In this document: piece after piece, positions 1 through 64,000 of the stretch
How positions within the stretch are numbered: the stretch's first letter is position 1
How the letters are laid out: every line of letters begins with the position of its first letter
Assembly (NCBI RefSeq): GCF_001202035.1
Contig: NZ_LGHT01000036.1
Coordinates: 1-64,000 of the forward strand
Reading direction: 5' to 3'
Origin: Pseudorhodobacter wandonensis
GTDB lineage: Bacteria > Pseudomonadota > Alphaproteobacteria > Rhodobacterales > Rhodobacteraceae
Length of the DNA stretch: 64,000 nucleotides
Notes under the pieces: model-generated
What the model was told of the DNA's origin: nothing
Seen by the model: the letters and a program-made list of their open reading frames with translations, nothing else
The model's database searches: none
Program-made: the position numbers and the translations under genes

Positions 1-8735: not shown

Positions 8736-10274
8736 TTAGACTGAGAGGGGGGGCATCGGCGTGCCGGCGGCGATGACAATATCACCTGCTGCAATCATCA
8801 CAGCCGCCGCTTCCAGATCGGGCGCGAGATAGCGATCTTGGCCCATGGTCGCCACCTCTTGGCGTACACGCGTTACCACGCGTTGCAAGGCGGCGCTTGT
8901 GCGCAATGGCGCGCGGAAATCGATGCCCTGCGCGGCACAAAGCAATTCGACACCCAAAATCCGGTTCAGGTTGTCGATCATTTGCCCCAGACGGCGCGCG
9001 CCATGGGCGGCCATGCTGACGTGATCTTCCTGATTGGCGGATGTCGGCGTGCTGTCGGTGACGCAAGGGTTGGCGAGGTGTTTGTTCTCGCTCATCAAAG
9101 CGGCGGTGGTGACTTCGGCAATCATATAGCCGCTGTTCAGGCCCGGATTGGGCGTCAGGAACGGCGGCAGGTTGAAGCTGAGCACCGGATCGACAATCAG
9201 GGCCACGCGGCGCTGTGCGATGGCGCCGATTTCGGCAATCGCCAGCGCGATCATATCGGCAGCAAAGCCGACGGGTTCGGCGTGGAAATTGCCGCCCGAG
9301 ACAATCATGTCGGCCTCAATCAGCACCAGCGGGTTGTCGGTTGCGGCATTCGCCTCAATCTCTAACGTCCGTGCGGCCATGCGCAAAACATCCATCGCGG
9401 CACCCGTCACCTGCGGCTGGCAACGGATGCAATAGGGGTCTTGGACCCGCGCATCATCGATCATGTGGCTGTCGCGGATTTCAGACCCGTCCAGCAACGC
9501 CCGCATGGTGGCTCCGGCCTCTATCTGGCCTGCATGGCCGCGTAATGCGTGGATTTCGGGCTGCAAAGGTGCGGTTGACCCCATGATCGCATCGGTTGAA
9601 AGCGCCGACGTGACCAGTGCCGCATGCGCCGCGCGCCAGGCGCCGAACAATCCGGCAAGGGCGAAAGCGGTGGAAAACTGCGTGCCGTTGATCAGCGCGA
9701 GGCCCTCTTTCGGGCCTAGTTCGATCGCTGTCAGGCCCGCGGCCGATAGCGCCTTGGCGCCCGGCATTGCCTTGCCGCCAAATTCTGCTTCGCCATGGCC
9801 CATCATTACGGCGGCCATATGTGCCAGCGGGGCAAGGTCGCCCGAGGCACCGACAGAGCCTTGCGCGGGGATCATGGGGGTGACGCCTTTGGCGAGCATT
9901 TCCTCGATCAGCGTCACAATCTCTAGCCGCACGCCGGATGCGCCGCGCCCGAGGCTGAGCAATTTCAACGCCATGAGCAAACGTGCGTGACGGCGCGGGA
10001 TAGCGGGGCCAACGCCGCAGCAATGGGACAAGATTAGATTGCGTTGCAAAGTTGCGGTGTCTTTGCTTGCGATCTTGACCGAGGCGAGTTTGCCAAAGCC
10101 GGTGTTGACGCCGTAAACGGCCTCGGTTCCTGCCACGGCCTTGGCGATGCGTGCATGGGCAAGCGCTATCGCAGGGTGGCAGGCTGGATCAAGCCGCACC
10201 GCGTCTTGGTTCCAGTAGATGCTTTGCAGATCGGCCAAAGTCACTGCGCCAGGCGTAAGGGTAACTGTGGTCAC
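8736..10274 (-). CDS. hutH: Histidine ammonia-lyase
   Basis: HutH deaminates L-histidine to trans-urocanate. The Ala-Ser-Gly triad that cyclises to the MIO prosthetic group is at residues 143–145 within [14 protein letters not shown]. The N-terminal [11 protein letters not shown] segment and the [11 protein letters not shown] segment are also typical. The 512-residue protein starts at a GTG (10274), with GGAGG 8 bp upstream; this start gives the family length and overlaps the hutI stop by four bases (GTGA), which suggests translational coupling. The middle gene of the hutI–hutH–hutU operon. Confidence 0.96.
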
Positions 10275-11482
10275 GCGGAGCCTCCGAAAATGCGGGAATG
10301 AAGGGGGTTGAAGCCGATGCGATAGGCAAGCTCGGCGGGGTGCTGGACGTCCCAGACCGCTAGATCCGCGCGCAGACCAGCTGTGATCGTGCCGCGATCG
10401 GTCAAACCAAGGGCGCGGGCGGTGTTTTGGGTGGCACCGCGTAGGGCTTCCTCGGGTGTCATGCGGAATAGGGTGCAACCCATGTTCAGCGTCAATAGCA
10501 GGGAATTAAGCGGCGACGTGCCCGGGTTGATATCGGTGGCCAGCGCCATCGGCACGCCGTGCTTGCGCAAAAGCGCGATGGGTGGCGCTTGGGTTTCGCG
10601 CAGAGTGTAGAAGGCACCGGGCAGGATGACGGCGATGGTGCCGGCCGCTGCCATGGCCGCTACGCCGTCTTCATCCAGATATTCGATATGATCGGCCGAT
10701 AGGGCACCGTATTGCGCGGCCAGCTTTGCCCCGCCAAGATTCGAGAGTTGCTCGGCATGGAGTTTCACCGGCAAGCCCAATTCGCGTGCCACATCGAAGA
10801 CACGGGCGATTTGGTTCGGTTGAAATGCGATGCCCTCGCAAAACCCGTCTACCGCATCGACCAGACCCTTTGCATGGGCCGCACGCAGGGCGGGGATGCA
10901 CACCTGATCGATATAGAGGTCACTGCGGCCCGAATAGTCTGGAGGTGTTGCATGGGCGCCAAGGAACGTGGTTCGCACCGTAATCGCGCGCTGTGACGCA
11001 ATCGCACGGGCGACGCGCAGCATCCGCAATTCGGTTTCCACATCGAGGCCGTAGCCGGATTTGATTTCTATGCAGGTCACGCCTTCGGCTATCAGCGCAT
11101 CTACGCGGGGCAGGGCGGCGGTCAGTAAGTCAGCCTCGCTCGCGGCGCGGGTGGCCGTGACCGTAGAGATAATGCCGCCGCCTGCGCGGGCAATTTCTTC
11201 ATAGCTGGCCCCGTTCAACCGCATTTCAAATTCCACCGCGCGGTCGCCGCCATGGACAATGTGGCCGTGACAATCGATCAAGCCGGGGGTGACAAGACGG
11301 CCACCAAGGTGCCGGCGCGGCGCGTCACCGTATTTATGGGGAAGATCGCGGGCAGGGCCGACCCAATCGATAACCCCGCCAACCACGGCAATCGCGGCAT
11401 CTTTGATAAGCCCGTAAGGCGCATCCGATTCGCCCATCGTCGCCGCGTTCAAATCAACGAAGACATCGCTTTTCTTGGTCAT
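10271..11482 (-). CDS. hutI: Imidazolonepropionase
   Basis: HutI hydrolyses 4-imidazolone-5-propionate to N-formimino-L-glutamate, the third step of histidine degradation. It belongs to the metal-dependent amidohydrolase superfamily: the HxH metal site is seen in [15 protein letters not shown] near the N-terminus, and other conserved parts are [24 protein letters not shown] and the late [10 protein letters not shown] Asp. About 403 residues from the ATG at 11482; TTG and GTG codons 9–12 bp upstream are alternative starts. It is first of three minus-strand hut genes and is divergent from hutF across an 83-bp gap holding a palindrome. Confidence 0.95.
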
Positions 11483-11533
11483 TTCGGTCACCAATGGTCA
11501 ATTTTTCACTTTTCTAGTATGCGGTAGTGTGCT

Positions 11534-11549
11534 TTATGTCTATACATAA
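11534..11549. promoter_or_regulatory. Candidate HutC operator
   Basis: TTATGTCTATACATAA is a 16-bp inverted repeat (TTATGT–CTAT–ACATAA). It lies in the divergent hutI/hutF gap, 17 bp before the hutF start, where one bound repressor could control both arms. HutC proteins of proteobacteria are known to bind short AT-rich palindromes around a GTNTANAC-like core, which this fits. That it is bound here is inference. Confidence 0.65.
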
Positions 11550-11565
11550 AATAAGGGCCGTCAAA

Positions 11566-12924
11566 ATGATTTTTGCCAAACAAGCCAAACTTTCCACTGG
11601 ATGGGCGCCCAATGTGCGCGTAACGCATGCGAATGGCCGGATCACGGCGATTGCGGTGGGCCAATCACCCGACTCCGCCGACACATGTGTCGACACCTTG
11701 CTGCCAGCGTTGGGGAACCTGCACAGCCATAGCTTTCAGCGCGCGATGGCGGGGATGACCGAATATCGCAAGGCGGGTAAAGACAGCTTTTGGACCTGGC
11801 GCGATCTGATGTATCGGTTCACCGCGAACCTGACGCCCGAACATATAGAGGCGATTGCGGCCTTTGTGTTTCTGGAGATGCAAGAGGCGGGCTATGCCAG
11901 TGTCGGAGAGTTCCACTATTTGCACCATCAGGCGGGCGGTGCGCCTTATGAAGATCTGGGCGAATTGTCGGGCCGTATTGCGGCCGCTGCGGCCAGCACG
12001 GGGATAGGGCTGACCCATCTGCCGGTGCTTTATAGCTATGGCGGGGCGGGGCGGGTGCCGCTTGAGGCGGGCCAAGCGCGGTTTGGCAATTCGGTGGACC
12101 GGTTTAATGCCTTGGTGGCGCGGGCGCGCGAAGCGGTTGCACAGCTGCCTGCCGATTGTCACGTTGGACTCGCGCCGCATTCCTTGCGGGCCACGTCGCC
12201 CGAGGATCTGGCAGCGGTGCTGGCTGCACATGGTACGGGGCCGGTTCATATACATATCGCCGAACAGCCCAAAGAGGTTGCCGATATTCACGCATGGTTG
12301 GGCGCGCGGCCGGTGGAATGGTTGCTGGCCAATGCAGGTGTGACGCCGGATTGGTGCCTGATCCATGCCACCCATATGACGGCAGAAGAAACCATCACTA
12401 TGGCCAAATCTGGCGTGGTGGCGGGGCTTTGCCCGGTGACCGAGGCGAATTTGGGCGATGGGCCCTTTAACGGGCCAAGCTATCTGGCGGCGGGTGGTGC
12501 GTTCGGGGTGGGGTCGGATTCAAACGTGTTAATCTCGCTGACCGAGGAGCTGCGCATTTTGGAATACTCGCAACGTCTGCGCGATGTTGCGCGCAATGTG
12601 ATGGTGGTTGGCGAAGGATCGGTAGGCGAAACCCTGTATATGGGGGCGGCAAAAGGCGGCGCACAGGCCTTGGGACGTGGTGCTGGCGAAATTGCCGTGG
12701 GTGCCTTGGCAGATGTGGTTGCGATTGATAGCAACGCGCCGTCGCTTTGCGCGTTGCATCAAGATCAGATTTTGGACGGGTTGGTGTTTGCGTCAAAAGA
12801 TACTGTCGTGACTGATGTTTGGTCGGCCGGTCGCCATATGGTACAGTCGGGCCGGCACATCAAACGCGATGAGATCACCCGCGGCTATAAAGCTGCGTTG
12901 CAAAGTTTGATGGCGGCGATGTGA
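11566..12924 (+). CDS. hutF: Formimidoylglutamate deiminase
   Basis: HutF hydrolyses N-formimino-L-glutamate to N-formyl-L-glutamate and ammonia, the first half of the two-step HutF/HutG branch of histidine degradation. It is an amidohydrolase-superfamily enzyme: metal ligands appear in LGNLHSHSFQRAMAG and in FGVGSDSNVLIS, with HIAEQPKEV and LIHATHMTAEE in between. The ATG at 11566 is preferred (452 residues): the earlier in-frame ATG codons lie before or inside the operator palindrome, and AAGGG lies 10 bp before 11566. hutG, needed to remove the formyl group, is not in the window. Confidence 0.94.
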   Translation: MIFAKQAKLSTGWAPNVRVTHANGRITAIAVGQSPDSADTCVDTLLPALGNLHSHSFQRAMAGMTEYRKAGKDSFWTWRDLMYRFTANLTPEHIEAIAAFVFLEMQEAGYASVGEFHYLHHQAGGAPYEDLGELSGRIAAAAASTGIGLTHLPVLYSYGGAGRVPLEAGQARFGNSVDRFNALVARAREAVAQLPADCHVGLAPHSLRATSPEDLAAVLAAHGTGPVHIHIAEQPKEVADIHAWLGARPVEWLLANAGVTPDWCLIHATHMTAEETITMAKSGVVAGLCPVTEANLGDGPFNGPSYLAAGGAFGVGSDSNVLISLTEELRILEYSQRLRDVARNVMVVGEGSVGETLYMGAAKGGAQALGRGAGEIAVGALADVVAIDSNAPSLCALHQDQILDGLVFASKDTVVTDVWSAGRHMVQSGRHIKRDEITRGYKAALQSLMAAM

Positions 12925-12975
12925 GCCGCATACTCTAGCCGGAGTTCTAAAACGGCATCGCCTTTGGAAAGCTGT

Positions 12976-12995
12976 CAGGTGGTGTTCCACACCTG
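12976..12995. terminator. Small hairpin after hutF
   Basis: CAGGTG (12976–12981) pairs with CACCTG (12990–12995). A T-run exists only on the minus-strand side before the stem, so termination in either direction is uncertain. It lies in the 150-bp gap between the convergent hutF and LysR-type genes, where a terminator is expected. Confidence 0.35.
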
Positions 12996-13074
12996 AAAAA
13001 CGGATACCGTTATTGCCGTGGGGCGCAGGCCGGCCTAACCATGAGCACGCGCATCACTAAGTGATTTCGGCAGG

Positions 13075-14007
13075 CTAACGCGGCACATGTGTGCCAGGCA
13101 GCCCTTTGTTTTGCAGGTGGTCTGCGACATGCGCAAAGAATGCCTGCACAATGCCGGAACGATGCGTTGTTTGCTTTGTCGCCAAGCCCAGAATGACAGG
13201 CCGAACCGCCCCTGTCAGTGGCACAATCGCCAGTTTCTCGCCATCCGGTGCTATATCCGAGCGTGTGCGCATGTTCACCAGCCCAAAGCCAAAGCCATTG
13301 GCAACAAGACTGCGCGCCATAAAGATATCAGAGGTGCGTTCGGCAATATTCGGGCGAAAGCCGGCGTTGTGAAACATAGACAGGAAATAGTCGCGGCTAA
13401 GCGGTAGGTCGAGCAGGACCATCGGCTCGTCTTGCAAATCTGCCAAGGTCAAAGAGGCCTGTTTTGCTTTTGGGTGGTCCTTGGCCAGCATGACATATGG
13501 CGGCAAGGAGATCAGGTTTTCAAATGCGACATCTTTCGGGATTTCAATGTCATAAGTGATTGCTACGTCAATTTCGGCTTGCCCGAGCATCCGCAGCAGA
13601 TCGACCTGACTGCCTTCTTTCAACGTCACCAGAACTTCGGGGTGGCGCTGCTCAAAGCTGCGGCGAAGTTGTGCGCTGATGATGGGCGCAACGGTCGAAA
13701 GCGCGCCAATCGCAATTGGTCCGCGGGCCGTTTCGACAATATCGCTGGCAAGGTCATTCAAACCGTTGGCGCTGAACAGAATGTGCTTGGCCTCATTGAA
13801 CACTCTGCGTCCGCCGGGGGTAAGCGTCAGCCCTTGCGCATGGTGGCGCACGAACAGCTGCATCCCCAAATCGGTTTCAAGCTGGCTGATCGCAGAAGAG
13901 ATCGATGGCGATGACACGTTGACGCGCTGGGCGGCCAAAGCAATGGTTCCGGCTTCGCCCACGGCGACCAGATATTCCAACTGTCTGAATGAAAAGCGTA
14001 AAGGCAT
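13075..14007 (-). CDS. LysR-family transcriptional regulator
   Basis: A 310-residue LysR-type regulator. Residues about 5–65 form the winged helix-turn-helix (FRQLEYLVAVGEAGTIALAAQRVNVS and SSISSAISQLE are the recognition segments), and about 90–295 the periplasmic-binding-protein-like inducer domain. The ATG at 14007 begins the canonical FSFRQLEYLV opening; upstream in-frame codons have atypical content. It is the last gene of a minus-strand set with DUF1028, RidA-like and Rieske oxygenase genes, 38 bp after DUF1028, and probably controls that set. Being co-directional and downstream rather than divergent is less usual for LysR genes. The inducer is unknown. Confidence 0.88.
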   Translation of the reverse strand: MPLRFSFRQLEYLVAVGEAGTIALAAQRVNVSSPSISSAISQLETDLGMQLFVRHHAQGLTLTPGGRRVFNEAKHILFSANGLNDLASDIVETARGPIAIGALSTVAPIISAQLRRSFEQRHPEVLVTLKEGSQVDLLRMLGQAEIDVAITYDIEIPKDVAFENLISLPPYVMLAKDHPKAKQASLTLADLQDEPMVLLDLPLSRDYFLSMFHNAGFRPNIAERTSDIFMARSLVANGFGFGLVNMRTRSDIAPDGEKLAIVPLTGAVRPVILGLATKQTTHRSGIVQAFFAHVADHLQNKGLPGTHVPR

Positions 14008-14045
14008 GTCGAAATATGACGTGGCGCGCGGTTCGGGGCAAGCCC

Positions 14046-14720
14046 CTACGCGTCGCCGGGCACGCCATAAGAGGGCGCCTCGCGCGGGTCGAGCGCGCGT
14101 TGCACATAGGCCGCAAGCTGGGGTTTGTAGATGCCCCAAGCCACGGCCACTGCCTCTATCGGGCAATCATCGGTCCAATCGCAGCGCAGGTCGGCCACAG
14201 GCCATTGTACTTTGTCGCAGAGCTGCATGCCTGCCGAATGGATCGGCCCTGCCTCGCCGCCTGCGGCAAGGCCCGCCCGCATTGCCGCAATCAGGCGGTC
14301 ACCCAAATGGCCCTTGGCCTGCATAAACCCGTCGACAATGGCCTGTGGCACGTCAGGGTTTGCCAGCAGATTGCCTGCAGAAATGACATTTTCGCCTGCC
14401 GCCTGTGTCCAGATGCCCAAGGATTTGGGGCCGGAATGAATGGCCGTCCGCCCGCGCGCATCAATTGCCAGAACCTGCCGGTATTCGATGAAACGCCCTT
14501 GGGCACGAACCCCTGCGATGGCCTCGGGTGCTGACATGCCGCCCTGCATCAGATCGAGCGCGAACGGCCCCAAGGTCGGGTCGGTGATGTTCTGGCTGGA
14601 CACTGCGCCCACGCCCGCGCGGGTATAGGAACACCGCGCGGCGACGGCGGGCGACGACGAGGCAATGGCAGTGCCGAACATGCCCGTATCAGCGCAGCGG
14701 GCGACAAGAGAAAACGTCAT
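14046..14720 (-). CDS. DUF1028-family protein (Ntn-hydrolase-like)
   Basis: A 224-residue protein of the DUF1028 family, whose fold resembles N-terminal nucleophile hydrolases. The opening MTFSLVARCADTGMFGTAIAS and the VGAVSSQN stretch are characteristic. The biochemical role of the family is not established; members often accompany amidase or deaminase genes in catabolic clusters. It overlaps the preceding RidA-like gene by four bases (ATGA), so the two are almost certainly co-translated. No signal peptide is seen. Confidence 0.82.
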   Translation of the reverse strand: MTFSLVARCADTGMFGTAIASSSPAVAARCSYTRAGVGAVSSQNITDPTLGPFALDLMQGGMSAPEAIAGVRAQGRFIEYRQVLAIDARGRTAIHSGPKSLGIWTQAAGENVISAGNLLANPDVPQAIVDGFMQAKGHLGDRLIAAMRAGLAAGGEAGPIHSAGMQLCDKVQWPVADLRCDWTDDCPIEAVAVAWGIYKPQLAAYVQRALDPREAPSYGVPGDA

Positions 14721-15133
14721 GCCGGGATTACCGCTGTGCCATCAATTTCAACCAGCCATTCCGGCCGCGCCAAGGCTTGCACGACCAAACCGGTGGAAAC
14801 CGGATGCACGCCTTTGATGTATTCGCCCATCGTGCGGTAAACCGCCTCGCGGTGGCGCACGTCAGTGATATAGACCACAACCTTTACCAGATGCGCCATC
14901 TCGCCACCGGCTTCTTCGATCAGCTGCTTGATGTTTTGCATAACCTTATGGGTTTGTTCAGCCGGATCATGGCTTGCGATATTCTTGAAATCATCAAGGT
15001 TTTGCGGGCACTGACCGCGCAGATAAACCGTTTTGCCGCCTTGGGTCACAACGGCTTGGCACAGATCATTGTCAAGGTTTTGCTCGGGGTAGGTGTCTTT
15101 GGTGTTGAATTTGCGAAGGCGGGTATGGGGCAT
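14717..15133 (-). CDS. RidA/YjgF-family protein without the canonical Arg
   Basis: A 138-residue member of the YjgF/YER057c/UK114 (Rid) family, which form trimers with clefts at subunit interfaces. Classic RidA proteins hydrolyse reactive enamines/imines through an Arg in a P-A-R motif near the C-terminus. Here the aligned segment reads HPVSTGLVV with Ser113 where the Arg is expected, followed by the conserved WLVEIDGTAV. This places it with the Rid groups that lack the deaminase Arg, so a different reaction or ligand is likely. The gene follows the Rieske oxygenase by 11 bp and overlaps DUF1028, suggesting a step in the same pathway. Confidence 0.85.
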   Translation of the reverse strand: MPHTRLRKFNTKDTYPEQNLDNDLCQAVVTQGGKTVYLRGQCPQNLDDFKNIASHDPAEQTHKVMQNIKQLIEEAGGEMAHLVKVVVYITDVRHREAVYRTMGEYIKGVHPVSTGLVVQALARPEWLVEIDGTAVIPA

Positions 15134-15144
15134 GATTGGTCCTG

Positions 15145-16272
15145 CTATTGGCCTGCGGCCTGAATGCGCGCATTGATGTATTGCGCAAAATCATAGTTCG
15201 GGCGTTCCAGGTGCGAAAGATGCCCCGGTGCTGCGGATTGTGACTTGAGCCCTTGATATACCTTTTCCGTGCAGCCCTTGTCTTCGACATTCACATCATC
15301 GAGCAAAGTTTTCAGCTGTTTGAAATTGTCCTGCGCGTCGGGGTCGTTTGCATAGTCGTTTGACATACCGCCGCCAAACCCGATTTTAACTTGGCCAACC
15401 CCATGTGGATGCAGGGTCAGATACCAAAAATAGCCTGGGGTCAGCGTGATGAGCAAACTTGGATAGATTGCCAACAGAAAGGTGGTGCGCCGCCGCTCGC
15501 CCTTTAAGCGCGTGTTGCTGGCGTGGGCCATTGCAATTCTTAACGAGTCGTCTTTCAGGATGGTGTGATAGTTGAATGCAGCCTCACCCGGCGGGCAGAC
15601 CATCTCATGCAGCTTGGACAGGCCGCCGATTGTACCGGCATGACAGACCGGCAGGTGATAGCTTTCCATGAAATTCTCGGCCAGAACCTTCCAATTTGTA
15701 TTCCAGATATGGGTTTCAAAAAAGGTTTCGGAATAGTTGGCCATGTCGTAGTCGCCCACAAGGTCTGCGACCTTTGCCAATTGCACTGCCACAGGCGGCA
15801 CATCGGGGTTCAGGGTCACGAAAACCCAACCTAGCCACTCTTCGCACCGAATTTGCGGCAGGCTGTAGTCGGTTTTGCAAAATCCCTCATTCTGATCCAT
15901 CGCAGGGGCGCCGCGCAGCGAGCCATCCAGATTGTAGGTCCAGGCGTGATAGGGGCAGACAATGCTGCGGGTGTTGCCACGACCTTCCAGCAGTGTAGAC
16001 ATCCGGTGCCGGCAGACATTCGACATTGCCTTTAGCGCACCTTGTTTGTCCCGCAAAACGATGATCGGCTGACCGGCCAAATCAAGCGTCACATAATCAC
16101 CGGCGTTTGCCAGCGCATCGGCCCGCCCGGCACAGAACCATTCACGGGCAAAAATCGCCGAGGTCTCACGTTCAAGGAACGCCTCGGAGGTATAGACAGA
16201 CGGCGGCATCGCGCGGGCGCGCTCAAAAGGCACTAAGGTGTTTTGACGAAGATCTTCGGCAGCATCTTTCAT
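15145..16272 (-). CDS. Rieske-type ring-hydroxylating oxygenase, alpha subunit
   Basis: A 375-residue oxygenase component that would hydroxylate an aromatic ring or cleave a methylamine-type substrate using electrons from a separate reductase. The Rieske [2Fe-2S] ligands are Cys87, His89, Cys106 and His109 (CRHR…CPYH). The mononuclear iron site is the segment NFMESYHLPVCH with His206 and His211 and Glu203 in the bridging position; a distal acidic ligand is expected near the C-terminus. The ATG at 16272 has AAGGAA 7 bp upstream. No ferredoxin or reductase gene lies nearby, so electrons must come from elsewhere. It leads an operon with RidA-like, DUF1028 and LysR genes. Substrate is not deducible; related subunits act on aromatic acids and on quaternary amines. 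Confidence 0.9.
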   Translation of the reverse strand: MKDAAEDLRQNTLVPFERARAMPPSVYTSEAFLERETSAIFAREWFCAGRADALANAGDYVTLDLAGQPIIVLRDKQGALKAMSNVCRHRMSTLLEGRGNTRSIVCPYHAWTYNLDGSLRGAPAMDQNEGFCKTDYSLPQIRCEEWLGWVFVTLNPDVPPVAVQLAKVADLVGDYDMANYSETFFETHIWNTNWKVLAENFMESYHLPVCHAGTIGGLSKLHEMVCPPGEAAFNYHTILKDDSLRIAMAHASNTRLKGERRRTTFLLAIYPSLLITLTPGYFWYLTLHPHGVGQVKIGFGGGMSNDYANDPDAQDNFKQLKTLLDDVNVEDKGCTEKVYQGLKSQSAAPGHLSHLERPNYDFAQYINARIQAAGQ

Positions 16273-16576
16273 GTTGGTTCCTTTTGATGAGGCGGGGAAC
16301 AAGGCAGATTGGCTATAATTTGGCATCGTCCTGCGTTGTTTGGTCAAGGATCAATCCAGAGGTTCAGACCGCGCGCGCGGTTTTGGCCGCGCGGTTTTGT
16401 CCAGTAAATCCAGACCCCCTCAGTTTCACAAAAAACCGGCTGGATAAAGCATGCACAATCATACACTCGCTTTGGCAAAATCTAATCAATCGAGGTCATG
16501 GCCAGACACATCCTGTGTCGCATGGAGGTCCGAAATCCAATGCCCCGTCAAACGAGGTAAGGCGGCGCCCGCGCGG
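16273..16576. other. Intergenic region upstream of the Rieske operon
   Basis: This 304-bp gap precedes the Rieske operon and follows the GntR-type gene; both are on the minus strand. It has a GC-rich hairpin (CCGCGCG-rich arms at 16369–16380 and 16387–16394) and an AT-rich part around 16315–16325 that may hold the operon promoter. No gene is seen. Confidence 0.4.
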
Positions 16577-17236
16577 TCAGAGATTGGTCAGTTTTCCCAC
16601 CAGATATTCGCCGGTACGTCGATAGTGGTTTAGCAAGGCTGCAGAGGCCGCATCTGCATCGCGGCGAATGACCGCGTTCAAGATAGACTCGTGCTCGGCT
16701 GGAATGTCGCGCTTTTTATAGTCAGGCCCGTCAGCTGCCAGATAGCGATAGCGAATGTTCAGATCATACAGCTGGCTGCAAAACCGCGCCAACATCGGCG
16801 AGGATGCGTTGTCCAAAAGGGTCATATGGAACAGCTTGTGTGCCGCTTCGAACCTTGTGGGGTCCTGGGCTGCCGCGCGAGTCATTCTGTGGTGCGACAG
16901 CACGAGGCGATCTTCCCAATCCGATGTGGCGGCGGTGATCGACTGACGCAGGGCCATATCATCCAGCGTACAGCGCAATGAGAGAATTTCGTCAAAATTG
17001 GCGATGCTGGCGGGGGCGGCCCGAAAGCCGCGCTGATCTATCCGTTCCACCAACATGTCCGAGGTCAGCAGGCTTAGTGCCTCGCGTACGGGTGAGGCGC
17101 CGGTGGCCAGCAATGCGCGCAGATCTTCGATCTTCAGCTTTTTGCCTGCGGGCAGCGCACCGGTCAAAATCATGTTGCGCAAGGTAATATATGCCATATG
17201 CGTGGCGGAACCATCTTTGCCGTCTATCACATTCAT
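16577..17236 (-). CDS. GntR-family regulator, FCD (FadR) type
   Basis: A 219-residue regulator with an N-terminal winged helix-turn-helix (about 14–75, ATGASPVREALSLLTSDMLVERIDQRGF being the recognition region) and an all-helical FCD ligand domain (about 85–205) carrying the metal-binding histidines expected in this subgroup (HKLFHMTLLDN and an HESILNA segment). FCD regulators typically sense small carboxylic acids and repress adjacent catabolic and transport genes. It sits between the two arms of the catabolic island and 21 bp after the YciI-like gene, so it is likely the repressor acting on the divergent promoter at about 17650–17730. Confidence 0.88.
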   Translation of the reverse strand: MNVIDGKDGSATHMAYITLRNMILTGALPAGKKLKIEDLRALLATGASPVREALSLLTSDMLVERIDQRGFRAAPASIANFDEILSLRCTLDDMALRQSITAATSDWEDRLVLSHHRMTRAAAQDPTRFEAAHKLFHMTLLDNASSPMLARFCSQLYDLNIRYRYLAADGPDYKKRDIPAEHESILNAVIRRDADAASAALLNHYRRTGEYLVGKLTNL

Positions 17237-17257
17237 GATGCTTTCACTTCACTTGGT

Positions 17258-17644
17258 TTAGGTCAGAGACAGTTTTTTCGTTGATAACCCGACCTGCAAC
17301 GAAAAAGAACCCTCATTGATCATCCAGCGCCGCATCGAATAGGTGCGTGCGCCACAAAGATGCATCGGGTCTGCTTTGGCCAATGCATGTGCTGCCTCCA
17401 GGCTTTCGGCGCGGTAGATGATCAGACCCATTCCCTGCATATGCTCACCGGTTTCATCCGACATCGGCCCCGCAAAGGCCAGCGATCCGTTGCCTTCCAG
17501 TTCGGCCTGATAGGCCAGATGGGCGGGCAGGGCGGATTTTACATCTGCTGGGGTTTTTGCAGGAATACTTGTTGCAACATAAAGCTCTAGCGCCAGTGCG
17601 CCTCGCGATTTCGCTTCGTTCTTATAGTCATTCCACGCGACCAT
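17258..17644 (-). CDS. YciI-like protein
   Basis: A 128-residue protein with the ferredoxin-like YciI/muconolactone-isomerase-related fold, recognised by the LAYQAELEGNGSLAFAGPM segment (the conserved His-Leu… Gly-…Gly-Pro pattern) and the AHALAKADPMHLCGARTYSMRRWMI region. Members are small dimeric enzymes with a conserved His; some are dehydrochlorinases, most are uncharacterised. It is divergent from the FAH-family gene across a 92-bp promoter region and is followed by the GntR regulator. Exact reaction unknown. Confidence 0.75.
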   Translation of the reverse strand: MVAWNDYKNEAKSRGALALELYVATSIPAKTPADVKSALPAHLAYQAELEGNGSLAFAGPMSDETGEHMQGMGLIIYRAESLEAAHALAKADPMHLCGARTYSMRRWMINEGSFSLQVGLSTKKLSLT

Positions 17645-17666
17645 GGCCTTGCCTCCCGAAAATAAT

Positions 17667-17709
17667 AATATCGATATTTATTGACTTTGTGAAATATAGT
17701 AGGCAGAAT
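17667..17709 (+). promoter_or_regulatory. Divergent promoter with palindromic candidate operator
   Basis: A perfect 12-bp palindrome AATATCGATATT lies at 17667–17678. Directly after it TTGACT (17681–17686) and CAGAAT (17704–17709), spaced by 17 bp, resemble sigma-70 −35/−10 elements for the plus-strand FAH operon starting at 17737. The neighbouring GntR regulator is the natural candidate to bind. All functional claims here are inference from sequence and position. Confidence 0.45.
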
Positions 17710-17736
17710 TTTAGTGTACTGACAAGGATGTTGAGC

Positions 17737-18618
17737 ATGAAATTTCTGGTGGGCAAAGATTTGGACGGCACCGCTGTCTATGTCGTGAATGGTGAAAATG
17801 CTGTGAATGTAACGGCATTGAATGCAGCGGTCGGAACCGACCTGATGGGGGTTATTGCGAACCCTGCGTTGATCGAATCGCTGGCAACAAAGATCGCTGC
17901 GGCCCAAAGCGTGCCGGTTGCTTCGCTGACGCCCGCGTTGCCTGTGGCCAAGCCTGAAACGATCATTTGCCTTGGGTTGAACTATACCGATCACATCAAA
18001 GAGGGGGGGTATGATATCCCCGATTACCCCGCATTGTTCATGCGCGGCAAGAATTCGGTCATGGCGGCCGGCGCGCCATTGGTGCGGCCAAGCTGTTCGG
18101 AAAAGCTGGATTACGAAGCAGAGCTGATGGTTATCATCGGCAAGGGGGGGCGCCATATTGCCGAGGCTGATGCTTTGGGGCATGTCTTTGGGTATACGGT
18201 GTTCAACGATGGTTCTGTGCGGGACTATCAGCGCAAGACCCACCAATGGACCCCCGGCAAGAACTTTGACAATACCGGCGCGATTGGCCCGTTTGTGGTG
18301 ACTGCCGACGACCTGCCCGCAGGTGCGGCGGGGCTGAAAATTGAAAGCCGCGTGGGCAGCGAGATTTTGCAATCGTCGAACACCGCCAATATGATCTGGT
18401 CTGTCGCGCGGGCCATTGCGATTATTTCAGAATATACCACGCTGGAACCGGGCGATATGATCGCGATGGGCACCCCGCCAGGTGTTGGCCATGCGAAAAA
18501 GCCCAACCCGCGCTGGCTCATTCCCGGTGAAGTTGTTGATATTGAAATCGAGCGCATCGGCATTTGTTCAAGCCCGATCGTTGACGAAGTTGATTTCGAC
18601 GCGAAGGTTGTAGCCTGA
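17737..18618 (+). CDS. Fumarylacetoacetate hydrolase-family protein
   Basis: A 293-residue FAH-superfamily protein, a family of metal-dependent hydrolases, decarboxylases and isomerases acting on beta-diketo or acylpyruvate-type intermediates of aromatic breakdown. The core begins near residue 75 (IICLGLNYTDHIKE, His86), with metal ligands Glu127 and Glu129 (YEAEL) and Asp158 (NDGS) and Lys175 (PGKNFD). The N-terminal 70 residues are the usual variable cap. The ATG at 17737 is chosen because AAGG lies 10 bp upstream. Its stop overlaps the next start (TGATG), so it is coupled to the nitroreductase. It is likely a late step in the island's pathway. Confidence 0.88.
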   Translation: MKFLVGKDLDGTAVYVVNGENAVNVTALNAAVGTDLMGVIANPALIESLATKIAAAQSVPVASLTPALPVAKPETIICLGLNYTDHIKEGGYDIPDYPALFMRGKNSVMAAGAPLVRPSCSEKLDYEAELMVIIGKGGRHIAEADALGHVFGYTVFNDGSVRDYQRKTHQWTPGKNFDNTGAIGPFVVTADDLPAGAAGLKIESRVGSEILQSSNTANMIWSVARAIAIISEYTTLEPGDMIAMGTPPGVGHAKKPNPRWLIPGEVVDIEIERIGICSSPIVDEVDFDAKVVA

Positions 18619-19283
18619 TGAATGCGCCAACTGGAAAGGCCCTAGAGGCCGTACGTGCGGAAGCACAAGAAAACCATCGCGAATTGCGGTCGCGGATAGA
18701 TCGCTTGTCCGATGATGCGATTGACCTGATCTTGCGCGAGGCGCGGTCACATTATGCCTGGACAGACCGGCCCATCCCGGACGCGCTGTTGCAAGAGCTG
18801 TATGACATAACCATCAGCGGACCGACCAGCATGAACACTTTGCCTGCGCGCTTTGTGTTTGTGAAATCAGCCGAGGGTAAGGCGCGTCTGGCAAAGTCGT
18901 TAAAGCCACAGAACGTGCCAAAGATGATGGGCGCCCCGATCACCGTTATTGTCGCCTATGATCGGGAGTTCTGGAAGGAACTGCCGTTCCTGTTCCCGCA
19001 TGATGACCGCAGGCATCTGTTCGAGGGCAAACCCGAGCATAGTGCCGAGACTGCCTTTCGCAATGGCACGCTGCAGGGTGCCTATTTGATGATGGCGGCG
19101 CGGGCACTGGGGCTGGATGTGGGCGCGATGTCGGGCTTTTCAAATCAGATCGTCGACGACGAGTTTTTCAAAGGCACCAGCCTGAAATCCAATTTCCTGT
19201 GCAACATCGGTTATGCGGATGAAACGGCGCTGTTCCAGAAACTGCCGCGTTTCAGTTTCGAGCAAGCCTGCACAGTTGTTTAG
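18618..19283 (+). CDS. RutE-like nitroreductase-family flavoprotein
   Basis: A 221-residue FMN-dependent nitroreductase-family protein. Its sequence follows RutE of the pyrimidine (rut) pathway closely in layout: an Asp-Ala-rich N-terminal helix, SGPTSMNTLPARFVFV, the VIVAYDREFWKELPFLFPH region, and NGTLQGAYLMMAARALGLDVGAMSGF. RutE reduces malonic semialdehyde to 3-hydroxypropionate. No rutA or rutB homologue is present here, so the real substrate may be another semialdehyde, or a quinone or nitroaromatic compound in the island's pathway. It is coupled to the FAH gene before it and followed by OsmC after 9 bp. Confidence 0.82.
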   Translation: MNAPTGKALEAVRAEAQENHRELRSRIDRLSDDAIDLILREARSHYAWTDRPIPDALLQELYDITISGPTSMNTLPARFVFVKSAEGKARLAKSLKPQNVPKMMGAPITVIVAYDREFWKELPFLFPHDDRRHLFEGKPEHSAETAFRNGTLQGAYLMMAARALGLDVGAMSGFSNQIVDDEFFKGTSLKSNFLCNIGYADETALFQKLPRFSFEQACTVV

Positions 19284-19292
19284 GGGGCGAAT

Positions 19293-19754
19293 ATGGCGAT
19301 CAAGATGAAAACCGTGGTGACCTACCGCACCAAAGCGGCCTGCCCAACCCATGCGCGCACCGAAATTCCACTGCGAGATTTGACGGTGGTGGTTGATGAA
19401 CCGCTGGAACGTGGCGGGACCAATCTGGGGGCCACACCGACAGAAATGGCGCTGGCGGCCTTGATTGCCTGCACCAATGTCATTGGCCACAAGAACGCCA
19501 AGCGTTTGGGGGTTGATTTGGGGGAAATCACCATCGACGCGGACTGCAAGTTTGATCGGCGCGGCGTGTTGATGGAGGAAGAGATCGACGTGCCTTTCCC
19601 CGAGATCACGTTGACCGTCGCCTGCACTGGCCCTGCAACAGCAGCGCAGCTTGTGGATGTCGGGGCTGAGACTGCCAAGTATTGCGCCATCGCAAAGCTG
19701 TTTACGGCTGCAGGCACGGCCCTGACGGTGAATTGGGTAAAGGTCGAAAGCTAA
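19293..19754 (+). CDS. OsmC-family protein
   Basis: A 153-residue protein of the OsmC/Ohr superfamily, thiol-dependent peroxidases that detoxify organic hydroperoxides. The two conserved cysteines are present at Cys60 (MALAALIACTNVIGH) and Cys131 (ETAKYCAIAKLF). The residues around them match the YhfA/OsmC-like branch rather than Ohr. It sits inside the catabolic operon between the nitroreductase and the TRAP transporter, where it might protect against reactive intermediates. Which peroxide is reduced, if any, is not shown. Confidence 0.82.
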   Translation: MAIKMKTVVTYRTKAACPTHARTEIPLRDLTVVVDEPLERGGTNLGATPTEMALAALIACTNVIGHKNAKRLGVDLGEITIDADCKFDRRGVLMEEEIDVPFPEITLTVACTGPATAAQLVDVGAETAKYCAIAKLFTAAGTALTVNWVKVES

Positions 19755-19799
19755 ACCTTAATAACAGGCCATATGGCCACTATCTGGGAGGATATAGAA

Positions 19800-20873
19800 A
19801 TGATGAATTGGACCAAACGCAGCCTGATCGGCGCAGTCTTGGTGGCGATGACAGCGATGCCTGTTGCCGCGCAAGAGAAAATCCGTGCGGTTGTTATCGA
19901 TGGCTATCCTGATCGCTCGCTCTGGGTGCGGGAATTCAGCAATTTCTTTATTCCCGAGGTTGATCGCCGTCTTGCCGAAAGCGGCAAATACGTCATGGAC
20001 TGGCAAGAAAACTATGGCGGCTCGATTGTAAAACCCAAAGGTGTGCTCGAGGGTATTCAGCTGGGGCTGGGTGATATTGGTATTGTCACCACGATTTTCC
20101 ATTCGTCAAAGCTGCCGAGCCAAGGCCTTGCTGCGGTCACGCCGTTCGTATCGTCAGATGCCCGCGCAGTTGCCAAGGCGATTGATGAAATCGCACGTGA
20201 ATTTCCAACGATGCAGAATGAATTTGCCGCGCAGAACCAAGTGTATCTGGCGACAGGCGTCGTGCTGGATAGCTATCAGGTCTTTTCTGCCAAGGAAGTC
20301 TCTAAGGTTTCGGATCTTGAAGGGCTAAAGGTTGCCGGTGCGGGGATGAACCTACGCTATCTGGAAGGGATCAAGGATGCTGCCGGTGTGGTTGGTGGTT
20401 TGACCGATTTCTATAACATGCTGCAAACCGGTTTGGTCGATGCCGCACTGCTGTGGCCCGAAGCGGCCGCAACTTTCAAAATCTCGGAAGTGGCACCCTA
20501 TATGCTTAAGGCCGATTTGGGCGCTGTGAACTCAAAAACCGTCACCGTTAACGCCGATTACTGGAATGCTTTGCCGGATGAGGTGAAAGACGTTCTGAAG
20601 GCTGTGGCCATTGATTACCGTGACCATCTTGCCGGTCTTGCCATGGATATTGCCGCGAAATCCGAGGCGGATTACGTTGCTGCGGGTGGCAAGATTGTCG
20701 TGCTGTCGGACGAAGACCGCGCTGCCTGGGCCAATGCCATGCCAAACATAGCGCAAGAGCTGGCGACAACGCTGAACGCAGCGGGCGAGCCGGGGACAGC
20801 GATGCTGGATGCCTATCTTGCCAAGTTGGCAGCCGATGGTTTCACCGGCGCGCGTGACTGGTCCAAGCCGTAA
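19800..20873 (+). CDS. TRAP transporter substrate-binding protein, DctP family
   Basis: A 357-residue periplasmic binding protein with a signal peptide (residues 1–25, ending AMPVAAQE). It delivers the ligand to the DctQ/DctM membrane pair encoded directly downstream. The DctP fold is indicated by GGSIVKPKGVLEGIQLGLGDIGIV near the N-terminus and the NMLQTGLVDAALLWPEAA stretch. The usual carboxylate-binding Arg region (GLKVAGAGMNLRYLEGI) is present with Arg in the later part. The ATG at 19800 has GGAGG 8 bp upstream. Ligand unknown; aromatic or other organic acids are typical of the family. Confidence 0.9.
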   Translation: MMNWTKRSLIGAVLVAMTAMPVAAQEKIRAVVIDGYPDRSLWVREFSNFFIPEVDRRLAESGKYVMDWQENYGGSIVKPKGVLEGIQLGLGDIGIVTTIFHSSKLPSQGLAAVTPFVSSDARAVAKAIDEIAREFPTMQNEFAAQNQVYLATGVVLDSYQVFSAKEVSKVSDLEGLKVAGAGMNLRYLEGIKDAAGVVGGLTDFYNMLQTGLVDAALLWPEAAATFKISEVAPYMLKADLGAVNSKTVTVNADYWNALPDEVKDVLKAVAIDYRDHLAGLAMDIAAKSEADYVAAGGKIVVLSDEDRAAWANAMPNIAQELATTLNAAGEPGTAMLDAYLAKLAADGFTGARDWSKP

Positions 20874-20902
20874 ACCTGCGCTGACCCGAGAGAGGAAGAC
20901 TT

Positions 20903-21454
20903 ATGCTAAAGCACATGCTGGTTGGCCTGTCTCGGGTCGCCAATTCCATTGCGATTGCTGCCAATGCCGCGGGCACCTTAATGGTGCTGGTTCTGGTGGC
21001 TATCCTGAATGTCGATGTGATCGCGCGCGGCGTTTTTCATGCACCGATAAAGGGCACTTATGAAATAGTGCAATTCTCGGTCGTGATGATTGTGTTCTTG
21101 CAGCTGGCTGATGTGGTACGCGTCGATCGGCTGACGCGATCGGACGGGTTTTTGAATGTGCTGCATGCAAGGCATCCCCGTTTAACGGCCAATACCCGGC
21201 GCATCATCAACGCGGTATCGGCGATCTTTATGGGTCTGATAGCCTACATCATGTTTCCCGAATTCTTGCACATGTGGAACACCCAAGACTATTTCGGCGT
21301 GCCGGGCCTGTTCACTCTGCCTTGGTGGCCGGTCAAGCTGGTCATTGCCTTGGGGACGGCTCTGTCTTGTCTGTTGTTCGTAATCAAAGTCATCACTGCG
21401 CAAGACCGGCCTCAACTGATCCGCGCCCCAGAACATGACGAGCCAAAGCTATGA
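20903..21454 (+). CDS. TRAP transporter small membrane subunit, DctQ family
   Basis: A 183-residue integral membrane protein with four predicted transmembrane segments (about 20–40, 58–76, 97–117, 140–163) as in DctQ. It pairs with the large DctM permease, whose start overlaps its stop by four bases (ATGA), and with the DctP protein before it. The start ATG follows GAGAGGAAG. It drives secondary, sodium-dependent uptake of the ligand. Substrate not deducible. Confidence 0.88.
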   Translation: MLKHMLVGLSRVANSIAIAANAAGTLMVLVLVAILNVDVIARGVFHAPIKGTYEIVQFSVVMIVFLQLADVVRVDRLTRSDGFLNVLHARHPRLTANTRRIINAVSAIFMGLIAYIMFPEFLHMWNTQDYFGVPGLFTLPWWPVKLVIALGTALSCLLFVIKVITAQDRPQLIRAPEHDEPKL

Positions 21455-22758
21455 GCCCTATTGAAATTGGCCTGATCTCGGTCATCGCGATTATCTTTTT
21501 GATTTATTCTGGCGTCTACATTCCGGTTGCGCTGGGCGTGGTATCGTTCGTTTCGATCTGGATTTTGCGCGACAACTTCACGCTGGCGCTGAACCTGCTG
21601 AAAATCGCGGTGGGTGACAGCGCGATGGAATATTCCTTTGCGACAATCCCGCTGTTCACCTTTATGGGGCTTGTCGTCTCCAAGGCGGGGTTGGGCAAAG
21701 ATATCTATGAAGTGATGACGATGCGTTTTCGCCGCGTAAAAGGCGGGATCGGCATGGCCACGGTGGGTGCGAACGCGGTGTTTGCTGCGGTTACAGGGTC
21801 GTCCATCGCTTCGGCATCGGTGTTTACCAAAGTGTCGGTGCCGCAGATGATCGCGCAGGATTACAACCCGCGTTTTGCCGTGGGTGTGGTTGCGGGCAGC
21901 TCGGTTCTGGGGATGATCATTCCACCCTCGGCGATGCTGATCGTCTATTCTTTTGTGACCGAGCAATCCGTCGGCGATATGTTTCTTGCAGGCGTTATTC
22001 CCGGCATCATGTTGGCCGTCGCCTATGTTGCTGCGATCTGGTTCATGGCGCGCTATTTCCCGAATTTCGTCGGTGGCCGTGTTGTCGAAGACAGCGAATG
22101 GATGTCGGGGCGTGAGATCGCGTCGAAAACCCTGCCAACACTTGGCCTGATTACAGTCGTTCTGGGTGGCATCTATACCGGCTGGCTATCGGCGGTAGAG
22201 GCGGGGGCCACAGGGGCGCTGGTTGCGCTGCTGATCGCTTTGGTGCGCCGGTCAATGTCGGTGAAAGCATTTTGGGATGCGTTGCTGGAAACCGGCCATA
22301 TCACGGCCTCGATCCTGTTCCTGATTACCGCCGCTTCAATCTATAGCCGGATGCTTGGCATGGCCGGCTTGCCAAACCAGCTTCAGGATTTGCTGGCGGG
22401 CAATGCGGCGTCGTTCTGGGTGGTAATGTTCCTCTATGTGCTGCTGATGCTGTTTCTCGGTACACTGCTGGATACTGCCTCGATCATCTTGATTGTTGTT
22501 CCGTTGTTCCTGCCAATGGTCGAGGCGATGAACCTGTCGCTGATCTGGTTCGGTATCATCACGGTCGTTGGCGCCGAAATCGGGTTGCTGACCCCGCCGC
22601 TTGGCATTTCCTGTTTTGTCATCAAATCCACGCTGAACGATGACCGCATCTCGTTGAAAGACGTGTTCATGGGCGCGTTGCCCTTTGCCTTTGTCATGCT
22701 GATTGTGCTGGTCATTCTGATCGCCTTCCCAAGCCTTAGCCTTGCCCTTTTGAACTAG
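21451..22758 (+). CDS. TRAP transporter large permease, DctM family
   Basis: A 435-residue permease with about twelve transmembrane segments, the ion-coupled transport subunit of the TRAP system. Typical DctM features are VTGSSIASASVFTKVSVPQM, GSSVLGMIIPPSAMLIVYS (Pro-rich re-entrant loop), GATGALVAL, and the late VGAEIGLLTPPLGISCFVIK. It is translationally coupled to DctQ and followed after 11 bp by the intradiol dioxygenase, so uptake and ring cleavage share a transcript. Confidence 0.93.
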   Translation: MSPIEIGLISVIAIIFLIYSGVYIPVALGVVSFVSIWILRDNFTLALNLLKIAVGDSAMEYSFATIPLFTFMGLVVSKAGLGKDIYEVMTMRFRRVKGGIGMATVGANAVFAAVTGSSIASASVFTKVSVPQMIAQDYNPRFAVGVVAGSSVLGMIIPPSAMLIVYSFVTEQSVGDMFLAGVIPGIMLAVAYVAAIWFMARYFPNFVGGRVVEDSEWMSGREIASKTLPTLGLITVVLGGIYTGWLSAVEAGATGALVALLIALVRRSMSVKAFWDALLETGHITASILFLITAASIYSRMLGMAGLPNQLQDLLAGNAASFWVVMFLYVLLMLFLGTLLDTASIILIVVPLFLPMVEAMNLSLIWFGIITVVGAEIGLLTPPLGISCFVIKSTLNDDRISLKDVFMGALPFAFVMLIVLVILIAFPSLSLALLN

Positions 22759-22769
22759 GAGTTTAGCCC

Positions 22770-23636
22770 ATGCGCAACGTCACCGTCGACAATATCACCG
22801 AGGTCTTCGCCGCCTATTTCGGCAAGGATACCGACCCCCGCACCCGCGAGGTTCTTGTGGCCTTGGCGCGCCATATTCACGATTTCGCACGCGAGGTGAA
22901 CCTGACCCATTATGAATGGCGCAAAGGTTTGGCGATGCTGGAACATGCAGGCCGGATTACCACGCCGGAACGCAATGAATTTGTGCTGTTTTCCGATGTT
23001 TTAGGCCTGTCGTCGCTGGTGGATATGATGCATTCCAATCCTGCTGCCACGTCTTCGTCGGTGCTGGGGCCATTCCATGTGTCTAACCCGCCGCCATTGG
23101 AAATGGGCGGCGATATGCGCCGCGATTACGGCGGTACGGTACTGCTGGTCGAGGGCCAGGTGCGCGGCACCGATGGCGAGGCGATTCCACATGCCAAAAT
23201 CGACATTTGGCAAACTGCGCCGAATGGTATGTATTCCAGCCAAGACCCCGATCAGGATATCCATTCCTTCCACGGGCTGATGACCGCTGACGAGACCGGT
23301 CATTTCCGTTTTACCACGGTGCGGCCGGTTGAATATACGGTGCCCAGTGATGGCCCCGTGGGCGAGTTGCTGGATGCAGCAGGCCGCCACCCATGGCGCC
23401 CGTCACACCTGCATTACATCGTCACAGCCCCCGGTTATCGCACGCTCGTGACCGAGATTTTCCCTGACGATGACCCCTATCTTGACCAAGACACTGTGTT
23501 TGGCGTGCGCGATGATCTGGTGATGACCTATCACAAAAAGCCAAGCAGTGATTTCCCCGAAGGCATGGCGTTGTCGGGCAAGGTGAGTGAACCTTATCTG
23601 CACGTGAGATTTGATGTGATCTTGTCTTTGGCATAA
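22770..23636 (+). CDS. Intradiol ring-cleavage dioxygenase (hydroxyquinol/catechol type)
   Basis: A 288-residue Fe(III) intradiol dioxygenase, which opens a catechol or hydroxyquinol ring between its two hydroxyls. An N-terminal helical dimerisation domain (1–100) precedes the catalytic beta-sandwich. Ligands are Tyr155 (NGMYSSQD), Tyr189 (VEYTVP), His213 and His215 (RPSHLHYI). Spacing and neighbouring residues are closest to hydroxyquinol 1,2-dioxygenases, which have the same Tyr-Tyr-His-His order at nearly the same positions. Maleylacetate reductase, the usual next enzyme for hydroxyquinol, is not in the window. It ends the plus-strand operon of the island; the ATG at 22770 has AGGAG 8 bp upstream. 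Confidence 0.9.
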   Translation: MRNVTVDNITEVFAAYFGKDTDPRTREVLVALARHIHDFAREVNLTHYEWRKGLAMLEHAGRITTPERNEFVLFSDVLGLSSLVDMMHSNPAATSSSVLGPFHVSNPPPLEMGGDMRRDYGGTVLLVEGQVRGTDGEAIPHAKIDIWQTAPNGMYSSQDPDQDIHSFHGLMTADETGHFRFTTVRPVEYTVPSDGPVGELLDAAGRHPWRPSHLHYIVTAPGYRTLVTEIFPDDDPYLDQDTVFGVRDDLVMTYHKKPSSDFPEGMALSGKVSEPYLHVRFDVILSLA

Positions 23637-23658
23637 CACGGCTGCACCTGCCGGACGA

Positions 23659-23685
23659 TGCGTTGCGTTGCGTTGCGTTGCGTTG
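23659..23685 (+). repeat. TGCGT pentanucleotide repeat, five copies
   Basis: TGCGT is repeated five times in a row and followed by TG, starting 22 bp after the dioxygenase stop. It is noncoding, so slippage would not shift a reading frame; it may alter the 3' end of the operon transcript. Confidence 0.85.
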
Positions 23686-23900
23686 AAGATCAGGCCTGAC
23701 CTGAACCCGATCAAGTACCAAAGCGACCAACGCTTCGCTTTGGGCGAACGGGTGCGTACTCACGCAAAGTGCGTGTGTGTTTCAGGCTAATTATTCAGAC
23801 CTGCGCGACAGCAAATATTGATCCCAGGCAGGACCAGAACTGACGCAAAGCAGTGCCGCCCCATTGTTGGGCGCATCAGACATTCGGGCATATAAAAGAG

Positions 23901-23948
23901 TTTGCAATTTTGCATTTTCCTAACATGTGTTGCTAATAGATTTGCAAA
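23901..23948. promoter_or_regulatory. Candidate PccR (ScfR-family) binding sites before pccB
   Basis: TTTGCAAT lies at 23901–23908 with TTTGCA again at 23909–23914, and a full TTTGCAAA palindrome at 23941–23948, 40 bp from the first. PccR of Rhodobacter sphaeroides is known to activate pccB through paired TTTGCAAA motifs. The match in sequence and in position, 71 bp before pccB, supports the call; the spacing differs from the canonical pair, so confidence is moderate. No pccR gene is in the window. Confidence 0.5.
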
Positions 23949-24018
23949 TTTTCTCGTTTTTACTTTGCGCATCCAACGGATTTGGATAGGTTGCGCGGTA
24001 AATCTGGAGGAGAGCGGC

Positions 24019-25545
24019 ATGAAAGATATCTTGGCAGAGCTTGAAGATCGGCGCGCAACTGCACGGCAGGGCGGGGGCGCGCGGCGTATTGATGCGCAGC
24101 ATGCCAAAGGTAAACTGACTGCACGTGAGCGGGTGGAGCTGCTGCTGGATGAAGGCTCTTTTGAAGAGTTTGACATGTTCATGGCCCATCGCTGCACCGA
24201 TTTCGGCATGGAAAAAGACCGTCCCTCGGGCGATGGGGTGGTTACAGGCTGGGGTACGGTCAATGGCCGCCAAGTCTATGTATTCAGCCAAGACTTTACG
24301 GTTTTTGGCGGTTCTCTTTCCGAAACGCACGCCCAAAAGATTTGCAAGATCATGGATATGGCACTGCAAAATGGTGCGCCGGTGATCGGCATCAATGATT
24401 CAGGCGGCGCGCGTATTCAGGAAGGCGTTGCTTCGCTTGCCGGCTATGCCGAAGTGTTCCAGCGCAATATCATGGCAAGTGGCGTCGTGCCGCAGATCAG
24501 CCTTATCATGGGGCCGTGTGCGGGTGGGGCCGTCTATTCGCCGGCGATGACCGATTTTATCTTTATGGTCAAAGACAGCTCTTATATGTTCGTGACCGGC
24601 CCGGATGTGGTAAAAACCGTTACGAATGAGGTGGTTACCGCCGAAGAACTGGGTGGCGCGGGTACGCACACCAAGAAATCGAGCGTTGCCGACGGGGCCT
24701 ATGAAAACGATGTCGAGGCGCTGGCCGAAACCCGTCGCCTTATCGACTTTTTGCCGCTGTCCAATCGTGAAAGGGCCCCGACACGCCCGTTTTTTGATGA
24801 TCCTGCGCGGATTGAAAACAGCCTTGATACGTTGATTCCCGACAACCCGAACCAGCCCTACGACATGAAAGAGCTGATTCTGAAGCTGGCGGATGAGGGC
24901 GATTTTTTTGAAATTCAGCGCGATTTTGCCGGCAATGTCATCACTGGCTTCATCCGCATCGAAGGGCGGTCGGTGGGTGTCGTTGCAAACCAGCCAACCG
25001 TTTTGGCAGGGTGCCTGGATATCGATAGCAGCCGCAAAGCCGCGCGGTTTGTGCGTTTCTGCGATGCGTTTGAAATTCCGATTCTGACTTTGGTTGATGT
25101 GCCCGGCTTTTTGCCCGGTACCAGCCAGGAATATGGCGGCGTGATCAAGCATGGCGCGAAATTGTTGTTCGCCTATGGCGAGGCGACGGTGCCGAAAGTG
25201 ACTGTGATCACCCGCAAGGCTTATGGCGGCGCTTATGACGTTATGGCCTCCAAGCACCTTCGCGGTGATTTCAACTATGCGTGGCCTACTGCCGAAATCG
25301 CGGTGATGGGGGCCAAAGGGGCCACTGAAATCATCTATCGCGGTAAAACGGCGGAAGAGATTGCCGAACGTACCAAGGAATATGAAAGCCGTTTTGCCAA
25401 CCCGTTCGTTGCTGCGGAAAAGGGTTTTATTGACGAGGTTATCATGCCGCATTCGACGCGGCGCCGTGTTGCACGGGCGTTTGCAAGTTTGCGCAGTAAG
25501 AAGCTTTCAAATCCTTGGAAAAAGCACGATAACATCCCGCTGTAA
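24019..25545 (+). CDS. pccB: Propionyl-CoA carboxylase beta subunit
   Basis: The carboxyltransferase subunit that transfers CO2 from carboxybiotin to propionyl-CoA, giving (S)-methylmalonyl-CoA. The 508-residue protein has the two crotonase-like halves of the family: [18 protein letters not shown] (first oxyanion loop) and [25 protein letters not shown] (second). The [15 protein letters not shown] stretch is typical of PccB. The ATG at 24019 with GGAGGAG upstream is clear. It works with pccA at 27501 and the mutase at 30089 to turn propionyl-CoA into succinyl-CoA. Confidence 0.95.
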
Positions 25546-25642
25546 TCCTATTTGGCGGAGCTATCATGCCCTTGATCTATCACTTTGCACAGGCGGCGGC
25601 GCATAGCCGCAAGCGCCGTGCCTCTTCTTGCGAGGCGTTCTT

Positions 25643-26026
25643 ATGATGCGGGGGGCGTTGGAAACACTTTGGCGAACCTCTGCAGAAGGGGTGACAACAT
25701 TCGCAGTACCGTCGGGCCAGCCTATCAGCCTGCAGGATGTGTTTTGGGAAGAGGGCGAGTCGCTGTTGCTGCGTGTTCGCTTTACCGCGCCGCAAATCGC
25801 GCGCGACGGTGGCACGATCGACTATGAAACTGCAGCGAAAGACATGCTTTATTTGTGCGAAACATTCGTAAAGCCGCAGGTTGAGCAAAGTGCGGATAAA
25901 CCGGACCAGATCATCATTTCGCTTTCGGATGTTGCAGTGCCATTTGGCGAAGCAGACCCGGATGCGACCCAGTTTTTCGAAGCCTACAGCATTCAGAACG
26001 ATGCCTGCATATGGGAGGTTTATTAA
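25643..26026 (+). CDS. DUF6497-like small protein
   Basis: A 127-residue protein opening MMRGALETLWRTSAEGV. The core contains AVPSGQPISLQDVFWEE, RVRFTAPQIARDGGTIDY, and PDQIIISLSDVAVPFGE followed by DATQFFEAYSIQNDACIW, which I recognise as a small family carried next to pccB in Rhodobacterales (DUF6497). The ATG at 25643 is chosen over an upstream TTG because GAGG lies 7 bp before it. It lacks a classical signal peptide in this start choice. Function unknown; its constant position suggests it belongs to the propionyl-CoA block, though constancy may only reflect synteny. Confidence 0.7.
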   Translation: MMRGALETLWRTSAEGVTTFAVPSGQPISLQDVFWEEGESLLLRVRFTAPQIARDGGTIDYETAAKDMLYLCETFVKPQVEQSADKPDQIIISLSDVAVPFGEADPDATQFFEAYSIQNDACIWEVY

Positions 26027-26240
26027 TGAACATACTATATATAGCAGCGATGGGCGATTTGTTGCCGATCCATGATGTAGCCATGCCACAGGCGTACAAC
26101 TTGAATAAACAACTATGTCCTTCGTCGCAACGAACGGGTATTGTTGACTCTGGCCGAACCCAAGCGGCCGATACCTTGCACTGGGCGCGTACTGTCGGAC
26201 AATCCGTCACGCCGACCCCACAAAAATACAGGAGACGAGG

Positions 26241-26378
26241 ATGTCGAACAGCACCAAAGCAATTCTTGCACTTTGCACAATCGCTTTCTTTGCAGCTTGC
26301 GCTAAGAAAGAGCCAGAAACAGTTTACGTTGAAGAAGCTGTTTCCCAAGAGCCAGTCTACACCGGCAAATACAAGTAA
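26241..26378 (+). CDS. Predicted 45-residue lipoprotein
   Basis: A short gene opening MSNSTKAILAL, with a hydrophobic signal segment and a lipobox-like FFAAC ending at Cys20, followed by a charged tail (AKKEPETVYVEEAVSQEP) and TGKYK. GGAGACGAGG directly precedes the ATG. A strong terminator follows 9 bp after the stop, which supports this as a real transcription unit. Mature protein would be only about 26 residues. Function unknown. Confidence 0.7.
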   Translation: MSNSTKAILALCTIAFFAACAKKEPETVYVEEAVSQEPVYTGKYK

Positions 26379-26387
26379 TATCCTAGG

Positions 26388-26433
26388 TCGGGCGCTTGGC
26401 GCATTCGGCGCTACGCCCGGCCTTTTCTTTTTT
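26388..26433 (+). terminator. Rho-independent terminator after the small lipoprotein gene
   Basis: TCGGGCG (26388–26394) pairs with CGCCCGG (26414–26420), one G–U pair allowed, with an inner GCGC/GCGC stem. It is followed by a T-rich tail, TTTTCTTTTTTT. Confidence 0.75.
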
Positions 26434-26459
26434 GCACCGGCTTTGATTGGGGGTGCAGC

Positions 26460-26861
26460 ATGATCAAGCATCGTGGTTTCCCCGGCCGTCTTCCCTCAAC
26501 AGATTATCAATTTGTGATCCGCCGTGCCAATAAGGACGGTGCCACGAAAATTGTTCGCCGTGAGCGTTTTCGCGACCGCGCGAATGTAGATCGTGCGGCT
26601 GATGAGGGCTTTATGAAAGCCCTTTGGGAACATTTCGGCGAAGAGCCATTTGAGCGCGGCAATCTTGATGCAGGCCGGTTGTCATGGTTGTTCGGCCGCG
26701 AGGTCGTTCCTGCCGAAGACCCGTTTGATCCGGCCAGCTATGACGCATTGCTGAAAATAAATGTAAAAATCGCCGAAGCGGCCTTTCCCAAGGTTTTCGC
26801 GCCCGATGCCCCACCTGAAAATGTGGACGACTGGGCCGATTGGGATGATGAGGACGAATAG
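26460..26861 (+). CDS. Conserved hypothetical protein (133 aa)
   Basis: A 133-residue soluble protein of unknown function, basic in its first half (MIKHRGFPGRLPSTDYQFVIRRANKDGATKIVRRERFR) and acidic at its end (NVDDWADWDDEDE). No known motif or membrane segment is seen. The start ATG at 26460 follows GGGGGTG. It lies between the small lipoprotein genes in the pccB–pccA interval, an arrangement I associate with related Rhodobacterales, and is preceded by a terminator, so it probably has its own promoter. Confidence 0.6.
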   Translation: MIKHRGFPGRLPSTDYQFVIRRANKDGATKIVRRERFRDRANVDRAADEGFMKALWEHFGEEPFERGNLDAGRLSWLFGREVVPAEDPFDPASYDALLKINVKIAEAAFPKVFAPDAPPENVDDWADWDDEDE

Positions 26862-27132
26862 GCATGTTCTCGCGCAATCCAATCCATTCTCGGCAAGTTT
26901 TTGCCTGTCGGCTTCGGTCAGAAACACGCAGTGTTTCGCCCCGCAGGTCGGCAAGGTTTGGATTTGTTATCAGTGGGTTGCGCGGGTTTTCTTTGGTAGC
27001 CGGCGGTGAAATCGCGGGCCGCAAGAATAGGCCAGATTTTGCCGCTGCAAATCGCGTGAATTTCCCCTTTCTTTTGTCGTGTGAGACGTTAAACTTGCAC
27101 GTAATTAAAATCCTAACACGAGGCTTTGCAGT

Positions 27133-27366
27133 ATGCGTAAAACGACCCTTCTTCTTGTGGCAGGTGCCGCGCTGGCCCTTGCTGGCTGCGTTAGCAACCC
27201 TAATTCGCCAGCCAATAACGCTGCTGTGCGCACAATCGGTGGCGCCGCTGCCGGTGCGGTTATCGCAGATGCAACCGGTGGCAGCAAAACCCAAGGTGCG
27301 CTTATTGGCGCGGTTGCCGGTGTCGGTTCGTGCTACATTCCGGGCACTGCAGGCTGCACCAACTAA
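27133..27366 (+). CDS. Small glycine-zipper lipoprotein
   Basis: A 77-residue lipoprotein with a signal peptide and lipobox LAGC (Cys19). The mature part is rich in small residues in a glycine-zipper pattern (TIGGAAAGAVIADATGG … GALIGAVAGVG), like outer-membrane lipoproteins of the OmpA/YmgG-associated type. Two late cysteines (SCYIPGTAGC) may form a disulfide. A CGAGG site precedes the ATG and a strong terminator follows, so it is likely monocistronic. Confidence 0.78.
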   Translation: MRKTTLLLVAGAALALAGCVSNPNSPANNAAVRTIGGAAAGAVIADATGGSKTQGALIGAVAGVGSCYIPGTAGCTN

Positions 27367-27427
27367 AGTTGGCGCCAAGCTAGGGCTGATTGCGTCGCTC
27401 AATAGCTATAGTTCCAATTCCACAAGG

Positions 27428-27465
27428 CCATTCGGGGTAACTCCCCGGGTGGTCTTTTTGTTTTT
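27428..27465 (+). terminator. Rho-independent terminator between the glycine-zipper gene and pccA
   Basis: CCATTCGGGG (27428–27437) pairs over ten positions, two as G–U, with CCCCGGGTGG (27443–27452). The tail TCTTTTTGTTTTT follows. It ends 36 bp before the pccA start, so pccA needs its own promoter or read-through. Confidence 0.78.
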
Positions 27466-27500
27466 CCGCGCCTTGCGCGCGCATCCGAGAAAGGGCTGCT

Positions 27501-29504
27501 ATGTTTAAGAAGATCTTGATTGCCAACCGCGGTGAAATTGCGTGCCGTGTTATCAAATCGGCCCGCGCGATGGGCATTAAAACAGTTGCGGTCTATTCCG
27601 ATGCCGACCGCAACGCGCTGCATGTGCGCATGGCCGATGAGGCGGTGCATATCGGCCCGGCACCTGCCAACCAATCCTATATCGTGATTGATAAAATCAT
27701 GGAAGCCATTCGCCAGACAGGGGCCGAAGCGGTGCATCCGGGCTATGGGTTTCTGTCTGAAAACATGAACTTTGCTGCTGCGCTGGAAAAGGAGGGCGTT
27801 GTATTTATTGGCCCGCCTTCGCCTGCGATTGAGAAAATGGGCGACAAGATCACGTCGAAAAAACTGGCGATGGAGGCAGGGGTTTCTACCGTTCCGGGCT
27901 ATATGGGCCTGATTGCCGATGCTGAAGAGGCGGTGAAAATTTCCGGCGAAATCGGTTATCCGGTGATGATCAAGGCATCGGCCGGCGGCGGCGGCAAGGG
28001 GATGCGGATCGCATGGAACGAATCCGAAGTGAAAGAGGGATTTGAGTCGTCGAGAAACGAGGCGGCAAACAGTTTCGGCGATGACCGTATTTTCATTGAG
28101 AAATTCGTAACCCAGCCGCGCCATATCGAAATTCAGGTTCTGGCCGATAAACACGGCAACTGCGTATATTTGCATGAGCGCGAATGCTCTATTCAGCGCC
28201 GCAACCAAAAGGTGATTGAGGAAGCACCAAGCCCGTTTTTGGATGAGGCAACCCGCAAAGCGATGGGCGAACAAGCCTGCGCCTTGGCCCAGGCCGTGGG
28301 GTATACATCAGCCGGTACGGTGGAATTCATCGTTGATGGCGAGCGGAATTTCTACTTCCTTGAAATGAACACCCGTTTGCAGGTGGAACATCCAGTGACC
28401 GAATTGATCACCGGCGTTGATCTGGTCGAGCAGATGATCCGTGTGGCCGATGGGGAAAAGCTGCCGTTCAAGCAATCCGACCTGAAAATCAACGGTTGGG
28501 CGATGGAAAGCCGCTTGTACGCCGAAGACCCGTATCGTGGTTTCTTGCCTTCGATCGGCCGTTTGACCCGCTATCGGCCACCAGTTGAGGGTAAAACCGC
28601 AGCAGGGGGCATCGTGCGCAATGATACCGGCGTGTTTGAGGGCGGCGAAATCAGCATGTACTACGACCCGATGATTGCCAAGCTGTGCACATGGGGCCCG
28701 ACCCGCGCCGATGCGATTGAAGAAATGCGACTGGCGCTGGACACGTTCGAGGTTGAGGGCATTGGCCACAACCTGCCGTTTTGCTCGGCCGTGATGGACC
28801 ACCCGCGCTTTGTGTCTGGCAATATTACGACTGCTTTCATCGCCGAGGAATATCCCGACGGCTTTAGCGGTGTGACACTGGATGCTGCCCTTTCGCGCCG
28901 TGTCGTGGCGGCTGCAGCGGCGATGAACCGTGTTGCCGAAATTCGTCGTACGCGGATTACCGGCACGATGGACAACCACGAACGTAAAGTCGGTACCGAC
29001 TGGAATGTCGCCTTGCAAGGCGAGGCGCATGACGTGACGATTGCCGCTGATCGAGATGGATCGACCGTGCGCTTTGCCGATGGCTCCGCGATGCGGGTGG
29101 AAAGCGATTGGACGCCGGGCCAGCCTCTGGCCCGCCTGATGGTTGACGGCACGCCTTTGGTGATGAAAGTCGGCAAAGTACCTTCGGGCTTTCGCCTGCG
29201 GCTGCGCGGGGCCGAGTTTACCTGCCATGTCCGCACCCCGCGTCAGGCCGAGCTTTCAGGCTTTATGCTGGAAAAGGTCGCGCCCGATACGTCGAAATTC
29301 CTGCTGTGCCCGATGCCGGGCTTGATTGTCAAAATCAACGTGGCTGAAGGGGATGAGGTACAAGAAGGCCAAGCGCTGGCCACGGTTGAGGCGATGAAGA
29401 TGGAAAACATCCTGCGCGCCGAGAAAAAAGGCGTGATCAAGTTGATCAAGGCCGCTGCAGGGGCAAGCCTGAAAGTGGACGAAATCATCATGGAGTTCGA
29501 ATAA
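27501..29504 (+). CDS. pccA: Propionyl-CoA carboxylase alpha subunit
   Basis: The biotin-carrying subunit that carboxylates biotin with ATP and bicarbonate. The 667 residues contain a biotin carboxylase part (about 1–450; ATP-grasp glycine loop ASAGGGGKGMRI, ERDCSIQRRNQKVIEE-type ECSIQRRNQKVIEEAPS, EMNTRLQVEHPVTE), a linking domain, and a C-terminal biotinyl carrier domain with EAMKMEN, the biotin accepting Lys633. This length and the long interdomain region fit PccA rather than AccC. The ATG at 27501 is supported by AAGGG upstream and the KKILIANRGEIACRV opening. Confidence 0.95.
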   Translation: MFKKILIANRGEIACRVIKSARAMGIKTVAVYSDADRNALHVRMADEAVHIGPAPANQSYIVIDKIMEAIRQTGAEAVHPGYGFLSENMNFAAALEKEGVVFIGPPSPAIEKMGDKITSKKLAMEAGVSTVPGYMGLIADAEEAVKISGEIGYPVMIKASAGGGGKGMRIAWNESEVKEGFESSRNEAANSFGDDRIFIEKFVTQPRHIEIQVLADKHGNCVYLHERECSIQRRNQKVIEEAPSPFLDEATRKAMGEQACALAQAVGYTSAGTVEFIVDGERNFYFLEMNTRLQVEHPVTELITGVDLVEQMIRVADGEKLPFKQSDLKINGWAMESRLYAEDPYRGFLPSIGRLTRYRPPVEGKTAAGGIVRNDTGVFEGGEISMYYDPMIAKLCTWGPTRADAIEEMRLALDTFEVEGIGHNLPFCSAVMDHPRFVSGNITTAFIAEEYPDGFSGVTLDAALSRRVVAAAAAMNRVAEIRRTRITGTMDNHERKVGTDWNVALQGEAHDVTIAADRDGSTVRFADGSAMRVESDWTPGQPLARLMVDGTPLVMKVGKVPSGFRLRLRGAEFTCHVRTPRQAELSGFMLEKVAPDTSKFLLCPMPGLIVKINVAEGDEVQEGQALATVEAMKMENILRAEKKGVIKLIKAAAGASLKVDEIIMEFE

Positions 29505-29555
29505 GGTGCCCGCCCTTTCCCCCAATCTATGCACCGCAGCTGCGGGGGAAGGGGC

Positions 29556-29993
29556 CTACCGGCCGCTCGGAAAGCGCTCTAGCATTTCTTGCCGCGCCAA
29601 TGGGAATTTATCGATCGCGCGCGTAATCTCGCGCACATCCCAAGGACGGGGTTTGCGAATTTCAATCCCGCCGTCTTTGTCCATCAGCACTAACGAAAAC
29701 CCCCGCGGGCGCAGTTTTTGCCGAAAGAACGAGTCGGCCGCAGGGCTGGTATCTACAATCACCACCACGTCACGATCGATCAAAGCCTGCGGTTGTTCGG
29801 CTAGATATTCCATTTGCTTGGCAAAGGCGGGGTCATTTGGGCTGTCTGCAAACACCACGATGGGGCGTTTGAGCCACAAAAATTCGGCCATTGTCACGCC
29901 GGGGGCGTCAAACAACGGCAGTACCGGCGCCTCCTGTGCTGCGGCGGAAAACGGCAGAAACACTGCCAGAACAAGAAATTGAAGTCTTTTCAT
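29556..29993 (-). CDS. DUF4174-family exported protein
   Basis: A 145-residue protein with a signal peptide (MKRLQFLVLAVFLPFSAAAQE). The body resembles the thioredoxin-like DUF4174 family: WLKRPIVVFADSPNDPAF near the N-terminus, followed by alternating strands and GFSLVLMDKDGGIEIRKPRPW. The CxxC of thioredoxins is absent, so no disulfide redox chemistry is expected. It lies between pccA and the mutase on the opposite strand, sharing a 95-bp divergent promoter region with the mutase. Function unknown. Confidence 0.78.
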   Translation of the reverse strand: MKRLQFLVLAVFLPFSAAAQEAPVLPLFDAPGVTMAEFLWLKRPIVVFADSPNDPAFAKQMEYLAEQPQALIDRDVVVIVDTSPAADSFFRQKLRPRGFSLVLMDKDGGIEIRKPRPWDVREITRAIDKFPLARQEMLERFPSGR

Positions 29994-30049
29994 ACGGTCT
30001 CCTCTCCTTTGATATAGGATGTATCGGCCGCAAACCAAAGTAAGATCGT

Positions 30050-30067
30050 CAAAGGATATGTCCTTTG
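30050..30067. promoter_or_regulatory. 18-bp inverted repeat before the mutase gene
   Basis: CAAAGGA–TATG–TCCTTTG forms a perfect 7+7 inverted repeat 21 bp before the mutase start, in the 95-bp divergent gap. The symmetry suggests an operator, or a leader hairpin with the SD region close by. The protein binding it, if any, is unknown. Confidence 0.45.
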
Positions 30068-30088
30068 GCCAAAGTGAGGGAAAAACCC

Positions 30089-32218
30089 ATGAGTGATGCA
30101 ACGAAAACCTGGGCGGCCTTGGCGCAAAAAGAGCTGAAAGGTCGCGATCCGGAAACGCTGACTTGGGATACGCTGGAAGGTATCAAGGTAAAGCCGCTCT
30201 ACACTCAGGCCGATGTCGCGGACTTGCCGCATATGGGCGGCGTGCCGGGGGTGGGGCCATTTACACGTGGCGTGCGGGCCACGATGTATGCGGGGCGCCC
30301 TTGGACCATCCGTCAATATGCGGGCTTTTCAACGGCCGAGGAATCGAATGCCTTTTACCGCAAGGCACTGGCGGCAGGGCAACAGGGTGTGTCTGTTGCC
30401 TTTGATCTGGCCACCCATCGCGGTTACGATAGTGACCATCCGCGCGTCGAAGGTGATGTCGGCAAGGCTGGCGTGGCGATTGACAGCGTGGAAGATATGA
30501 AGCTCCTGTTCGATGGCATCCCGCTGGAAAAAATCAGCGTTTCCATGACGATGAACGGCGCGGTTATCCCGATTCTGGCCAATTTCATCGTGACGGGTGA
30601 GGAACAAGGCGTTGACCGCGCGCTGCTGTCCGGCACCATTCAGAATGACATTCTTAAGGAATTCATGGTCCGCAACACTTATGTCTACCCGCCAGAACCG
30701 TCGATGCGGATCATTGCGGATATTATCGAATATACCAGCGCTGAGATGCCGAAATTCAACTCGATTTCGATCAGCGGTTACCACATGCAGGAAGCCGGGG
30801 CGAACTTGGTGCAAGAGCTCGCCTATACGCTGGCCGATGGCCGTGAATATGTGCGCACGGCGATAGCGCGCGGCATGGATGTCGATGCCTTTGCCGGTCG
30901 TTTGTCGTTCTTTTTCGCTATCGGTATGAATTTCTTTATGGAGGCCGCCAAACTGCGCGCCGCCCGCCTCCTCTGGCACCGCATCATGACCGAGTTTGGC
31001 GCGAAAAAGCCGGGCAGCCTGATGCTGCGTACCCATTGCCAAACCTCGGGCGTCAGTTTGCAGGAACAGGACCCCTATAACAACGTTGTCCGCACCGCCT
31101 ATGAGGCGATGGCGGCGGCACTGGGCGGCACGCAAAGTTTGCACACCAATGCGCTGGATGAGGCTATCGCCCTGCCGACCGAGTTTTCGGCCCGTATCGC
31201 CCGCAATACCCAATTGATTTTGCAAGAAGAAACGGGCGTCACCAATGTCGTCGATCCGCTTGCAGGCAGCTATTATGTAGAAAGCCTTACAGCGCAATTG
31301 GCCGACGAGGCATGGAAGCTGATCGAAGAAGTCGAGGAAATGGGTGGGATGACCAAAGCGGTCGCCACCGGTATGCCGAAGCTGCGGATTGAGGAATCCG
31401 CCGCCCGCCGCCAAGCGATGATTGACCGAGGCGAAGAGGTGATCGTCGGCGTCAACAAATACAAGCTCGACAAACAAGACCCGATCGACATTCTTGACAT
31501 TGATAATGTTAAAGTCCGCGAAAGCCAGATTGCACGCCTGAACAAAATGCGGGCTACGCGTGACCAAGCCGCATGTGATGCTGCGCTGGCCGAACTGACC
31601 CGCCGCGCGTCCGAAGGTGGCAACTTGTTGGACGCAGCGGTTGACGCTGCCCGCGCCCGCGCCTCGGTAGGAGAAATCAGTATGGCAATGGAAAAAAGCT
31701 TTGGTCGGCACCGCGCCGAGGTAAAAACCTTGGCCGGCGTTTACGGCGCCGCCTATGAAGGCGATGCTGGATTTGCCGCAATCCAAAAAGATGTCGAAGA
31801 TTTCGCCGAGACCGAAGGCCGTCGCCCGCGGATGCTGGTGGTCAAAATGGGTCAGGATGGCCATGATCGCGGTGCCAAAGTCATCGCCACGGCCTTTGCC
31901 GATATCGGCTTTGACGTAGATGTCGGCCCCTTGTTCCAAACCCCCGAAGAAGCCGCCCAAGATGCTATCGACAATGACGTCCATATCATCGGCATTTCTT
32001 CACAAGCGGCTGGCCATAAAACTTTGGCGCCCAAACTGGTGCAGGCGCTAAATGCGGCGGGGGCTGGCGATATTCTGGTTATTTGTGGTGGTGTTATCCC
32101 GCAGCAAGATTACCAGTTCCTCTATGATGCAGGCGTCAAAGCGATCTTCGGTCCCGGCACCAACATCCCCGAAGCCGCCAAAGACATCCTGCGCCTGATC
32201 CGAGAGGCCCGCAGCTAA
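30089..32218 (+). CDS. Methylmalonyl-CoA mutase
   Basis: Adenosylcobalamin-dependent isomerase converting (R)-methylmalonyl-CoA to succinyl-CoA, closing the propionyl-CoA route. The 709-residue single-chain form has the catalytic TIM barrel in the first about 550 residues ([49 protein letters not shown]) and a C-terminal B12-binding domain with the DGHDRG motif whose His592 is the lower axial ligand. The ATG at 30089 follows GAGGG. No epimerase or MeaB-type chaperone gene is seen nearby. Commonly named bhbA, scpA or mcm. Confidence 0.95.
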
Positions 32219-32284
32219 ACAAATCCGGAAACCCGCTTTCTGTTCGGCACAAATATCCTCAGGGGGTGAGGTGCTTTGCACCGA

Positions 32285-32304
32285 GGGGGGCGTGAACGCC
32301 CCCC
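32285..32304. terminator. GC-rich hairpin after the mutase gene
   Basis: GGGGGGCG (32285–32292) pairs with CGCCCCCC (32297–32304) around a TGAA loop. Only two T follow, so it is a weak classical terminator. It lies between the convergent mutase gene and the gene at 32327 and could serve both. Confidence 0.55.
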
Positions 32305-32326
32305 TTACTACCCTCAACCCAGATCG

Positions 32327-32713
32327 CTAAAGGTCGATTTGCCCTTCCGGCGGCGCGCCTGTGGGCGGGTTTGCATCGGGTGGGGCCAGTTCTGGCGGCG
32401 CGGGGGCATCCAATTTGCGGCGAATGATGATGTCGCCATTCTCCAGCCGCTCAGGTGCCTCATAGTTTTTCACGTCGCCGATCAAAGCGGCCAGTTGCCG
32501 CGCCATCGGTTCGATCTCTTTCAGCGCCTCGGCCATTTCTCCCATTGCGGGTTCAATCTCTTGTATCAACCCGTCAAAAAGCAAACGCATACCGCGCTCC
32601 ACGAGGCTTAGGCCTTCCTCCTGGTTTTGCTGACTATCTTGGGCAAATACGGTCAAAGGCTGCGCGGTTGTCAGCGCAACGCAAAGGACGAAAGCTGTGA
32701 CTTTCTGTTTCAT
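32327..32713 (-). CDS. Conserved exported hypothetical protein
   Basis: A 128-residue protein with a signal peptide (MKQKVTAFVLCVALTTAQPLTVFAQ) followed by a helical, acidic segment (LVERGMRLLFDGLIQEIEPAMGEMAEALKEIEP) and a proline-rich end. It matches a small secreted family known mainly from Rhodobacterales, sometimes mislabelled as an ATPase though no P-loop is present. It is the last gene of the minus-strand run beginning at 41306, 19 bp after the EEP-family gene. Confidence 0.72.
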   Translation of the reverse strand: MKQKVTAFVLCVALTTAQPLTVFAQDSQQNQEEGLSLVERGMRLLFDGLIQEIEPAMGEMAEALKEIEPMARQLAALIGDVKNYEAPERLENGDIIIRRKLDAPAPPELAPPDANPPTGAPPEGQIDL

Positions 32714-32732
32714 ACCCTAGATATGGGGGCAG

Positions 32733-33833
32733 TCAGGCCGGTTTACCAGCCTTTTCTAACGGAATTTCGTGCAGATCTATCGTCACAGGAAAATGGTCAG
32801 ATGCCGTCAGCAAGGCCTCGCGTAACTCGGGGATGCGCCAGCAAGCAGGGTCATCCAACGGGTGCCAAATCCGCCAAACCGGTGCTGATGCGGCCAAATT
32901 GCTTGAAACAAGGATGAAATCCAGCAAAGCCTGAAAATAGTGTCTTTTGGTTGCGTCATAAAACCGGGCCGAGGTTGGGGCGACCCCAAGCTTTCGCCCT
33001 AAAATCATCTCGGCATGGGGTTCAAGCATTTGCATTTCAGGCGGGCCGTCAGTGCCAAGCATGATTTCGATACCGGATTTGCCGAAAAGCTTTTCATATT
33101 CGTCAAGGCCCGGACCATCGTTGAAATCGCCCATAACCAGCAACTGATCACCTGCTGCCAAATGTGTCTCGGCCCGTGCGCGCAACCACAGGCATTGCGC
33201 AAGCTGCTTGCGGCGGTTCTCAATTGCAATCCGCATCACTTCGGCCGGTTTATGGGCACCATGCGCGGCTTTGGATTTGGCATGTACACCGATCAGGCGC
33301 AGTTTCTGGCCTGTTTGCATATCAGTCATAGCTACTTCCAGCGGGGGCTTGGAAAAGCTAATCCGTTCGGGGCGGGCATCTGTATTCAGGTCATGCCAGA
33401 ACACGCCGTCAAATCGTGGCACTGCTTTGGGCTCGGCATGGGCCGGCGGGGCGCCCATCGGGTCATGGGTGGCCGAAATACGGTCGGGATCATAGAGAAA
33501 AGCTATTTCTTGCTCGGTCTCGCTGGTAAACCCGTGCAAGGCGCAGCGGGTCCGCAGGTCAAAATGCCGGGCAAAGTTTTCCAACGCGGTTTTGGTCGAT
33601 CTGCGAGAACTGGTGTCGGGGGCCTCGATGATCATCACCCCGTCGGCATTCATCGCGGTGAACACGATCCCCAACGCCGTCAACTGCTCTGCACGGCTGA
33701 TATTGTAGCGGGCCGAGCGTTCATTATCGGCCAGCAGCCGCCCGTCATCATCGAACAAACCATTGAACCATTCGACATTAAATGTCGCGAGCCGCAAGCG
33801 TGCCGGTGTGGGATCAAGCGGCGCGTTTGCCAT
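32733..33833 (-). CDS. Endonuclease/exonuclease/phosphatase-family protein
   Basis: A 366-residue metal-dependent phosphodiesterase-fold protein. Expected signatures are in order: LATFNVEWFNGL (Asn), MIIEAPD (Glu metal ligand), LIGVHAKSK (His), VMGDFNDGPG (Asp–Asn), LLDFILVS, and LLTASDHFPVTID (the final Asp–His pair). The Asn/Glu/Asp/His set is complete, so it is probably active. No signal peptide is visible. Its start overlaps the DnaJ-like gene end by 20 bases. Substrate could be nucleic acid, a sphingomyelin-like lipid or an inositol phosphate; sequence alone does not decide. Confidence 0.85.
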   Translation of the reverse strand: MANAPLDPTPARLRLATFNVEWFNGLFDDDGRLLADNERSARYNISRAEQLTALGIVFTAMNADGVMIIEAPDTSSRRSTKTALENFARHFDLRTRCALHGFTSETEQEIAFLYDPDRISATHDPMGAPPAHAEPKAVPRFDGVFWHDLNTDARPERISFSKPPLEVAMTDMQTGQKLRLIGVHAKSKAAHGAHKPAEVMRIAIENRRKQLAQCLWLRARAETHLAAGDQLLVMGDFNDGPGLDEYEKLFGKSGIEIMLGTDGPPEMQMLEPHAEMILGRKLGVAPTSARFYDATKRHYFQALLDFILVSSNLAASAPVWRIWHPLDDPACWRIPELREALLTASDHFPVTIDLHEIPLEKAGKPA

Positions 33834-34512
33834 TAATCTCCTCCCAAGCGGCGTTAATGTCGATCAAGCGGCGGCTGGCAAGCGCGACCGCTTCGGGCGG
33901 CACGCCGCGGGCGACCAGCCTGTCTGGGTGGCTGTCGCGTACTGCTTGTTTCCAAGCGGCGCGTATTTCTTCTAGCGAGGCATTCATCGGCACGCCCAGA
34001 ACCTCATAGGGGTCACGTGGCGCACCTTCGACAAAACGCGCGCGCAAAGAACGGAAACAAGGGTCCCCTAAACCAAAGATTCGGGCGACTTCAGCCAAAA
34101 AAGCGTCTTCATTGGGGTGGTACTGGCCATCTGCTATGGCGATGGTGAACAGCCCCTCTAGCAAGTCGATCAAGGTTTGGCGGCCTTCATCCGGAAACAT
34201 CGCGGCAATTTTGCGGGCATAGGCATCAAACCCCGCCACATCTTGCCGGGCAAGATCAAAGACGCGGGCGGCATTTGCCTCTTCGTCGGGGGCGATTGTG
34301 AACAAACGGCGAAAGGCAGCGACTTCATTGCGGGTCACTTGTCCGTCTGCTTTGGCCATTTTCGCGCCAAGCGCAATCACCGCAATGGTAAAGCCGACCG
34401 AGCGTTCGGGCGTCGCCATTTTCGTGCCGCGCAGCCGTTCAAAAATAACCGAGAGCCCTTCTCCGGCGGCAAGGGCGGTAAGCGCGTCATTGATGCGGGT
34501 CCAGAGTGACAT
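33814..34512 (-). CDS. TerB–DnaJ (DjlA-like) co-chaperone
   Basis: A 232-residue protein combining a TerB-type helical domain (about 40–145) with a C-terminal J domain (about 167–232: DPYEVLGVPMNASLEEIRAAWK and the HPD motif within RDSHPDRLV). This matches DjlA-like proteins, which stimulate DnaK at the membrane; the N-terminal transmembrane anchor of E. coli DjlA is not obvious here, and only a weakly hydrophobic start is seen. Overlap of 20 bases with the following gene suggests coupling. Confidence 0.85.
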   Translation of the reverse strand: MSLWTRINDALTALAAGEGLSVIFERLRGTKMATPERSVGFTIAVIALGAKMAKADGQVTRNEVAAFRRLFTIAPDEEANAARVFDLARQDVAGFDAYARKIAAMFPDEGRQTLIDLLEGLFTIAIADGQYHPNEDAFLAEVARIFGLGDPCFRSLRARFVEGAPRDPYEVLGVPMNASLEEIRAAWKQAVRDSHPDRLVARGVPPEAVALASRRLIDINAAWEEINGKRAA

Positions 34513-34556
34513 TGGCGTAGCGTACTCCGATAGGGTTTGGCTGTCAGGTTTGTTTT

Positions 34557-35048
34557 TCAGGTCAAGTGCTTTTGCATCAAGTGCAAATCCATCCAGCGGC
34601 CGAATTTATACCCGACACTGCGCAGGGTGGCCACCTCGGCATAGCCCATAGCGGCGTGAAAGGCGCGGCCTTCGGGGTTTTCTGCGCTGACACCAGCAAA
34701 GATCGAATGCGCTCCGCCCCGACGGGCGTGATCTTCTATCGCAGTCATCAAACCACGGCCCAGCCCGAGGCCGCGCGCATTCGGCCCAAGAACGATCGTG
34801 TGTTCCATCGTATGCGCATACCCTATGCCTGCACGAAACTGGCCGTAGCTGGCAAATCCAACAATCGCCCCCGCATGTTCGGCTATGAAAAAACCATGGC
34901 CAGCGGCTGATATGTCGGCGATCATTTGCGCCAAATCGGCATGGGTCTTTTCGATGGCGTTGAACGTGACAGCCGTGTTGCGAATGACAGGGTTCCAAAT
35001 CGCCAAAAGGGCCGGAATATCGTCGGGCAGCGCGGGGCGAATGGTCAT
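34557..35048 (-). CDS. GNAT N-acetyltransferase, phosphinothricin-acetyltransferase type
   Basis: A 163-residue GNAT enzyme that would acetylate an amine with acetyl-CoA. Motif A is GPNARGLGLGRGLMTAIEDHA (the Q/R-x-x-G-x-G/A loop), and the opening IRPALPDDIPALLAIWNPVIRNTAVTF with the HTMEHTIVL part is typical of the Pat/Bar and YncA group. The physiological substrate is unknown; related enzymes acetylate phosphinothricin or methionine sulfoximine and sulfone. Its start overlaps the VOC gene's stop by four bases. Confidence 0.87.
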   Translation of the reverse strand: MTIRPALPDDIPALLAIWNPVIRNTAVTFNAIEKTHADLAQMIADISAAGHGFFIAEHAGAIVGFASYGQFRAGIGYAHTMEHTIVLGPNARGLGLGRGLMTAIEDHARRGGAHSIFAGVSAENPEGRAFHAAMGYAEVATLRSVGYKFGRWMDLHLMQKHLT

Positions 35049-35659
35049 TCAAGCACGCGCGTGCCATGCGGCGTGGCGAATTGCGCCCGCAATGCGGTTT
35101 CAGACCCGTGAATTATTTTCACGCGGCAATCGGTAAACTGGCCTGCGAGGGCGGCAGTCAGTGCATCGGCATCGGGCGTGGCAATTTCTAACAACTCCAG
35201 CCGCACGCCAACATCTGGCAGGCGCTGCCTTGGATGCGCCGAGCCATGCCACTGAATCAGCGCCGGATGGGCATTGCCACATGGCAGCAGGCCATCCGCA
35301 GGCACAGCCATGCGCCAGCGCAGATCGCCGCGCGCCAAATCAACTGGCGCACCCACGCCTTCGGGCAGGGTGGCAAGCGCCGCATCCAGATTGTCGCAAG
35401 CTACAATCCAGTTGGTCGGGCGTGGGCGACCGCTGAAATGGTTCAGATCAAACCAGCGCGGGTGCGGTGGCGTTGGCGCGGCAGGGTCAATCGCGATCAC
35501 CTCAAGATAAATATCCGCCAAGCCCAGCAAACGGTTATGCGTAGACATCAGGGGATGCACACCGCCGGGCGCAAGTGCCACACCAAGCGCCTGTTCCACC
35601 ACGTCTACACCTTCGGCCAACGATGTGGCTGAAATAGCAAAATGGTCAAAGATCAGCAT
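35045..35659 (-). CDS. VOC/glyoxalase-like protein
   Basis: A 204-residue protein of the glyoxalase-like group (PF13468 type): it opens MLIFDHFAISATSLAEGVD, contains GVHPLMSTHNRLLGLADIYLEVIAID with the typical His/Glu pattern, and a second module near the C-terminus (LELLEIATPDADAL). The start at 35659 has an AAGGTG site and overlaps the upstream ppx end by 14 bases, so it is tightly coupled. Function unknown. Confidence 0.78.
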   Translation of the reverse strand: MLIFDHFAISATSLAEGVDVVEQALGVALAPGGVHPLMSTHNRLLGLADIYLEVIAIDPAAPTPPHPRWFDLNHFSGRPRPTNWIVACDNLDAALATLPEGVGAPVDLARGDLRWRMAVPADGLLPCGNAHPALIQWHGSAHPRQRLPDVGVRLELLEIATPDADALTAALAGQFTDCRVKIIHGSETALRAQFATPHGTRVLE

Positions 35660-37220
35660 TTTCTGCACCTTCAATCACTACCGGTGTCGCACGCATTGCA
35701 GCCGCCAATGATTTAAAGCGCGCTTGCGTCACTTCGCCGAACAGGTCTTTGCCCAAAGGCGTCAGCGTCAGTTCCAGCACACGTTTACGCGGGATCCAGC
35801 GTAAAGCGCCGGCACTTTCAGGCCCGATCGCCGAAAACATCGCACCAAACCGCATGGCTTTGCCCAGCACTTCGGCTTTTTGAATCTGCTCGTCAGTCAG
35901 CAAACGGAACAGCGGTTCAAGCCGCGATCCTGTGCGGCTGTTTTTATAGCGGTGCAGCAAGGCAAGGCCCAGAAACACGCGGCCCGGATGATCCAGCCCA
36001 CCGAGGTTGGCGCGGGTGGCATTGTCAAAGCATACTTCGGCGCGGTAATCGGGATGGGCGCGCCAAGTTGTATCATGCAAAAGGCAGGCCGCTTTGATAA
36101 GGCGGGTTTCTTCGTCGCTGGCCTCTTTGAACAGCGGCAGCAGGAACGTGTACAGTTTTTTGCCAAAGCCGGGCAGACGGGCCGACGTAATCTCGGTCGC
36201 GCGCGCCGCTTCTATCAAAGGATCACGCGAGCGCAGCTTTTCGTGCATTTGCTCATACAGCAAACCTTCGCGGATGCCATAGGACGAGACGTCGATTTCT
36301 TTGGGCTTAAAGATGCGGATCAGCTCGCGTAGAACTTCGCAGGCAAGCGGAACCAGCGCCATGCGTTCGGCACCTGTGCCAGTGCGGGCGCGCAAAATGG
36401 CGGGGTCATTGGCCGCGATCCAGTCGATGGTATCCAGCAGGGATTCGGGCGTCATTCGGTATTCGTGCAAAACGGTCAGCGGGTAATTCCGCCGCTCCAT
36501 ATCCAGGCGGGCAATGGCGCGCCAAGAGCCGCCGACAAGGTAAATGCGGTCGTTTTCCGGTTCGATCTTGGTTTTCAGCTTTTTCAACACGCGGTCAATC
36601 AGGGCCTTTCGCTTTTCCGCGCCACCTTCGACTTGCTGCAAACGGAACGGCCCCAGCGGGGATGTGGCGCGTTTGCCGACTTTGCCATCGCCAATGCGGG
36701 CCAGCTCCATCGAGTTGCCGCCAATGTCACAGACAATGCCTTTGGCCTCGGGCCAGCCCAAAAGCACACCTTGCGCTGAAAGTCGTGCCTCTTCTTCGCC
36801 GTCGATCACCCACAGTTTCAAGCCGGTTTTTTCCAAAACCTGCGCTGCAAATTCAGGGCCATCACTTGCGTCGCGGACCGCGGCTGTCGCCACGCATGTA
36901 AGCGGAGAAATCCCCAAGCCATCGGCCAAAACGGCAAAACGCTTTAGCGCGATCAGCGCACGTTCTTTGCCTTCGGGGTTCAGTAGGCCGGTCTCGGCCA
37001 GTCCCTTGCCCAAACCTGCCATCAGTTTTTCGTTGTAGAAATACGCAGGCGAACGGGCCGCGCCGTCAAAAACCACCATCCGAACCGAGTTTGACCCGAC
37101 ATCAACCACGCCAACCCGACTAAGCGCGCGCGCCGATGGATCATCCAGCAATGACCGGCCAAAAGGCCCAGCATCGTCCATCGCTGTTGTGTCAGATTTG
37201 GATTTTTTGGGTTTGGTCAT
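35646..37220 (-). CDS. ppx: Exopolyphosphatase (Ppx/GppA family)
   Basis: A 524-residue phosphatase that degrades polyphosphate from its ends, or hydrolyses pppGpp. The actin-like ATPase core shows GVVDVGSNSVRMVVFDG (phosphate loop) and IVCDIGGNSMELARI (second loop), while the C-terminal 200 residues form an HD-like helical domain (ACLLHDTTW). The N-terminal 30 residues are charged and variable. It lies 87 bp downstream of ppk, making a polyphosphate synthesis and breakdown pair, and its end overlaps the VOC gene. Confidence 0.92.
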   Translation of the reverse strand: MTKPKKSKSDTTAMDDAGPFGRSLLDDPSARALSRVGVVDVGSNSVRMVVFDGAARSPAYFYNEKLMAGLGKGLAETGLLNPEGKERALIALKRFAVLADGLGISPLTCVATAAVRDASDGPEFAAQVLEKTGLKLWVIDGEEEARLSAQGVLLGWPEAKGIVCDIGGNSMELARIGDGKVGKRATSPLGPFRLQQVEGGAEKRKALIDRVLKKLKTKIEPENDRIYLVGGSWRAIARLDMERRNYPLTVLHEYRMTPESLLDTIDWIAANDPAILRARTGTGAERMALVPLACEVLRELIRIFKPKEIDVSSYGIREGLLYEQMHEKLRSRDPLIEAARATEITSARLPGFGKKLYTFLLPLFKEASDEETRLIKAACLLHDTTWRAHPDYRAEVCFDNATRANLGGLDHPGRVFLGLALLHRYKNSRTGSRLEPLFRLLTDEQIQKAEVLGKAMRFGAMFSAIGPESAGALRWIPRKRVLELTLTPLGKDLFGEVTQARFKSLAAAMRATPVVIEGAENADL

Positions 37221-37307
37221 CGGGTGCTCTTTGCGCTGCTGCAGGTTGACCTTGCCGCGTCGCAGCGCAAAGGTCAACTGATGGGATAGGACGCTGGGTG
37301 GTCGGCG

Positions 37308-39494
37308 TTACGCCGTCGTATCATCACGGCTGTGGGCCAGCTTTGGCACATCTTTGGCCCCTGCGCTGCCACGACCGGACAGCGAAGGGTTTTCCATGAA
37401 AAACTTGTGGCAACTGAACAATTGCCCGTCTTTGGCCGTTAGGTTGCGCAAGTAGTCGCCTTGTGGCCCCAACACCCAGCTTTGCGCCTCATCCGCCATG
37501 TTTGCGGCCATGATCTGGCTGACAATTTGTGCCTTCACGGTCGGGTTGTTTGCCTCGATCAGGGTTTCAACGCGGCGGGTCAAGTTGCGCCCCATCCAAT
37601 CGGCCGAGGAAAAGAATACCCGCGCCTTTTTTGAGGGAAGGCCATAGCCATTGCCGAAACAGACAATGCGCGAATGTTCCAAAAACCGGCCCACAATCGA
37701 TTTCACACGGATATTTTCGGACAGGCCTTTGATACCTGGGCGCAAGGCGCAAATGCCGCGCACGACAAGGCTGATTTTAACCCCGGCCTGTGATGCGGCA
37801 TAAAGTGCGTCGATAATATCAACCTCGACCAGCGAATTGACCTTAACCCAAATCTCGGCTGGGCGGCCTGCGCGGGCATGGTCAGCCTCGGCGGCAATCA
37901 GTTCCAGCAGGCGGGGCTTTAGGGTCGAGGGGGCAATGGCAAGGTTTTCAAGCCCCTCGGGCTGGACATAACCCGACAGGTAGTTGAACACTTTGGTCGC
38001 ATCGCGCCCCAATGGACCGTCGCAAGTAAAGAACGAAAGATCGGTGTATATGCGGGCAGTGATGGGGTGGTAGTTGCCGGTGCCGTAATGGGTGTAGGTG
38101 ACAAGCTGGTCGCCTTCGCGCCGGACAACGGTGCTGATTTTTGCATGGGTCTTTAACGTCATAAAACCGTAAACCACATGGGCGCCCGCACGCTCTAGCC
38201 GCCGCGACTGGCGGATATTGGCGGCTTCGTCAAAACGGGCCTTCAATTCGACCAGCGCGGTGACAGATTTGCCGGCTTCGGCGGCTTCGCATAATGCGCT
38301 GACGATCGGGCTGTCCTGGCTGGTGCGATAGAGTGTTTGCTTGATTGCCAGAACATTCGGGTCATGTGCCGCCTGTTCCAAAAACCGGATCACCATGTCA
38401 AAGGTTTCATAAGGGTGGTGCAGCAGCATATCCTTTTGCCGGATCGCCGCAAACATATCGCCCTCAAAATCCTGTACGCGTTCGGGAATGCGAGGCGTAA
38501 ATTTTGGCCACTGCAAGTCCTTGCGACTGTCAAGCACCAGTTCTTTCAGGTCGGCAACCCCCAGCAATCCGCGCACCTCGACCATATCTTCATTGGTCAC
38601 ATGCAGCTCTTGCATAATCAGCGCCCGCAATTCCTCGGGTGCACCGGCGCTGATTTTCAGGCGGATCACCTCGCCGCGGCGTCGGCGTTTCAGCGCGGTT
38701 TCAAACTCGCGTACAAGGTCTTCGGCCTCATCCTCTACCTCAAGGTCGCTGTCGCGCAGCACGCGGAATGTGCAGTGACCACGGTCGGTATAACCGGGAA
38801 ACAGCATGCCAAGATGTAGCAAAAGCAAGTCTTCCAGCACCAAGAACCGGTTTTCGCCCTCTTTTGCAGGCAATGGCACAAACCGCGTGACTTGCTGCGG
38901 GATGGGAAGCAGGGCCAAAAGCGGGCGTTTGTCGCCGGTGCGCTCAAGCTCTAGCGCGAGGCAGAAACCGGTGTTTGGGATGAAAGGAAAAGGATGTGCC
39001 GGATCAATCGCCAAGGGGGACAGGATCGGGAAAACCTTATGCACAAAATACTCGGCAAGATGTTTCAGGTCGCGCGTCGTCAGCTTTGAGCGGGTTACAA
39101 TGGTAATGCCTTGCGCATCCATTTCCTTTTTCAGCCGGTTGAACACGGCTTGCTGGTTTTGCAGCAATCGGCGGGCATTGTCATTGATCAGGGTCAGTTG
39201 CTCGCCGGCACTGCGCCCATCCATCGAGATCGTGCCTTTTCCGCTGCGTTTCAGCGCCCTAAGGCCCGCCACGCGGACTGTATAGAATTCATCCAGATTG
39301 GTGGCCGAAATGGACAAAAAGCGCAGCCGCTCCAGCAGCGGTACCGACGGATTCGATGCCTCGTCCAAGACACGCCAGTTAAAGGCGAGCCAACTTAGTT
39401 CGCGGTTGAAAAACCGGTGTGGGCCTTTGGTTTCTGCCTCTGGCAGATTTAAGGCTGTCGGGAAAGGCGAGGAAAGAAAATCTGCGTGTGTCAT
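37308..39494 (-). CDS. ppk: Polyphosphate kinase 1
   Basis: Reversibly polymerises the gamma-phosphate of ATP into polyphosphate. The 728-residue protein has the four PPK1 domains: it begins RFFNRELSWLAFNWRVL, and has LLHHPYETFDMVIRFLEQAA and a YTHYGTGNYHP segment whose His469 corresponds to the autophosphorylated His of E. coli PPK. The second active-site His lies near SRIVCFGNG. It sits 55 bp after hdaA. The ATG at 39494 gives the family-standard length and start. Confidence 0.95.
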   Translation of the reverse strand: MTHADFLSSPFPTALNLPEAETKGPHRFFNRELSWLAFNWRVLDEASNPSVPLLERLRFLSISATNLDEFYTVRVAGLRALKRSGKGTISMDGRSAGEQLTLINDNARRLLQNQQAVFNRLKKEMDAQGITIVTRSKLTTRDLKHLAEYFVHKVFPILSPLAIDPAHPFPFIPNTGFCLALELERTGDKRPLLALLPIPQQVTRFVPLPAKEGENRFLVLEDLLLLHLGMLFPGYTDRGHCTFRVLRDSDLEVEDEAEDLVREFETALKRRRRGEVIRLKISAGAPEELRALIMQELHVTNEDMVEVRGLLGVADLKELVLDSRKDLQWPKFTPRIPERVQDFEGDMFAAIRQKDMLLHHPYETFDMVIRFLEQAAHDPNVLAIKQTLYRTSQDSPIVSALCEAAEAGKSVTALVELKARFDEAANIRQSRRLERAGAHVVYGFMTLKTHAKISTVVRREGDQLVTYTHYGTGNYHPITARIYTDLSFFTCDGPLGRDATKVFNYLSGYVQPEGLENLAIAPSTLKPRLLELIAAEADHARAGRPAEIWVKVNSLVEVDIIDALYAASQAGVKISLVVRGICALRPGIKGLSENIRVKSIVGRFLEHSRIVCFGNGYGLPSKKARVFFSSADWMGRNLTRRVETLIEANNPTVKAQIVSQIMAANMADEAQSWVLGPQGDYLRNLTAKDGQLFSCHKFFMENPSLSGRGSAGAKDVPKLAHSRDDTTA

Positions 39495-39549
39495 AGGGTT
39501 GGCTTATGCAAGAGAATTGTGAATTCCATATGACAGTCTTGCAACGCGG

Positions 39550-40221
39550 TCAGGGATTGTCCAGCACTGTCGCGGCCAATGCGCGCGAAACACCGGTTCC
39601 ACGGGCCAGCGCCTCGGCGTCCAGCTTGGCCACCAGCGCGCGGGCCGCAGCAAAGCTGCGCTCCATCCTGGGCAGCAGGTAGGCGATCAGCGTGGGCGAA
39701 ACTGTTATCTGGCGGTCGGCAAACAGCTTAATCAGCACGGCAGATAAAAGAGGGTCATCTGGCGCCTCAAGTCGCGTGACCGAGGCGGCTTGTACGCGAC
39801 TTTGTAGATCTGCAAGCGTCAGGCCCCAATCACGCGGGGCAGAGGCCGCCGTCATCAGCAAGGCGGCGCCTTTGGCGGCAAGCAGGTTGTGCAGGTGAAA
39901 CAGGGCTTCTTGGGCATTAGGGTGGCGCGGCAAGACTTCGCAATCCTCGACGACCACAGCGGGTTTTGCCCCCAGCGCCGCGATATCGGCAGTTGCCAGC
40001 TCGCATGCCGGGTGCAACGCCGCCCGTGAGGCATTTGCCCATACATGCGCAAGGTGGGTCTTGCCCGACGCAGGTGGGCCAATCAGCACCATCTTGCCGC
40101 CCGGCCAGTCGCGCCATGCATCAAGCGCGGCCAGCGCTTGCGCATTGGTCGAAGAGACAAAAAAATCGCCGCGCCCCAAGGCGGTTCGGTGCGGCAAGTC
40201 AAGCACAAGCTGGCGCGTCAC
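39550..40221 (-). CDS. hdaA: DnaA-related regulatory inactivator HdaA
   Basis: A 223-residue AAA+ protein that, with the sliding clamp, stimulates ATP hydrolysis by DnaA and so prevents re-initiation. The N-terminal QLVLDLP (residues 4–10) fits the clamp-binding motif of Hda proteins. Walker A is GPPASGKT (48–55) and the Walker B region is AVVVEDCE. No DnaA domain IV is present. Its position before ppk and overlapping the permease gene by four bases (ATGA) matches the alphaproteobacterial order. Confidence 0.9.
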   Translation of the reverse strand: MTRQLVLDLPHRTALGRGDFFVSSTNAQALAALDAWRDWPGGKMVLIGPPASGKTHLAHVWANASRAALHPACELATADIAALGAKPAVVVEDCEVLPRHPNAQEALFHLHNLLAAKGAALLMTAASAPRDWGLTLADLQSRVQAASVTRLEAPDDPLLSAVLIKLFADRQITVSPTLIAYLLPRMERSFAAARALVAKLDAEALARGTGVSRALAATVLDNP

Positions 40222-41306
40222 GGATTGTCTTTCTGGCTTTCTAGGTCGGTGCGGCTACCAATGCCGCGGTACAACAGGCTTTGGTGGTACTGCACAATGC
40301 CCCAGCGGGTAAGAACGCCCAAAGCAGCGGTGACAGGCACTGCCACCAGCATGCCCACAAATCCGAAAGCCGAGCCAAATGCCGACAGTGCAAATAGCAG
40401 CCAAACAGGGTGTAGTCCCACGGAATTGCCGACAAGTCGCGGCGTAATGACGTTGCCTTCCAGAAACTGGCCGATTGCAAAAATGCCTGCAATAATGCCG
40501 ATTGAAACCCAATCGCCCCAGAACTGAAAGAGTGCAAGCCCGATGGCCAAAGCACCGCCAACCAGCGCACCGACATAGGGAATAAAGGTAATCGTCCCGG
40601 CAATCGCGCCTACCAACAGGCCAAAATCAAGTCCGGCCAGCATGAGCGCAGCCGAATAGAATGCGCCAAGAACAATGCAGACGCTGATTTGGCCACGCAC
40701 AAACGCTGCCAAAACATGATTAATCCGGCTGGCCAAATCGCGGATAACCGGCGCGTGGTCGCGCGGCAAAAGCGCGTCGATCTTGGCGACCATGTTGTCC
40801 CAGTCGAGCAGCAGGTAAAAGGCCACGACGGGCACAACAATCAAAAACATCAGCGCATTCAGCACCGACAAGGCGCTGGAGAACACGGTTTTTGCGACTT
40901 CGGTGCCCCAATCTTTCAAATTGTCGCCGATCGATAGGATGGTGCGGCGGATAACACTGTTTTCATCCAACAGGCCGGGAAACTGCTCGGTCAAAAAGGC
41001 CTGAAGCTTGTGGAAAATCGTCGGCAAAGCCTCAACCAAGGCGGCCGTCTGAGATGCCAGGGACGGAATAACCGCCAGAACCAGCAATACCGCAACAAGA
41101 AGGGCTGAGAGTGAAATCACTGTCGTCGCCGCCGCGCGGTTCAGGCCCATTCGCTCTAACCTATCGGCGACAGGATCCAGAAAATAGGCGATCGCGCCGC
41201 CCACCAGAAAAGGCGCCAGAACCTGACCCAAAAACCATAGTGCCAGCAAAAACAGGCTTGCCGCAATGCCCCAGTAGGTAAGTTGTTGTTTTGCGGGCAA
41301 TGCCAT
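40218..41306 (-). CDS. AI-2E-family permease
   Basis: A 362-residue membrane protein of the PerM/AI-2E exporter family, with about eight transmembrane segments and a central amphipathic stretch (about 120–200). The [19 protein letters not shown] and [22 protein letters not shown] segments are diagnostic. Members include the AI-2 exporter TqsA and sodium/proton antiporters, so transport of autoinducer is not implied. The ATG at 41306 has GGAGG 7 bp before it. It heads the nine-gene minus-strand run and is divergent from proS. Confidence 0.88.
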
Positions 41307-41495
41307 ATGGCCTCCTTGGGTTTGCTTATCACACATTGCCCATCGGACCCGGCATTTCAAGGCCTCCGGCTTGGCACCACCCGCGAATTGTCGTTGAAAA
41401 ATCTGATTTTTCGTCGAAAAAACGCGATGCACTTGCTTGCGTGCTTGGTTTTGCCTAAACCTCGCCCAACCCATCATTGCCTAAAAGGTGCCCCC

Positions 41496-42833
41496 ATGCG
41501 GCTGACGCGCTATTTCCTGCCTGTTCTAAAAGAAAACCCTGCCGAGGCGCAGATTGTCAGCCACCGCTATATGCTGCGTGCCGGCATGATCAAGCAGCAA
41601 GCCGCGGGCATCTATTCCTGGTTGCCGCTGGGGTATAAGGTTCTAAAGCGTATCGAGCAGATCGTGCATGAAGAACAGGTTCGTGCAGGCCATATCCCCT
41701 TGCTGATGCCAACCTTGCAGCCTGCCGACCTTTGGCGCGAATCTGGTCGTTATGATGATTACGGTCAGGAAATGCTGCGCATCAAGGACCGTCAGGGCCG
41801 CGACATGCTCTATGGTCCGACCAATGAGGAAATGATCACCGATATTTTCCGCAGCCATGTGAACAGCTACAAAGACCTGCCTTTGACGCTGTACCATATC
41901 CAATGGAAATTCCGCGATGAGATGCGCCCGCGTTTTGGCGTTATGCGCGGCCGTGAATTCCTGATGAAAGACGGCTATAACTTTGACCTGACGGTCGAAG
42001 ACGCGCTGCATGCCTATAACCGCCATTTGGTCAGCTATCTGCGCACCTACGAGCGTATGGGCCTGCAAGCCATTCCGATGCGTGCTGATTCCGGCCCGAT
42101 TGGTGGCGAAGACACGCATGAATTCCTCGTTCTGGCCGAAACCGGCGAATCCGAGGTGTTCTATGACAGCGCCGTGACCGACATCAGCCTTGGCGCACGC
42201 GACATCGATTATGATGACAAGGTACAGTGCAAAGCCGTGATGGAGGAATTCACCTCGCTTTACGCCCGCACCGACGAAACCCATGATGAGGCTGCCTTTA
42301 ACGCCATCCCCGAGGAACGCCGCAAATCCGCGCGCGGGATCGAGGTCGGCCAGATCTTTTTCTTTGGCACCAAGTATTCCGAGGCAATGGGGGCGACTGT
42401 TGTCACGCCTGACGGCAGCAAAGTGCCGGTCCAGATGGGCAGCCACGGTATTGGCGTGTCGCGTCTGCTGGGCGCGATTATCGAGGCAAGCCATGATGAC
42501 AAAGGTATCATCTGGCCCGAAGGTGTGACGCCGTTCCATTGCGGCATCGTGAACCTGAAGCAGGGCGACGACGAAACCGATGCCGCCTGCGAAAGCATTT
42601 ATAAAGCGCTGCAAAAGGCAGGTCTTGACCCGCTATATGATGACCGCAACGACCGCGCTGGCGCGAAATTCGCCACGATGGATCTGATCGGCTTGCCATG
42701 GCGCATCACGGTCGGTCCGCGCGGGTTGAAAAATGGCGTGGTCGAACTGACCAGCCGCCGCACTGGCGAAAGCGAAGAAATGACTGCCGACGCCGCAGTG
42801 GCCCGCATTATTGCCATCTACAACGGTCTCTGA
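41496..42833 (+). CDS. proS: Prolyl-tRNA synthetase (short alphaproteobacterial type)
   Basis: Charges tRNA-Pro with proline. The 445-residue length and layout match the class II enzyme of alphaproteobacteria that lacks the editing insertion found in E. coli ProS. Motif 2 is [17 protein letters not shown], and motif 3 is in the [14 protein letters not shown] segment; [10 protein letters not shown] is also diagnostic. The C-terminal anticodon-binding domain begins at about 345. AAAAGG lies 9 bp before the ATG at 41496. Absence of the editing domain means mis-charged Ala-tRNA-Pro would need a separate ProX-type factor. Confidence 0.96.
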
Positions 42834-42845
42834 AAACATCACGGT

Positions 42846-42866
42846 GCGCCCCGGCCAAAGGGGCGC
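42846..42866 (+). terminator. Hairpin after proS
   Basis: GCGCCCC (42846–42852) pairs perfectly with GGGGCGC (42860–42866) across a 7-base loop, 12 bp after the proS stop. The following sequence is only moderately T-rich, so termination is likely but not certain. Confidence 0.4.
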
Positions 42867-42980
42867 GCCGATTTCGTCTTTGACACAGGGCCCGATTTGG
42901 ACGATTTTAGGGGCCAAAGCCGGGGGCAGGGCGGTTCTGGTAATCGCCACTGAATAACTTGGCAGGCAGAGGCGAAATAG

Positions 42981-43595
42981 ATGATAGGCAAGGCACTGAC
43001 GCTTGTGGGCGGATTGGCGGGGGCGACAGCTTTGTCGCAATACCCCGAGTTTTCGCAGCAGTATATCCAGCGGTTGGGTGGTCAAGTGGATGCACTGTCG
43101 GCGATCGTTGCTGACTTTGACCGCAGCGCCACCGATAACGGGCTGACCCGTGGCGCAGCATTGGACCAATTGCAGGGCACCGCGTTTTTGGCCGCGCGAA
43201 AGGTTGATATGCAAAGCGCCTTTGCCCGTTTTGACCAACTTTCTGCAGATCTGACATTCCTGCGCCTTGCCACTCCAATTGAACGCATCACCATGCCGCA
43301 GCGTTTGGCCGACCCGGCCACGCTAAATGCAACATGGGCCGATTTCCGCCCGGCAGTGCCGCTGACTGTGGCGGGTGCCGTGGCCACTGCGTTAGGGTTT
43401 GTGGCGGGTTGGGGCGCAGTCCGGTTTATCCTGTCGCTCATACTCTGGCCGTTTCGCCGGCGCGCTGCGCCCCGCAAAGCGTCCGAGCTGCGCAAAGAGC
43501 CTGTGGTGCGCAGCCAACCCGCCCCGCAAAAGCCACCCGCACCGCGTGCGCCCAATGCACCCCGCAAACAGCCTGTGCTGCACCGTTCCGCCTAA
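42981..43595 (+). CDS. DUF2937-family membrane protein
   Basis: A 204-residue protein with a weakly hydrophobic N-terminus (MIGKALTLVGGLAGATAL), a helical middle part (FSQQYIQRLGGQVDALSAIVADFDRSA, typical of DUF2937), a transmembrane hairpin at about 125–155 and a basic, proline-rich cytoplasmic tail (PAPQKPPAPRAPNAPRKQ). The family's function is unknown. It lies between proS and lolC on the same strand with 99 bp before lolC. Low-complexity tail is probably disordered. Confidence 0.75.
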   Translation: MIGKALTLVGGLAGATALSQYPEFSQQYIQRLGGQVDALSAIVADFDRSATDNGLTRGAALDQLQGTAFLAARKVDMQSAFARFDQLSADLTFLRLATPIERITMPQRLADPATLNATWADFRPAVPLTVAGAVATALGFVAGWGAVRFILSLILWPFRRRAAPRKASELRKEPVVRSQPAPQKPPAPRAPNAPRKQPVLHRSA

Positions 43596-43694
43596 TAACG
43601 TAGCCGTGCCTTGACCTGCCCGCGCATTTCCCGCAGGTTCCGCGCGCATGCCTGACGCCGATAACCCGCATGTTTACCCCAAGGAGCTTGCCCC

Positions 43695-44975
43695 GTGAAC
43701 ACCCCCCCTTTCGCGCCATTTGAATGGATGATCGCGTGGCGATATTTGCGGGCCAAAAGGGCCGAAGGCGGCGTTTCCGTGATGACTTGGATCAGCCTGA
43801 TCGGCATTACGCTGGCGGTGTTTGCGCTGATTGCCACGCTGTCGGTACGCGCAGGGTTTCGCGCCGAATTTGTCGATACGATCCTTGGGGCGAATGCGCA
43901 TGTAACCGTCTATGCCGCGCAGCATCAGGCTGCCGATGGCCGCACGATCAGCGGGTTTGAGGATTTTGACGCCGTGGCAAAAAAGGTGGCTGAGGTGCCA
44001 ACTGTCACACGTGCCGCGCCGATGGTTCGGGGGCAGGTGATGGCAACGGCAGGCACCCGCAGCTCTGGCGTTGAGGTCTACGGGATGCGCGGCGATGATG
44101 TGCGCGCCATTCCGCGTGTGGGTGACGGCGCCGACGCATATGGCGATTTGTCGCGCTATGACGAAGGTATCGCGATCGGCTCGGGCGTAGCGCGTGAATT
44201 GGGCGTGACCGTTGGCGACCGTATCCGGCTGATTTCGCCCAATGGTGTGAAAACCGCCTTTGGCACCAGTCCGCGGGTTTCGGCCTTTGAGGTGGTCTAT
44301 GTGTTCACCGCCGGCCGCTATGATATTGACCGCACGCGGGTCTACATGCCGCTGGCCGCTGCACAGGACTATTTCAACCGCGAAGGGCTGGCGGATGAGA
44401 TCGAGGTGATGGTCACCAAACCCGAGGCAGTTGATGACATCGCGCTGGATTTAATGACTGCTGCGGGCCAATACGCGAATGTCTGGACATGGCGTGACAG
44501 CTCGGGCAGCTTTTTGCGGGCGCTGGATATCGAAGACAATGTGATGTTCATCATCCTGTCCATTCTGGTGTTGATTGCGGCGATGAATATCGTTTCGGGC
44601 CTGATCATGCTGGTCAAAAACAAGGGCCGCGATATCGGCATTTTGCGCACGATGGGGTTGACGGAAGGGTCAATCTTGCGCGTGTTTTTCATCTGCGGCG
44701 CATTTACAGGCATTATAGGCACCTTTGCCGGTGTGGCGCTGGGATGTCTGTTTGCGATCTATATCGACCCGATATTCAGCTTTGTGAATTATGTCGCGGG
44801 CGGCGGGGTTTGGGACCCGTCTATTCGCGGCATCTATGCGCTGCCCGCCAAACTGCAATGGCATGACGTGCTGTCGGCAGTGTCGCTGTCGCTGGGCCTG
44901 TCGTTCGTGGTCACTATCTTTCCCGCGCGCCGTGCCGCCCGGATGAACCCTGTCGAGGCCCTGCGCTATGAGTGA
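43695..44975 (+). CDS. lolC: Lipoprotein-releasing ABC transporter permease LolC/E
   Basis: A 426-residue permease of the Lol system, which extracts lipoproteins from the inner membrane for delivery to the outer membrane. It has the MacB-like layout: a transmembrane helix at about 27–50 ([18 protein letters not shown]), a large periplasmic domain, then three more helices in the last 150 residues ([37 protein letters not shown]). In alphaproteobacteria a single LolC/E-type gene usually pairs with lolD, which follows with an 8-base overlap. The [14 protein letters not shown] opening is characteristic. Confidence 0.93.
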
Positions 44976-45648
44976 TGTGATGCTGTCGCTGGATGCGATC
45001 ACCAAAGCCTATAACAAAGGCAAGCCCGCCGAAGTGCAAGTGCTGCGCGGGGCATCGCTGACCGTGGCGCGGGGTGAGGTGGTTGCCCTTGTTGCCCCTT
45101 CGGGTGCTGGCAAATCGACGCTGCTGCATATTGCGGGGCTGCTGGATACCGCCGATAGCGGCCAGATGCGACTGGATGGCACCGATCTGGCGGGCCTGCC
45201 AGACCGCGCGCGCACCATCGCGCGGCGGCGTGATGTGGGCTTTATCTATCAATTTCACCACCTGTTGCCGGAATTTACCGCGCTGGAAAACATCACCTTG
45301 CCGCAGCTTGCCAATGGCGTCTCAAAACCCGATGCCGAGACCCGTGCGCGTAAATTGCTGGATCAGGTCGGGGTTGGTCACCGTGCCGGTCACCGCCCCG
45401 CAGCACTTTCGGGTGGCGAGCAACAGCGCGTGGCCTTTTGCCGTGCGCTTGCCAATGGCCCGCGCCTGCTGTTGGCGGATGAGCCGACGGGCAACCTTGA
45501 TCCTGCAACCTCGGATCAGGTGTTTGGCGCCTTGATGGATCTGGTGCGCGAAACCGGTCTTTCGGCGCTGATTGCGACCCATAACATGGAGCTGGCAGCC
45601 CGGATGGACCGGATTGTGCGGCTAGAGGCGGGGCACGTGGTGCTGTAA
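44968..45648 (+). CDS. lolD: Lipoprotein-releasing ABC transporter ATPase LolD
   Basis: The 226-residue ATPase of the Lol system. Walker A is APSGAGKST, the signature is LSGGEQQRV, Walker B is [13 protein letters not shown], and the switch His is in LIATHNMEL. The [18 protein letters not shown] segment is the LolD-specific Q-loop region. Its start overlaps the lolC stop by eight bases, which suggests coupling and equal expression of permease and ATPase. Confidence 0.95.
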
Positions 45649-45731
45649 CTTCACATTTGCCTCAAGCAGTTGTGTGCCCTGTTACAGCCGAAAGCTGCTA
45701 GTCAAAGAAAACCCCATTGACCAGAGGCCAC

Positions 45732-46382
45732 ATGACACGTTCCCTATTTCTTGCTGCCCTGATCGCCGCCTTGCCAGCGACATCCGTTTTTGCCGAAAGT
45801 GTCGCGTTTGACAGCACATGGTCGACGCAACGGTTTTCACTGTTTTCATCAAACCGATACGGGTTTCAAGGCAACACATTGTCTATCGCATCTGATGCGT
45901 CGGTATCGCTGGCCTATGCGCGGGTAAAGCAGCCGCTTTGGGGCGCGACATCGGCCAAATGGTCTTGGGCGGTCAGCCAATCGGTGCCTGCAACGGATTT
46001 GACCAAAAAAGGGGGCGATGACCGCAATGCCTCGCTTTACTTTGTGTTCTTGCCCGAGGCCGAAGCCAAGGCACTTGGGGACAAAGCCAATATCCGCAAA
46101 CTGCTGACAGCCGAGTCTGCGCGGGTGCTGGTATATGTTTGGGGCGATAACCAAGGGCGTGGCAAAGTGCTGTCCAGCCCATATCTTGGCAACCGGGGTA
46201 AAACCATCTTGCTGCGGGCCGCGGGCACGGGCAAGTTTTCGGAAAAGGTTGACCTTGCCGCCGATTATCGCCGCGTGTTTGGCGGGCCCGCCGGGGCATT
46301 GGTTGGGCTGGCGGTCTCTGCCGACTCGGATGATACAAATTCGGCCATCCGCGCCTCTATTTCCGGCCTGACGCTGAACTGA
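45732..46382 (+). CDS. DUF3047-family exported protein
   Basis: A 216-residue protein with a signal peptide (MTRSLFLAALIAALPATSVFAE) and a DUF3047-like beta-rich body (FSLFSSNRYGFQGNTLSIASDASVSLAYARVKQPLW and LVYVWGDNQGRGKVLSSPYL). DUF3047 proteins are periplasmic and of unknown role. The ATG at 45732 is chosen over one 15 bp upstream because the signal peptide begins there. It lies 83 bp after lolD on the same strand. Confidence 0.75.
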   Translation: MTRSLFLAALIAALPATSVFAESVAFDSTWSTQRFSLFSSNRYGFQGNTLSIASDASVSLAYARVKQPLWGATSAKWSWAVSQSVPATDLTKKGGDDRNASLYFVFLPEAEAKALGDKANIRKLLTAESARVLVYVWGDNQGRGKVLSSPYLGNRGKTILLRAAGTGKFSEKVDLAADYRRVFGGPAGALVGLAVSADSDDTNSAIRASISGLTLN

Positions 46383-46535
46383 ACCGGATTGGCCTGTCGG
46401 TATAGTTGCGCCTTTAACCTGCTGACTTCTGCGATTATGCCTGCCAGCGGTATAAAGCTCGCGTCACGCTGCACCTATGCAAAGCGGGGGCCGGGCCCCC
46501 GCCTAGAGACTTGGCCAAATCTGGCACAGGTCAGT

Positions 46536-46667
46536 TTATTTGATTTTTTTGCCCGCGATTGTTGTGCCGTCCTTGCCAGCATTGGAATTGGCAGTGGCCA
46601 GCACCTTGGGCACTTCTTTTTTTGGCTTTTTGGCTTCTTTATTGCCTTTGTTTTTTTCTTTGGACAT
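46536..46667 (-). CDS. 43-residue lysine-rich microprotein
   Basis: A very short gene with the ATG at 46667 and a TAA at 46536–46538. The product opens MSKEKNKGNKEAKKPKKE and continues with VPKVLATANSNAGKDGTT and a basic end IAGKKIK. It is strongly basic, with 14 lysines in 43 residues, and lacks hydrophobic segments. GGGAATACG precedes the start. I recognise similar short Lys-rich proteins in other alphaproteobacteria, which supports it as real. A nucleic-acid-binding role is possible on charge grounds only. Confidence 0.6.
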   Translation of the reverse strand: MSKEKNKGNKEAKKPKKEVPKVLATANSNAGKDGTTIAGKKIK

Positions 46668-47060
46668 GTCGTATTCCCTTAGTCAGGTTTCCGCTTTGGC
46701 CCATGCCAGGCGGATCGCTGCGCTGGGTGTCCTTCGACCGGCTAACAGCCGTGCGAGTGATCCCATTGGGCATCAGGGGCGGACCAAATTGCGGTGCCGG
46801 AGCCTGTAACCAATAGATAAGCCCGCGGCTGCAGGTGCACAAGTAGGGACGGGCGGGCTTGTGCAAGACATCGTGCCACATGCCTGATTGGTGCGCAATT
46901 TGTAACGAAAGCGGCGATTTACCCCTACTGGGAACCGCTGCGAAACACTGGCCGACATTAGTGGCCGATGCCGCAAATTTGGTCTTGGTGTTTTGGCTTT
47001 GCTATGGTCTTTGCAATGCAAGGGCCGGTGATTGTTGCCCGATTGATGCATGGGGGAACG
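46668..47060. other. Intergenic region before the phosphohexomutase gene
   Basis: No convincing gene lies in this 393-bp stretch. AAGCCCGC at 46819–46826 pairs with GCGGGCTT at 46853–46860, enclosing 26 bases; this could be a hairpin RNA or terminator. No tRNA or known riboswitch fold was recognised. The 3' part (46960–47060) presumably holds the promoter of the mutase gene. Confidence 0.4.
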
Positions 47061-48434
47061 ATGACCGCGCTGACCTGCTTTAAAGCATATGACGTTCGCG
47101 GCCGCCTTGGTGTCGAGCTGGATGAAGACGTCGCGCGACGGATTGCCCGCGCCTTTGCCGAGGTTCTGGGCACTGGACATGTGGTTGTTGGTCATGATCC
47201 GCGCGCCTCGTCACTGGCTTTGTTCGATGCCGTTAAACGCGGGTTGGTCGAAGCAGGCGTCGAGGTGCTGGACCTGGGGCTTTGCGGTACAGAAGAGATG
47301 TATCACGCAACCGCCTATTTCGAGGCCGACGGCGGAATAGAGGTCACCGCCTCCCATAACCCGATGGATTACAACGGCTTGAAGATGGTCAAGGCAGGTG
47401 CGGCGCCTCTGGATCCGGCGACCGATATTGTCAAGATAAAGGCTTTGGCAGAAAGCGGCCAATTCAAGCCTGAGAAACCAGGCGGCAATATACGGCCTGC
47501 CAAAGCTGCGCGGGGGGCCTATGTGCGCGCGGCGCTATCGTTTATTGATGTGCCTGCGTTGCGTCCGATGAAGATTCTTGTGAATGCCGGAAATGGTGCC
47601 GCAGGCCCGACCTTTGACGCGATCGCCGCGGCTTTGGCCAAACGCCGCGCGCCCTTGTCATTCATCTGTATGAACCATGAACCTGATGGCAGCTTTCCCA
47701 ATGGCATCCCCAACCCCTTGCTGCCCGAAAACCGTCCAGTGACAGCAAATGCCGTTCTGGCGGCAGGGGCCGATTTGGGTGTGGCATGGGACGGTGATTT
47801 TGACCGCTGTTTCCTGTTCGATCATTTGGGACGATTTGTGCCGGGCGAATTTGTCGTAGGCCTATTGGCCGAGGTGTTTCTGGCCAAGGAAAAAGGCGCC
47901 AAGATTGTGCATGACCCGCGCGTCATGTGGAATACCAAGGAAATCGTAACCCGCTTGGGCGGTACCGCAGTAATGGCTCGCACCGGCCACGCCTATCTAA
48001 AGCAGGCATTGCGCGATACAGGCGCGGTATACGGTGGCGAAATGTCGGCCCATCACTACTTTCGCGATTTTGCTTGCTGTGACAGTGGCATGATCCCGTG
48101 GCTGCTGATCATCGAGCTCATGTCGCGGCGTGGCGCATCATTGGCTGACCTGATTTCCGAAAGGATGACCGCCTTTCCATCCTCGGGCGAGATCAACTTT
48201 CGCGTGGACGATTCCGGAGCTGCCCTGACACGCGTGCTGGCGGCATATGAAAAGCAGGCCGTGGCGCGTGACGATACAGATGGATTGTCATTGGATATGG
48301 GCGACTGGCGCCTGAATCTGCGCGCGTCCAACACCGAGCCTTTGTTGCGCCTGAACGTCGAGGCGCAGCGCGACCCCAGCTTGGTTGCCGTTGCAGTGGA
48401 ACGGTTGCGCATGTTGATCGAAGCGACCGCCTGA
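47061..48434 (+). CDS. Phosphomannomutase/phosphoglucomutase family
   Basis: A 457-residue alpha-D-phosphohexomutase interconverting sugar 1- and 6-phosphates for surface polysaccharide synthesis. The phosphoserine loop is TASHNPMDYNGLK (Ser98), the metal loop is WDGDFDRC, the sugar-binding loop is GGEMSAHHYFRDF, and the phosphate-binding loop is RASNTEPLLRLNVEA. This GEMSAHH form is typical of bacterial ManB/CpsG and AlgC types, which favour mannose/glucose. The ATG at 47061 with GGGGGAA upstream fits the family start (TCFKAYDVRG). Confidence 0.92.
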   Translation: MTALTCFKAYDVRGRLGVELDEDVARRIARAFAEVLGTGHVVVGHDPRASSLALFDAVKRGLVEAGVEVLDLGLCGTEEMYHATAYFEADGGIEVTASHNPMDYNGLKMVKAGAAPLDPATDIVKIKALAESGQFKPEKPGGNIRPAKAARGAYVRAALSFIDVPALRPMKILVNAGNGAAGPTFDAIAAALAKRRAPLSFICMNHEPDGSFPNGIPNPLLPENRPVTANAVLAAGADLGVAWDGDFDRCFLFDHLGRFVPGEFVVGLLAEVFLAKEKGAKIVHDPRVMWNTKEIVTRLGGTAVMARTGHAYLKQALRDTGAVYGGEMSAHHYFRDFACCDSGMIPWLLIIELMSRRGASLADLISERMTAFPSSGEINFRVDDSGAALTRVLAAYEKQAVARDDTDGLSLDMGDWRLNLRASNTEPLLRLNVEAQRDPSLVAVAVERLRMLIEATA

Positions 48435-48557
48435 ATTTTGGCAAGAAATCCGGTTGCGTTCGATGGCCGTGGCTTGGCCAGACCTTCAATAGTCGCTTTT
48501 GCCAATTGGCATTCCCGCGCGGGCCGCTAACCTGAGCGGAAAAACACGAGGTGTCAC

Positions 48558-50594
48558 ATGTCCGGCGATCCGCTTTTGCAGCCCTATCAATTAAAGCATC
48601 TGACCCTGCGCAACAGGATCATGATCACCAGCCATGAGCCCGCCTATCCCGATGATGGGATGCCCAAGGATCGCTACCGCGCCTATCACGTCGAACGTGC
48701 CCGCGCAGGCGTTGCCCTGACCATGACCGCCGGTTCCGGCTCGGTTTCGCGCGACAGCCCGCCGGTGTTCAACAACATCCTTGTGTGGAAGGATGAAGTG
48801 GTCGGCTGGATGAAGCAGATGGCCGATGAGTGCCACGATCACGGTGCGGCGGTGATGATCCAGCTTACGCATTTGGGGCGGCGCACAAGGTGGGACAAAG
48901 GCGATTGGCTGCCATCTGTTTCCACCAGCCATACCCGCGAGCCTGCGCATCGTGCCTATCCCAAAAAGCTGGAAGATTGGGATATCTCGCGCATTATCAA
49001 TGACTACGCCGATGGCGCTGAACGCATGTATGCGGCCGGTTTGGATGGGGTCGAATTGGAATGCTACGGCCATTTGATGGACCAGTTCATGTCGCCCTTT
49101 ACCAACGAATTGGATGGTCCCTATGGCGGCAGTTTGGAAAACCGAGCACGGTTTGCGCTGGAGGTGGCGGCCGCGATACGTGCGCGTGTGGGTGAAAAAT
49201 TCCTGATCGGAATGCGCTATACGGCGGATGAGGCGGCCAAGGGCGGCATTGACGCCGAAGAAGGCGTAGCGATTGGTAAACTGTTTCGTGACAGTGGAAA
49301 TGTGGACTTTCTGAATGTCATCCGCGGGCAAATCCATACCGATCCTGCGATGACCGATGTAATTCCGATTCAAGGCATGAAATCTGCCCCGCACCTCGAT
49401 TTTGCCGGCCGTATCCGTGCCGAGGTGGGGATGCCCACCTTCCACGCCAGCCGCATCCCCGATGTCGCCACCGCCCGCCATGCCATTGCCAGTGGCAAGC
49501 TGGATATGGTCGGCATGACCCGCGCCCATATGACCGACCCGCATCTGGTGCGTAAAATCATCGAGGGGCGTGAGGATGACATCCGCCCCTGTGTCGGCGC
49601 GAATTATTGCCTTGACCGGATTTATCAGGGCGGCCACGCCTATTGCATCCACAACCCCTCGACAGGGCGAGAGCTGGAACAACCACATGAGATTGCACCC
49701 GCAGATGTTGCGCGCAAGGTGCTGATCATCGGCGCAGGGCCGGCAGGGCTTGAGGCTGCGCGCGTGGCGGCCGTGCGCGGGCATCGCGTGGTGGTGCATG
49801 AGGCCGCGCCACAGGCGGGTGGCCAAATCCGGCTGACCGCACAAACCCCGCGCCGGCGTGAAATGATCGGGATCATCGATTGGCGTCTGGCACAATGTGA
49901 AAAGCTGGGAGTTGTCATAAAATACAATAGCTTGGCTGACGAAGCTGAGGTGTTGGACGAGGCGCCGGACGTCGTGATAATCGCCACAGGCGGTTTGCCA
50001 GAAACGGCTATTCTGGAAAGCGGAAATGATCTGGTCACCTCGGCTTGGGATATTTTGTCGGGCGATGTACGCCCCGGCGCCAATGTGCTGGTCTATGACG
50101 AGGCGGGCGATCCGGTCGCACTGCAAGCCGCCGACAAGGTGATTGCGGCAGGCGGAAAAGTTGAAATCATGACCCGTGACCGCAGCTTTTCGCCCGAGGT
50201 CATGGCGATGAACCTTGTACCTTACATGCGCACGCTGCAACGGGCCGATGCGGTGTTTACCGTTACATGGCGTGTGCTGTCGGTTCGGCGTGACGGCAAC
50301 GAACTGCTGGCAACACTTGGCTCGGATTATGGCGATATGACACGTGAACGGCGGGTCGATCAGGTTATCATCAACAATGGTACCGTGCCGCTGGACGATC
50401 TGTATTTCACGTTGAAACCCTTGTCGAAAAATCTGGGGCAAGTCGATTATGAGGCACTGATTGCGCGCCAGCCGCAAATGCCAACACCCAACCCAAAGGG
50501 CGCGTTTTCGCTCTACCGGATTGGCGATGCTGTCGCCTCTCGCAACACCCATGCCGCGATTTATGATGCGCTGCGGCTGATGCGCACGCTGTAA
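48558..50594 (+). CDS. FMN/FAD oxidoreductase of the 2,4-dienoyl-CoA reductase/TMADH type
   Basis: A 678-residue protein with an N-terminal old-yellow-enzyme barrel binding FMN (about 5–340; PYQLKHLTLRNRI, DGVELECYGHLMDQFMSP), an Fe–S linker, and a C-terminal FAD/NAD-type Rossmann domain (VLIIGAGPAGLEAARVAA). Relatives reduce dienoyl-CoA or demethylate amines such as trimethylamine and N-methylproline; the sequence most resembles the putative N-methylproline demethylase group. The linker reads CVGANYC then C after 11 residues: Cys345, Cys351, Cys363, with Ala348 where trimethylamine dehydrogenase has its second Cys. A [4Fe-4S] cluster with three Cys ligands or an altered one is thus expected. 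No dedicated electron-transfer gene is adjacent. Confidence 0.82.
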   Translation: MSGDPLLQPYQLKHLTLRNRIMITSHEPAYPDDGMPKDRYRAYHVERARAGVALTMTAGSGSVSRDSPPVFNNILVWKDEVVGWMKQMADECHDHGAAVMIQLTHLGRRTRWDKGDWLPSVSTSHTREPAHRAYPKKLEDWDISRIINDYADGAERMYAAGLDGVELECYGHLMDQFMSPFTNELDGPYGGSLENRARFALEVAAAIRARVGEKFLIGMRYTADEAAKGGIDAEEGVAIGKLFRDSGNVDFLNVIRGQIHTDPAMTDVIPIQGMKSAPHLDFAGRIRAEVGMPTFHASRIPDVATARHAIASGKLDMVGMTRAHMTDPHLVRKIIEGREDDIRPCVGANYCLDRIYQGGHAYCIHNPSTGRELEQPHEIAPADVARKVLIIGAGPAGLEAARVAAVRGHRVVVHEAAPQAGGQIRLTAQTPRRREMIGIIDWRLAQCEKLGVVIKYNSLADEAEVLDEAPDVVIIATGGLPETAILESGNDLVTSAWDILSGDVRPGANVLVYDEAGDPVALQAADKVIAAGGKVEIMTRDRSFSPEVMAMNLVPYMRTLQRADAVFTVTWRVLSVRRDGNELLATLGSDYGDMTRERRVDQVIINNGTVPLDDLYFTLKPLSKNLGQVDYEALIARQPQMPTPNPKGAFSLYRIGDAVASRNTHAAIYDALRLMRTL

Positions 50595-50658
50595 GCTGCG
50601 GTCTTGGCGACCCCGCGCCCAAGTGCTAAAGCCAGCGCAAACCGGATTGGAGACGACA

Positions 50659-51549
50659 ATGACCCAAGCTTTGGACCAAGAGCGCGCAACGGCAGCGGCG
50701 TGGTTTCGCACGTTGCGCGATGAAATCGTTGCAAGTTTCGAAGCATTGGAGGACCGCCAGACCAAAGGCCCGACCGCCAGCCTGCCAGCAGGCCGGTTTG
50801 AGGTGACGCCAACCAAACGCAGCGCCGAAGATGGGTCAGACGCCGGTGGCGGCTTGATGTCCGTCATGCGCGGCGGGCGGGTGTTTGAAAAGGTGGGGGT
50901 GAATGTTTCCACCGTTTACGGCGATCTTGGCCCCGCCGCACAAAAGGCGATGGCAGCGCGTGGCGTGCCCGGCATGGAAAGCGACCCGCGTTTCTGGGCC
51001 TCGGGCATCAGCCTTGTGGCCCATATGCAAAACCCGCATGCGCCCGCCGTTCACATGAACACGCGGATGTTCTGGACCCCGCATGCCTGGTGGTTTGGCG
51101 GCGGGTCAGATTTGAACCCCTGCATCGAATACGCCGATGACACAGCCCATTTTCACGCCACACAACAGGCGCATCTGGCGCCGCATGGCGATGACCTCTA
51201 CCCCAAGCTAAAGGCTTGGGCGGATGAGTATTTCTACATTCCCCACCGCAACCGTGCACGTGGCGTGGGCGGCATTTTTATGGACGACCGTAATTCAGGC
51301 GATTGGGCAGCAGATTTTGCGCTGACCCAAGATATTGGCCGCGCGTTTCTGCCCGCCTATGTGCCGCTGGTCGATGCACGGCGTGATACAGTTTGGACCG
51401 ATGCAGACAAGGAAGCCCAGCTTGTCCACCGCGGGCTATATGCCGAATATAACCTTGTGTATGATCGTGGCACCAAATTTGGCCTTGCCACGGGGCATGA
51501 CGCAAATGCTGTGTTGATGAGCCTGCCACCGATGGCCAAATGGATCTGA
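50659..51549 (+). CDS. hemF: Oxygen-dependent coproporphyrinogen III oxidase
   Basis: Converts coproporphyrinogen III to protoporphyrinogen IX with oxygen in haem synthesis. The 296-residue protein has the diagnostic HMNTRMFWTPHAWWFGGGSD and GVGGIFMDD segments, and KLKAWADEYFYIPHRNRARGVGG. A GGAGACG site precedes the ATG at 50659. The stop overlaps the idi start by ten bases. HemF is the aerobic form; an anaerobic HemN may exist elsewhere. Confidence 0.95.
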   Translation: MTQALDQERATAAAWFRTLRDEIVASFEALEDRQTKGPTASLPAGRFEVTPTKRSAEDGSDAGGGLMSVMRGGRVFEKVGVNVSTVYGDLGPAAQKAMAARGVPGMESDPRFWASGISLVAHMQNPHAPAVHMNTRMFWTPHAWWFGGGSDLNPCIEYADDTAHFHATQQAHLAPHGDDLYPKLKAWADEYFYIPHRNRARGVGGIFMDDRNSGDWAADFALTQDIGRAFLPAYVPLVDARRDTVWTDADKEAQLVHRGLYAEYNLVYDRGTKFGLATGHDANAVLMSLPPMAKWI

Positions 51550-52055
51550 TACCTGCTTGGATAGAGGGCGTTTTGCAGCCGGTTGAAAAGCTGGCTGTGC
51601 ATCAGCGTGGATTGCAGCACAAAGCGGTGTCGGTTTTCGTGTTGGCGGGCGACCGGCTGCTGATCCAGCAACGTGCCGCGGGCAAATACCATACGCCGAA
51701 CCTTTGGGCCAATACCTGCTGCACCCACCCGCATTGGGATGAGGCACACGCAGCCTGTGCGCATCGCAGGCTGGTGGATGAGCTGGGCATTGCAGGCCTG
51801 GATCTGCGCGCCGTGGGCGAAGTGCGATATCGCGCCGATGTGGGTGTTGGTCTGACCGAGGATGAAGTTGTAGCGGTGTTCGTGGCCGAGGCAGGCGCAG
51901 ATCTGGCGATGACCTTGAACCCGGATGAGGTGCAAGCCGTGCGATGGGTGGCCATTGATGCGCTGCTGCGCGAGATAGAGCAGGCACCAGAGGTCTTTAC
52001 CCCTTGGCTGCGGATCTATCTGACCAAGCACCGCACCCAGATTTTGGGTGCATGA
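51540..52055 (+). CDS. idi: Isopentenyl-diphosphate isomerase, type 1
   Basis: A 171-residue Nudix-fold enzyme that interconverts isopentenyl and dimethylallyl diphosphates. The active-site Cys lies in NTCCTHPHWDE, with the His/Glu metal ligands of the segment QQRAAGKYHTPNLWANTCC and EDEVVAVFVAE. Its start overlaps the hemF stop by ten bases, so it is coupled to haem synthesis; both feed tetrapyrrole–isoprenoid products such as haem O/A or bacteriochlorophyll, but no photosynthesis genes are seen here. Confidence 0.92.
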   Translation: MDLIPAWIEGVLQPVEKLAVHQRGLQHKAVSVFVLAGDRLLIQQRAAGKYHTPNLWANTCCTHPHWDEAHAACAHRRLVDELGIAGLDLRAVGEVRYRADVGVGLTEDEVVAVFVAEAGADLAMTLNPDEVQAVRWVAIDALLREIEQAPEVFTPWLRIYLTKHRTQILGA

Positions 52056-52122
52056 CAGCGTTTTGTGCTTGGCTTTGGCGCGGCCGTGACTAGGCTTTGT
52101 CGAAACAACATAGGGCGCGAAA

Positions 52123-52731
52123 ATGAAGCTGTATTTGGCCAAAGGCACGATCTCGATCGCGGTGGCGATTGCGTTGGAAGAGGCGGGCTTGTCCTATACG
52201 CCTGTGGTGCTTGACTTCGCCGCAGGGGCGCAAACGCAGCCCGCGTATCTGGCGATAAACCCAAAAGGGCGTGTGCCAAGTTTGATCCTCGATCAGGCGA
52301 GGCTGACGGAAACCGGTGCGATCTTGGAATATATCGGCAGTTTGGCGCCCGCACTTGTCCCTCAGGACGCAATCCAAGCGGCCAAAATGCGCGAGGCAAT
52401 GTACTATATCGCGTCTACCTTACATGTGAATCATGCGCATAAACTGCGTGGCCAACGCTGGGCGAATGAGGATGCCAGCTTTGCCGATATGCGGGCCAAG
52501 GTGCCCGAAACGATGCGGGCGGCCTGCGCCTATTTGGAGGTTGAGGTGATCCAAGGGCCCTTTGTTTTGGGGGCGCAGTTGACCTTGGCCGATGCCTACT
52601 TGTTCGTCGCCACGACCTGGTTGGCGGGGGATGGCGTGGATGTGACGGCCTTTCCCACGCTATATGCCTTTATGGCCGCGATGGAGGCGCGGGCCTCAGT
52701 GCGTAAAGTGCGGGCTGCGGGCTGGTTGTAA
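52123..52731 (+). CDS. Glutathione S-transferase
   Basis: A 202-residue GST. The N-terminal thioredoxin-like domain has PKGRVPSLILDQARLTETGAILEYI, where the cis-Pro and ESxxI-type residues bind glutathione, and the C-terminal domain is helical with the LTLADAYLFVATTW N-capping segment. The first-strand catalytic residue (MKLYLAKGTISIAVAIALEEAG) appears to be a Ser/Thr in the beta-class position. Substrate unknown. It is 67 bp after idi on the same strand. Confidence 0.9.
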   Translation: MKLYLAKGTISIAVAIALEEAGLSYTPVVLDFAAGAQTQPAYLAINPKGRVPSLILDQARLTETGAILEYIGSLAPALVPQDAIQAAKMREAMYYIASTLHVNHAHKLRGQRWANEDASFADMRAKVPETMRAACAYLEVEVIQGPFVLGAQLTLADAYLFVATTWLAGDGVDVTAFPTLYAFMAAMEARASVRKVRAAGWL

Positions 52732-52800
52732 CGGTTCTGCCAAGGCCGGGTTTGGGGGCTGGCGACAGGTTTTAGGTATTTGAGCCAAGATGATGATGGA

Positions 52801-54192
52801 TCAGCTGTTCTTGATCCATGCGCCAAGTGTGGCAAGGCGCGAGGGGTTAGCGCCTTTGGCCTCGGCACGGTCGGCAGCGTTCAAGAGTTTGTACATTCCG
52901 CGCAGGCCGAACCAGCGCAGCGGCTCGGGTTCCCATTTGCGCAAAGGGCGGTTGACCCAAGGCAGGCAGGTCAGCGCGGTGGTTCTGTCCAAGGCAAGAT
53001 CGGCCAAGGTGCGCCCGGCGAGGTTTGAGGTCGAGACGCCAACCCCGACATAACCGCCCGCAGATCCAATGCGGGTGGATGTATCAAAATCCACCCTTGC
53101 GCACCAATCGCGCGGCACGCCAAGGGTGCCGCACCAAGCATGGTCGATCGGTGCATTGGCGGCGGCGGGGAAATGGGTTCTCAGAACGGCAATCAGGCGG
53201 CGGATGGTTTCGTCATCGGGGGTGCCATCCGTATCCAGCCGGTTGTTGAACCGGTAGGGAATGCCGCGCCCGCCCACGGCGATACGCCCGTCATCTGTGC
53301 GCTGGCAATAGCAATAGGCATTTGCGAAATCTCCAAATATTTCATAGCCTTTCCAGCCGATCTTATCCCAAGTCTGTGCGCTCAGGGGGGCGGTGATGAT
53401 CTGGGCCGAGTTTAGCGGCAATAGATCGCGGTGATGGCCTGCAAGCTGGCTGGTAAACGCCTCGGTCGCGCGCAGGATCGTGCGGGCGCGCACAGTCCCG
53501 TACGGCGTTTCAACGTGGCCCGGATGCAGTGCGGTGGCGGGTGTGTTTTCAAAGATCTGCACGCCCAGGGTTTCAACCAGCCGCGCCAGCCCTTGTACCA
53601 GTTTGGCGGGCTGGATGCGGGCGACATTGGGCACGACCATCGCACCTTGGGCCGCAGGAATTTTGATGCGGGTTGCAAGCGCTTTGGCGTCAATCATATG
53701 GACATCCTCACCCCAAAAGCTGCGGGTTTGGAGTTCTGCCTGCAGGCGCGACAGTTGGGCTGCATTGGTCGCGACCAGCAGTTCATCCGTGCGGCGGATA
53801 TCGGCGTCGATACTGGCAGACTGAGCGACGGATATGATTTCATCCACTGTGCCCGCCATTGCGCGCACCATCGCCCGCAGACTTTCTGCATCCGAGGTCG
53901 CAAGATAGCGGTCATGCGACCAGGCAAAGCCACCTGTCATCCAGCCGCCATTGCGCCCCGAGGCACCAAAGCCCACCTGCCGCGCCTCCAGCACCGCGAT
54001 GTTCAGGGCAGGGGCAGCGCGGGCCAGATAATAAGCCGTCCAAAGGCCGGTGAAACCTGCGCCGATGATGCAAATATCAAGCTCTTGGGGGGCGACCAGC
54101 TGCCCCCGTACAGGCTGCGGGCCGATCTGGCGATGCCAGAATGAGGTTTCACCCGTTCTTTCGGGCCAGAGTTCAGGAGTCATGTGTGTCAT
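52801..54192 (-). CDS. FAD-dependent oxidoreductase, PuuB-like
   Basis: A 463-residue DAO-family flavoprotein. The FAD-binding motif is DICIIGAGFTGLWTAYYLAR, with the ARQVGFGASGRNGGWM loop typical of gamma-glutamylputrescine oxidases (PuuB, OrdL). It would oxidise a secondary amine of a polyamine or amino-acid derivative. The start ATG at 54192 is preferred; a second ATG nine bases in is possible and no strong ribosome-binding site is seen. It is divergent from the PIMT gene. A PuuD-like gene lies about 9 kb away, which is not close enough to infer a pathway. Confidence 0.85.
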   Translation of the reverse strand: MTHMTPELWPERTGETSFWHRQIGPQPVRGQLVAPQELDICIIGAGFTGLWTAYYLARAAPALNIAVLEARQVGFGASGRNGGWMTGGFAWSHDRYLATSDAESLRAMVRAMAGTVDEIISVAQSASIDADIRRTDELLVATNAAQLSRLQAELQTRSFWGEDVHMIDAKALATRIKIPAAQGAMVVPNVARIQPAKLVQGLARLVETLGVQIFENTPATALHPGHVETPYGTVRARTILRATEAFTSQLAGHHRDLLPLNSAQIITAPLSAQTWDKIGWKGYEIFGDFANAYCYCQRTDDGRIAVGGRGIPYRFNNRLDTDGTPDDETIRRLIAVLRTHFPAAANAPIDHAWCGTLGVPRDWCARVDFDTSTRIGSAGGYVGVGVSTSNLAGRTLADLALDRTTALTCLPWVNRPLRKWEPEPLRWFGLRGMYKLLNAADRAEAKGANPSRLATLGAWIKNS

Positions 54193-54367
54193 AAAAGCGC
54201 AGAATGACGTGGAGCGCTTTTGGAGGCAAGCTTTGTAATGGCCCGGTAAGACAATGCATGCTAACATACGGCACGTTATGGACTAAAAGTCGGGGCACAA
54301 TATGTTGCCCAAGGCACAGATCTGTGGCATCACTTTCGCAATTATAACCAAACCGAAGAGTTCAGAC

Positions 54368-55021
54368 ATGTCCAATTTCGCCGCCCGCCGGACCATGATG
54401 GTCGACACGCAGGTTCGCCCTTCGGATGTGACCAAGTTTCCGATCATTGAATCGATGCTTGCCGTCCCGCGTGAAGCCTATGTGCCGAACGACCAGCTTG
54501 AGGCCGCTTATGTTGGTGGCAACCTTGAAATCGCGCCGGGCCGTGTGATGCTTGAACCGCGCAGCTTTGGCAAGTTGCTGGACGCGGTTGATGTGCAACC
54601 GAATGAGGCCGTGCTTGATCTGGGCTGTGGTTATGGCTACTCGACCGCCGTGATTGCCCGCCTTGCCGAGGTTGTTGTTGCCGTTGAGGAAGACGAAGCA
54701 CTTGCCGCTGATGCGCAACGCCGCCTGTCAGAGCATGGCGTCGACAATGCCGCAGTGGTTTCCGGGCCTTTGGTCGCCGGTGCTGCAAAGCATGGGCCAT
54801 ATGATGTGATCATCGTGCAAGGCGCCGTAGAAGATGTGCCCGCGGCTTTGATCGATCAGCTGAAAGATGGTGGCCGGATTGCTGCGATCTTTATGGAAGG
54901 CAGCCTTGGTGTTGCCCGTATCGGCCATAAATCTGCGCAGGGTTTGACTTGGCGCTACGCTTTTAACGCCTCGGCCCCTGTGTTGCAGGGCTTCGCAAAA
55001 TCCAAAGCCTTTGCATTCTGA
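54368..55021 (+). CDS. Protein-L-isoaspartate O-methyltransferase-like
   Basis: A 217-residue S-adenosylmethionine-dependent methyltransferase. The SAM motif is VLDLGCGYGYSTAV, preceded by the family opening NFAARRTMMVDTQVRPSDV and VPREAYVPNDQLEAAYVGGN. The post-motifs (YDVIIVQGAVEDVP, LKDGGRIAAIF) fit PIMT, which repairs or marks isoaspartyl residues. It lies immediately before a TolC-type gene, a common pairing in Rhodobacterales, 64 bp away. In that setting it may be constitutive. Confidence 0.85.
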   Translation: MSNFAARRTMMVDTQVRPSDVTKFPIIESMLAVPREAYVPNDQLEAAYVGGNLEIAPGRVMLEPRSFGKLLDAVDVQPNEAVLDLGCGYGYSTAVIARLAEVVVAVEEDEALAADAQRRLSEHGVDNAAVVSGPLVAGAAKHGPYDVIIVQGAVEDVPAALIDQLKDGGRIAAIFMEGSLGVARIGHKSAQGLTWRYAFNASAPVLQGFAKSKAFAF

Positions 55022-55046
55022 GGATCAAGAAAATAGTCGCGAAAAG

Positions 55047-55079
55047 CGAGCAGGAATAATAGCAGAAACGAGCAGGAAT
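55047..55079 (+). repeat. Direct repeat in the tolC leader
   Basis: CGAGCAGGAAT occurs at 55047–55057 and again at 55069–55079, 22 bp apart. The second copy contains the AGGA ribosome-binding site before the tolC ATG at 55086. The first copy would offer a second AGGA further upstream. Function not established. Confidence 0.7.
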
Positions 55080-55085
55080 TAGAAA

Positions 55086-56447
55086 ATGGTTTCAATTAGA
55101 AAAGTTGTACGCGCGGGGGTGATTGGGGCCCTGTTCGCACTGCCACAATGGGCATCTGCCGAAAGCCTTGGCGATGCCTTGACGGCCGCTTACCGCAATT
55201 CAAACCTTTTAGAGCAAAACCGCGCCGTTCTGCGATCTGCGGACGAAGATGTCGCACAGGCCGTAGCGCTTTTGCGGCCGGTCTTGTCGTTTCAGGCCTC
55301 GGGCGGTTATTCGCATACGCCTTCATTCGAAGGGCTAACAGCAAGCGTCTCGCTGGTTGCGGAAATGTCGCTTTATGATTTCGGGCGCAATGCGGCATCG
55401 ATTGCTGTGCAAAAAGAAACCGTTTTGGCTACCCGCGCCTCGTTGGTGAATTACGAGCAAGAGGTTTTGCTTGATGCCGTTTCGGCCTATGTCATGTTGC
55501 AACAAACGCAAGATGCTGTGGCCCTGCGTCAGGCAAACGTGCGCCTGATCGGCCAGGAATTGCAGGCCGCGAAAGACCGGTTTGACGTGGGCGAGATTAC
55601 CCGCACCGATGTGGCCATCGCTGATGCACAGCTTGCCGCGTCTCAGTCGGAACTTGCCAGCGCGCAAGGCGACTATGCCGTCGCACGCGAGACGTACAAG
55701 CTGAAAATCGGGCATTATCCCAATAGCTTACAGCGGCTTCCCAAAATGCCATTTACGGCGAGGGGCTTGGCCGAGGCGCAGGCCGTGGCCCGCAAAACCC
55801 ATCCGACCATTCACCAGCTGCAGCATCAGGTTGCGGCAGCCGAGCTGGGTATCGCATTGGCCAAAGCCAATATGGGCCCGACGTTGACAGGCAAAGTTTC
55901 GGCAAGCGATGTGCGCCAGAAATCAAGCGACAGCTTTAGCACAACTTTGACGCTGAGCCAGACAATCTACAACGGCGGTAGGTCGTCGTCTTTCTATCGT
56001 CAATCCTTGGCATCCCGCGATTCCGCGCGCGCCAGCTTGAACCAGACCGTGGCAGTTGTGCTGCAATCTGTGGGGGCTGCTTGGTCCAATATCGAAGTGG
56101 CCAAGGCGGGTATTTCGGCAAGTGACCGGCAAATCCGTTCGGCGCAAACGGCCTATGACGGTGTAAAGGAAGAGGCAAAGCTTGGCTCTCGGACCACGTT
56201 GGATGTGTTGAATGCCGAGCAAGAGCTGCTTTCGGCCCGCACGGCGCGCCTGTCTGCACAGGCAAGCTATTATATCGGGGTTTACACTTTGCTGTCCCGG
56301 ATGGGGCTCTTGACGGTCGACCATTTGAAACTTGGTATCGCGACATATGACCCAGAGGCCTATTATAATGCGGTGAAATCAGCGCCAGCAACGTCGTCGC
56401 AGGGCAAACGTTTGGACCGCGTTCTGAAATCGATTGGCAAATACTAA
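55086..56447 (+). CDS. TolC-family outer-membrane channel
   Basis: A 453-residue outer-membrane protein with a signal peptide (about 1–25, ending QWASAE). Two repeated halves of coiled-coil helices and strands follow: LGDALTAAYRNSNLLEQNR, KETVLATRASLVNYEQEVLLDAVSAYV, DRFDVGEITRTDVAIADAQLA, and in the second half AQAVARKTHPTIHQLQHQVAAAELGIALAKA and LGSRTTLDVLNAEQELLSAR. It forms the trimeric tunnel for type I secretion or efflux. No cognate ABC or fusion protein is adjacent. A hairpin terminator lies 24 bp after its stop. Confidence 0.93.
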   Translation: MVSIRKVVRAGVIGALFALPQWASAESLGDALTAAYRNSNLLEQNRAVLRSADEDVAQAVALLRPVLSFQASGGYSHTPSFEGLTASVSLVAEMSLYDFGRNAASIAVQKETVLATRASLVNYEQEVLLDAVSAYVMLQQTQDAVALRQANVRLIGQELQAAKDRFDVGEITRTDVAIADAQLAASQSELASAQGDYAVARETYKLKIGHYPNSLQRLPKMPFTARGLAEAQAVARKTHPTIHQLQHQVAAAELGIALAKANMGPTLTGKVSASDVRQKSSDSFSTTLTLSQTIYNGGRSSSFYRQSLASRDSARASLNQTVAVVLQSVGAAWSNIEVAKAGISASDRQIRSAQTAYDGVKEEAKLGSRTTLDVLNAEQELLSARTARLSAQASYYIGVYTLLSRMGLLTVDHLKLGIATYDPEAYYNAVKSAPATSSQGKRLDRVLKSIGKY

Positions 56448-56470
56448 GCCTGGATTAACGACAGTTTTTC

Positions 56471-56512
56471 AAAGCCGCGTCCTTTTCGCAAAGGGGCGCG
56501 GCTTTGTTGTTT
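56471..56512 (+). terminator. Rho-independent terminator after the TolC gene
   Basis: AAAGCCGCG (56471–56479) pairs with CGCGGCTTT (56497–56505), with CCTTT and AAAGG forming an inner stem. The tail GTTGTTTG is moderately T-rich. It lies 24 bp after the tolC stop. Confidence 0.6.
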
Positions 56513-56719
56513 GGGGGAATAGCCGAAAATTGTTTCCCTCACCGCGACAATCTTTGATTTGAATTGAAATCGCAGGCAGAATTTGGTCCAATTCCTTGTC
56601 ATCACCAGCCCAAAGGGCTAAACTTTGGGAAAAGACCGCCAACCCGCAAATGGCGGCAAAGGTTACGAATAATCTGCATTTGGCCGTTGCGCCAAGTGTT
56701 GTGTGATAGGACGGGTAGT

Positions 56720-57592
56720 ATGTCAGAACCAATGAGCACGATTGATATTGAGGATGTTCTGTCTTCGATTCGTAAGCTTGTCTCGGACGATCTGCGCCCC
56801 GCCGCGCCGCAGGAAGAACCGGTAAGCGCACCCGCGCCCAAAGACGCTGCCGGTGACGGCAAAGGCAAGCTTTTGCTTACGTCGGCCTTGCGTGTGGTCT
56901 CGGCAAATGCCGACGCACCCCAAGCTGACGACACTGCGCAAAAGGGGCAAAAGGCGCCTGTTGAAGGCGGCAATTTTGTTTTTTCCTCTCGGCAGCCGCA
57001 GCAAAACCCCGCAGCTGCCGCGCCCGTCTTGCCGGATACGCCGCCTGCCGCAAAATCGGCGCAAACCCCTGATGAAGACTGGTTACCTGAAAGCAATGAT
57101 GAGGCCGAGCCGTACCCTGGTTGGGCCCCGACGGAAATGCCAACGACCTCAAATGTAACCCGTGTTGTCGGTGAAATTGCCGCTGCCGTGTCCGAGGTTG
57201 ATGAAGAATGGGAGTCCGAGACCGGCGACGCCCCAGACCTTTCATGGCAAGCGCCAGACTGGGCAGAACGGTCTGCGCGACCCAAGGAAAAACCCTTGCC
57301 CGAAAACACTGCCAAAGCAATTTCCGACAAAGCCGAAGCTGCGGTGCTGGCTGAATTGCTGGCCGCGACTGTTGGCCCAGCGCCAAGTGCAGCTGCCACC
57401 GTAGCCACAGTTGCGACCAGCCACGACGATCTGCCAGAGCTGCGTTTCGATGAGGCTGTCTTGCGTGACCTGGTCCGCGATCTGATCCATGAAGAGCTGG
57501 GCGGGTCCTTGGGTGAGCGGATCACCCGCAATGTACGCAAGCTGGTGCGGTCCGAAATCAACCGCGCGCTGACCTCGCGTACGCTTGAATGA
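56720..57592 (+). CDS. PopZ-like (DUF2497) polar organising protein
   Basis: A 290-residue protein with the PopZ plan: a conserved N-terminal helix (TIDIEDVLSSIRKLVSDD), a long low-complexity middle rich in Pro, Ala, Glu and Asp (about 28–235), and a conserved C-terminal helical part (LRFDEAVLRDLVRDLIHEELGGSLGERITRNVRKLVRSEINRAL). PopZ of Caulobacter forms the polar microdomain that anchors ParB and other factors. The ATG at 56720 follows GGACGGG. It lies after tolC but behind its own upstream region, and is followed by a strong bidirectional terminator. Assignment rests on architecture and the two conserved ends. Confidence 0.75.
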   Translation: MSEPMSTIDIEDVLSSIRKLVSDDLRPAAPQEEPVSAPAPKDAAGDGKGKLLLTSALRVVSANADAPQADDTAQKGQKAPVEGGNFVFSSRQPQQNPAAAAPVLPDTPPAAKSAQTPDEDWLPESNDEAEPYPGWAPTEMPTTSNVTRVVGEIAAAVSEVDEEWESETGDAPDLSWQAPDWAERSARPKEKPLPENTAKAISDKAEAAVLAELLAATVGPAPSAAATVATVATSHDDLPELRFDEAVLRDLVRDLIHEELGGSLGERITRNVRKLVRSEINRALTSRTLE

Positions 57593-57639
57593 TCGCGGGG
57601 CTTGCAGGCCGATAAAATAGCGAAAGCCCAAAATAGAAA

Positions 57640-57668
57640 ACGCGCCCAAAACTGGGCGCGTTTTTCTT
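57640..57668. terminator. Bidirectional terminator between popZ-like and DUF6280 genes
   Basis: ACGCGCCC (57640–57647) pairs with GGGCGCGT (57654–57661) across a 6-base loop. T-runs lie on both flanks (TTTTCTT after it on the plus strand, AAAA before it), fitting two convergent genes. Confidence 0.8.
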
Positions 57669-57684
57669 GGTCGATGGTTTCGAC

Positions 57685-58005
57685 TTAAGCAGCTTCTGCT
57701 TGCTCGGCCGCATTGCGACGCTCGGATTCTTCGCGCGACAGCGCTACCGAGGTACGAATGCCTTTGGAAACGAATTCCATCAAACCTTTGACAACGCGCT
57801 CATTCGGGTCAATCCCCGAGCACGACAGCACTTCGCGGCCATCGCGCGAGCGTGCCCAGCGGGCAATCTGATCCGGGCCGTTGCCATATTTCTTGTCATC
57901 TGCAATCGCATCGTCCAAAGCAGCGAGTACGACGGCAGCAAAAAGCTTGCGCGCGCGCTGGCCTTGTTCAAAATTGAAAGCAGTTCCATCAACGAAGTCT
58001 AGCAT
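57685..58005 (-). CDS. DUF6280-family protein
   Basis: A 106-residue soluble protein opening [36 protein letters not shown] and including [23 protein letters not shown] and [17 protein letters not shown] recognise it as a small family conserved in Rhodobacterales (DUF6280) with no assigned role. The helical character and the conserved DGREVLS and DPNERV segments suggest a compact helical domain. Divergent from efp across 213 bp. Confidence 0.75.
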
Positions 58006-58218
58006 CTGGCCGTCCTATTCTTGGTCTTGTGTTTTCCGACGTTCGCGCAATATGACCATTTTTACGCGATTCGGCATCCCCCATTTAGCATATCTGCCAT
58101 GCATGTATCGCATGGCTCGTGCGAATTGATACTGTATCTTGTAAGCTTGTGGGCGCTAACAGGGATATATATAGGGTTGGTAAGAAATTCTTCAACTTTT
58201 CGACAAGGTTTTGTCATC

Positions 58219-58782
58219 ATGCCAAAGATCAACGGAAACGAAATAAAGCCCAGCTATGTTCTGGAACATGACGGTGGCCTTTGGGCAGCTGTTAAGGTTA
58301 ACATTGTAAAGCCCGGAAAAGGCGGTGCATTTGCACAGGTCGAGTTGAAAAACCTGCGCGATGGTCGCAAACTGAACGAACGCTTTCGCTCAGAAGATAA
58401 AGTAGAGCGTGTGACCCTGGAAAACAAGGACCAGCAGTTTCTGTATGAAACGGATGGCATGTTGGTGTTCATGGACTCTGAGACCTATGAACAAATTGAA
58501 TTGCCTGCCGATTTGCTGGGTGATCGCAGGCCCTTCCTGCAAGACGGCATGATGGCAACCGTTGAATATTTCGGTGACGAGGCACTTTCGATGCGTCTGC
58601 CGCAAAAGGTAAAATGCCGGATCGTCGAGACCGAGCCTGTGCAAAAAGGCCAAACTGCCGCCAACAGCTTTAAGCCCGCAATTTTGGACAATGGCGTCCG
58701 CATCATGATCCCACCGTTTATCGGCGTGGACGAAGACATCATCGTCCATACCGAGTTGATGGAATATTCCGAGCGTGCCTGA
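58219..58782 (+). CDS. efp: Elongation factor P
   Basis: A 187-residue EF-P that relieves ribosome stalling at polyproline stretches. The KOW-like N-terminal domain carries KPGKGGAF with Lys34 at the site that is post-translationally modified in many bacteria; the two OB domains follow. The Lys34 form suggests a beta-lysylation pathway, although the modifying genes are not in the window. The ATG at 58219 matches the family start ([16 protein letters not shown]). Proline-rich targets such as the DUF2937 and PopZ-like tails occur in this window. Confidence 0.96.
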
Positions 58783-58800
58783 AACGCCTTTGGGGGCGGG

Positions 58801-59571
58801 TTACTCTGTCCCCAAATACCGCACTTCGGCATTTCCTGCCGTCATAACATCGGCAATGCGGTCAAAGCGCAGGTAGGCGATTGCCTCTCCGCCCGCTTGG
58901 GTAAAAACCTGTCCCACTACTTTGCCGTCGGACAATATCTCGGCCCCAATTTCGACCGGTGCAGAAATCGACACACGGGCCATGCCTTTGCGCAGCTCGG
59001 TTTTATGCTTCATCCGCGCGTTCACCTCTTGGCCGACATAACAGCCCTTGCGAAAGTCGATGCCGTGTAGCCGCTCAAACCCCCATTCCAGTATGTAGCT
59101 GTCATTCGGGATCAGCTCGTACCCGTACTCTGGAATAAGGTGTTTTATGCGCAGCGCCTGCCAGTCTGGGGTGCTGCCTTGGTCTGCAACCGTGCGATAG
59201 GCCCGCCAGCCAAGGGCTTGGTGGCGTGGGTCGGCAAAGGCGCCCTCTGGCGTGGGGCCCAACCCTCGGGCGGCGTGTAGGGTCTGCGTGAGGCCGATTT
59301 TTACATCTGCCCGCAGGCGGTACATCGCAAGCCGTTTCAAAACATCCTCGGCAGCCAAGCCGGGCAAGTCGAGCAACAGCACCTCACCCGTGTTGACCAC
59401 AAAGAAATCAGCCAGATACTTGCCCTGTGGTGTCAGTAGCGCAGTCCACACGATCCCCGGTTTATTGGCCAAGGGCATAACATCATTGGTCACCAAGCCC
59501 TGTAGAAAGCCGATGGCATCCGCGCCGGTCACTGTGGCAAGACTGCGAAAATCGGCATCTTCTTTGGGCAT
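58801..59571 (-). CDS. ygfZ: YgfZ/GcvT-domain Fe–S maturation protein
   Basis: A 256-residue folate-binding protein of the YgfZ (IBA57) family needed for repair or maturation of certain iron–sulfur enzymes. The signature KGCYVGQE occupies residues 175–182 with the essential Cys177. The opening region (GADAIGFLQGLVTNDV) is typical. It ends 18 bp from efp and is convergent with it. The ATG at 59571 is chosen because GGAGCG lies 9 bp before it. Confidence 0.92.
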   Translation of the reverse strand: MPKEDADFRSLATVTGADAIGFLQGLVTNDVMPLANKPGIVWTALLTPQGKYLADFFVVNTGEVLLLDLPGLAAEDVLKRLAMYRLRADVKIGLTQTLHAARGLGPTPEGAFADPRHQALGWRAYRTVADQGSTPDWQALRIKHLIPEYGYELIPNDSYILEWGFERLHGIDFRKGCYVGQEVNARMKHKTELRKGMARVSISAPVEIGAEILSDGKVVGQVFTQAGGEAIAYLRFDRIADVMTAGNAEVRYLGTE

Positions 59572-59768
59572 TTTTCGCTCCTGCTTGGTGGATATGGCTC
59601 TGCCAGAACCTGCAACTTGCACGGCTTTATGTAAAGACCGGAACGGGCGGGGGATGCAAGCCGATGGCTTGGTGTAAATTGAAAGGCGTTTTCAGGATGC
59701 AAGGGCAGTTGACGCTCTGCTTTGGTGGGCCTAGCACTTGGGCAGGAAATTGCAGGAAGACCGTCCCC

Positions 59769-60980
59769 ATGAAATCACCCGTATCGCTTGCCCACGGCCG
59801 CCCCTATCTCGCTATTCCCGGCCCTTCGGTCATGCCTGACCGGGTTTTGCGGGCGATGCACCGCGCCGCGCCCAATATTTATGGTGGCGAGATTTATGAC
59901 GTCGTGGCGGGCATCTGGCCGCGGCTTAGGGCGGTGGCCGGCACTGTGCAGAATTGTGCGATTTATATCGGTAACGGCCATGCTGCTTGGGAGGCGGCGA
60001 ATGCCAATCTGTTTTCTCGGGGTGATAAGGCGCTTGTTTTGGCTGTCGGGCGTTTCGGTATCGGCTGGGCCGAGTCTGCGCGGGCGATGGGGGTGGATGT
60101 AGACCTGCTGGATTTCGGCAAGTCAAAGCCGATTGATCTGGCGCGGGTCGAGGCGGCGCTGCGGGCCGATAGCGGGCATCAGATCAAGGCTTTGCTGGCG
60201 ACGCAGGTTGATACCTCTAGCTCGATCAAAACCGATATCAAAAAGTTGCGTGCGGTTTTGGATGCGGTCGGCCATTCGGCGCTTTTGGCGGTTGATTGCA
60301 TCGCGTCCTTGGGGTGTGATGAGTACCGGATGGATGATTGGGGCGTCGATGTTACGGTTGCGGCCAGCCAGAAAGGGCTGATGACGCCGCCGGGCCTCGG
60401 GATCGTGTGGTTCTCGGAAAAAGCACGCGAGCGGTGCCGTGGCAATGATTTGCGCACCCCCTATTGGGATTGGGAATTGCGGGCGAATGGGACCGAGTTC
60501 TGGCAGTATTTCGACGGCACGGGCCCCACCCATCATCTCTATGGTTTGTCCGAGGCCTTGCTGATGATTGAAGAGGAAGGGCTGGAGAATGTCTGGGCGC
60601 GGCATCGGGCGCTGGCCGGGGCGGTATGGGCGGCCTTTGATGTCTGGGGCAGCGGCAGCCCGACCATCGCGATGAATGTGGCCAATCCGGCCGATCGGGG
60701 GTGCTCGGTCACGGCGGCGCGGATCGGCGGGCAAGATGCGACGCGGCTGCGGGAATGGTGCGAAAAAGAGGCAGGCGTGACGCTGGGCATCGGGCTGGGC
60801 ATGGCCTTGCCCAATGATCCGGCCTGGCATGGATTTTTGCGGGTGGCCCATATGGGGCATGTGAACGCCCACATGACTTTGGGGGTGCTGGCGGTGATGG
60901 AAACGGGGATGCAGGCCTTGAATATCGCGCATGGTGAGGGCGGGATTTTGGCCGCGACGCACTCGATTTCATCGCGGTGA
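59769..60980 (+). CDS. Class V aminotransferase (serine/alanine–glyoxylate type)
   Basis: A 403-residue PLP enzyme. The PLP-binding lysine is Lys202 in TVAASQKGLMTPPG, and IPGPSVMPDRVLRAM and IYIGNGHAAWEAAN are the typical early segments. This group uses serine, alanine or aspartate with glyoxylate, as in photorespiratory or C1 metabolism. AGGAAG lies about 13 bp before the ATG at 59769. The amino donor is not deducible. Confidence 0.88.
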   Translation: MKSPVSLAHGRPYLAIPGPSVMPDRVLRAMHRAAPNIYGGEIYDVVAGIWPRLRAVAGTVQNCAIYIGNGHAAWEAANANLFSRGDKALVLAVGRFGIGWAESARAMGVDVDLLDFGKSKPIDLARVEAALRADSGHQIKALLATQVDTSSSIKTDIKKLRAVLDAVGHSALLAVDCIASLGCDEYRMDDWGVDVTVAASQKGLMTPPGLGIVWFSEKARERCRGNDLRTPYWDWELRANGTEFWQYFDGTGPTHHLYGLSEALLMIEEEGLENVWARHRALAGAVWAAFDVWGSGSPTIAMNVANPADRGCSVTAARIGGQDATRLREWCEKEAGVTLGIGLGMALPNDPAWHGFLRVAHMGHVNAHMTLGVLAVMETGMQALNIAHGEGGILAATHSISSR

Positions 60981-61078
60981 CCGCGCGCGGACGGGTTGGC
61001 AAGCGGTTGATCGTAAACGATTTTACGGTTTCCGTTAACCGCATGTTAACCTGCGGCGGCAATGCAGGTTGATTTCTG

Positions 61079-61105
61079 CTGAAATTATGTTATATGTAGT
61101 TTCAG
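61079..61105. promoter_or_regulatory. Inverted repeat overlapping the Xre–RES leader
   Basis: CTGAAA (61079–61084) and TTTCAG (61100–61105) form an inverted repeat around an AT-rich 15-bp centre that includes a possible −10 region (TATGTT). The right arm overlaps the CAGGAG ribosome-binding site of the antitoxin gene. Autoregulation by the antitoxin, usual in such operons, would explain it. Binding is inferred. Confidence 0.5.
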
Positions 61106-61115
61106 GAGAAATATC

Positions 61116-61493
61116 ATGCCCAAACCACTTTTGCATCCTGATATCCAGCTGACGCCCGGCCAGATTGCGGCCAAGGCGGTGTTTAATGCCGCGCGTGAAT
61201 TGGGTTTAAGCCAGCGGGATCTGGCGCGCAGTATCGGCGTGTCAGAGCCCAGCGTCAGCCGCATGAAAGGCGGCGGGTTCGCGCTTGAGGGCAAGCCACT
61301 GGAACTGGCGCTGTGTATCATCCGGATTTTCCGGGCGTTGGATGCTATGGCGGGGGGCGAGGCGGCGGTTATTCGTGGCTGGATTGCCAATGATAACAGC
61401 GATTTGGGCGCCGCCCCCAAAGAGCTGATCGCCACGGCGACAGGGCTGGTGGATGTGATGAACTATCTGGATGCGGCGCGTGCACCGGTTTGA
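61116..61493 (+). CDS. MbcA/ParS/Xre-type antitoxin
   Basis: A 125-residue protein of the Xre/MbcA/ParS antitoxin family. A helix-turn-helix occupies about 25–60 (LSQRDLARSIGVSEPSVSRMKGG), followed by the helical dimerisation and toxin-binding part (IIRIFRALDAMAGGEAAVIRGWIAND and the final LVDVMNYLDAA). The AAANDxLGG-like end, here GWIANDNSDLGAAPKELI, is the diagnostic tail of the family. It neutralises the adjacent RES toxin, overlapping its start by 23 bases, and likely represses its own promoter. Confidence 0.92.
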   Translation: MPKPLLHPDIQLTPGQIAAKAVFNAARELGLSQRDLARSIGVSEPSVSRMKGGGFALEGKPLELALCIIRIFRALDAMAGGEAAVIRGWIANDNSDLGAAPKELIATATGLVDVMNYLDAARAPV

Positions 61494-62214
61494 AGCCGCC
61501 GATTTTGCGGCCGGAATGCAGCCGCTAAAGGCGGGGCTGTGGCGGATTATTGAAGGGCAATACCGATCCTCGACCCTGCGGATTGTCGATACTTTTGCCG
61601 AACATGACGTGCTGGAGGCGATGCTGGAGGCGGCCAAGCCGCCGGTGCCAGCCGAGTGCCAGCATCTGGATTATCAGTTCTGGTCGCCGTTTCGTTATGG
61701 CTGCTATCCGCATGATTCACGGTTTCGGCGGCGGGGGCGCACGGCGGGCGTATGGTACGGGTCCGAAGCGCCGCTGACTGCGATGTGCGAGATGATCTGG
61801 GGCATGCTGCGGTTTTTCCGCGCCTCAAAGGGGACGCCTTTGCCGCGCCGCGCGGTGGAATATACTGCCGTGCAGGCGCGGATTGAAACGCCCTTTAGTT
61901 TGGATTTGACCACGCCGGATTGGGCCGATCGTGGCGCTTGGATGGATGCAACGGACTATGGCGATTGCCTGAATTTGGCCGATGCGTTTCGGGCCAGCGG
62001 GGGCGAGGCTGTGCGCTATGCCTCGGTCCGCCACCCAGACCATGCGGCGAATGTGGCGGTGCTGACCTGTCGGGCATTCGCCAAACCTGCGCCCGTCGCC
62101 TTGCAAACATGGCATGTTTTATATTCGGACCTGTTGTTGCGGGCGGTGAATGAGACCGAGGGCAACCGCTATATGCTTGCAGTGAATGACACTGATTTGT
62201 CATTTATAACATAG
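61471..62214 (+). CDS. RES-domain toxin (NAD+ phosphorylase)
   Basis: A 247-residue RES-domain protein, the toxin of an Xre–RES module; characterised relatives such as MbcT and the Pseudomonas Res protein deplete NAD+. The RES core holds Arg25 (LWRI), Tyr96–Ser98 (VWYGSEAP) and Glu107 (CEMIW), in the positions of the conserved R–Y–S–E set. The ATG at 61471 overlaps the antitoxin by 23 bases; a GTG at 61480 is possible. Over 230 residues is typical of the longer RES type. Confidence 0.88.
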   Translation: MRRVHRFEAADFAAGMQPLKAGLWRIIEGQYRSSTLRIVDTFAEHDVLEAMLEAAKPPVPAECQHLDYQFWSPFRYGCYPHDSRFRRRGRTAGVWYGSEAPLTAMCEMIWGMLRFFRASKGTPLPRRAVEYTAVQARIETPFSLDLTTPDWADRGAWMDATDYGDCLNLADAFRASGGEAVRYASVRHPDHAANVAVLTCRAFAKPAPVALQTWHVLYSDLLLRAVNETEGNRYMLAVNDTDLSFIT

Positions 62215-62248
62215 GTATGCGCTGCACTCTTAATATTTCACATTAAGA

Positions 62249-63205
62249 TCAGAGCCACTTTTTAAACTTGAAAAACAGATAGGGCAACATGGCAAACGTG
62301 ACCATCAGGCCCACGGCATAGGCATAACCATACTCCCATGACAATTCGGGCATATGCGTAAAGTTCATCCCGAAGGTTGACGCGATCAGCGTCGGCGGCA
62401 GGAAGATGACCGAGACGACCGAGAAGATTTTGAAAATGCCGTTCTGCTCTATCCCGATAAGGCCTAGCGTGGCATCAAGCAGGAAAGTGATTTTCGAGGC
62501 GACGAAATTGGCGTGATCGGTCAGCGATTTCACATCGCTGCCCAAGGTGCGCGCGCGCTCTCGCATATCGGGGCTGGCATCACGCTTGGCCAACAGCTGG
62601 CCAAGATAGGTGACGAGCCGTTCAAACGTCAGCAAGCTGTCGCGAATGTTGGAATTGAGGTTGCCCATCTGGCCAATCTTTTCCAGAACCTTTTGATAGT
62701 CTTTGCTTGTTCCGCGCTGTTTGGGTTTGAAAAGCTCGCGCGATTCTGAGTCAATCTCGGCGGCGGCACGTTCCAGAATATCGGCCTGCCGGTCGATTAT
62801 CGCCTCCATCAGCGCCATAAGGCAGGACTCTGGGCTGTCCATTTCCAGTTTGGTGGCTTGCGCGCGCGGCGGAAAAGAACCGAAGACGCGCGGATTGTGA
62901 TAGCGGATGGTGACCAGATGCGAAGGTGTCAGGACAAAGCTGACCGGCCCCATAATCGGGTCGCCGCCATCCGAGTTGGCGGGCAGGATTGCCGTCATAT
63001 AGATGGCGTGATCATAGGTGTAGAGGCGCGAGGAAATCTCGATCTCGTTCATCTCGGCTTGGGTCGGGATGTCGCAGTTCAACACGGCCTCGACTGCGGC
63101 TTCCTCGTCCAGTGTCGGGCTGTCGAGGTCAAGCCAGAGGGCGGTATCTAGCCCGCCTGAATGCGGGGTAAGTACCCCGTTTTGCAGGGAATAGCTGTGG
63201 ATCAT
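62249..63205 (-). CDS. CorA-type magnesium transporter
   Basis: A 318-residue CorA-family divalent-cation channel. The cytoplasmic funnel domain (1–250) has a coiled-coil-like long helix, and the two C-terminal membrane helices (about 255–275, 293–313) are linked by the periplasmic GMN motif at 279–281 (STFGMNFTHMPEL). Whether it carries Mg, Zn or another ion is not decided by sequence. It is convergent with the RES toxin across 34 bp. Confidence 0.93.
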   Translation of the reverse strand: MIHSYSLQNGVLTPHSGGLDTALWLDLDSPTLDEEAAVEAVLNCDIPTQAEMNEIEISSRLYTYDHAIYMTAILPANSDGGDPIMGPVSFVLTPSHLVTIRYHNPRVFGSFPPRAQATKLEMDSPESCLMALMEAIIDRQADILERAAAEIDSESRELFKPKQRGTSKDYQKVLEKIGQMGNLNSNIRDSLLTFERLVTYLGQLLAKRDASPDMRERARTLGSDVKSLTDHANFVASKITFLLDATLGLIGIEQNGIFKIFSVVSVIFLPPTLIASTFGMNFTHMPELSWEYGYAYAVGLMVTFAMLPYLFFKFKKWL

Positions 63206-63561
63206 GGTGCGCCTCGTGTGTTCGGGTTGGGGTATTGTGACCAGCGGGGCGCGATTGTCACGGGGTTATTTCCGGCCAAGGGCGGTGCGGTTTTGGATAT
63301 GGGCGATTTTCGGCAAAGGTAGGCGTTGGCCGTGGCGCCGGATGATTTCGGCCGCAAGGCGATTTGGCCTGCCGCCCATTTGGCCTGCCGCCCATTTGGC
63401 CTGCCACGGTTGCGCATTTTTGCGCGGCTATCGTGCCGAATATTTACGCGCTTTGCTGCGGCAGTGCAGATCAAGGGGTTGTGATAGGCGGAGGGGGCTT
63501 CACGCTTGGCGCGGCTTGGCCTATCTTATATGCATGGTGTTGAATTTTATGGGGTGGCCCT
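63206..63561. other. Divergent intergenic region with short tandem repeat
   Basis: This 356-bp gap between corA and the PuuD-like gene contains promoters for both. A 16-bp unit, ATTTGGCCTGCCGCCC, is repeated at 63362–63377 and 63378–63393, with a third partial copy to about 63405. No gene is seen. Confidence 0.6.
63362..63405 (+). repeat. 16-bp tandem repeat
   Basis: Two perfect copies of a 16-bp unit and a third copy that keeps ATTTGGCCTGCC before diverging. It lies in the gap between corA and the PuuD-like gene and may vary in number between strains. Confidence 0.85.
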
Positions 63562-64000
63562 ATGCGCAATAACCCAGCCAAACGCCCAGTGATCGGGATT
63601 ATTGGCAATATGAATATGTTGAATGACAGCTATCCGGTGCATGCGGGGGGCACGATGAACTCGGCCGCGGTGGCCGAGGTGGCGGGGTGTTTGCCAATCA
63701 TCATTCCGTCGGACCCGGGTTTTGTGAGCGTGGATGAATTGCTGGCGCTGTGCGACGGGTTTTTGCTGACGGGCGGGCGGCCGAATGTGCATCCGTCGGA
63801 ATATGGCGAGGTTGAAACGCCGGCGCATGGTGATTTTGACCGTTGCCGTGATGCGGTGACGCTGCCTTTGGTGCGGGCCTGTGTTGAACGCGGGCAGCCG
63901 TTCATGGGGATTTGCCGCGGCTTTCAAGAGGTGAATGTGGCGATGGGGGGCACGTTGTCGCCCGAGATCCGCGATTTGCCGGGGCGGATGAACCACCGGA
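63562..64000 (+). CDS. Gamma-glutamyl-gamma-aminobutyrate hydrolase-like (3' end outside window)
   Basis: A class I glutamine-amidotransferase-fold hydrolase of the peptidase C26 (PuuD) group, which releases GABA from gamma-glutamyl-GABA or a related amide. The visible 146 residues show RPVIGIIGN at the start, CDGFLLTGGRPNVHP, and the nucleophile elbow PFMGICRGFQ with Cys118, as in PuuD. The catalytic His/Glu lie in the missing 3' part. The ATG at 63562 is supported by the family start; the frame is open to the window edge. Confidence 0.88.
   Translation, partial: MRNNPAKRPVIGIIGNMNMLNDSYPVHAGGTMNSAAVAEVAGCLPIIIPSDPGFVSVDELLALCDGFLLTGGRPNVHPSEYGEVETPAHGDFDRCRDAVTLPLVRACVERGQPFMGICRGFQEVNVAMGGTLSPEIRDLPGRMNHR

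Follow-up and report, generated by a model that had tools for sequence, protein, structure and literature searches.

The stretch at positions 13075–23636 of the window (the whole 64,000-nucleotide piece of Pseudorhodobacter wandonensis DNA that was analyzed) appears to hold two independent catabolic modules that meet in this genome. The second, module B, would open a polyhydroxylated aromatic ring, and an enzyme of the FAH superfamily or, in other lineages, an isopropylmalate-synthase-like (HMGL) enzyme would cut the product toward malonate. We put the probability of this reading, taken as one claim, at about 0.55; the class of the ring-cleavage enzyme and the FAH/HMGL exchange are supported by the data, and the substrate and products are what we infer. 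Module B is a conserved, recurrent operon. As far as the literature was searched it is undescribed, and it seems to lead from a polyhydroxylated ring to malonate.

Open reading frames and Pfam/NCBIfam profile searches confirmed all 13 named genes (Table 1), the likely starts of three of them (LysR, Rieske, FAH) falling inside the mechanically called frames. Module A (13075–16347) comprises the LysR, DUF1028, Rid and Rieske oxygenase genes, and module B (16577–23636) the GntR, YciI, FAH, RutE-like, OsmC, TRAP DctPQM and intradiol dioxygenase genes. The genes hutH/hutI/hutF flank the stretch on the left, and a gene for an acyl-CoA carboxylase beta subunit lies on its right. An earlier note, made from this sequence, had listed the same genes as a catabolic island combining import with ring cleavage, fitting no nameable pathway and devoid of a maleylacetate reductase and of an electron-transfer partner for the oxygenase. 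The gene list and the catabolic character were borne out, both absences hold inside the stretch, and the set matched no pathway in the literature searched. The single island joining hydroxylation to ring cleavage was not supported, as the conservation of the Rieske arm is separate from that of the arm for import and ring cleavage. The two regulators, assigned there to one set, divide between the modules, GntR going with B and LysR with A, and the suggested nitrogen-bearing substrate fits module A only, not module B.

Table 1. Genes of the two modules, with positions in the window
Product	Module	Position	Strand	Profile	Remarks
LysR-type regulator	A	13075..14007	-	PF00126/PF03466	Mechanical ORF to 14166, likely start 14007
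DUF1028 protein	A	14046..14720	-	PF06267	Likely a hydrolase
Rid-family protein	A	14717..15133	-	PF01042	Likely an imine/enamine hydrolase
Rieske oxygenase alpha subunit	A	15145..16326	-	PF00355+PF00848	Start 16326 or 16272
GntR-FCD regulator	B	16577..17236	-	PF00392+PF07729	Travels with module B
YciI-like protein	B	17258..17644	-	PF03795	Divergent from FAH
FAH-superfamily enzyme	B	17737..18618	+	PF01557	Start 17728 or 17737; putative C-C hydrolase
RutE-like FMN reductase	B	18618..19283	+	NF003768	Above cut-off
OsmC-like protein	B	19293..19754	+	PF02566	Optional
TRAP solute-binding protein DctP	B	19773..20873	+	PF03480	
TRAP small permease DctQ	B	20903..21454	+	PF04290	
TRAP large permease DctM	B	21451..22758	+	PF06808	
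Intradiol ring-cleavage dioxygenase	B	22770..23636	+	PF00775+PF04444	Hydroxyquinol 1,2-dioxygenase type

The gene order of module B is no accident, since the same core of YciI, RutE, DctP, DctM and dioxygenase was found together in 71 of the 80 named loci and in 27 of the 31 other loci around the dioxygenase (two sets overlapping in genomes). OsmC was present in 56/80 named loci. Of 295 genomes sampled from one family, 40 carry the dioxygenase, and the hosts of module B, according to record titles, include Rhodobacterales, Labrenzia/Roseibium, Cohaesibacter, Granulosicoccaceae and Leucothrix. At loci L123 and L131 (contigs of 3.3 and 6.5 kb) FAH directly adjoins the dioxygenase without RutE and DctPQM in between, and at L083 an alpha/beta-hydrolase-like frame, named by reading its sequence, and a CoA transferase occupy the place of FAH. 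No hydroxylase able to make a tetrahydroxybenzene is among the operon genes and, besides the operon and those genes that were looked for by name, no cluster of neighbors (mostly unnamed by the search) recurred at more than 10 of the 80 named loci, so that the compound would be imported ready-made or made by unlinked genes.

The dioxygenase is well supported, on sequence comparison, as a hydroxyquinol-type intradiol enzyme. Its best solved matches were PnpC (3n9t) and hydroxyquinol dioxygenase (1tmx), with 8r2x also among the top ones, and residues Y155, Y189, H213 and H215 were invariant in 11 aligned sequences. The leucine of the VLGPF motif, at first sight a departure from bacterial hydroxyquinol dioxygenases, is no sign of a fourth hydroxyl, as it also occurs in 8r2v and 8r2w, the latter named hydroxyquinol 1,2-dioxygenase. 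The RutE-like protein scored 263 bits against the 152-bit cut-off of NF003768 (malonic semialdehyde reductase/RutE) and shares 50–52% identity with E. coli RutE; its closest solved relative is IstO (7vqk). FAH has HpcE (1gtt), 8sky and diketo-deoxyrhamnonate hydrolase (8gsr) as solved relatives. The closest folds to the YciI model were HI0828 and TftG, then ClcF, at moderate query TM-scores of about 0.5. TftG is an enzyme of a chlorinated trihydroxybenzene.

Such a dioxygenase might belong to an ordinary hydroxyquinol pathway, in which it makes maleylacetate, the RutE-like protein replaces maleylacetate reductase, and FAH and malonyl-CoA decarboxylase (MCD) are accessory. The resemblance to hydroxyquinol 1,2-dioxygenases and of YciI to TftG would suit this explanation, as would Cupriavidus necator N-1, where by annotation two YciI genes adjoin an intradiol dioxygenase and a maleylacetate reductase. 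However, a maleylacetate reductase (≥45% identity) was missing in 36/40 module-B genomes, and the explanation accounts neither for the FAH/HMGL exchange nor for the MCD association described below. We also know of no RutE that reduces a C=C bond of the maleylacetate kind, and altogether we consider the hydroxyquinol route unlikely. The four genomes with a maleylacetate reductase (45–52% identity) all carried it on the same contig as a second intradiol gene, 39–41% identical; in the genome of the window the best match genome-wide reached 29% identity. Its presence in only 4/40 genomes indicates that module B has no conventional lower pathway. Of the catechol branch of the beta-ketoadipate pathway, neither muconate cycloisomerase nor muconolactone isomerase was found among the 13 proteins, in contrast to locus L096.

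The step after ring opening is marked by the exchange of two unrelated folds that seem to serve the same purpose. FAH was present in 23/40 module-B genomes, HMGL in 15/40 and both in 0/40 (p = 3e-9, uncorrected for kinship). On the dioxygenase tree the label changed 10 times, at least six changes being forced by well-supported branches; the labels were clustered (10 changes versus 14.8 in shuffles, 0/500 as low), hence the p-value overstates the exclusion. HDATLRDGEQ, HTHN and GNGLGERTGN are present in the alignment of HMGL sequences; we take these motifs to be typical of acyl-CoA-dependent members. The repeated exchange offers a clean handle on the chemistry.

MCD was found in 38/40 module-B genomes versus 75/255 others (p = 6e-16), the matches in G021 and G282 being partial, and was not found in the module-B genomes G028 and G104. 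A malonyl-CoA synthase (MCS) homologue was found in 36/40, being counted in module-B genomes only. Among the 80 named loci, 47 had MCD and 39 had MCS, and the two adjoin each other in the genome of the window (C44:258048-260359). Their co-occurrence with the operon is as expected of a malonate-releasing lower pathway. The two genes might instead, as a MatAB-like set, serve plain malonate use, linked to module B by a shared niche or regulation, with FAH and HMGL yielding no malonate. Some loci do carry a second TRAP set (matP2), and 18 of 57 FAH loci, some of them on short contigs, had neither gene nearby. The strength of the genome-wide MCD association speaks against this explanation, as does the distribution of MCS, which was present in 23/23 FAH genomes and missing only in HMGL-type ones (4/15), a loss that fits a changed form of malonate release. 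We therefore regard plain malonate use as rather improbable.

In the preferred reading, a polyhydroxylated benzenoid is handled by module B as a self-contained operon. DctPQM would import this compound, the RutE-like flavoprotein would hold the ring as a hydroquinone, and an elimination or tautomer step, either on the ring or after its opening, may fall to the YciI/TftG-like protein. The dioxygenase would open the ring between two adjacent hydroxyls, FAH (HMGL in other lineages) would cut the opened six-carbon diacid to malonate (malonyl-CoA in the HMGL type) and a C3 acid, and MCS and MCD would carry malonate to acetyl-CoA. As a tentative candidate that we would not yet bet on, the substrate could be 1,2,3,5-tetrahydroxybenzene, converted to 2,4-dihydroxymuconate, i.e., malonylpyruvate, and on to malonate and pyruvate. 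This route was chosen because it was the only simple chemistry found in which an intradiol product is cut to malonate by an acylpyruvase-type FAH. TRAP importers usually carry acids, and tetrahydroxybenzene is not one, which counts against this guess. More doubtful still is the wider proposal that marine bacteria exposed to seaweed use module B as a bacterial pathway for 1,2,3,5-tetrahydroxybenzene, with FAH releasing malonate and pyruvate or HMGL performing a CoA-dependent cleavage to malonyl-CoA. If true, both the bacterial pathway and this HMGL cleavage would be new, and tetrahydroxybenzene and its units in brown-algal phlorotannins would be a natural source.

Degradation of a halogenated or methoxylated hydroquinone, with YciI as a TftG-like dehydrohalogenase and RutE as a quinone reductase, could draw on TftG and ClcF among the best folds and on a DesA/LigM-like (syringate/vanillate O-demethylase) relative adjoining the dioxygenase in L131 and L083. 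However, with up to five candidate places scored per genome, the demethylase was not enriched (8/40 module-B genomes versus 36/255 others, p = 0.34) and had no match in the genome of the window. No dehalogenating monooxygenase was found among the 13 proteins, and this alternative appears very unlikely.

The whole set was not conserved as a unit. Rid and DUF1028 were absent from 80/80 named module-B loci and from 31/31 other loci around the dioxygenase, and dioxygenase, FAH and RutE occurred at 0/21 loci around Rieske relatives outside the genome of the window. The single pathway of the earlier note, with the Rieske enzyme hydroxylating the imported aromatic and the dioxygenase then opening the ring, has in its favor the adjacency in this one genome and a co-occurrence slightly over expectation (14 versus 9.2 of the 295 genomes), but this excess falls short of significance (p = 0.07), 13 of the 14 genomes have the two genes on separate contigs, leaving the window's genome as the only one with both side by side, the relative of module A's flavoprotein partner sits on another contig (C26:187943), and we hold it to be highly improbable. 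As the modules are conserved apart, it is likelier that the arms serve unrelated substrates, one of the outcomes that the note itself had named as refuting it.

Module A is a separate route in which, most likely, a betaine-like or N-heterocyclic acid undergoes monooxygenation or N-dealkylation, and Rid and DUF1028 would handle imine/amide intermediates. The Rieske oxygenase resembles glycine-betaine/carnitine monooxygenases (closest solved, carnitine monooxygenase 6y8j); its best model, the GbcA NCBIfam equivalog, gave 145 bits, yet the cut-off is 670. Another contig carries a possible reductase for a Rieske oxygenase (FAD_binding_6 + NAD_binding_1 + Fer2; L011:11438-12556). Elsewhere, module A recurs with a flavoprotein, an ArgE-like hydrolase and ABC transporters, and a LysR 78% identical adjoins the same genes in Pseudosulfitobacter. 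The Rid protein fell under the cut-offs of TIGR00004 (58 versus 106 bits) and RutC (43 versus 169 bits), and the only solved relative of DUF1028 is a hypothetical protein, 2imh. For homarine catabolism, also considered, no published gene set was found in the literature searched.

Among known systems, module A is best likened to the glycine betaine and carnitine monooxygenases GbcA and CntA; to our knowledge, Rid, DUF1028, the flavoprotein and ArgE are not among the parts of those systems. The Rut pyrimidine pathway shares the RutE family reductase, but the Rid protein far below the RutC cut-off belongs to module A, and RutA, RutB, RutD, RutF and RutG were not among the NCBIfam matches listed for ten of the proteins (all but DctPQM; for LysR, 25 matches at most). 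Homoprotocatechuate (Hpa)/gentisate-type lower pathways likewise pair a ring-cleavage enzyme with one of the FAH fold, HpcE being the best solved relative; their FAH enzymes follow extradiol or gentisate cleavage, whereas the partner in module B is an intradiol enzyme. The bacterial hydroxyquinol (1,2,4-benzenetriol) pathway provides the closest dioxygenase sequence and a YciI-type partner with a TftG-like fold; module B differs in having FAH or HMGL and the malonyl-CoA enzymes and, mostly, no maleylacetate reductase. If the reading is right, default names such as catechol dioxygenase or malonic semialdehyde reductase should be used with caution for such enzymes.

A fungal central pathway of 1,2,3,5-tetrahydroxybenzene was reportedly presented by Martins et al. 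2024, and would share its central ring intermediate with module B if the substrate guess is right. DUF3500 had no match among the 13 proteins of the stretch. In the parts of the sources available to us, 1,2,3,5-tetrahydroxybenzene as a central aromatic intermediate is described so far as fungal (PMC13094099), and the ring opener put forward is a DUF3500 protein yielding 5-hydroxydienelactone (PMC12388069), whereas module B has an intradiol dioxygenase. If the proposal is true, a marine operon opens an intermediate so far fungal in those sources, half of the ring then passing through malonate, and would give roseobacters a route to use brown-algal or other polyhydroxylated phenolics.

The thirteen genes named in the earlier note were all found at 13075-23636 by the analysis of open frames and family searches, between the hut genes on the left and the gene of an acyl-CoA carboxylase beta subunit on the right. 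The G+C content of the Rieske arm (module A, 0.568) and of the dioxygenase arm (module B, 0.552) was close to that of the window (0.571), so the composition did not indicate a strongly foreign island.

The proposal that these genes form a single integrated island was not borne out when conservation was examined for each module by itself, with the Rieske protein as one query and the intradiol dioxygenase as another. Relatives of the Rieske protein were found in 16 stretches of related genomes (L011-L026) and six on named plasmids (L058-L063); one of the former was a second Rieske copy in the window's own genome, which left 21 loci from elsewhere (L064, with 41% identity in the Rieske protein, was excluded). 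Rid and DUF1028 genes both lay beside the Rieske relative in 10 of these 21 loci, and the dioxygenase, FAH, and RutE were found in none of them. Neither Rid nor DUF1028 was detected in any of the 80 named loci around the dioxygenase relatives. Modules A and B co-occurred in 14 of the 295 family genomes versus 9.2 expected (p = 0.07), with 68 genomes assigned to module A (G068, with a 40% Rieske match, was excluded) and Rieske matches scored at no more than six candidate places per genome, which makes the absences soft. Among the 14 genomes with both modules, 13 carried them on different contigs. The conservation data across loci and genomes argue against one integrated island; the two modules are conserved separately.

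Module B by itself constitutes an operon. A dioxygenase with at least 50% identity was encoded in 40 of the 295 genomes, after exclusion of two split or partial matches above this threshold (G301 and G067, both with malonyl-CoA decarboxylase, MCD) and of the 49% match with a stop in G248. The YciI gene, usually with GntR, is oriented in one direction and the genes for FAH, RutE, OsmC, DctPQM, and the dioxygenase in the opposite one. YciI, RutE, DctP, DctM, and the dioxygenase occurred together in 27 of the 31 additional loci, which comprised one Pacificitalea plasmid and 30 unnamed stretches, and in 71 of the 80 named loci, these being the best 80 of 296 confirmed dioxygenase relatives; several of the remainder were short contigs. 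The two collections (L065-L094 and L098-L177) share genomes, and their counts were not summed. Judging by record titles, the hosts include Ruegeria, Shimia, Yoonia, Tateyamaria, and Pelagimonas, as well as Labrenzia, Cohaesibacter, Granulosicoccaceae, and Leucothrix. The palindrome in the divergent YciI/FAH promoter region is possibly a GntR operator. In G301, the dioxygenase gene looks as if it had been split by an insertion. Six loci (L126, L127, L151, L168, L170, and L175, titled Roseibium, Labrenzia, or Ruegeria) have a common neighbor cluster beside module B, read from the sequence as cupin-sized, SDR-like, and 3-hydroxyacyl-CoA-dehydrogenase-like proteins with ABC transporter genes.

The dioxygenase was nearest to PnpC, the hydroxyquinol 1,2-dioxygenase 1tmx, and the 6-chlorohydroxyquinol dioxygenase 8r2x, with the catechol dioxygenases well behind, and its sequence points to an affinity with the hydroxyquinol type. 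Residues Y155, Y189, H213, and H215, which we take to be the iron ligand positions, were invariant in 11 aligned sequences including that of the window, and the motifs around them matched in 79, 78, and 80 of the 80 named loci. A Leu replacing Phe was considered as the mark of a fourth hydroxyl and discarded, being common to 8r2v and 8r2w. The YciI protein had no solved relative by sequence; its model (mean pLDDT of 87) ranked HI0828 as the closest fold, followed by TftG, the 5-chloro-2-hydroxyhydroquinone dehydrochlorinase, and then ClcF, with query TM-scores near 0.5. The RutE-like protein scored over the NCBIfam cut-off, showed 50-52% identity to E. coli RutE, and had the FMN oxidoreductase IstO as its closest PDB entry. 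We infer the roles of RutE, YciI, and OsmC. By its annotation, the L095 cluster on the Cupriavidus necator N-1 plasmid represents another uncommon lower pathway.

The classical hydroxyquinol route requires maleylacetate reductase, and most module-B genomes lack it: the enzyme was detected, at 45-52% identity, only in four of the 40 (G174, G282, G233, and G186), each time on the same contig as a second intradiol gene, 39-41% identical. Module B is associated instead with MCD, present in 38 of the 40 genomes (G021 and G282 by partial matches) versus 75 of the 255 others; the p value of 6e-16 comes from a test that ignores shared ancestry. A homologue of malonyl-CoA synthase (MCS) was found in 36 of the 40, a count by homology with no background count beside it, and the MCD and MCS genes are neighbors on contig C44 of the window's genome.

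The operon also exists in another form, which is devoid of FAH and carries an HMGL/isopropylmalate-synthase-like protein (HMGL). Genome-wide, FAH was present in 23 of the 40 module-B genomes, HMGL in 15 (two by partial matches, G021 and G190), both in none, and neither in two (G028 and G282); for the 80 named loci, the corresponding numbers were 57, 11, 0, and 12. On a tree of 95 dioxygenases, built by a quick method with SH-aLRT support only and with the 12 named loci with neither gene unlabelled, the FAH/HMGL label changed 10 times, at least six of them by well-supported branches. FAH and HMGL hence exclude each other and have been exchanged repeatedly. The label was more clustered than in shuffles (10 changes versus a mean of 14.8), so kinship plays a part in its distribution. 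MCS was located nearby in 39 of the 57 FAH loci and none of the 11 HMGL loci (at the 50% filter, as the 55% one undercounts), and MCD in 36 of 57, 7 of 11, and 4 of the 12 with neither. Over whole genomes, MCS was found in all 23 with FAH and missing in four of 15 with HMGL, and all 15 of the latter had an MCD match. The simplest reading is that FAH and HMGL cleave one common ring-opened acid, which FAH would hydrolyze to malonate and HMGL would cut with a CoA thioester to malonyl-CoA. The HMGL step is the weaker half of this reading, since enzymes of this family condense acyl-CoA with 2-oxo acids and we know of no example of such cleavage. Every reaction of both modules, like the imported compound, we infer.

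FAH-type hydrolysis requires a 1,3-dicarbonyl. By deduction, the malonate-releasing intradiol product would be HOOC-CO-CH2-CO-CH2-COOH or its enol, derived from 1,2,3,5-tetrahydroxybenzene. Three points count against this ring: the module-B operon contains no hydroxylase, TRAP importers usually take acids, and loci L131, L123, and L083 are atypical. A supporting circumstance comes from algae: the accessible part of PMC13412289 lists tetrahydroxybenzene, positions not given, among annotated Fucales phenolics, and that of PMC7551814 describes neutral losses from Ascophyllum phlorotannins consistent with tetrahydroxybenzene units as in fuhalols. The ring opener proposed in a fungal pathway is a DUF3500 protein, according to the part of PMC12388069 available. 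A methoxylated substrate, suggested by the DesA/LigM-like demethylase genes of L131 and L083, was rejected, as the demethylase was not enriched with module B; none was found in the window's genome, with up to five candidate places scored per genome and the absence accordingly soft.

The Rieske protein of module A is most like the glycine-betaine/carnitine monooxygenases, yet it fell far under the GbcA cut-off, and the substrate may be a betaine-like or N-heterocyclic compound. Homarine is kept only as a candidate; no homarine catabolic gene set was found in the open-licence literature, including the accessible parts of PMC9723723 and PMC9038784. In several named records, module A neighbors an NAD(P)/FAD oxidoreductase, an ArgE-like deacetylase, LysR regulators, and ABC transporters. 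Contig C26 of the window's genome encodes relatives of this flavoprotein (62%) and the ArgE-like protein (53%), so the remainder of the route may lie there. The genome has two hut gene sets (68-75% DNA identity), each near a Rieske oxygenase gene; both oxygenases are of one clade, with 80% identical proteins. This link was set aside because the 21 loci from elsewhere yielded no hutH. The genes around the second Rieske gene possibly serve histidine-derivative demethylation, and their ferredoxin-reductase-type protein might supply electrons to the Rieske oxygenase of the window.

Coordinates of the gene modules and neighboring features in the window and in related loci
Sequence	Positions	Feature
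Window	6443-12677	hut gene set
Window	13075-16347	Module A: LysR, DUF1028, Rid, Rieske oxygenase genes
Window	16577-23636	Module B: GntR, YciI, FAH, RutE-like, OsmC, DctPQM, intradiol dioxygenase genes
Window	17667-17678	Palindrome AATATCGATATT, putative GntR operator
L178 (contig C14 of the window's genome)	3623-11595	Second hut gene set
L011 (window's genome)	8890-13590	Around second Rieske gene: VanA-type oxygenase, ferredoxin-reductase-type protein, aminotransferase, FAD-linked oxidase
L083	1036-5926	DesA/LigM-like O-demethylase and TAXI transporter near dioxygenase; alpha/beta-hydrolase-like frame and CoA transferase in the same locus
L095 (C. necator N-1 plasmid)	892-9876	By annotation: intradiol dioxygenase, two YciI genes, maleylacetate reductase, citryl-CoA lyase, AMP-binding ligase
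L123 (short contig)	3-812	TAXI-type TRAP transporter gene; FAH and dioxygenase on the same contig
L131 (short contig)	50-4481	TAXI-type TRAP transporter gene, DesA/LigM-like O-demethylase; FAH and dioxygenase on the same contig
L167	1311-4885	TAXI-type TRAP transporter genes near module-B dioxygenase
G301, contig C1	668622-670998	Module-B dioxygenase gene as two matches about 1.5 kb apart

Among the matches listed from the open-licence literature, none described the module-B gene set, and the accessible parts of PMC7247547 and PMC13039779 held nothing decisive for it. The classical hydroxyquinol route has a maleylacetate reductase, whereas most module-B genomes do without. The enzymes of module B all belong to known families; what appears to be new is the way they combine into an intradiol route with malonate as its end point.
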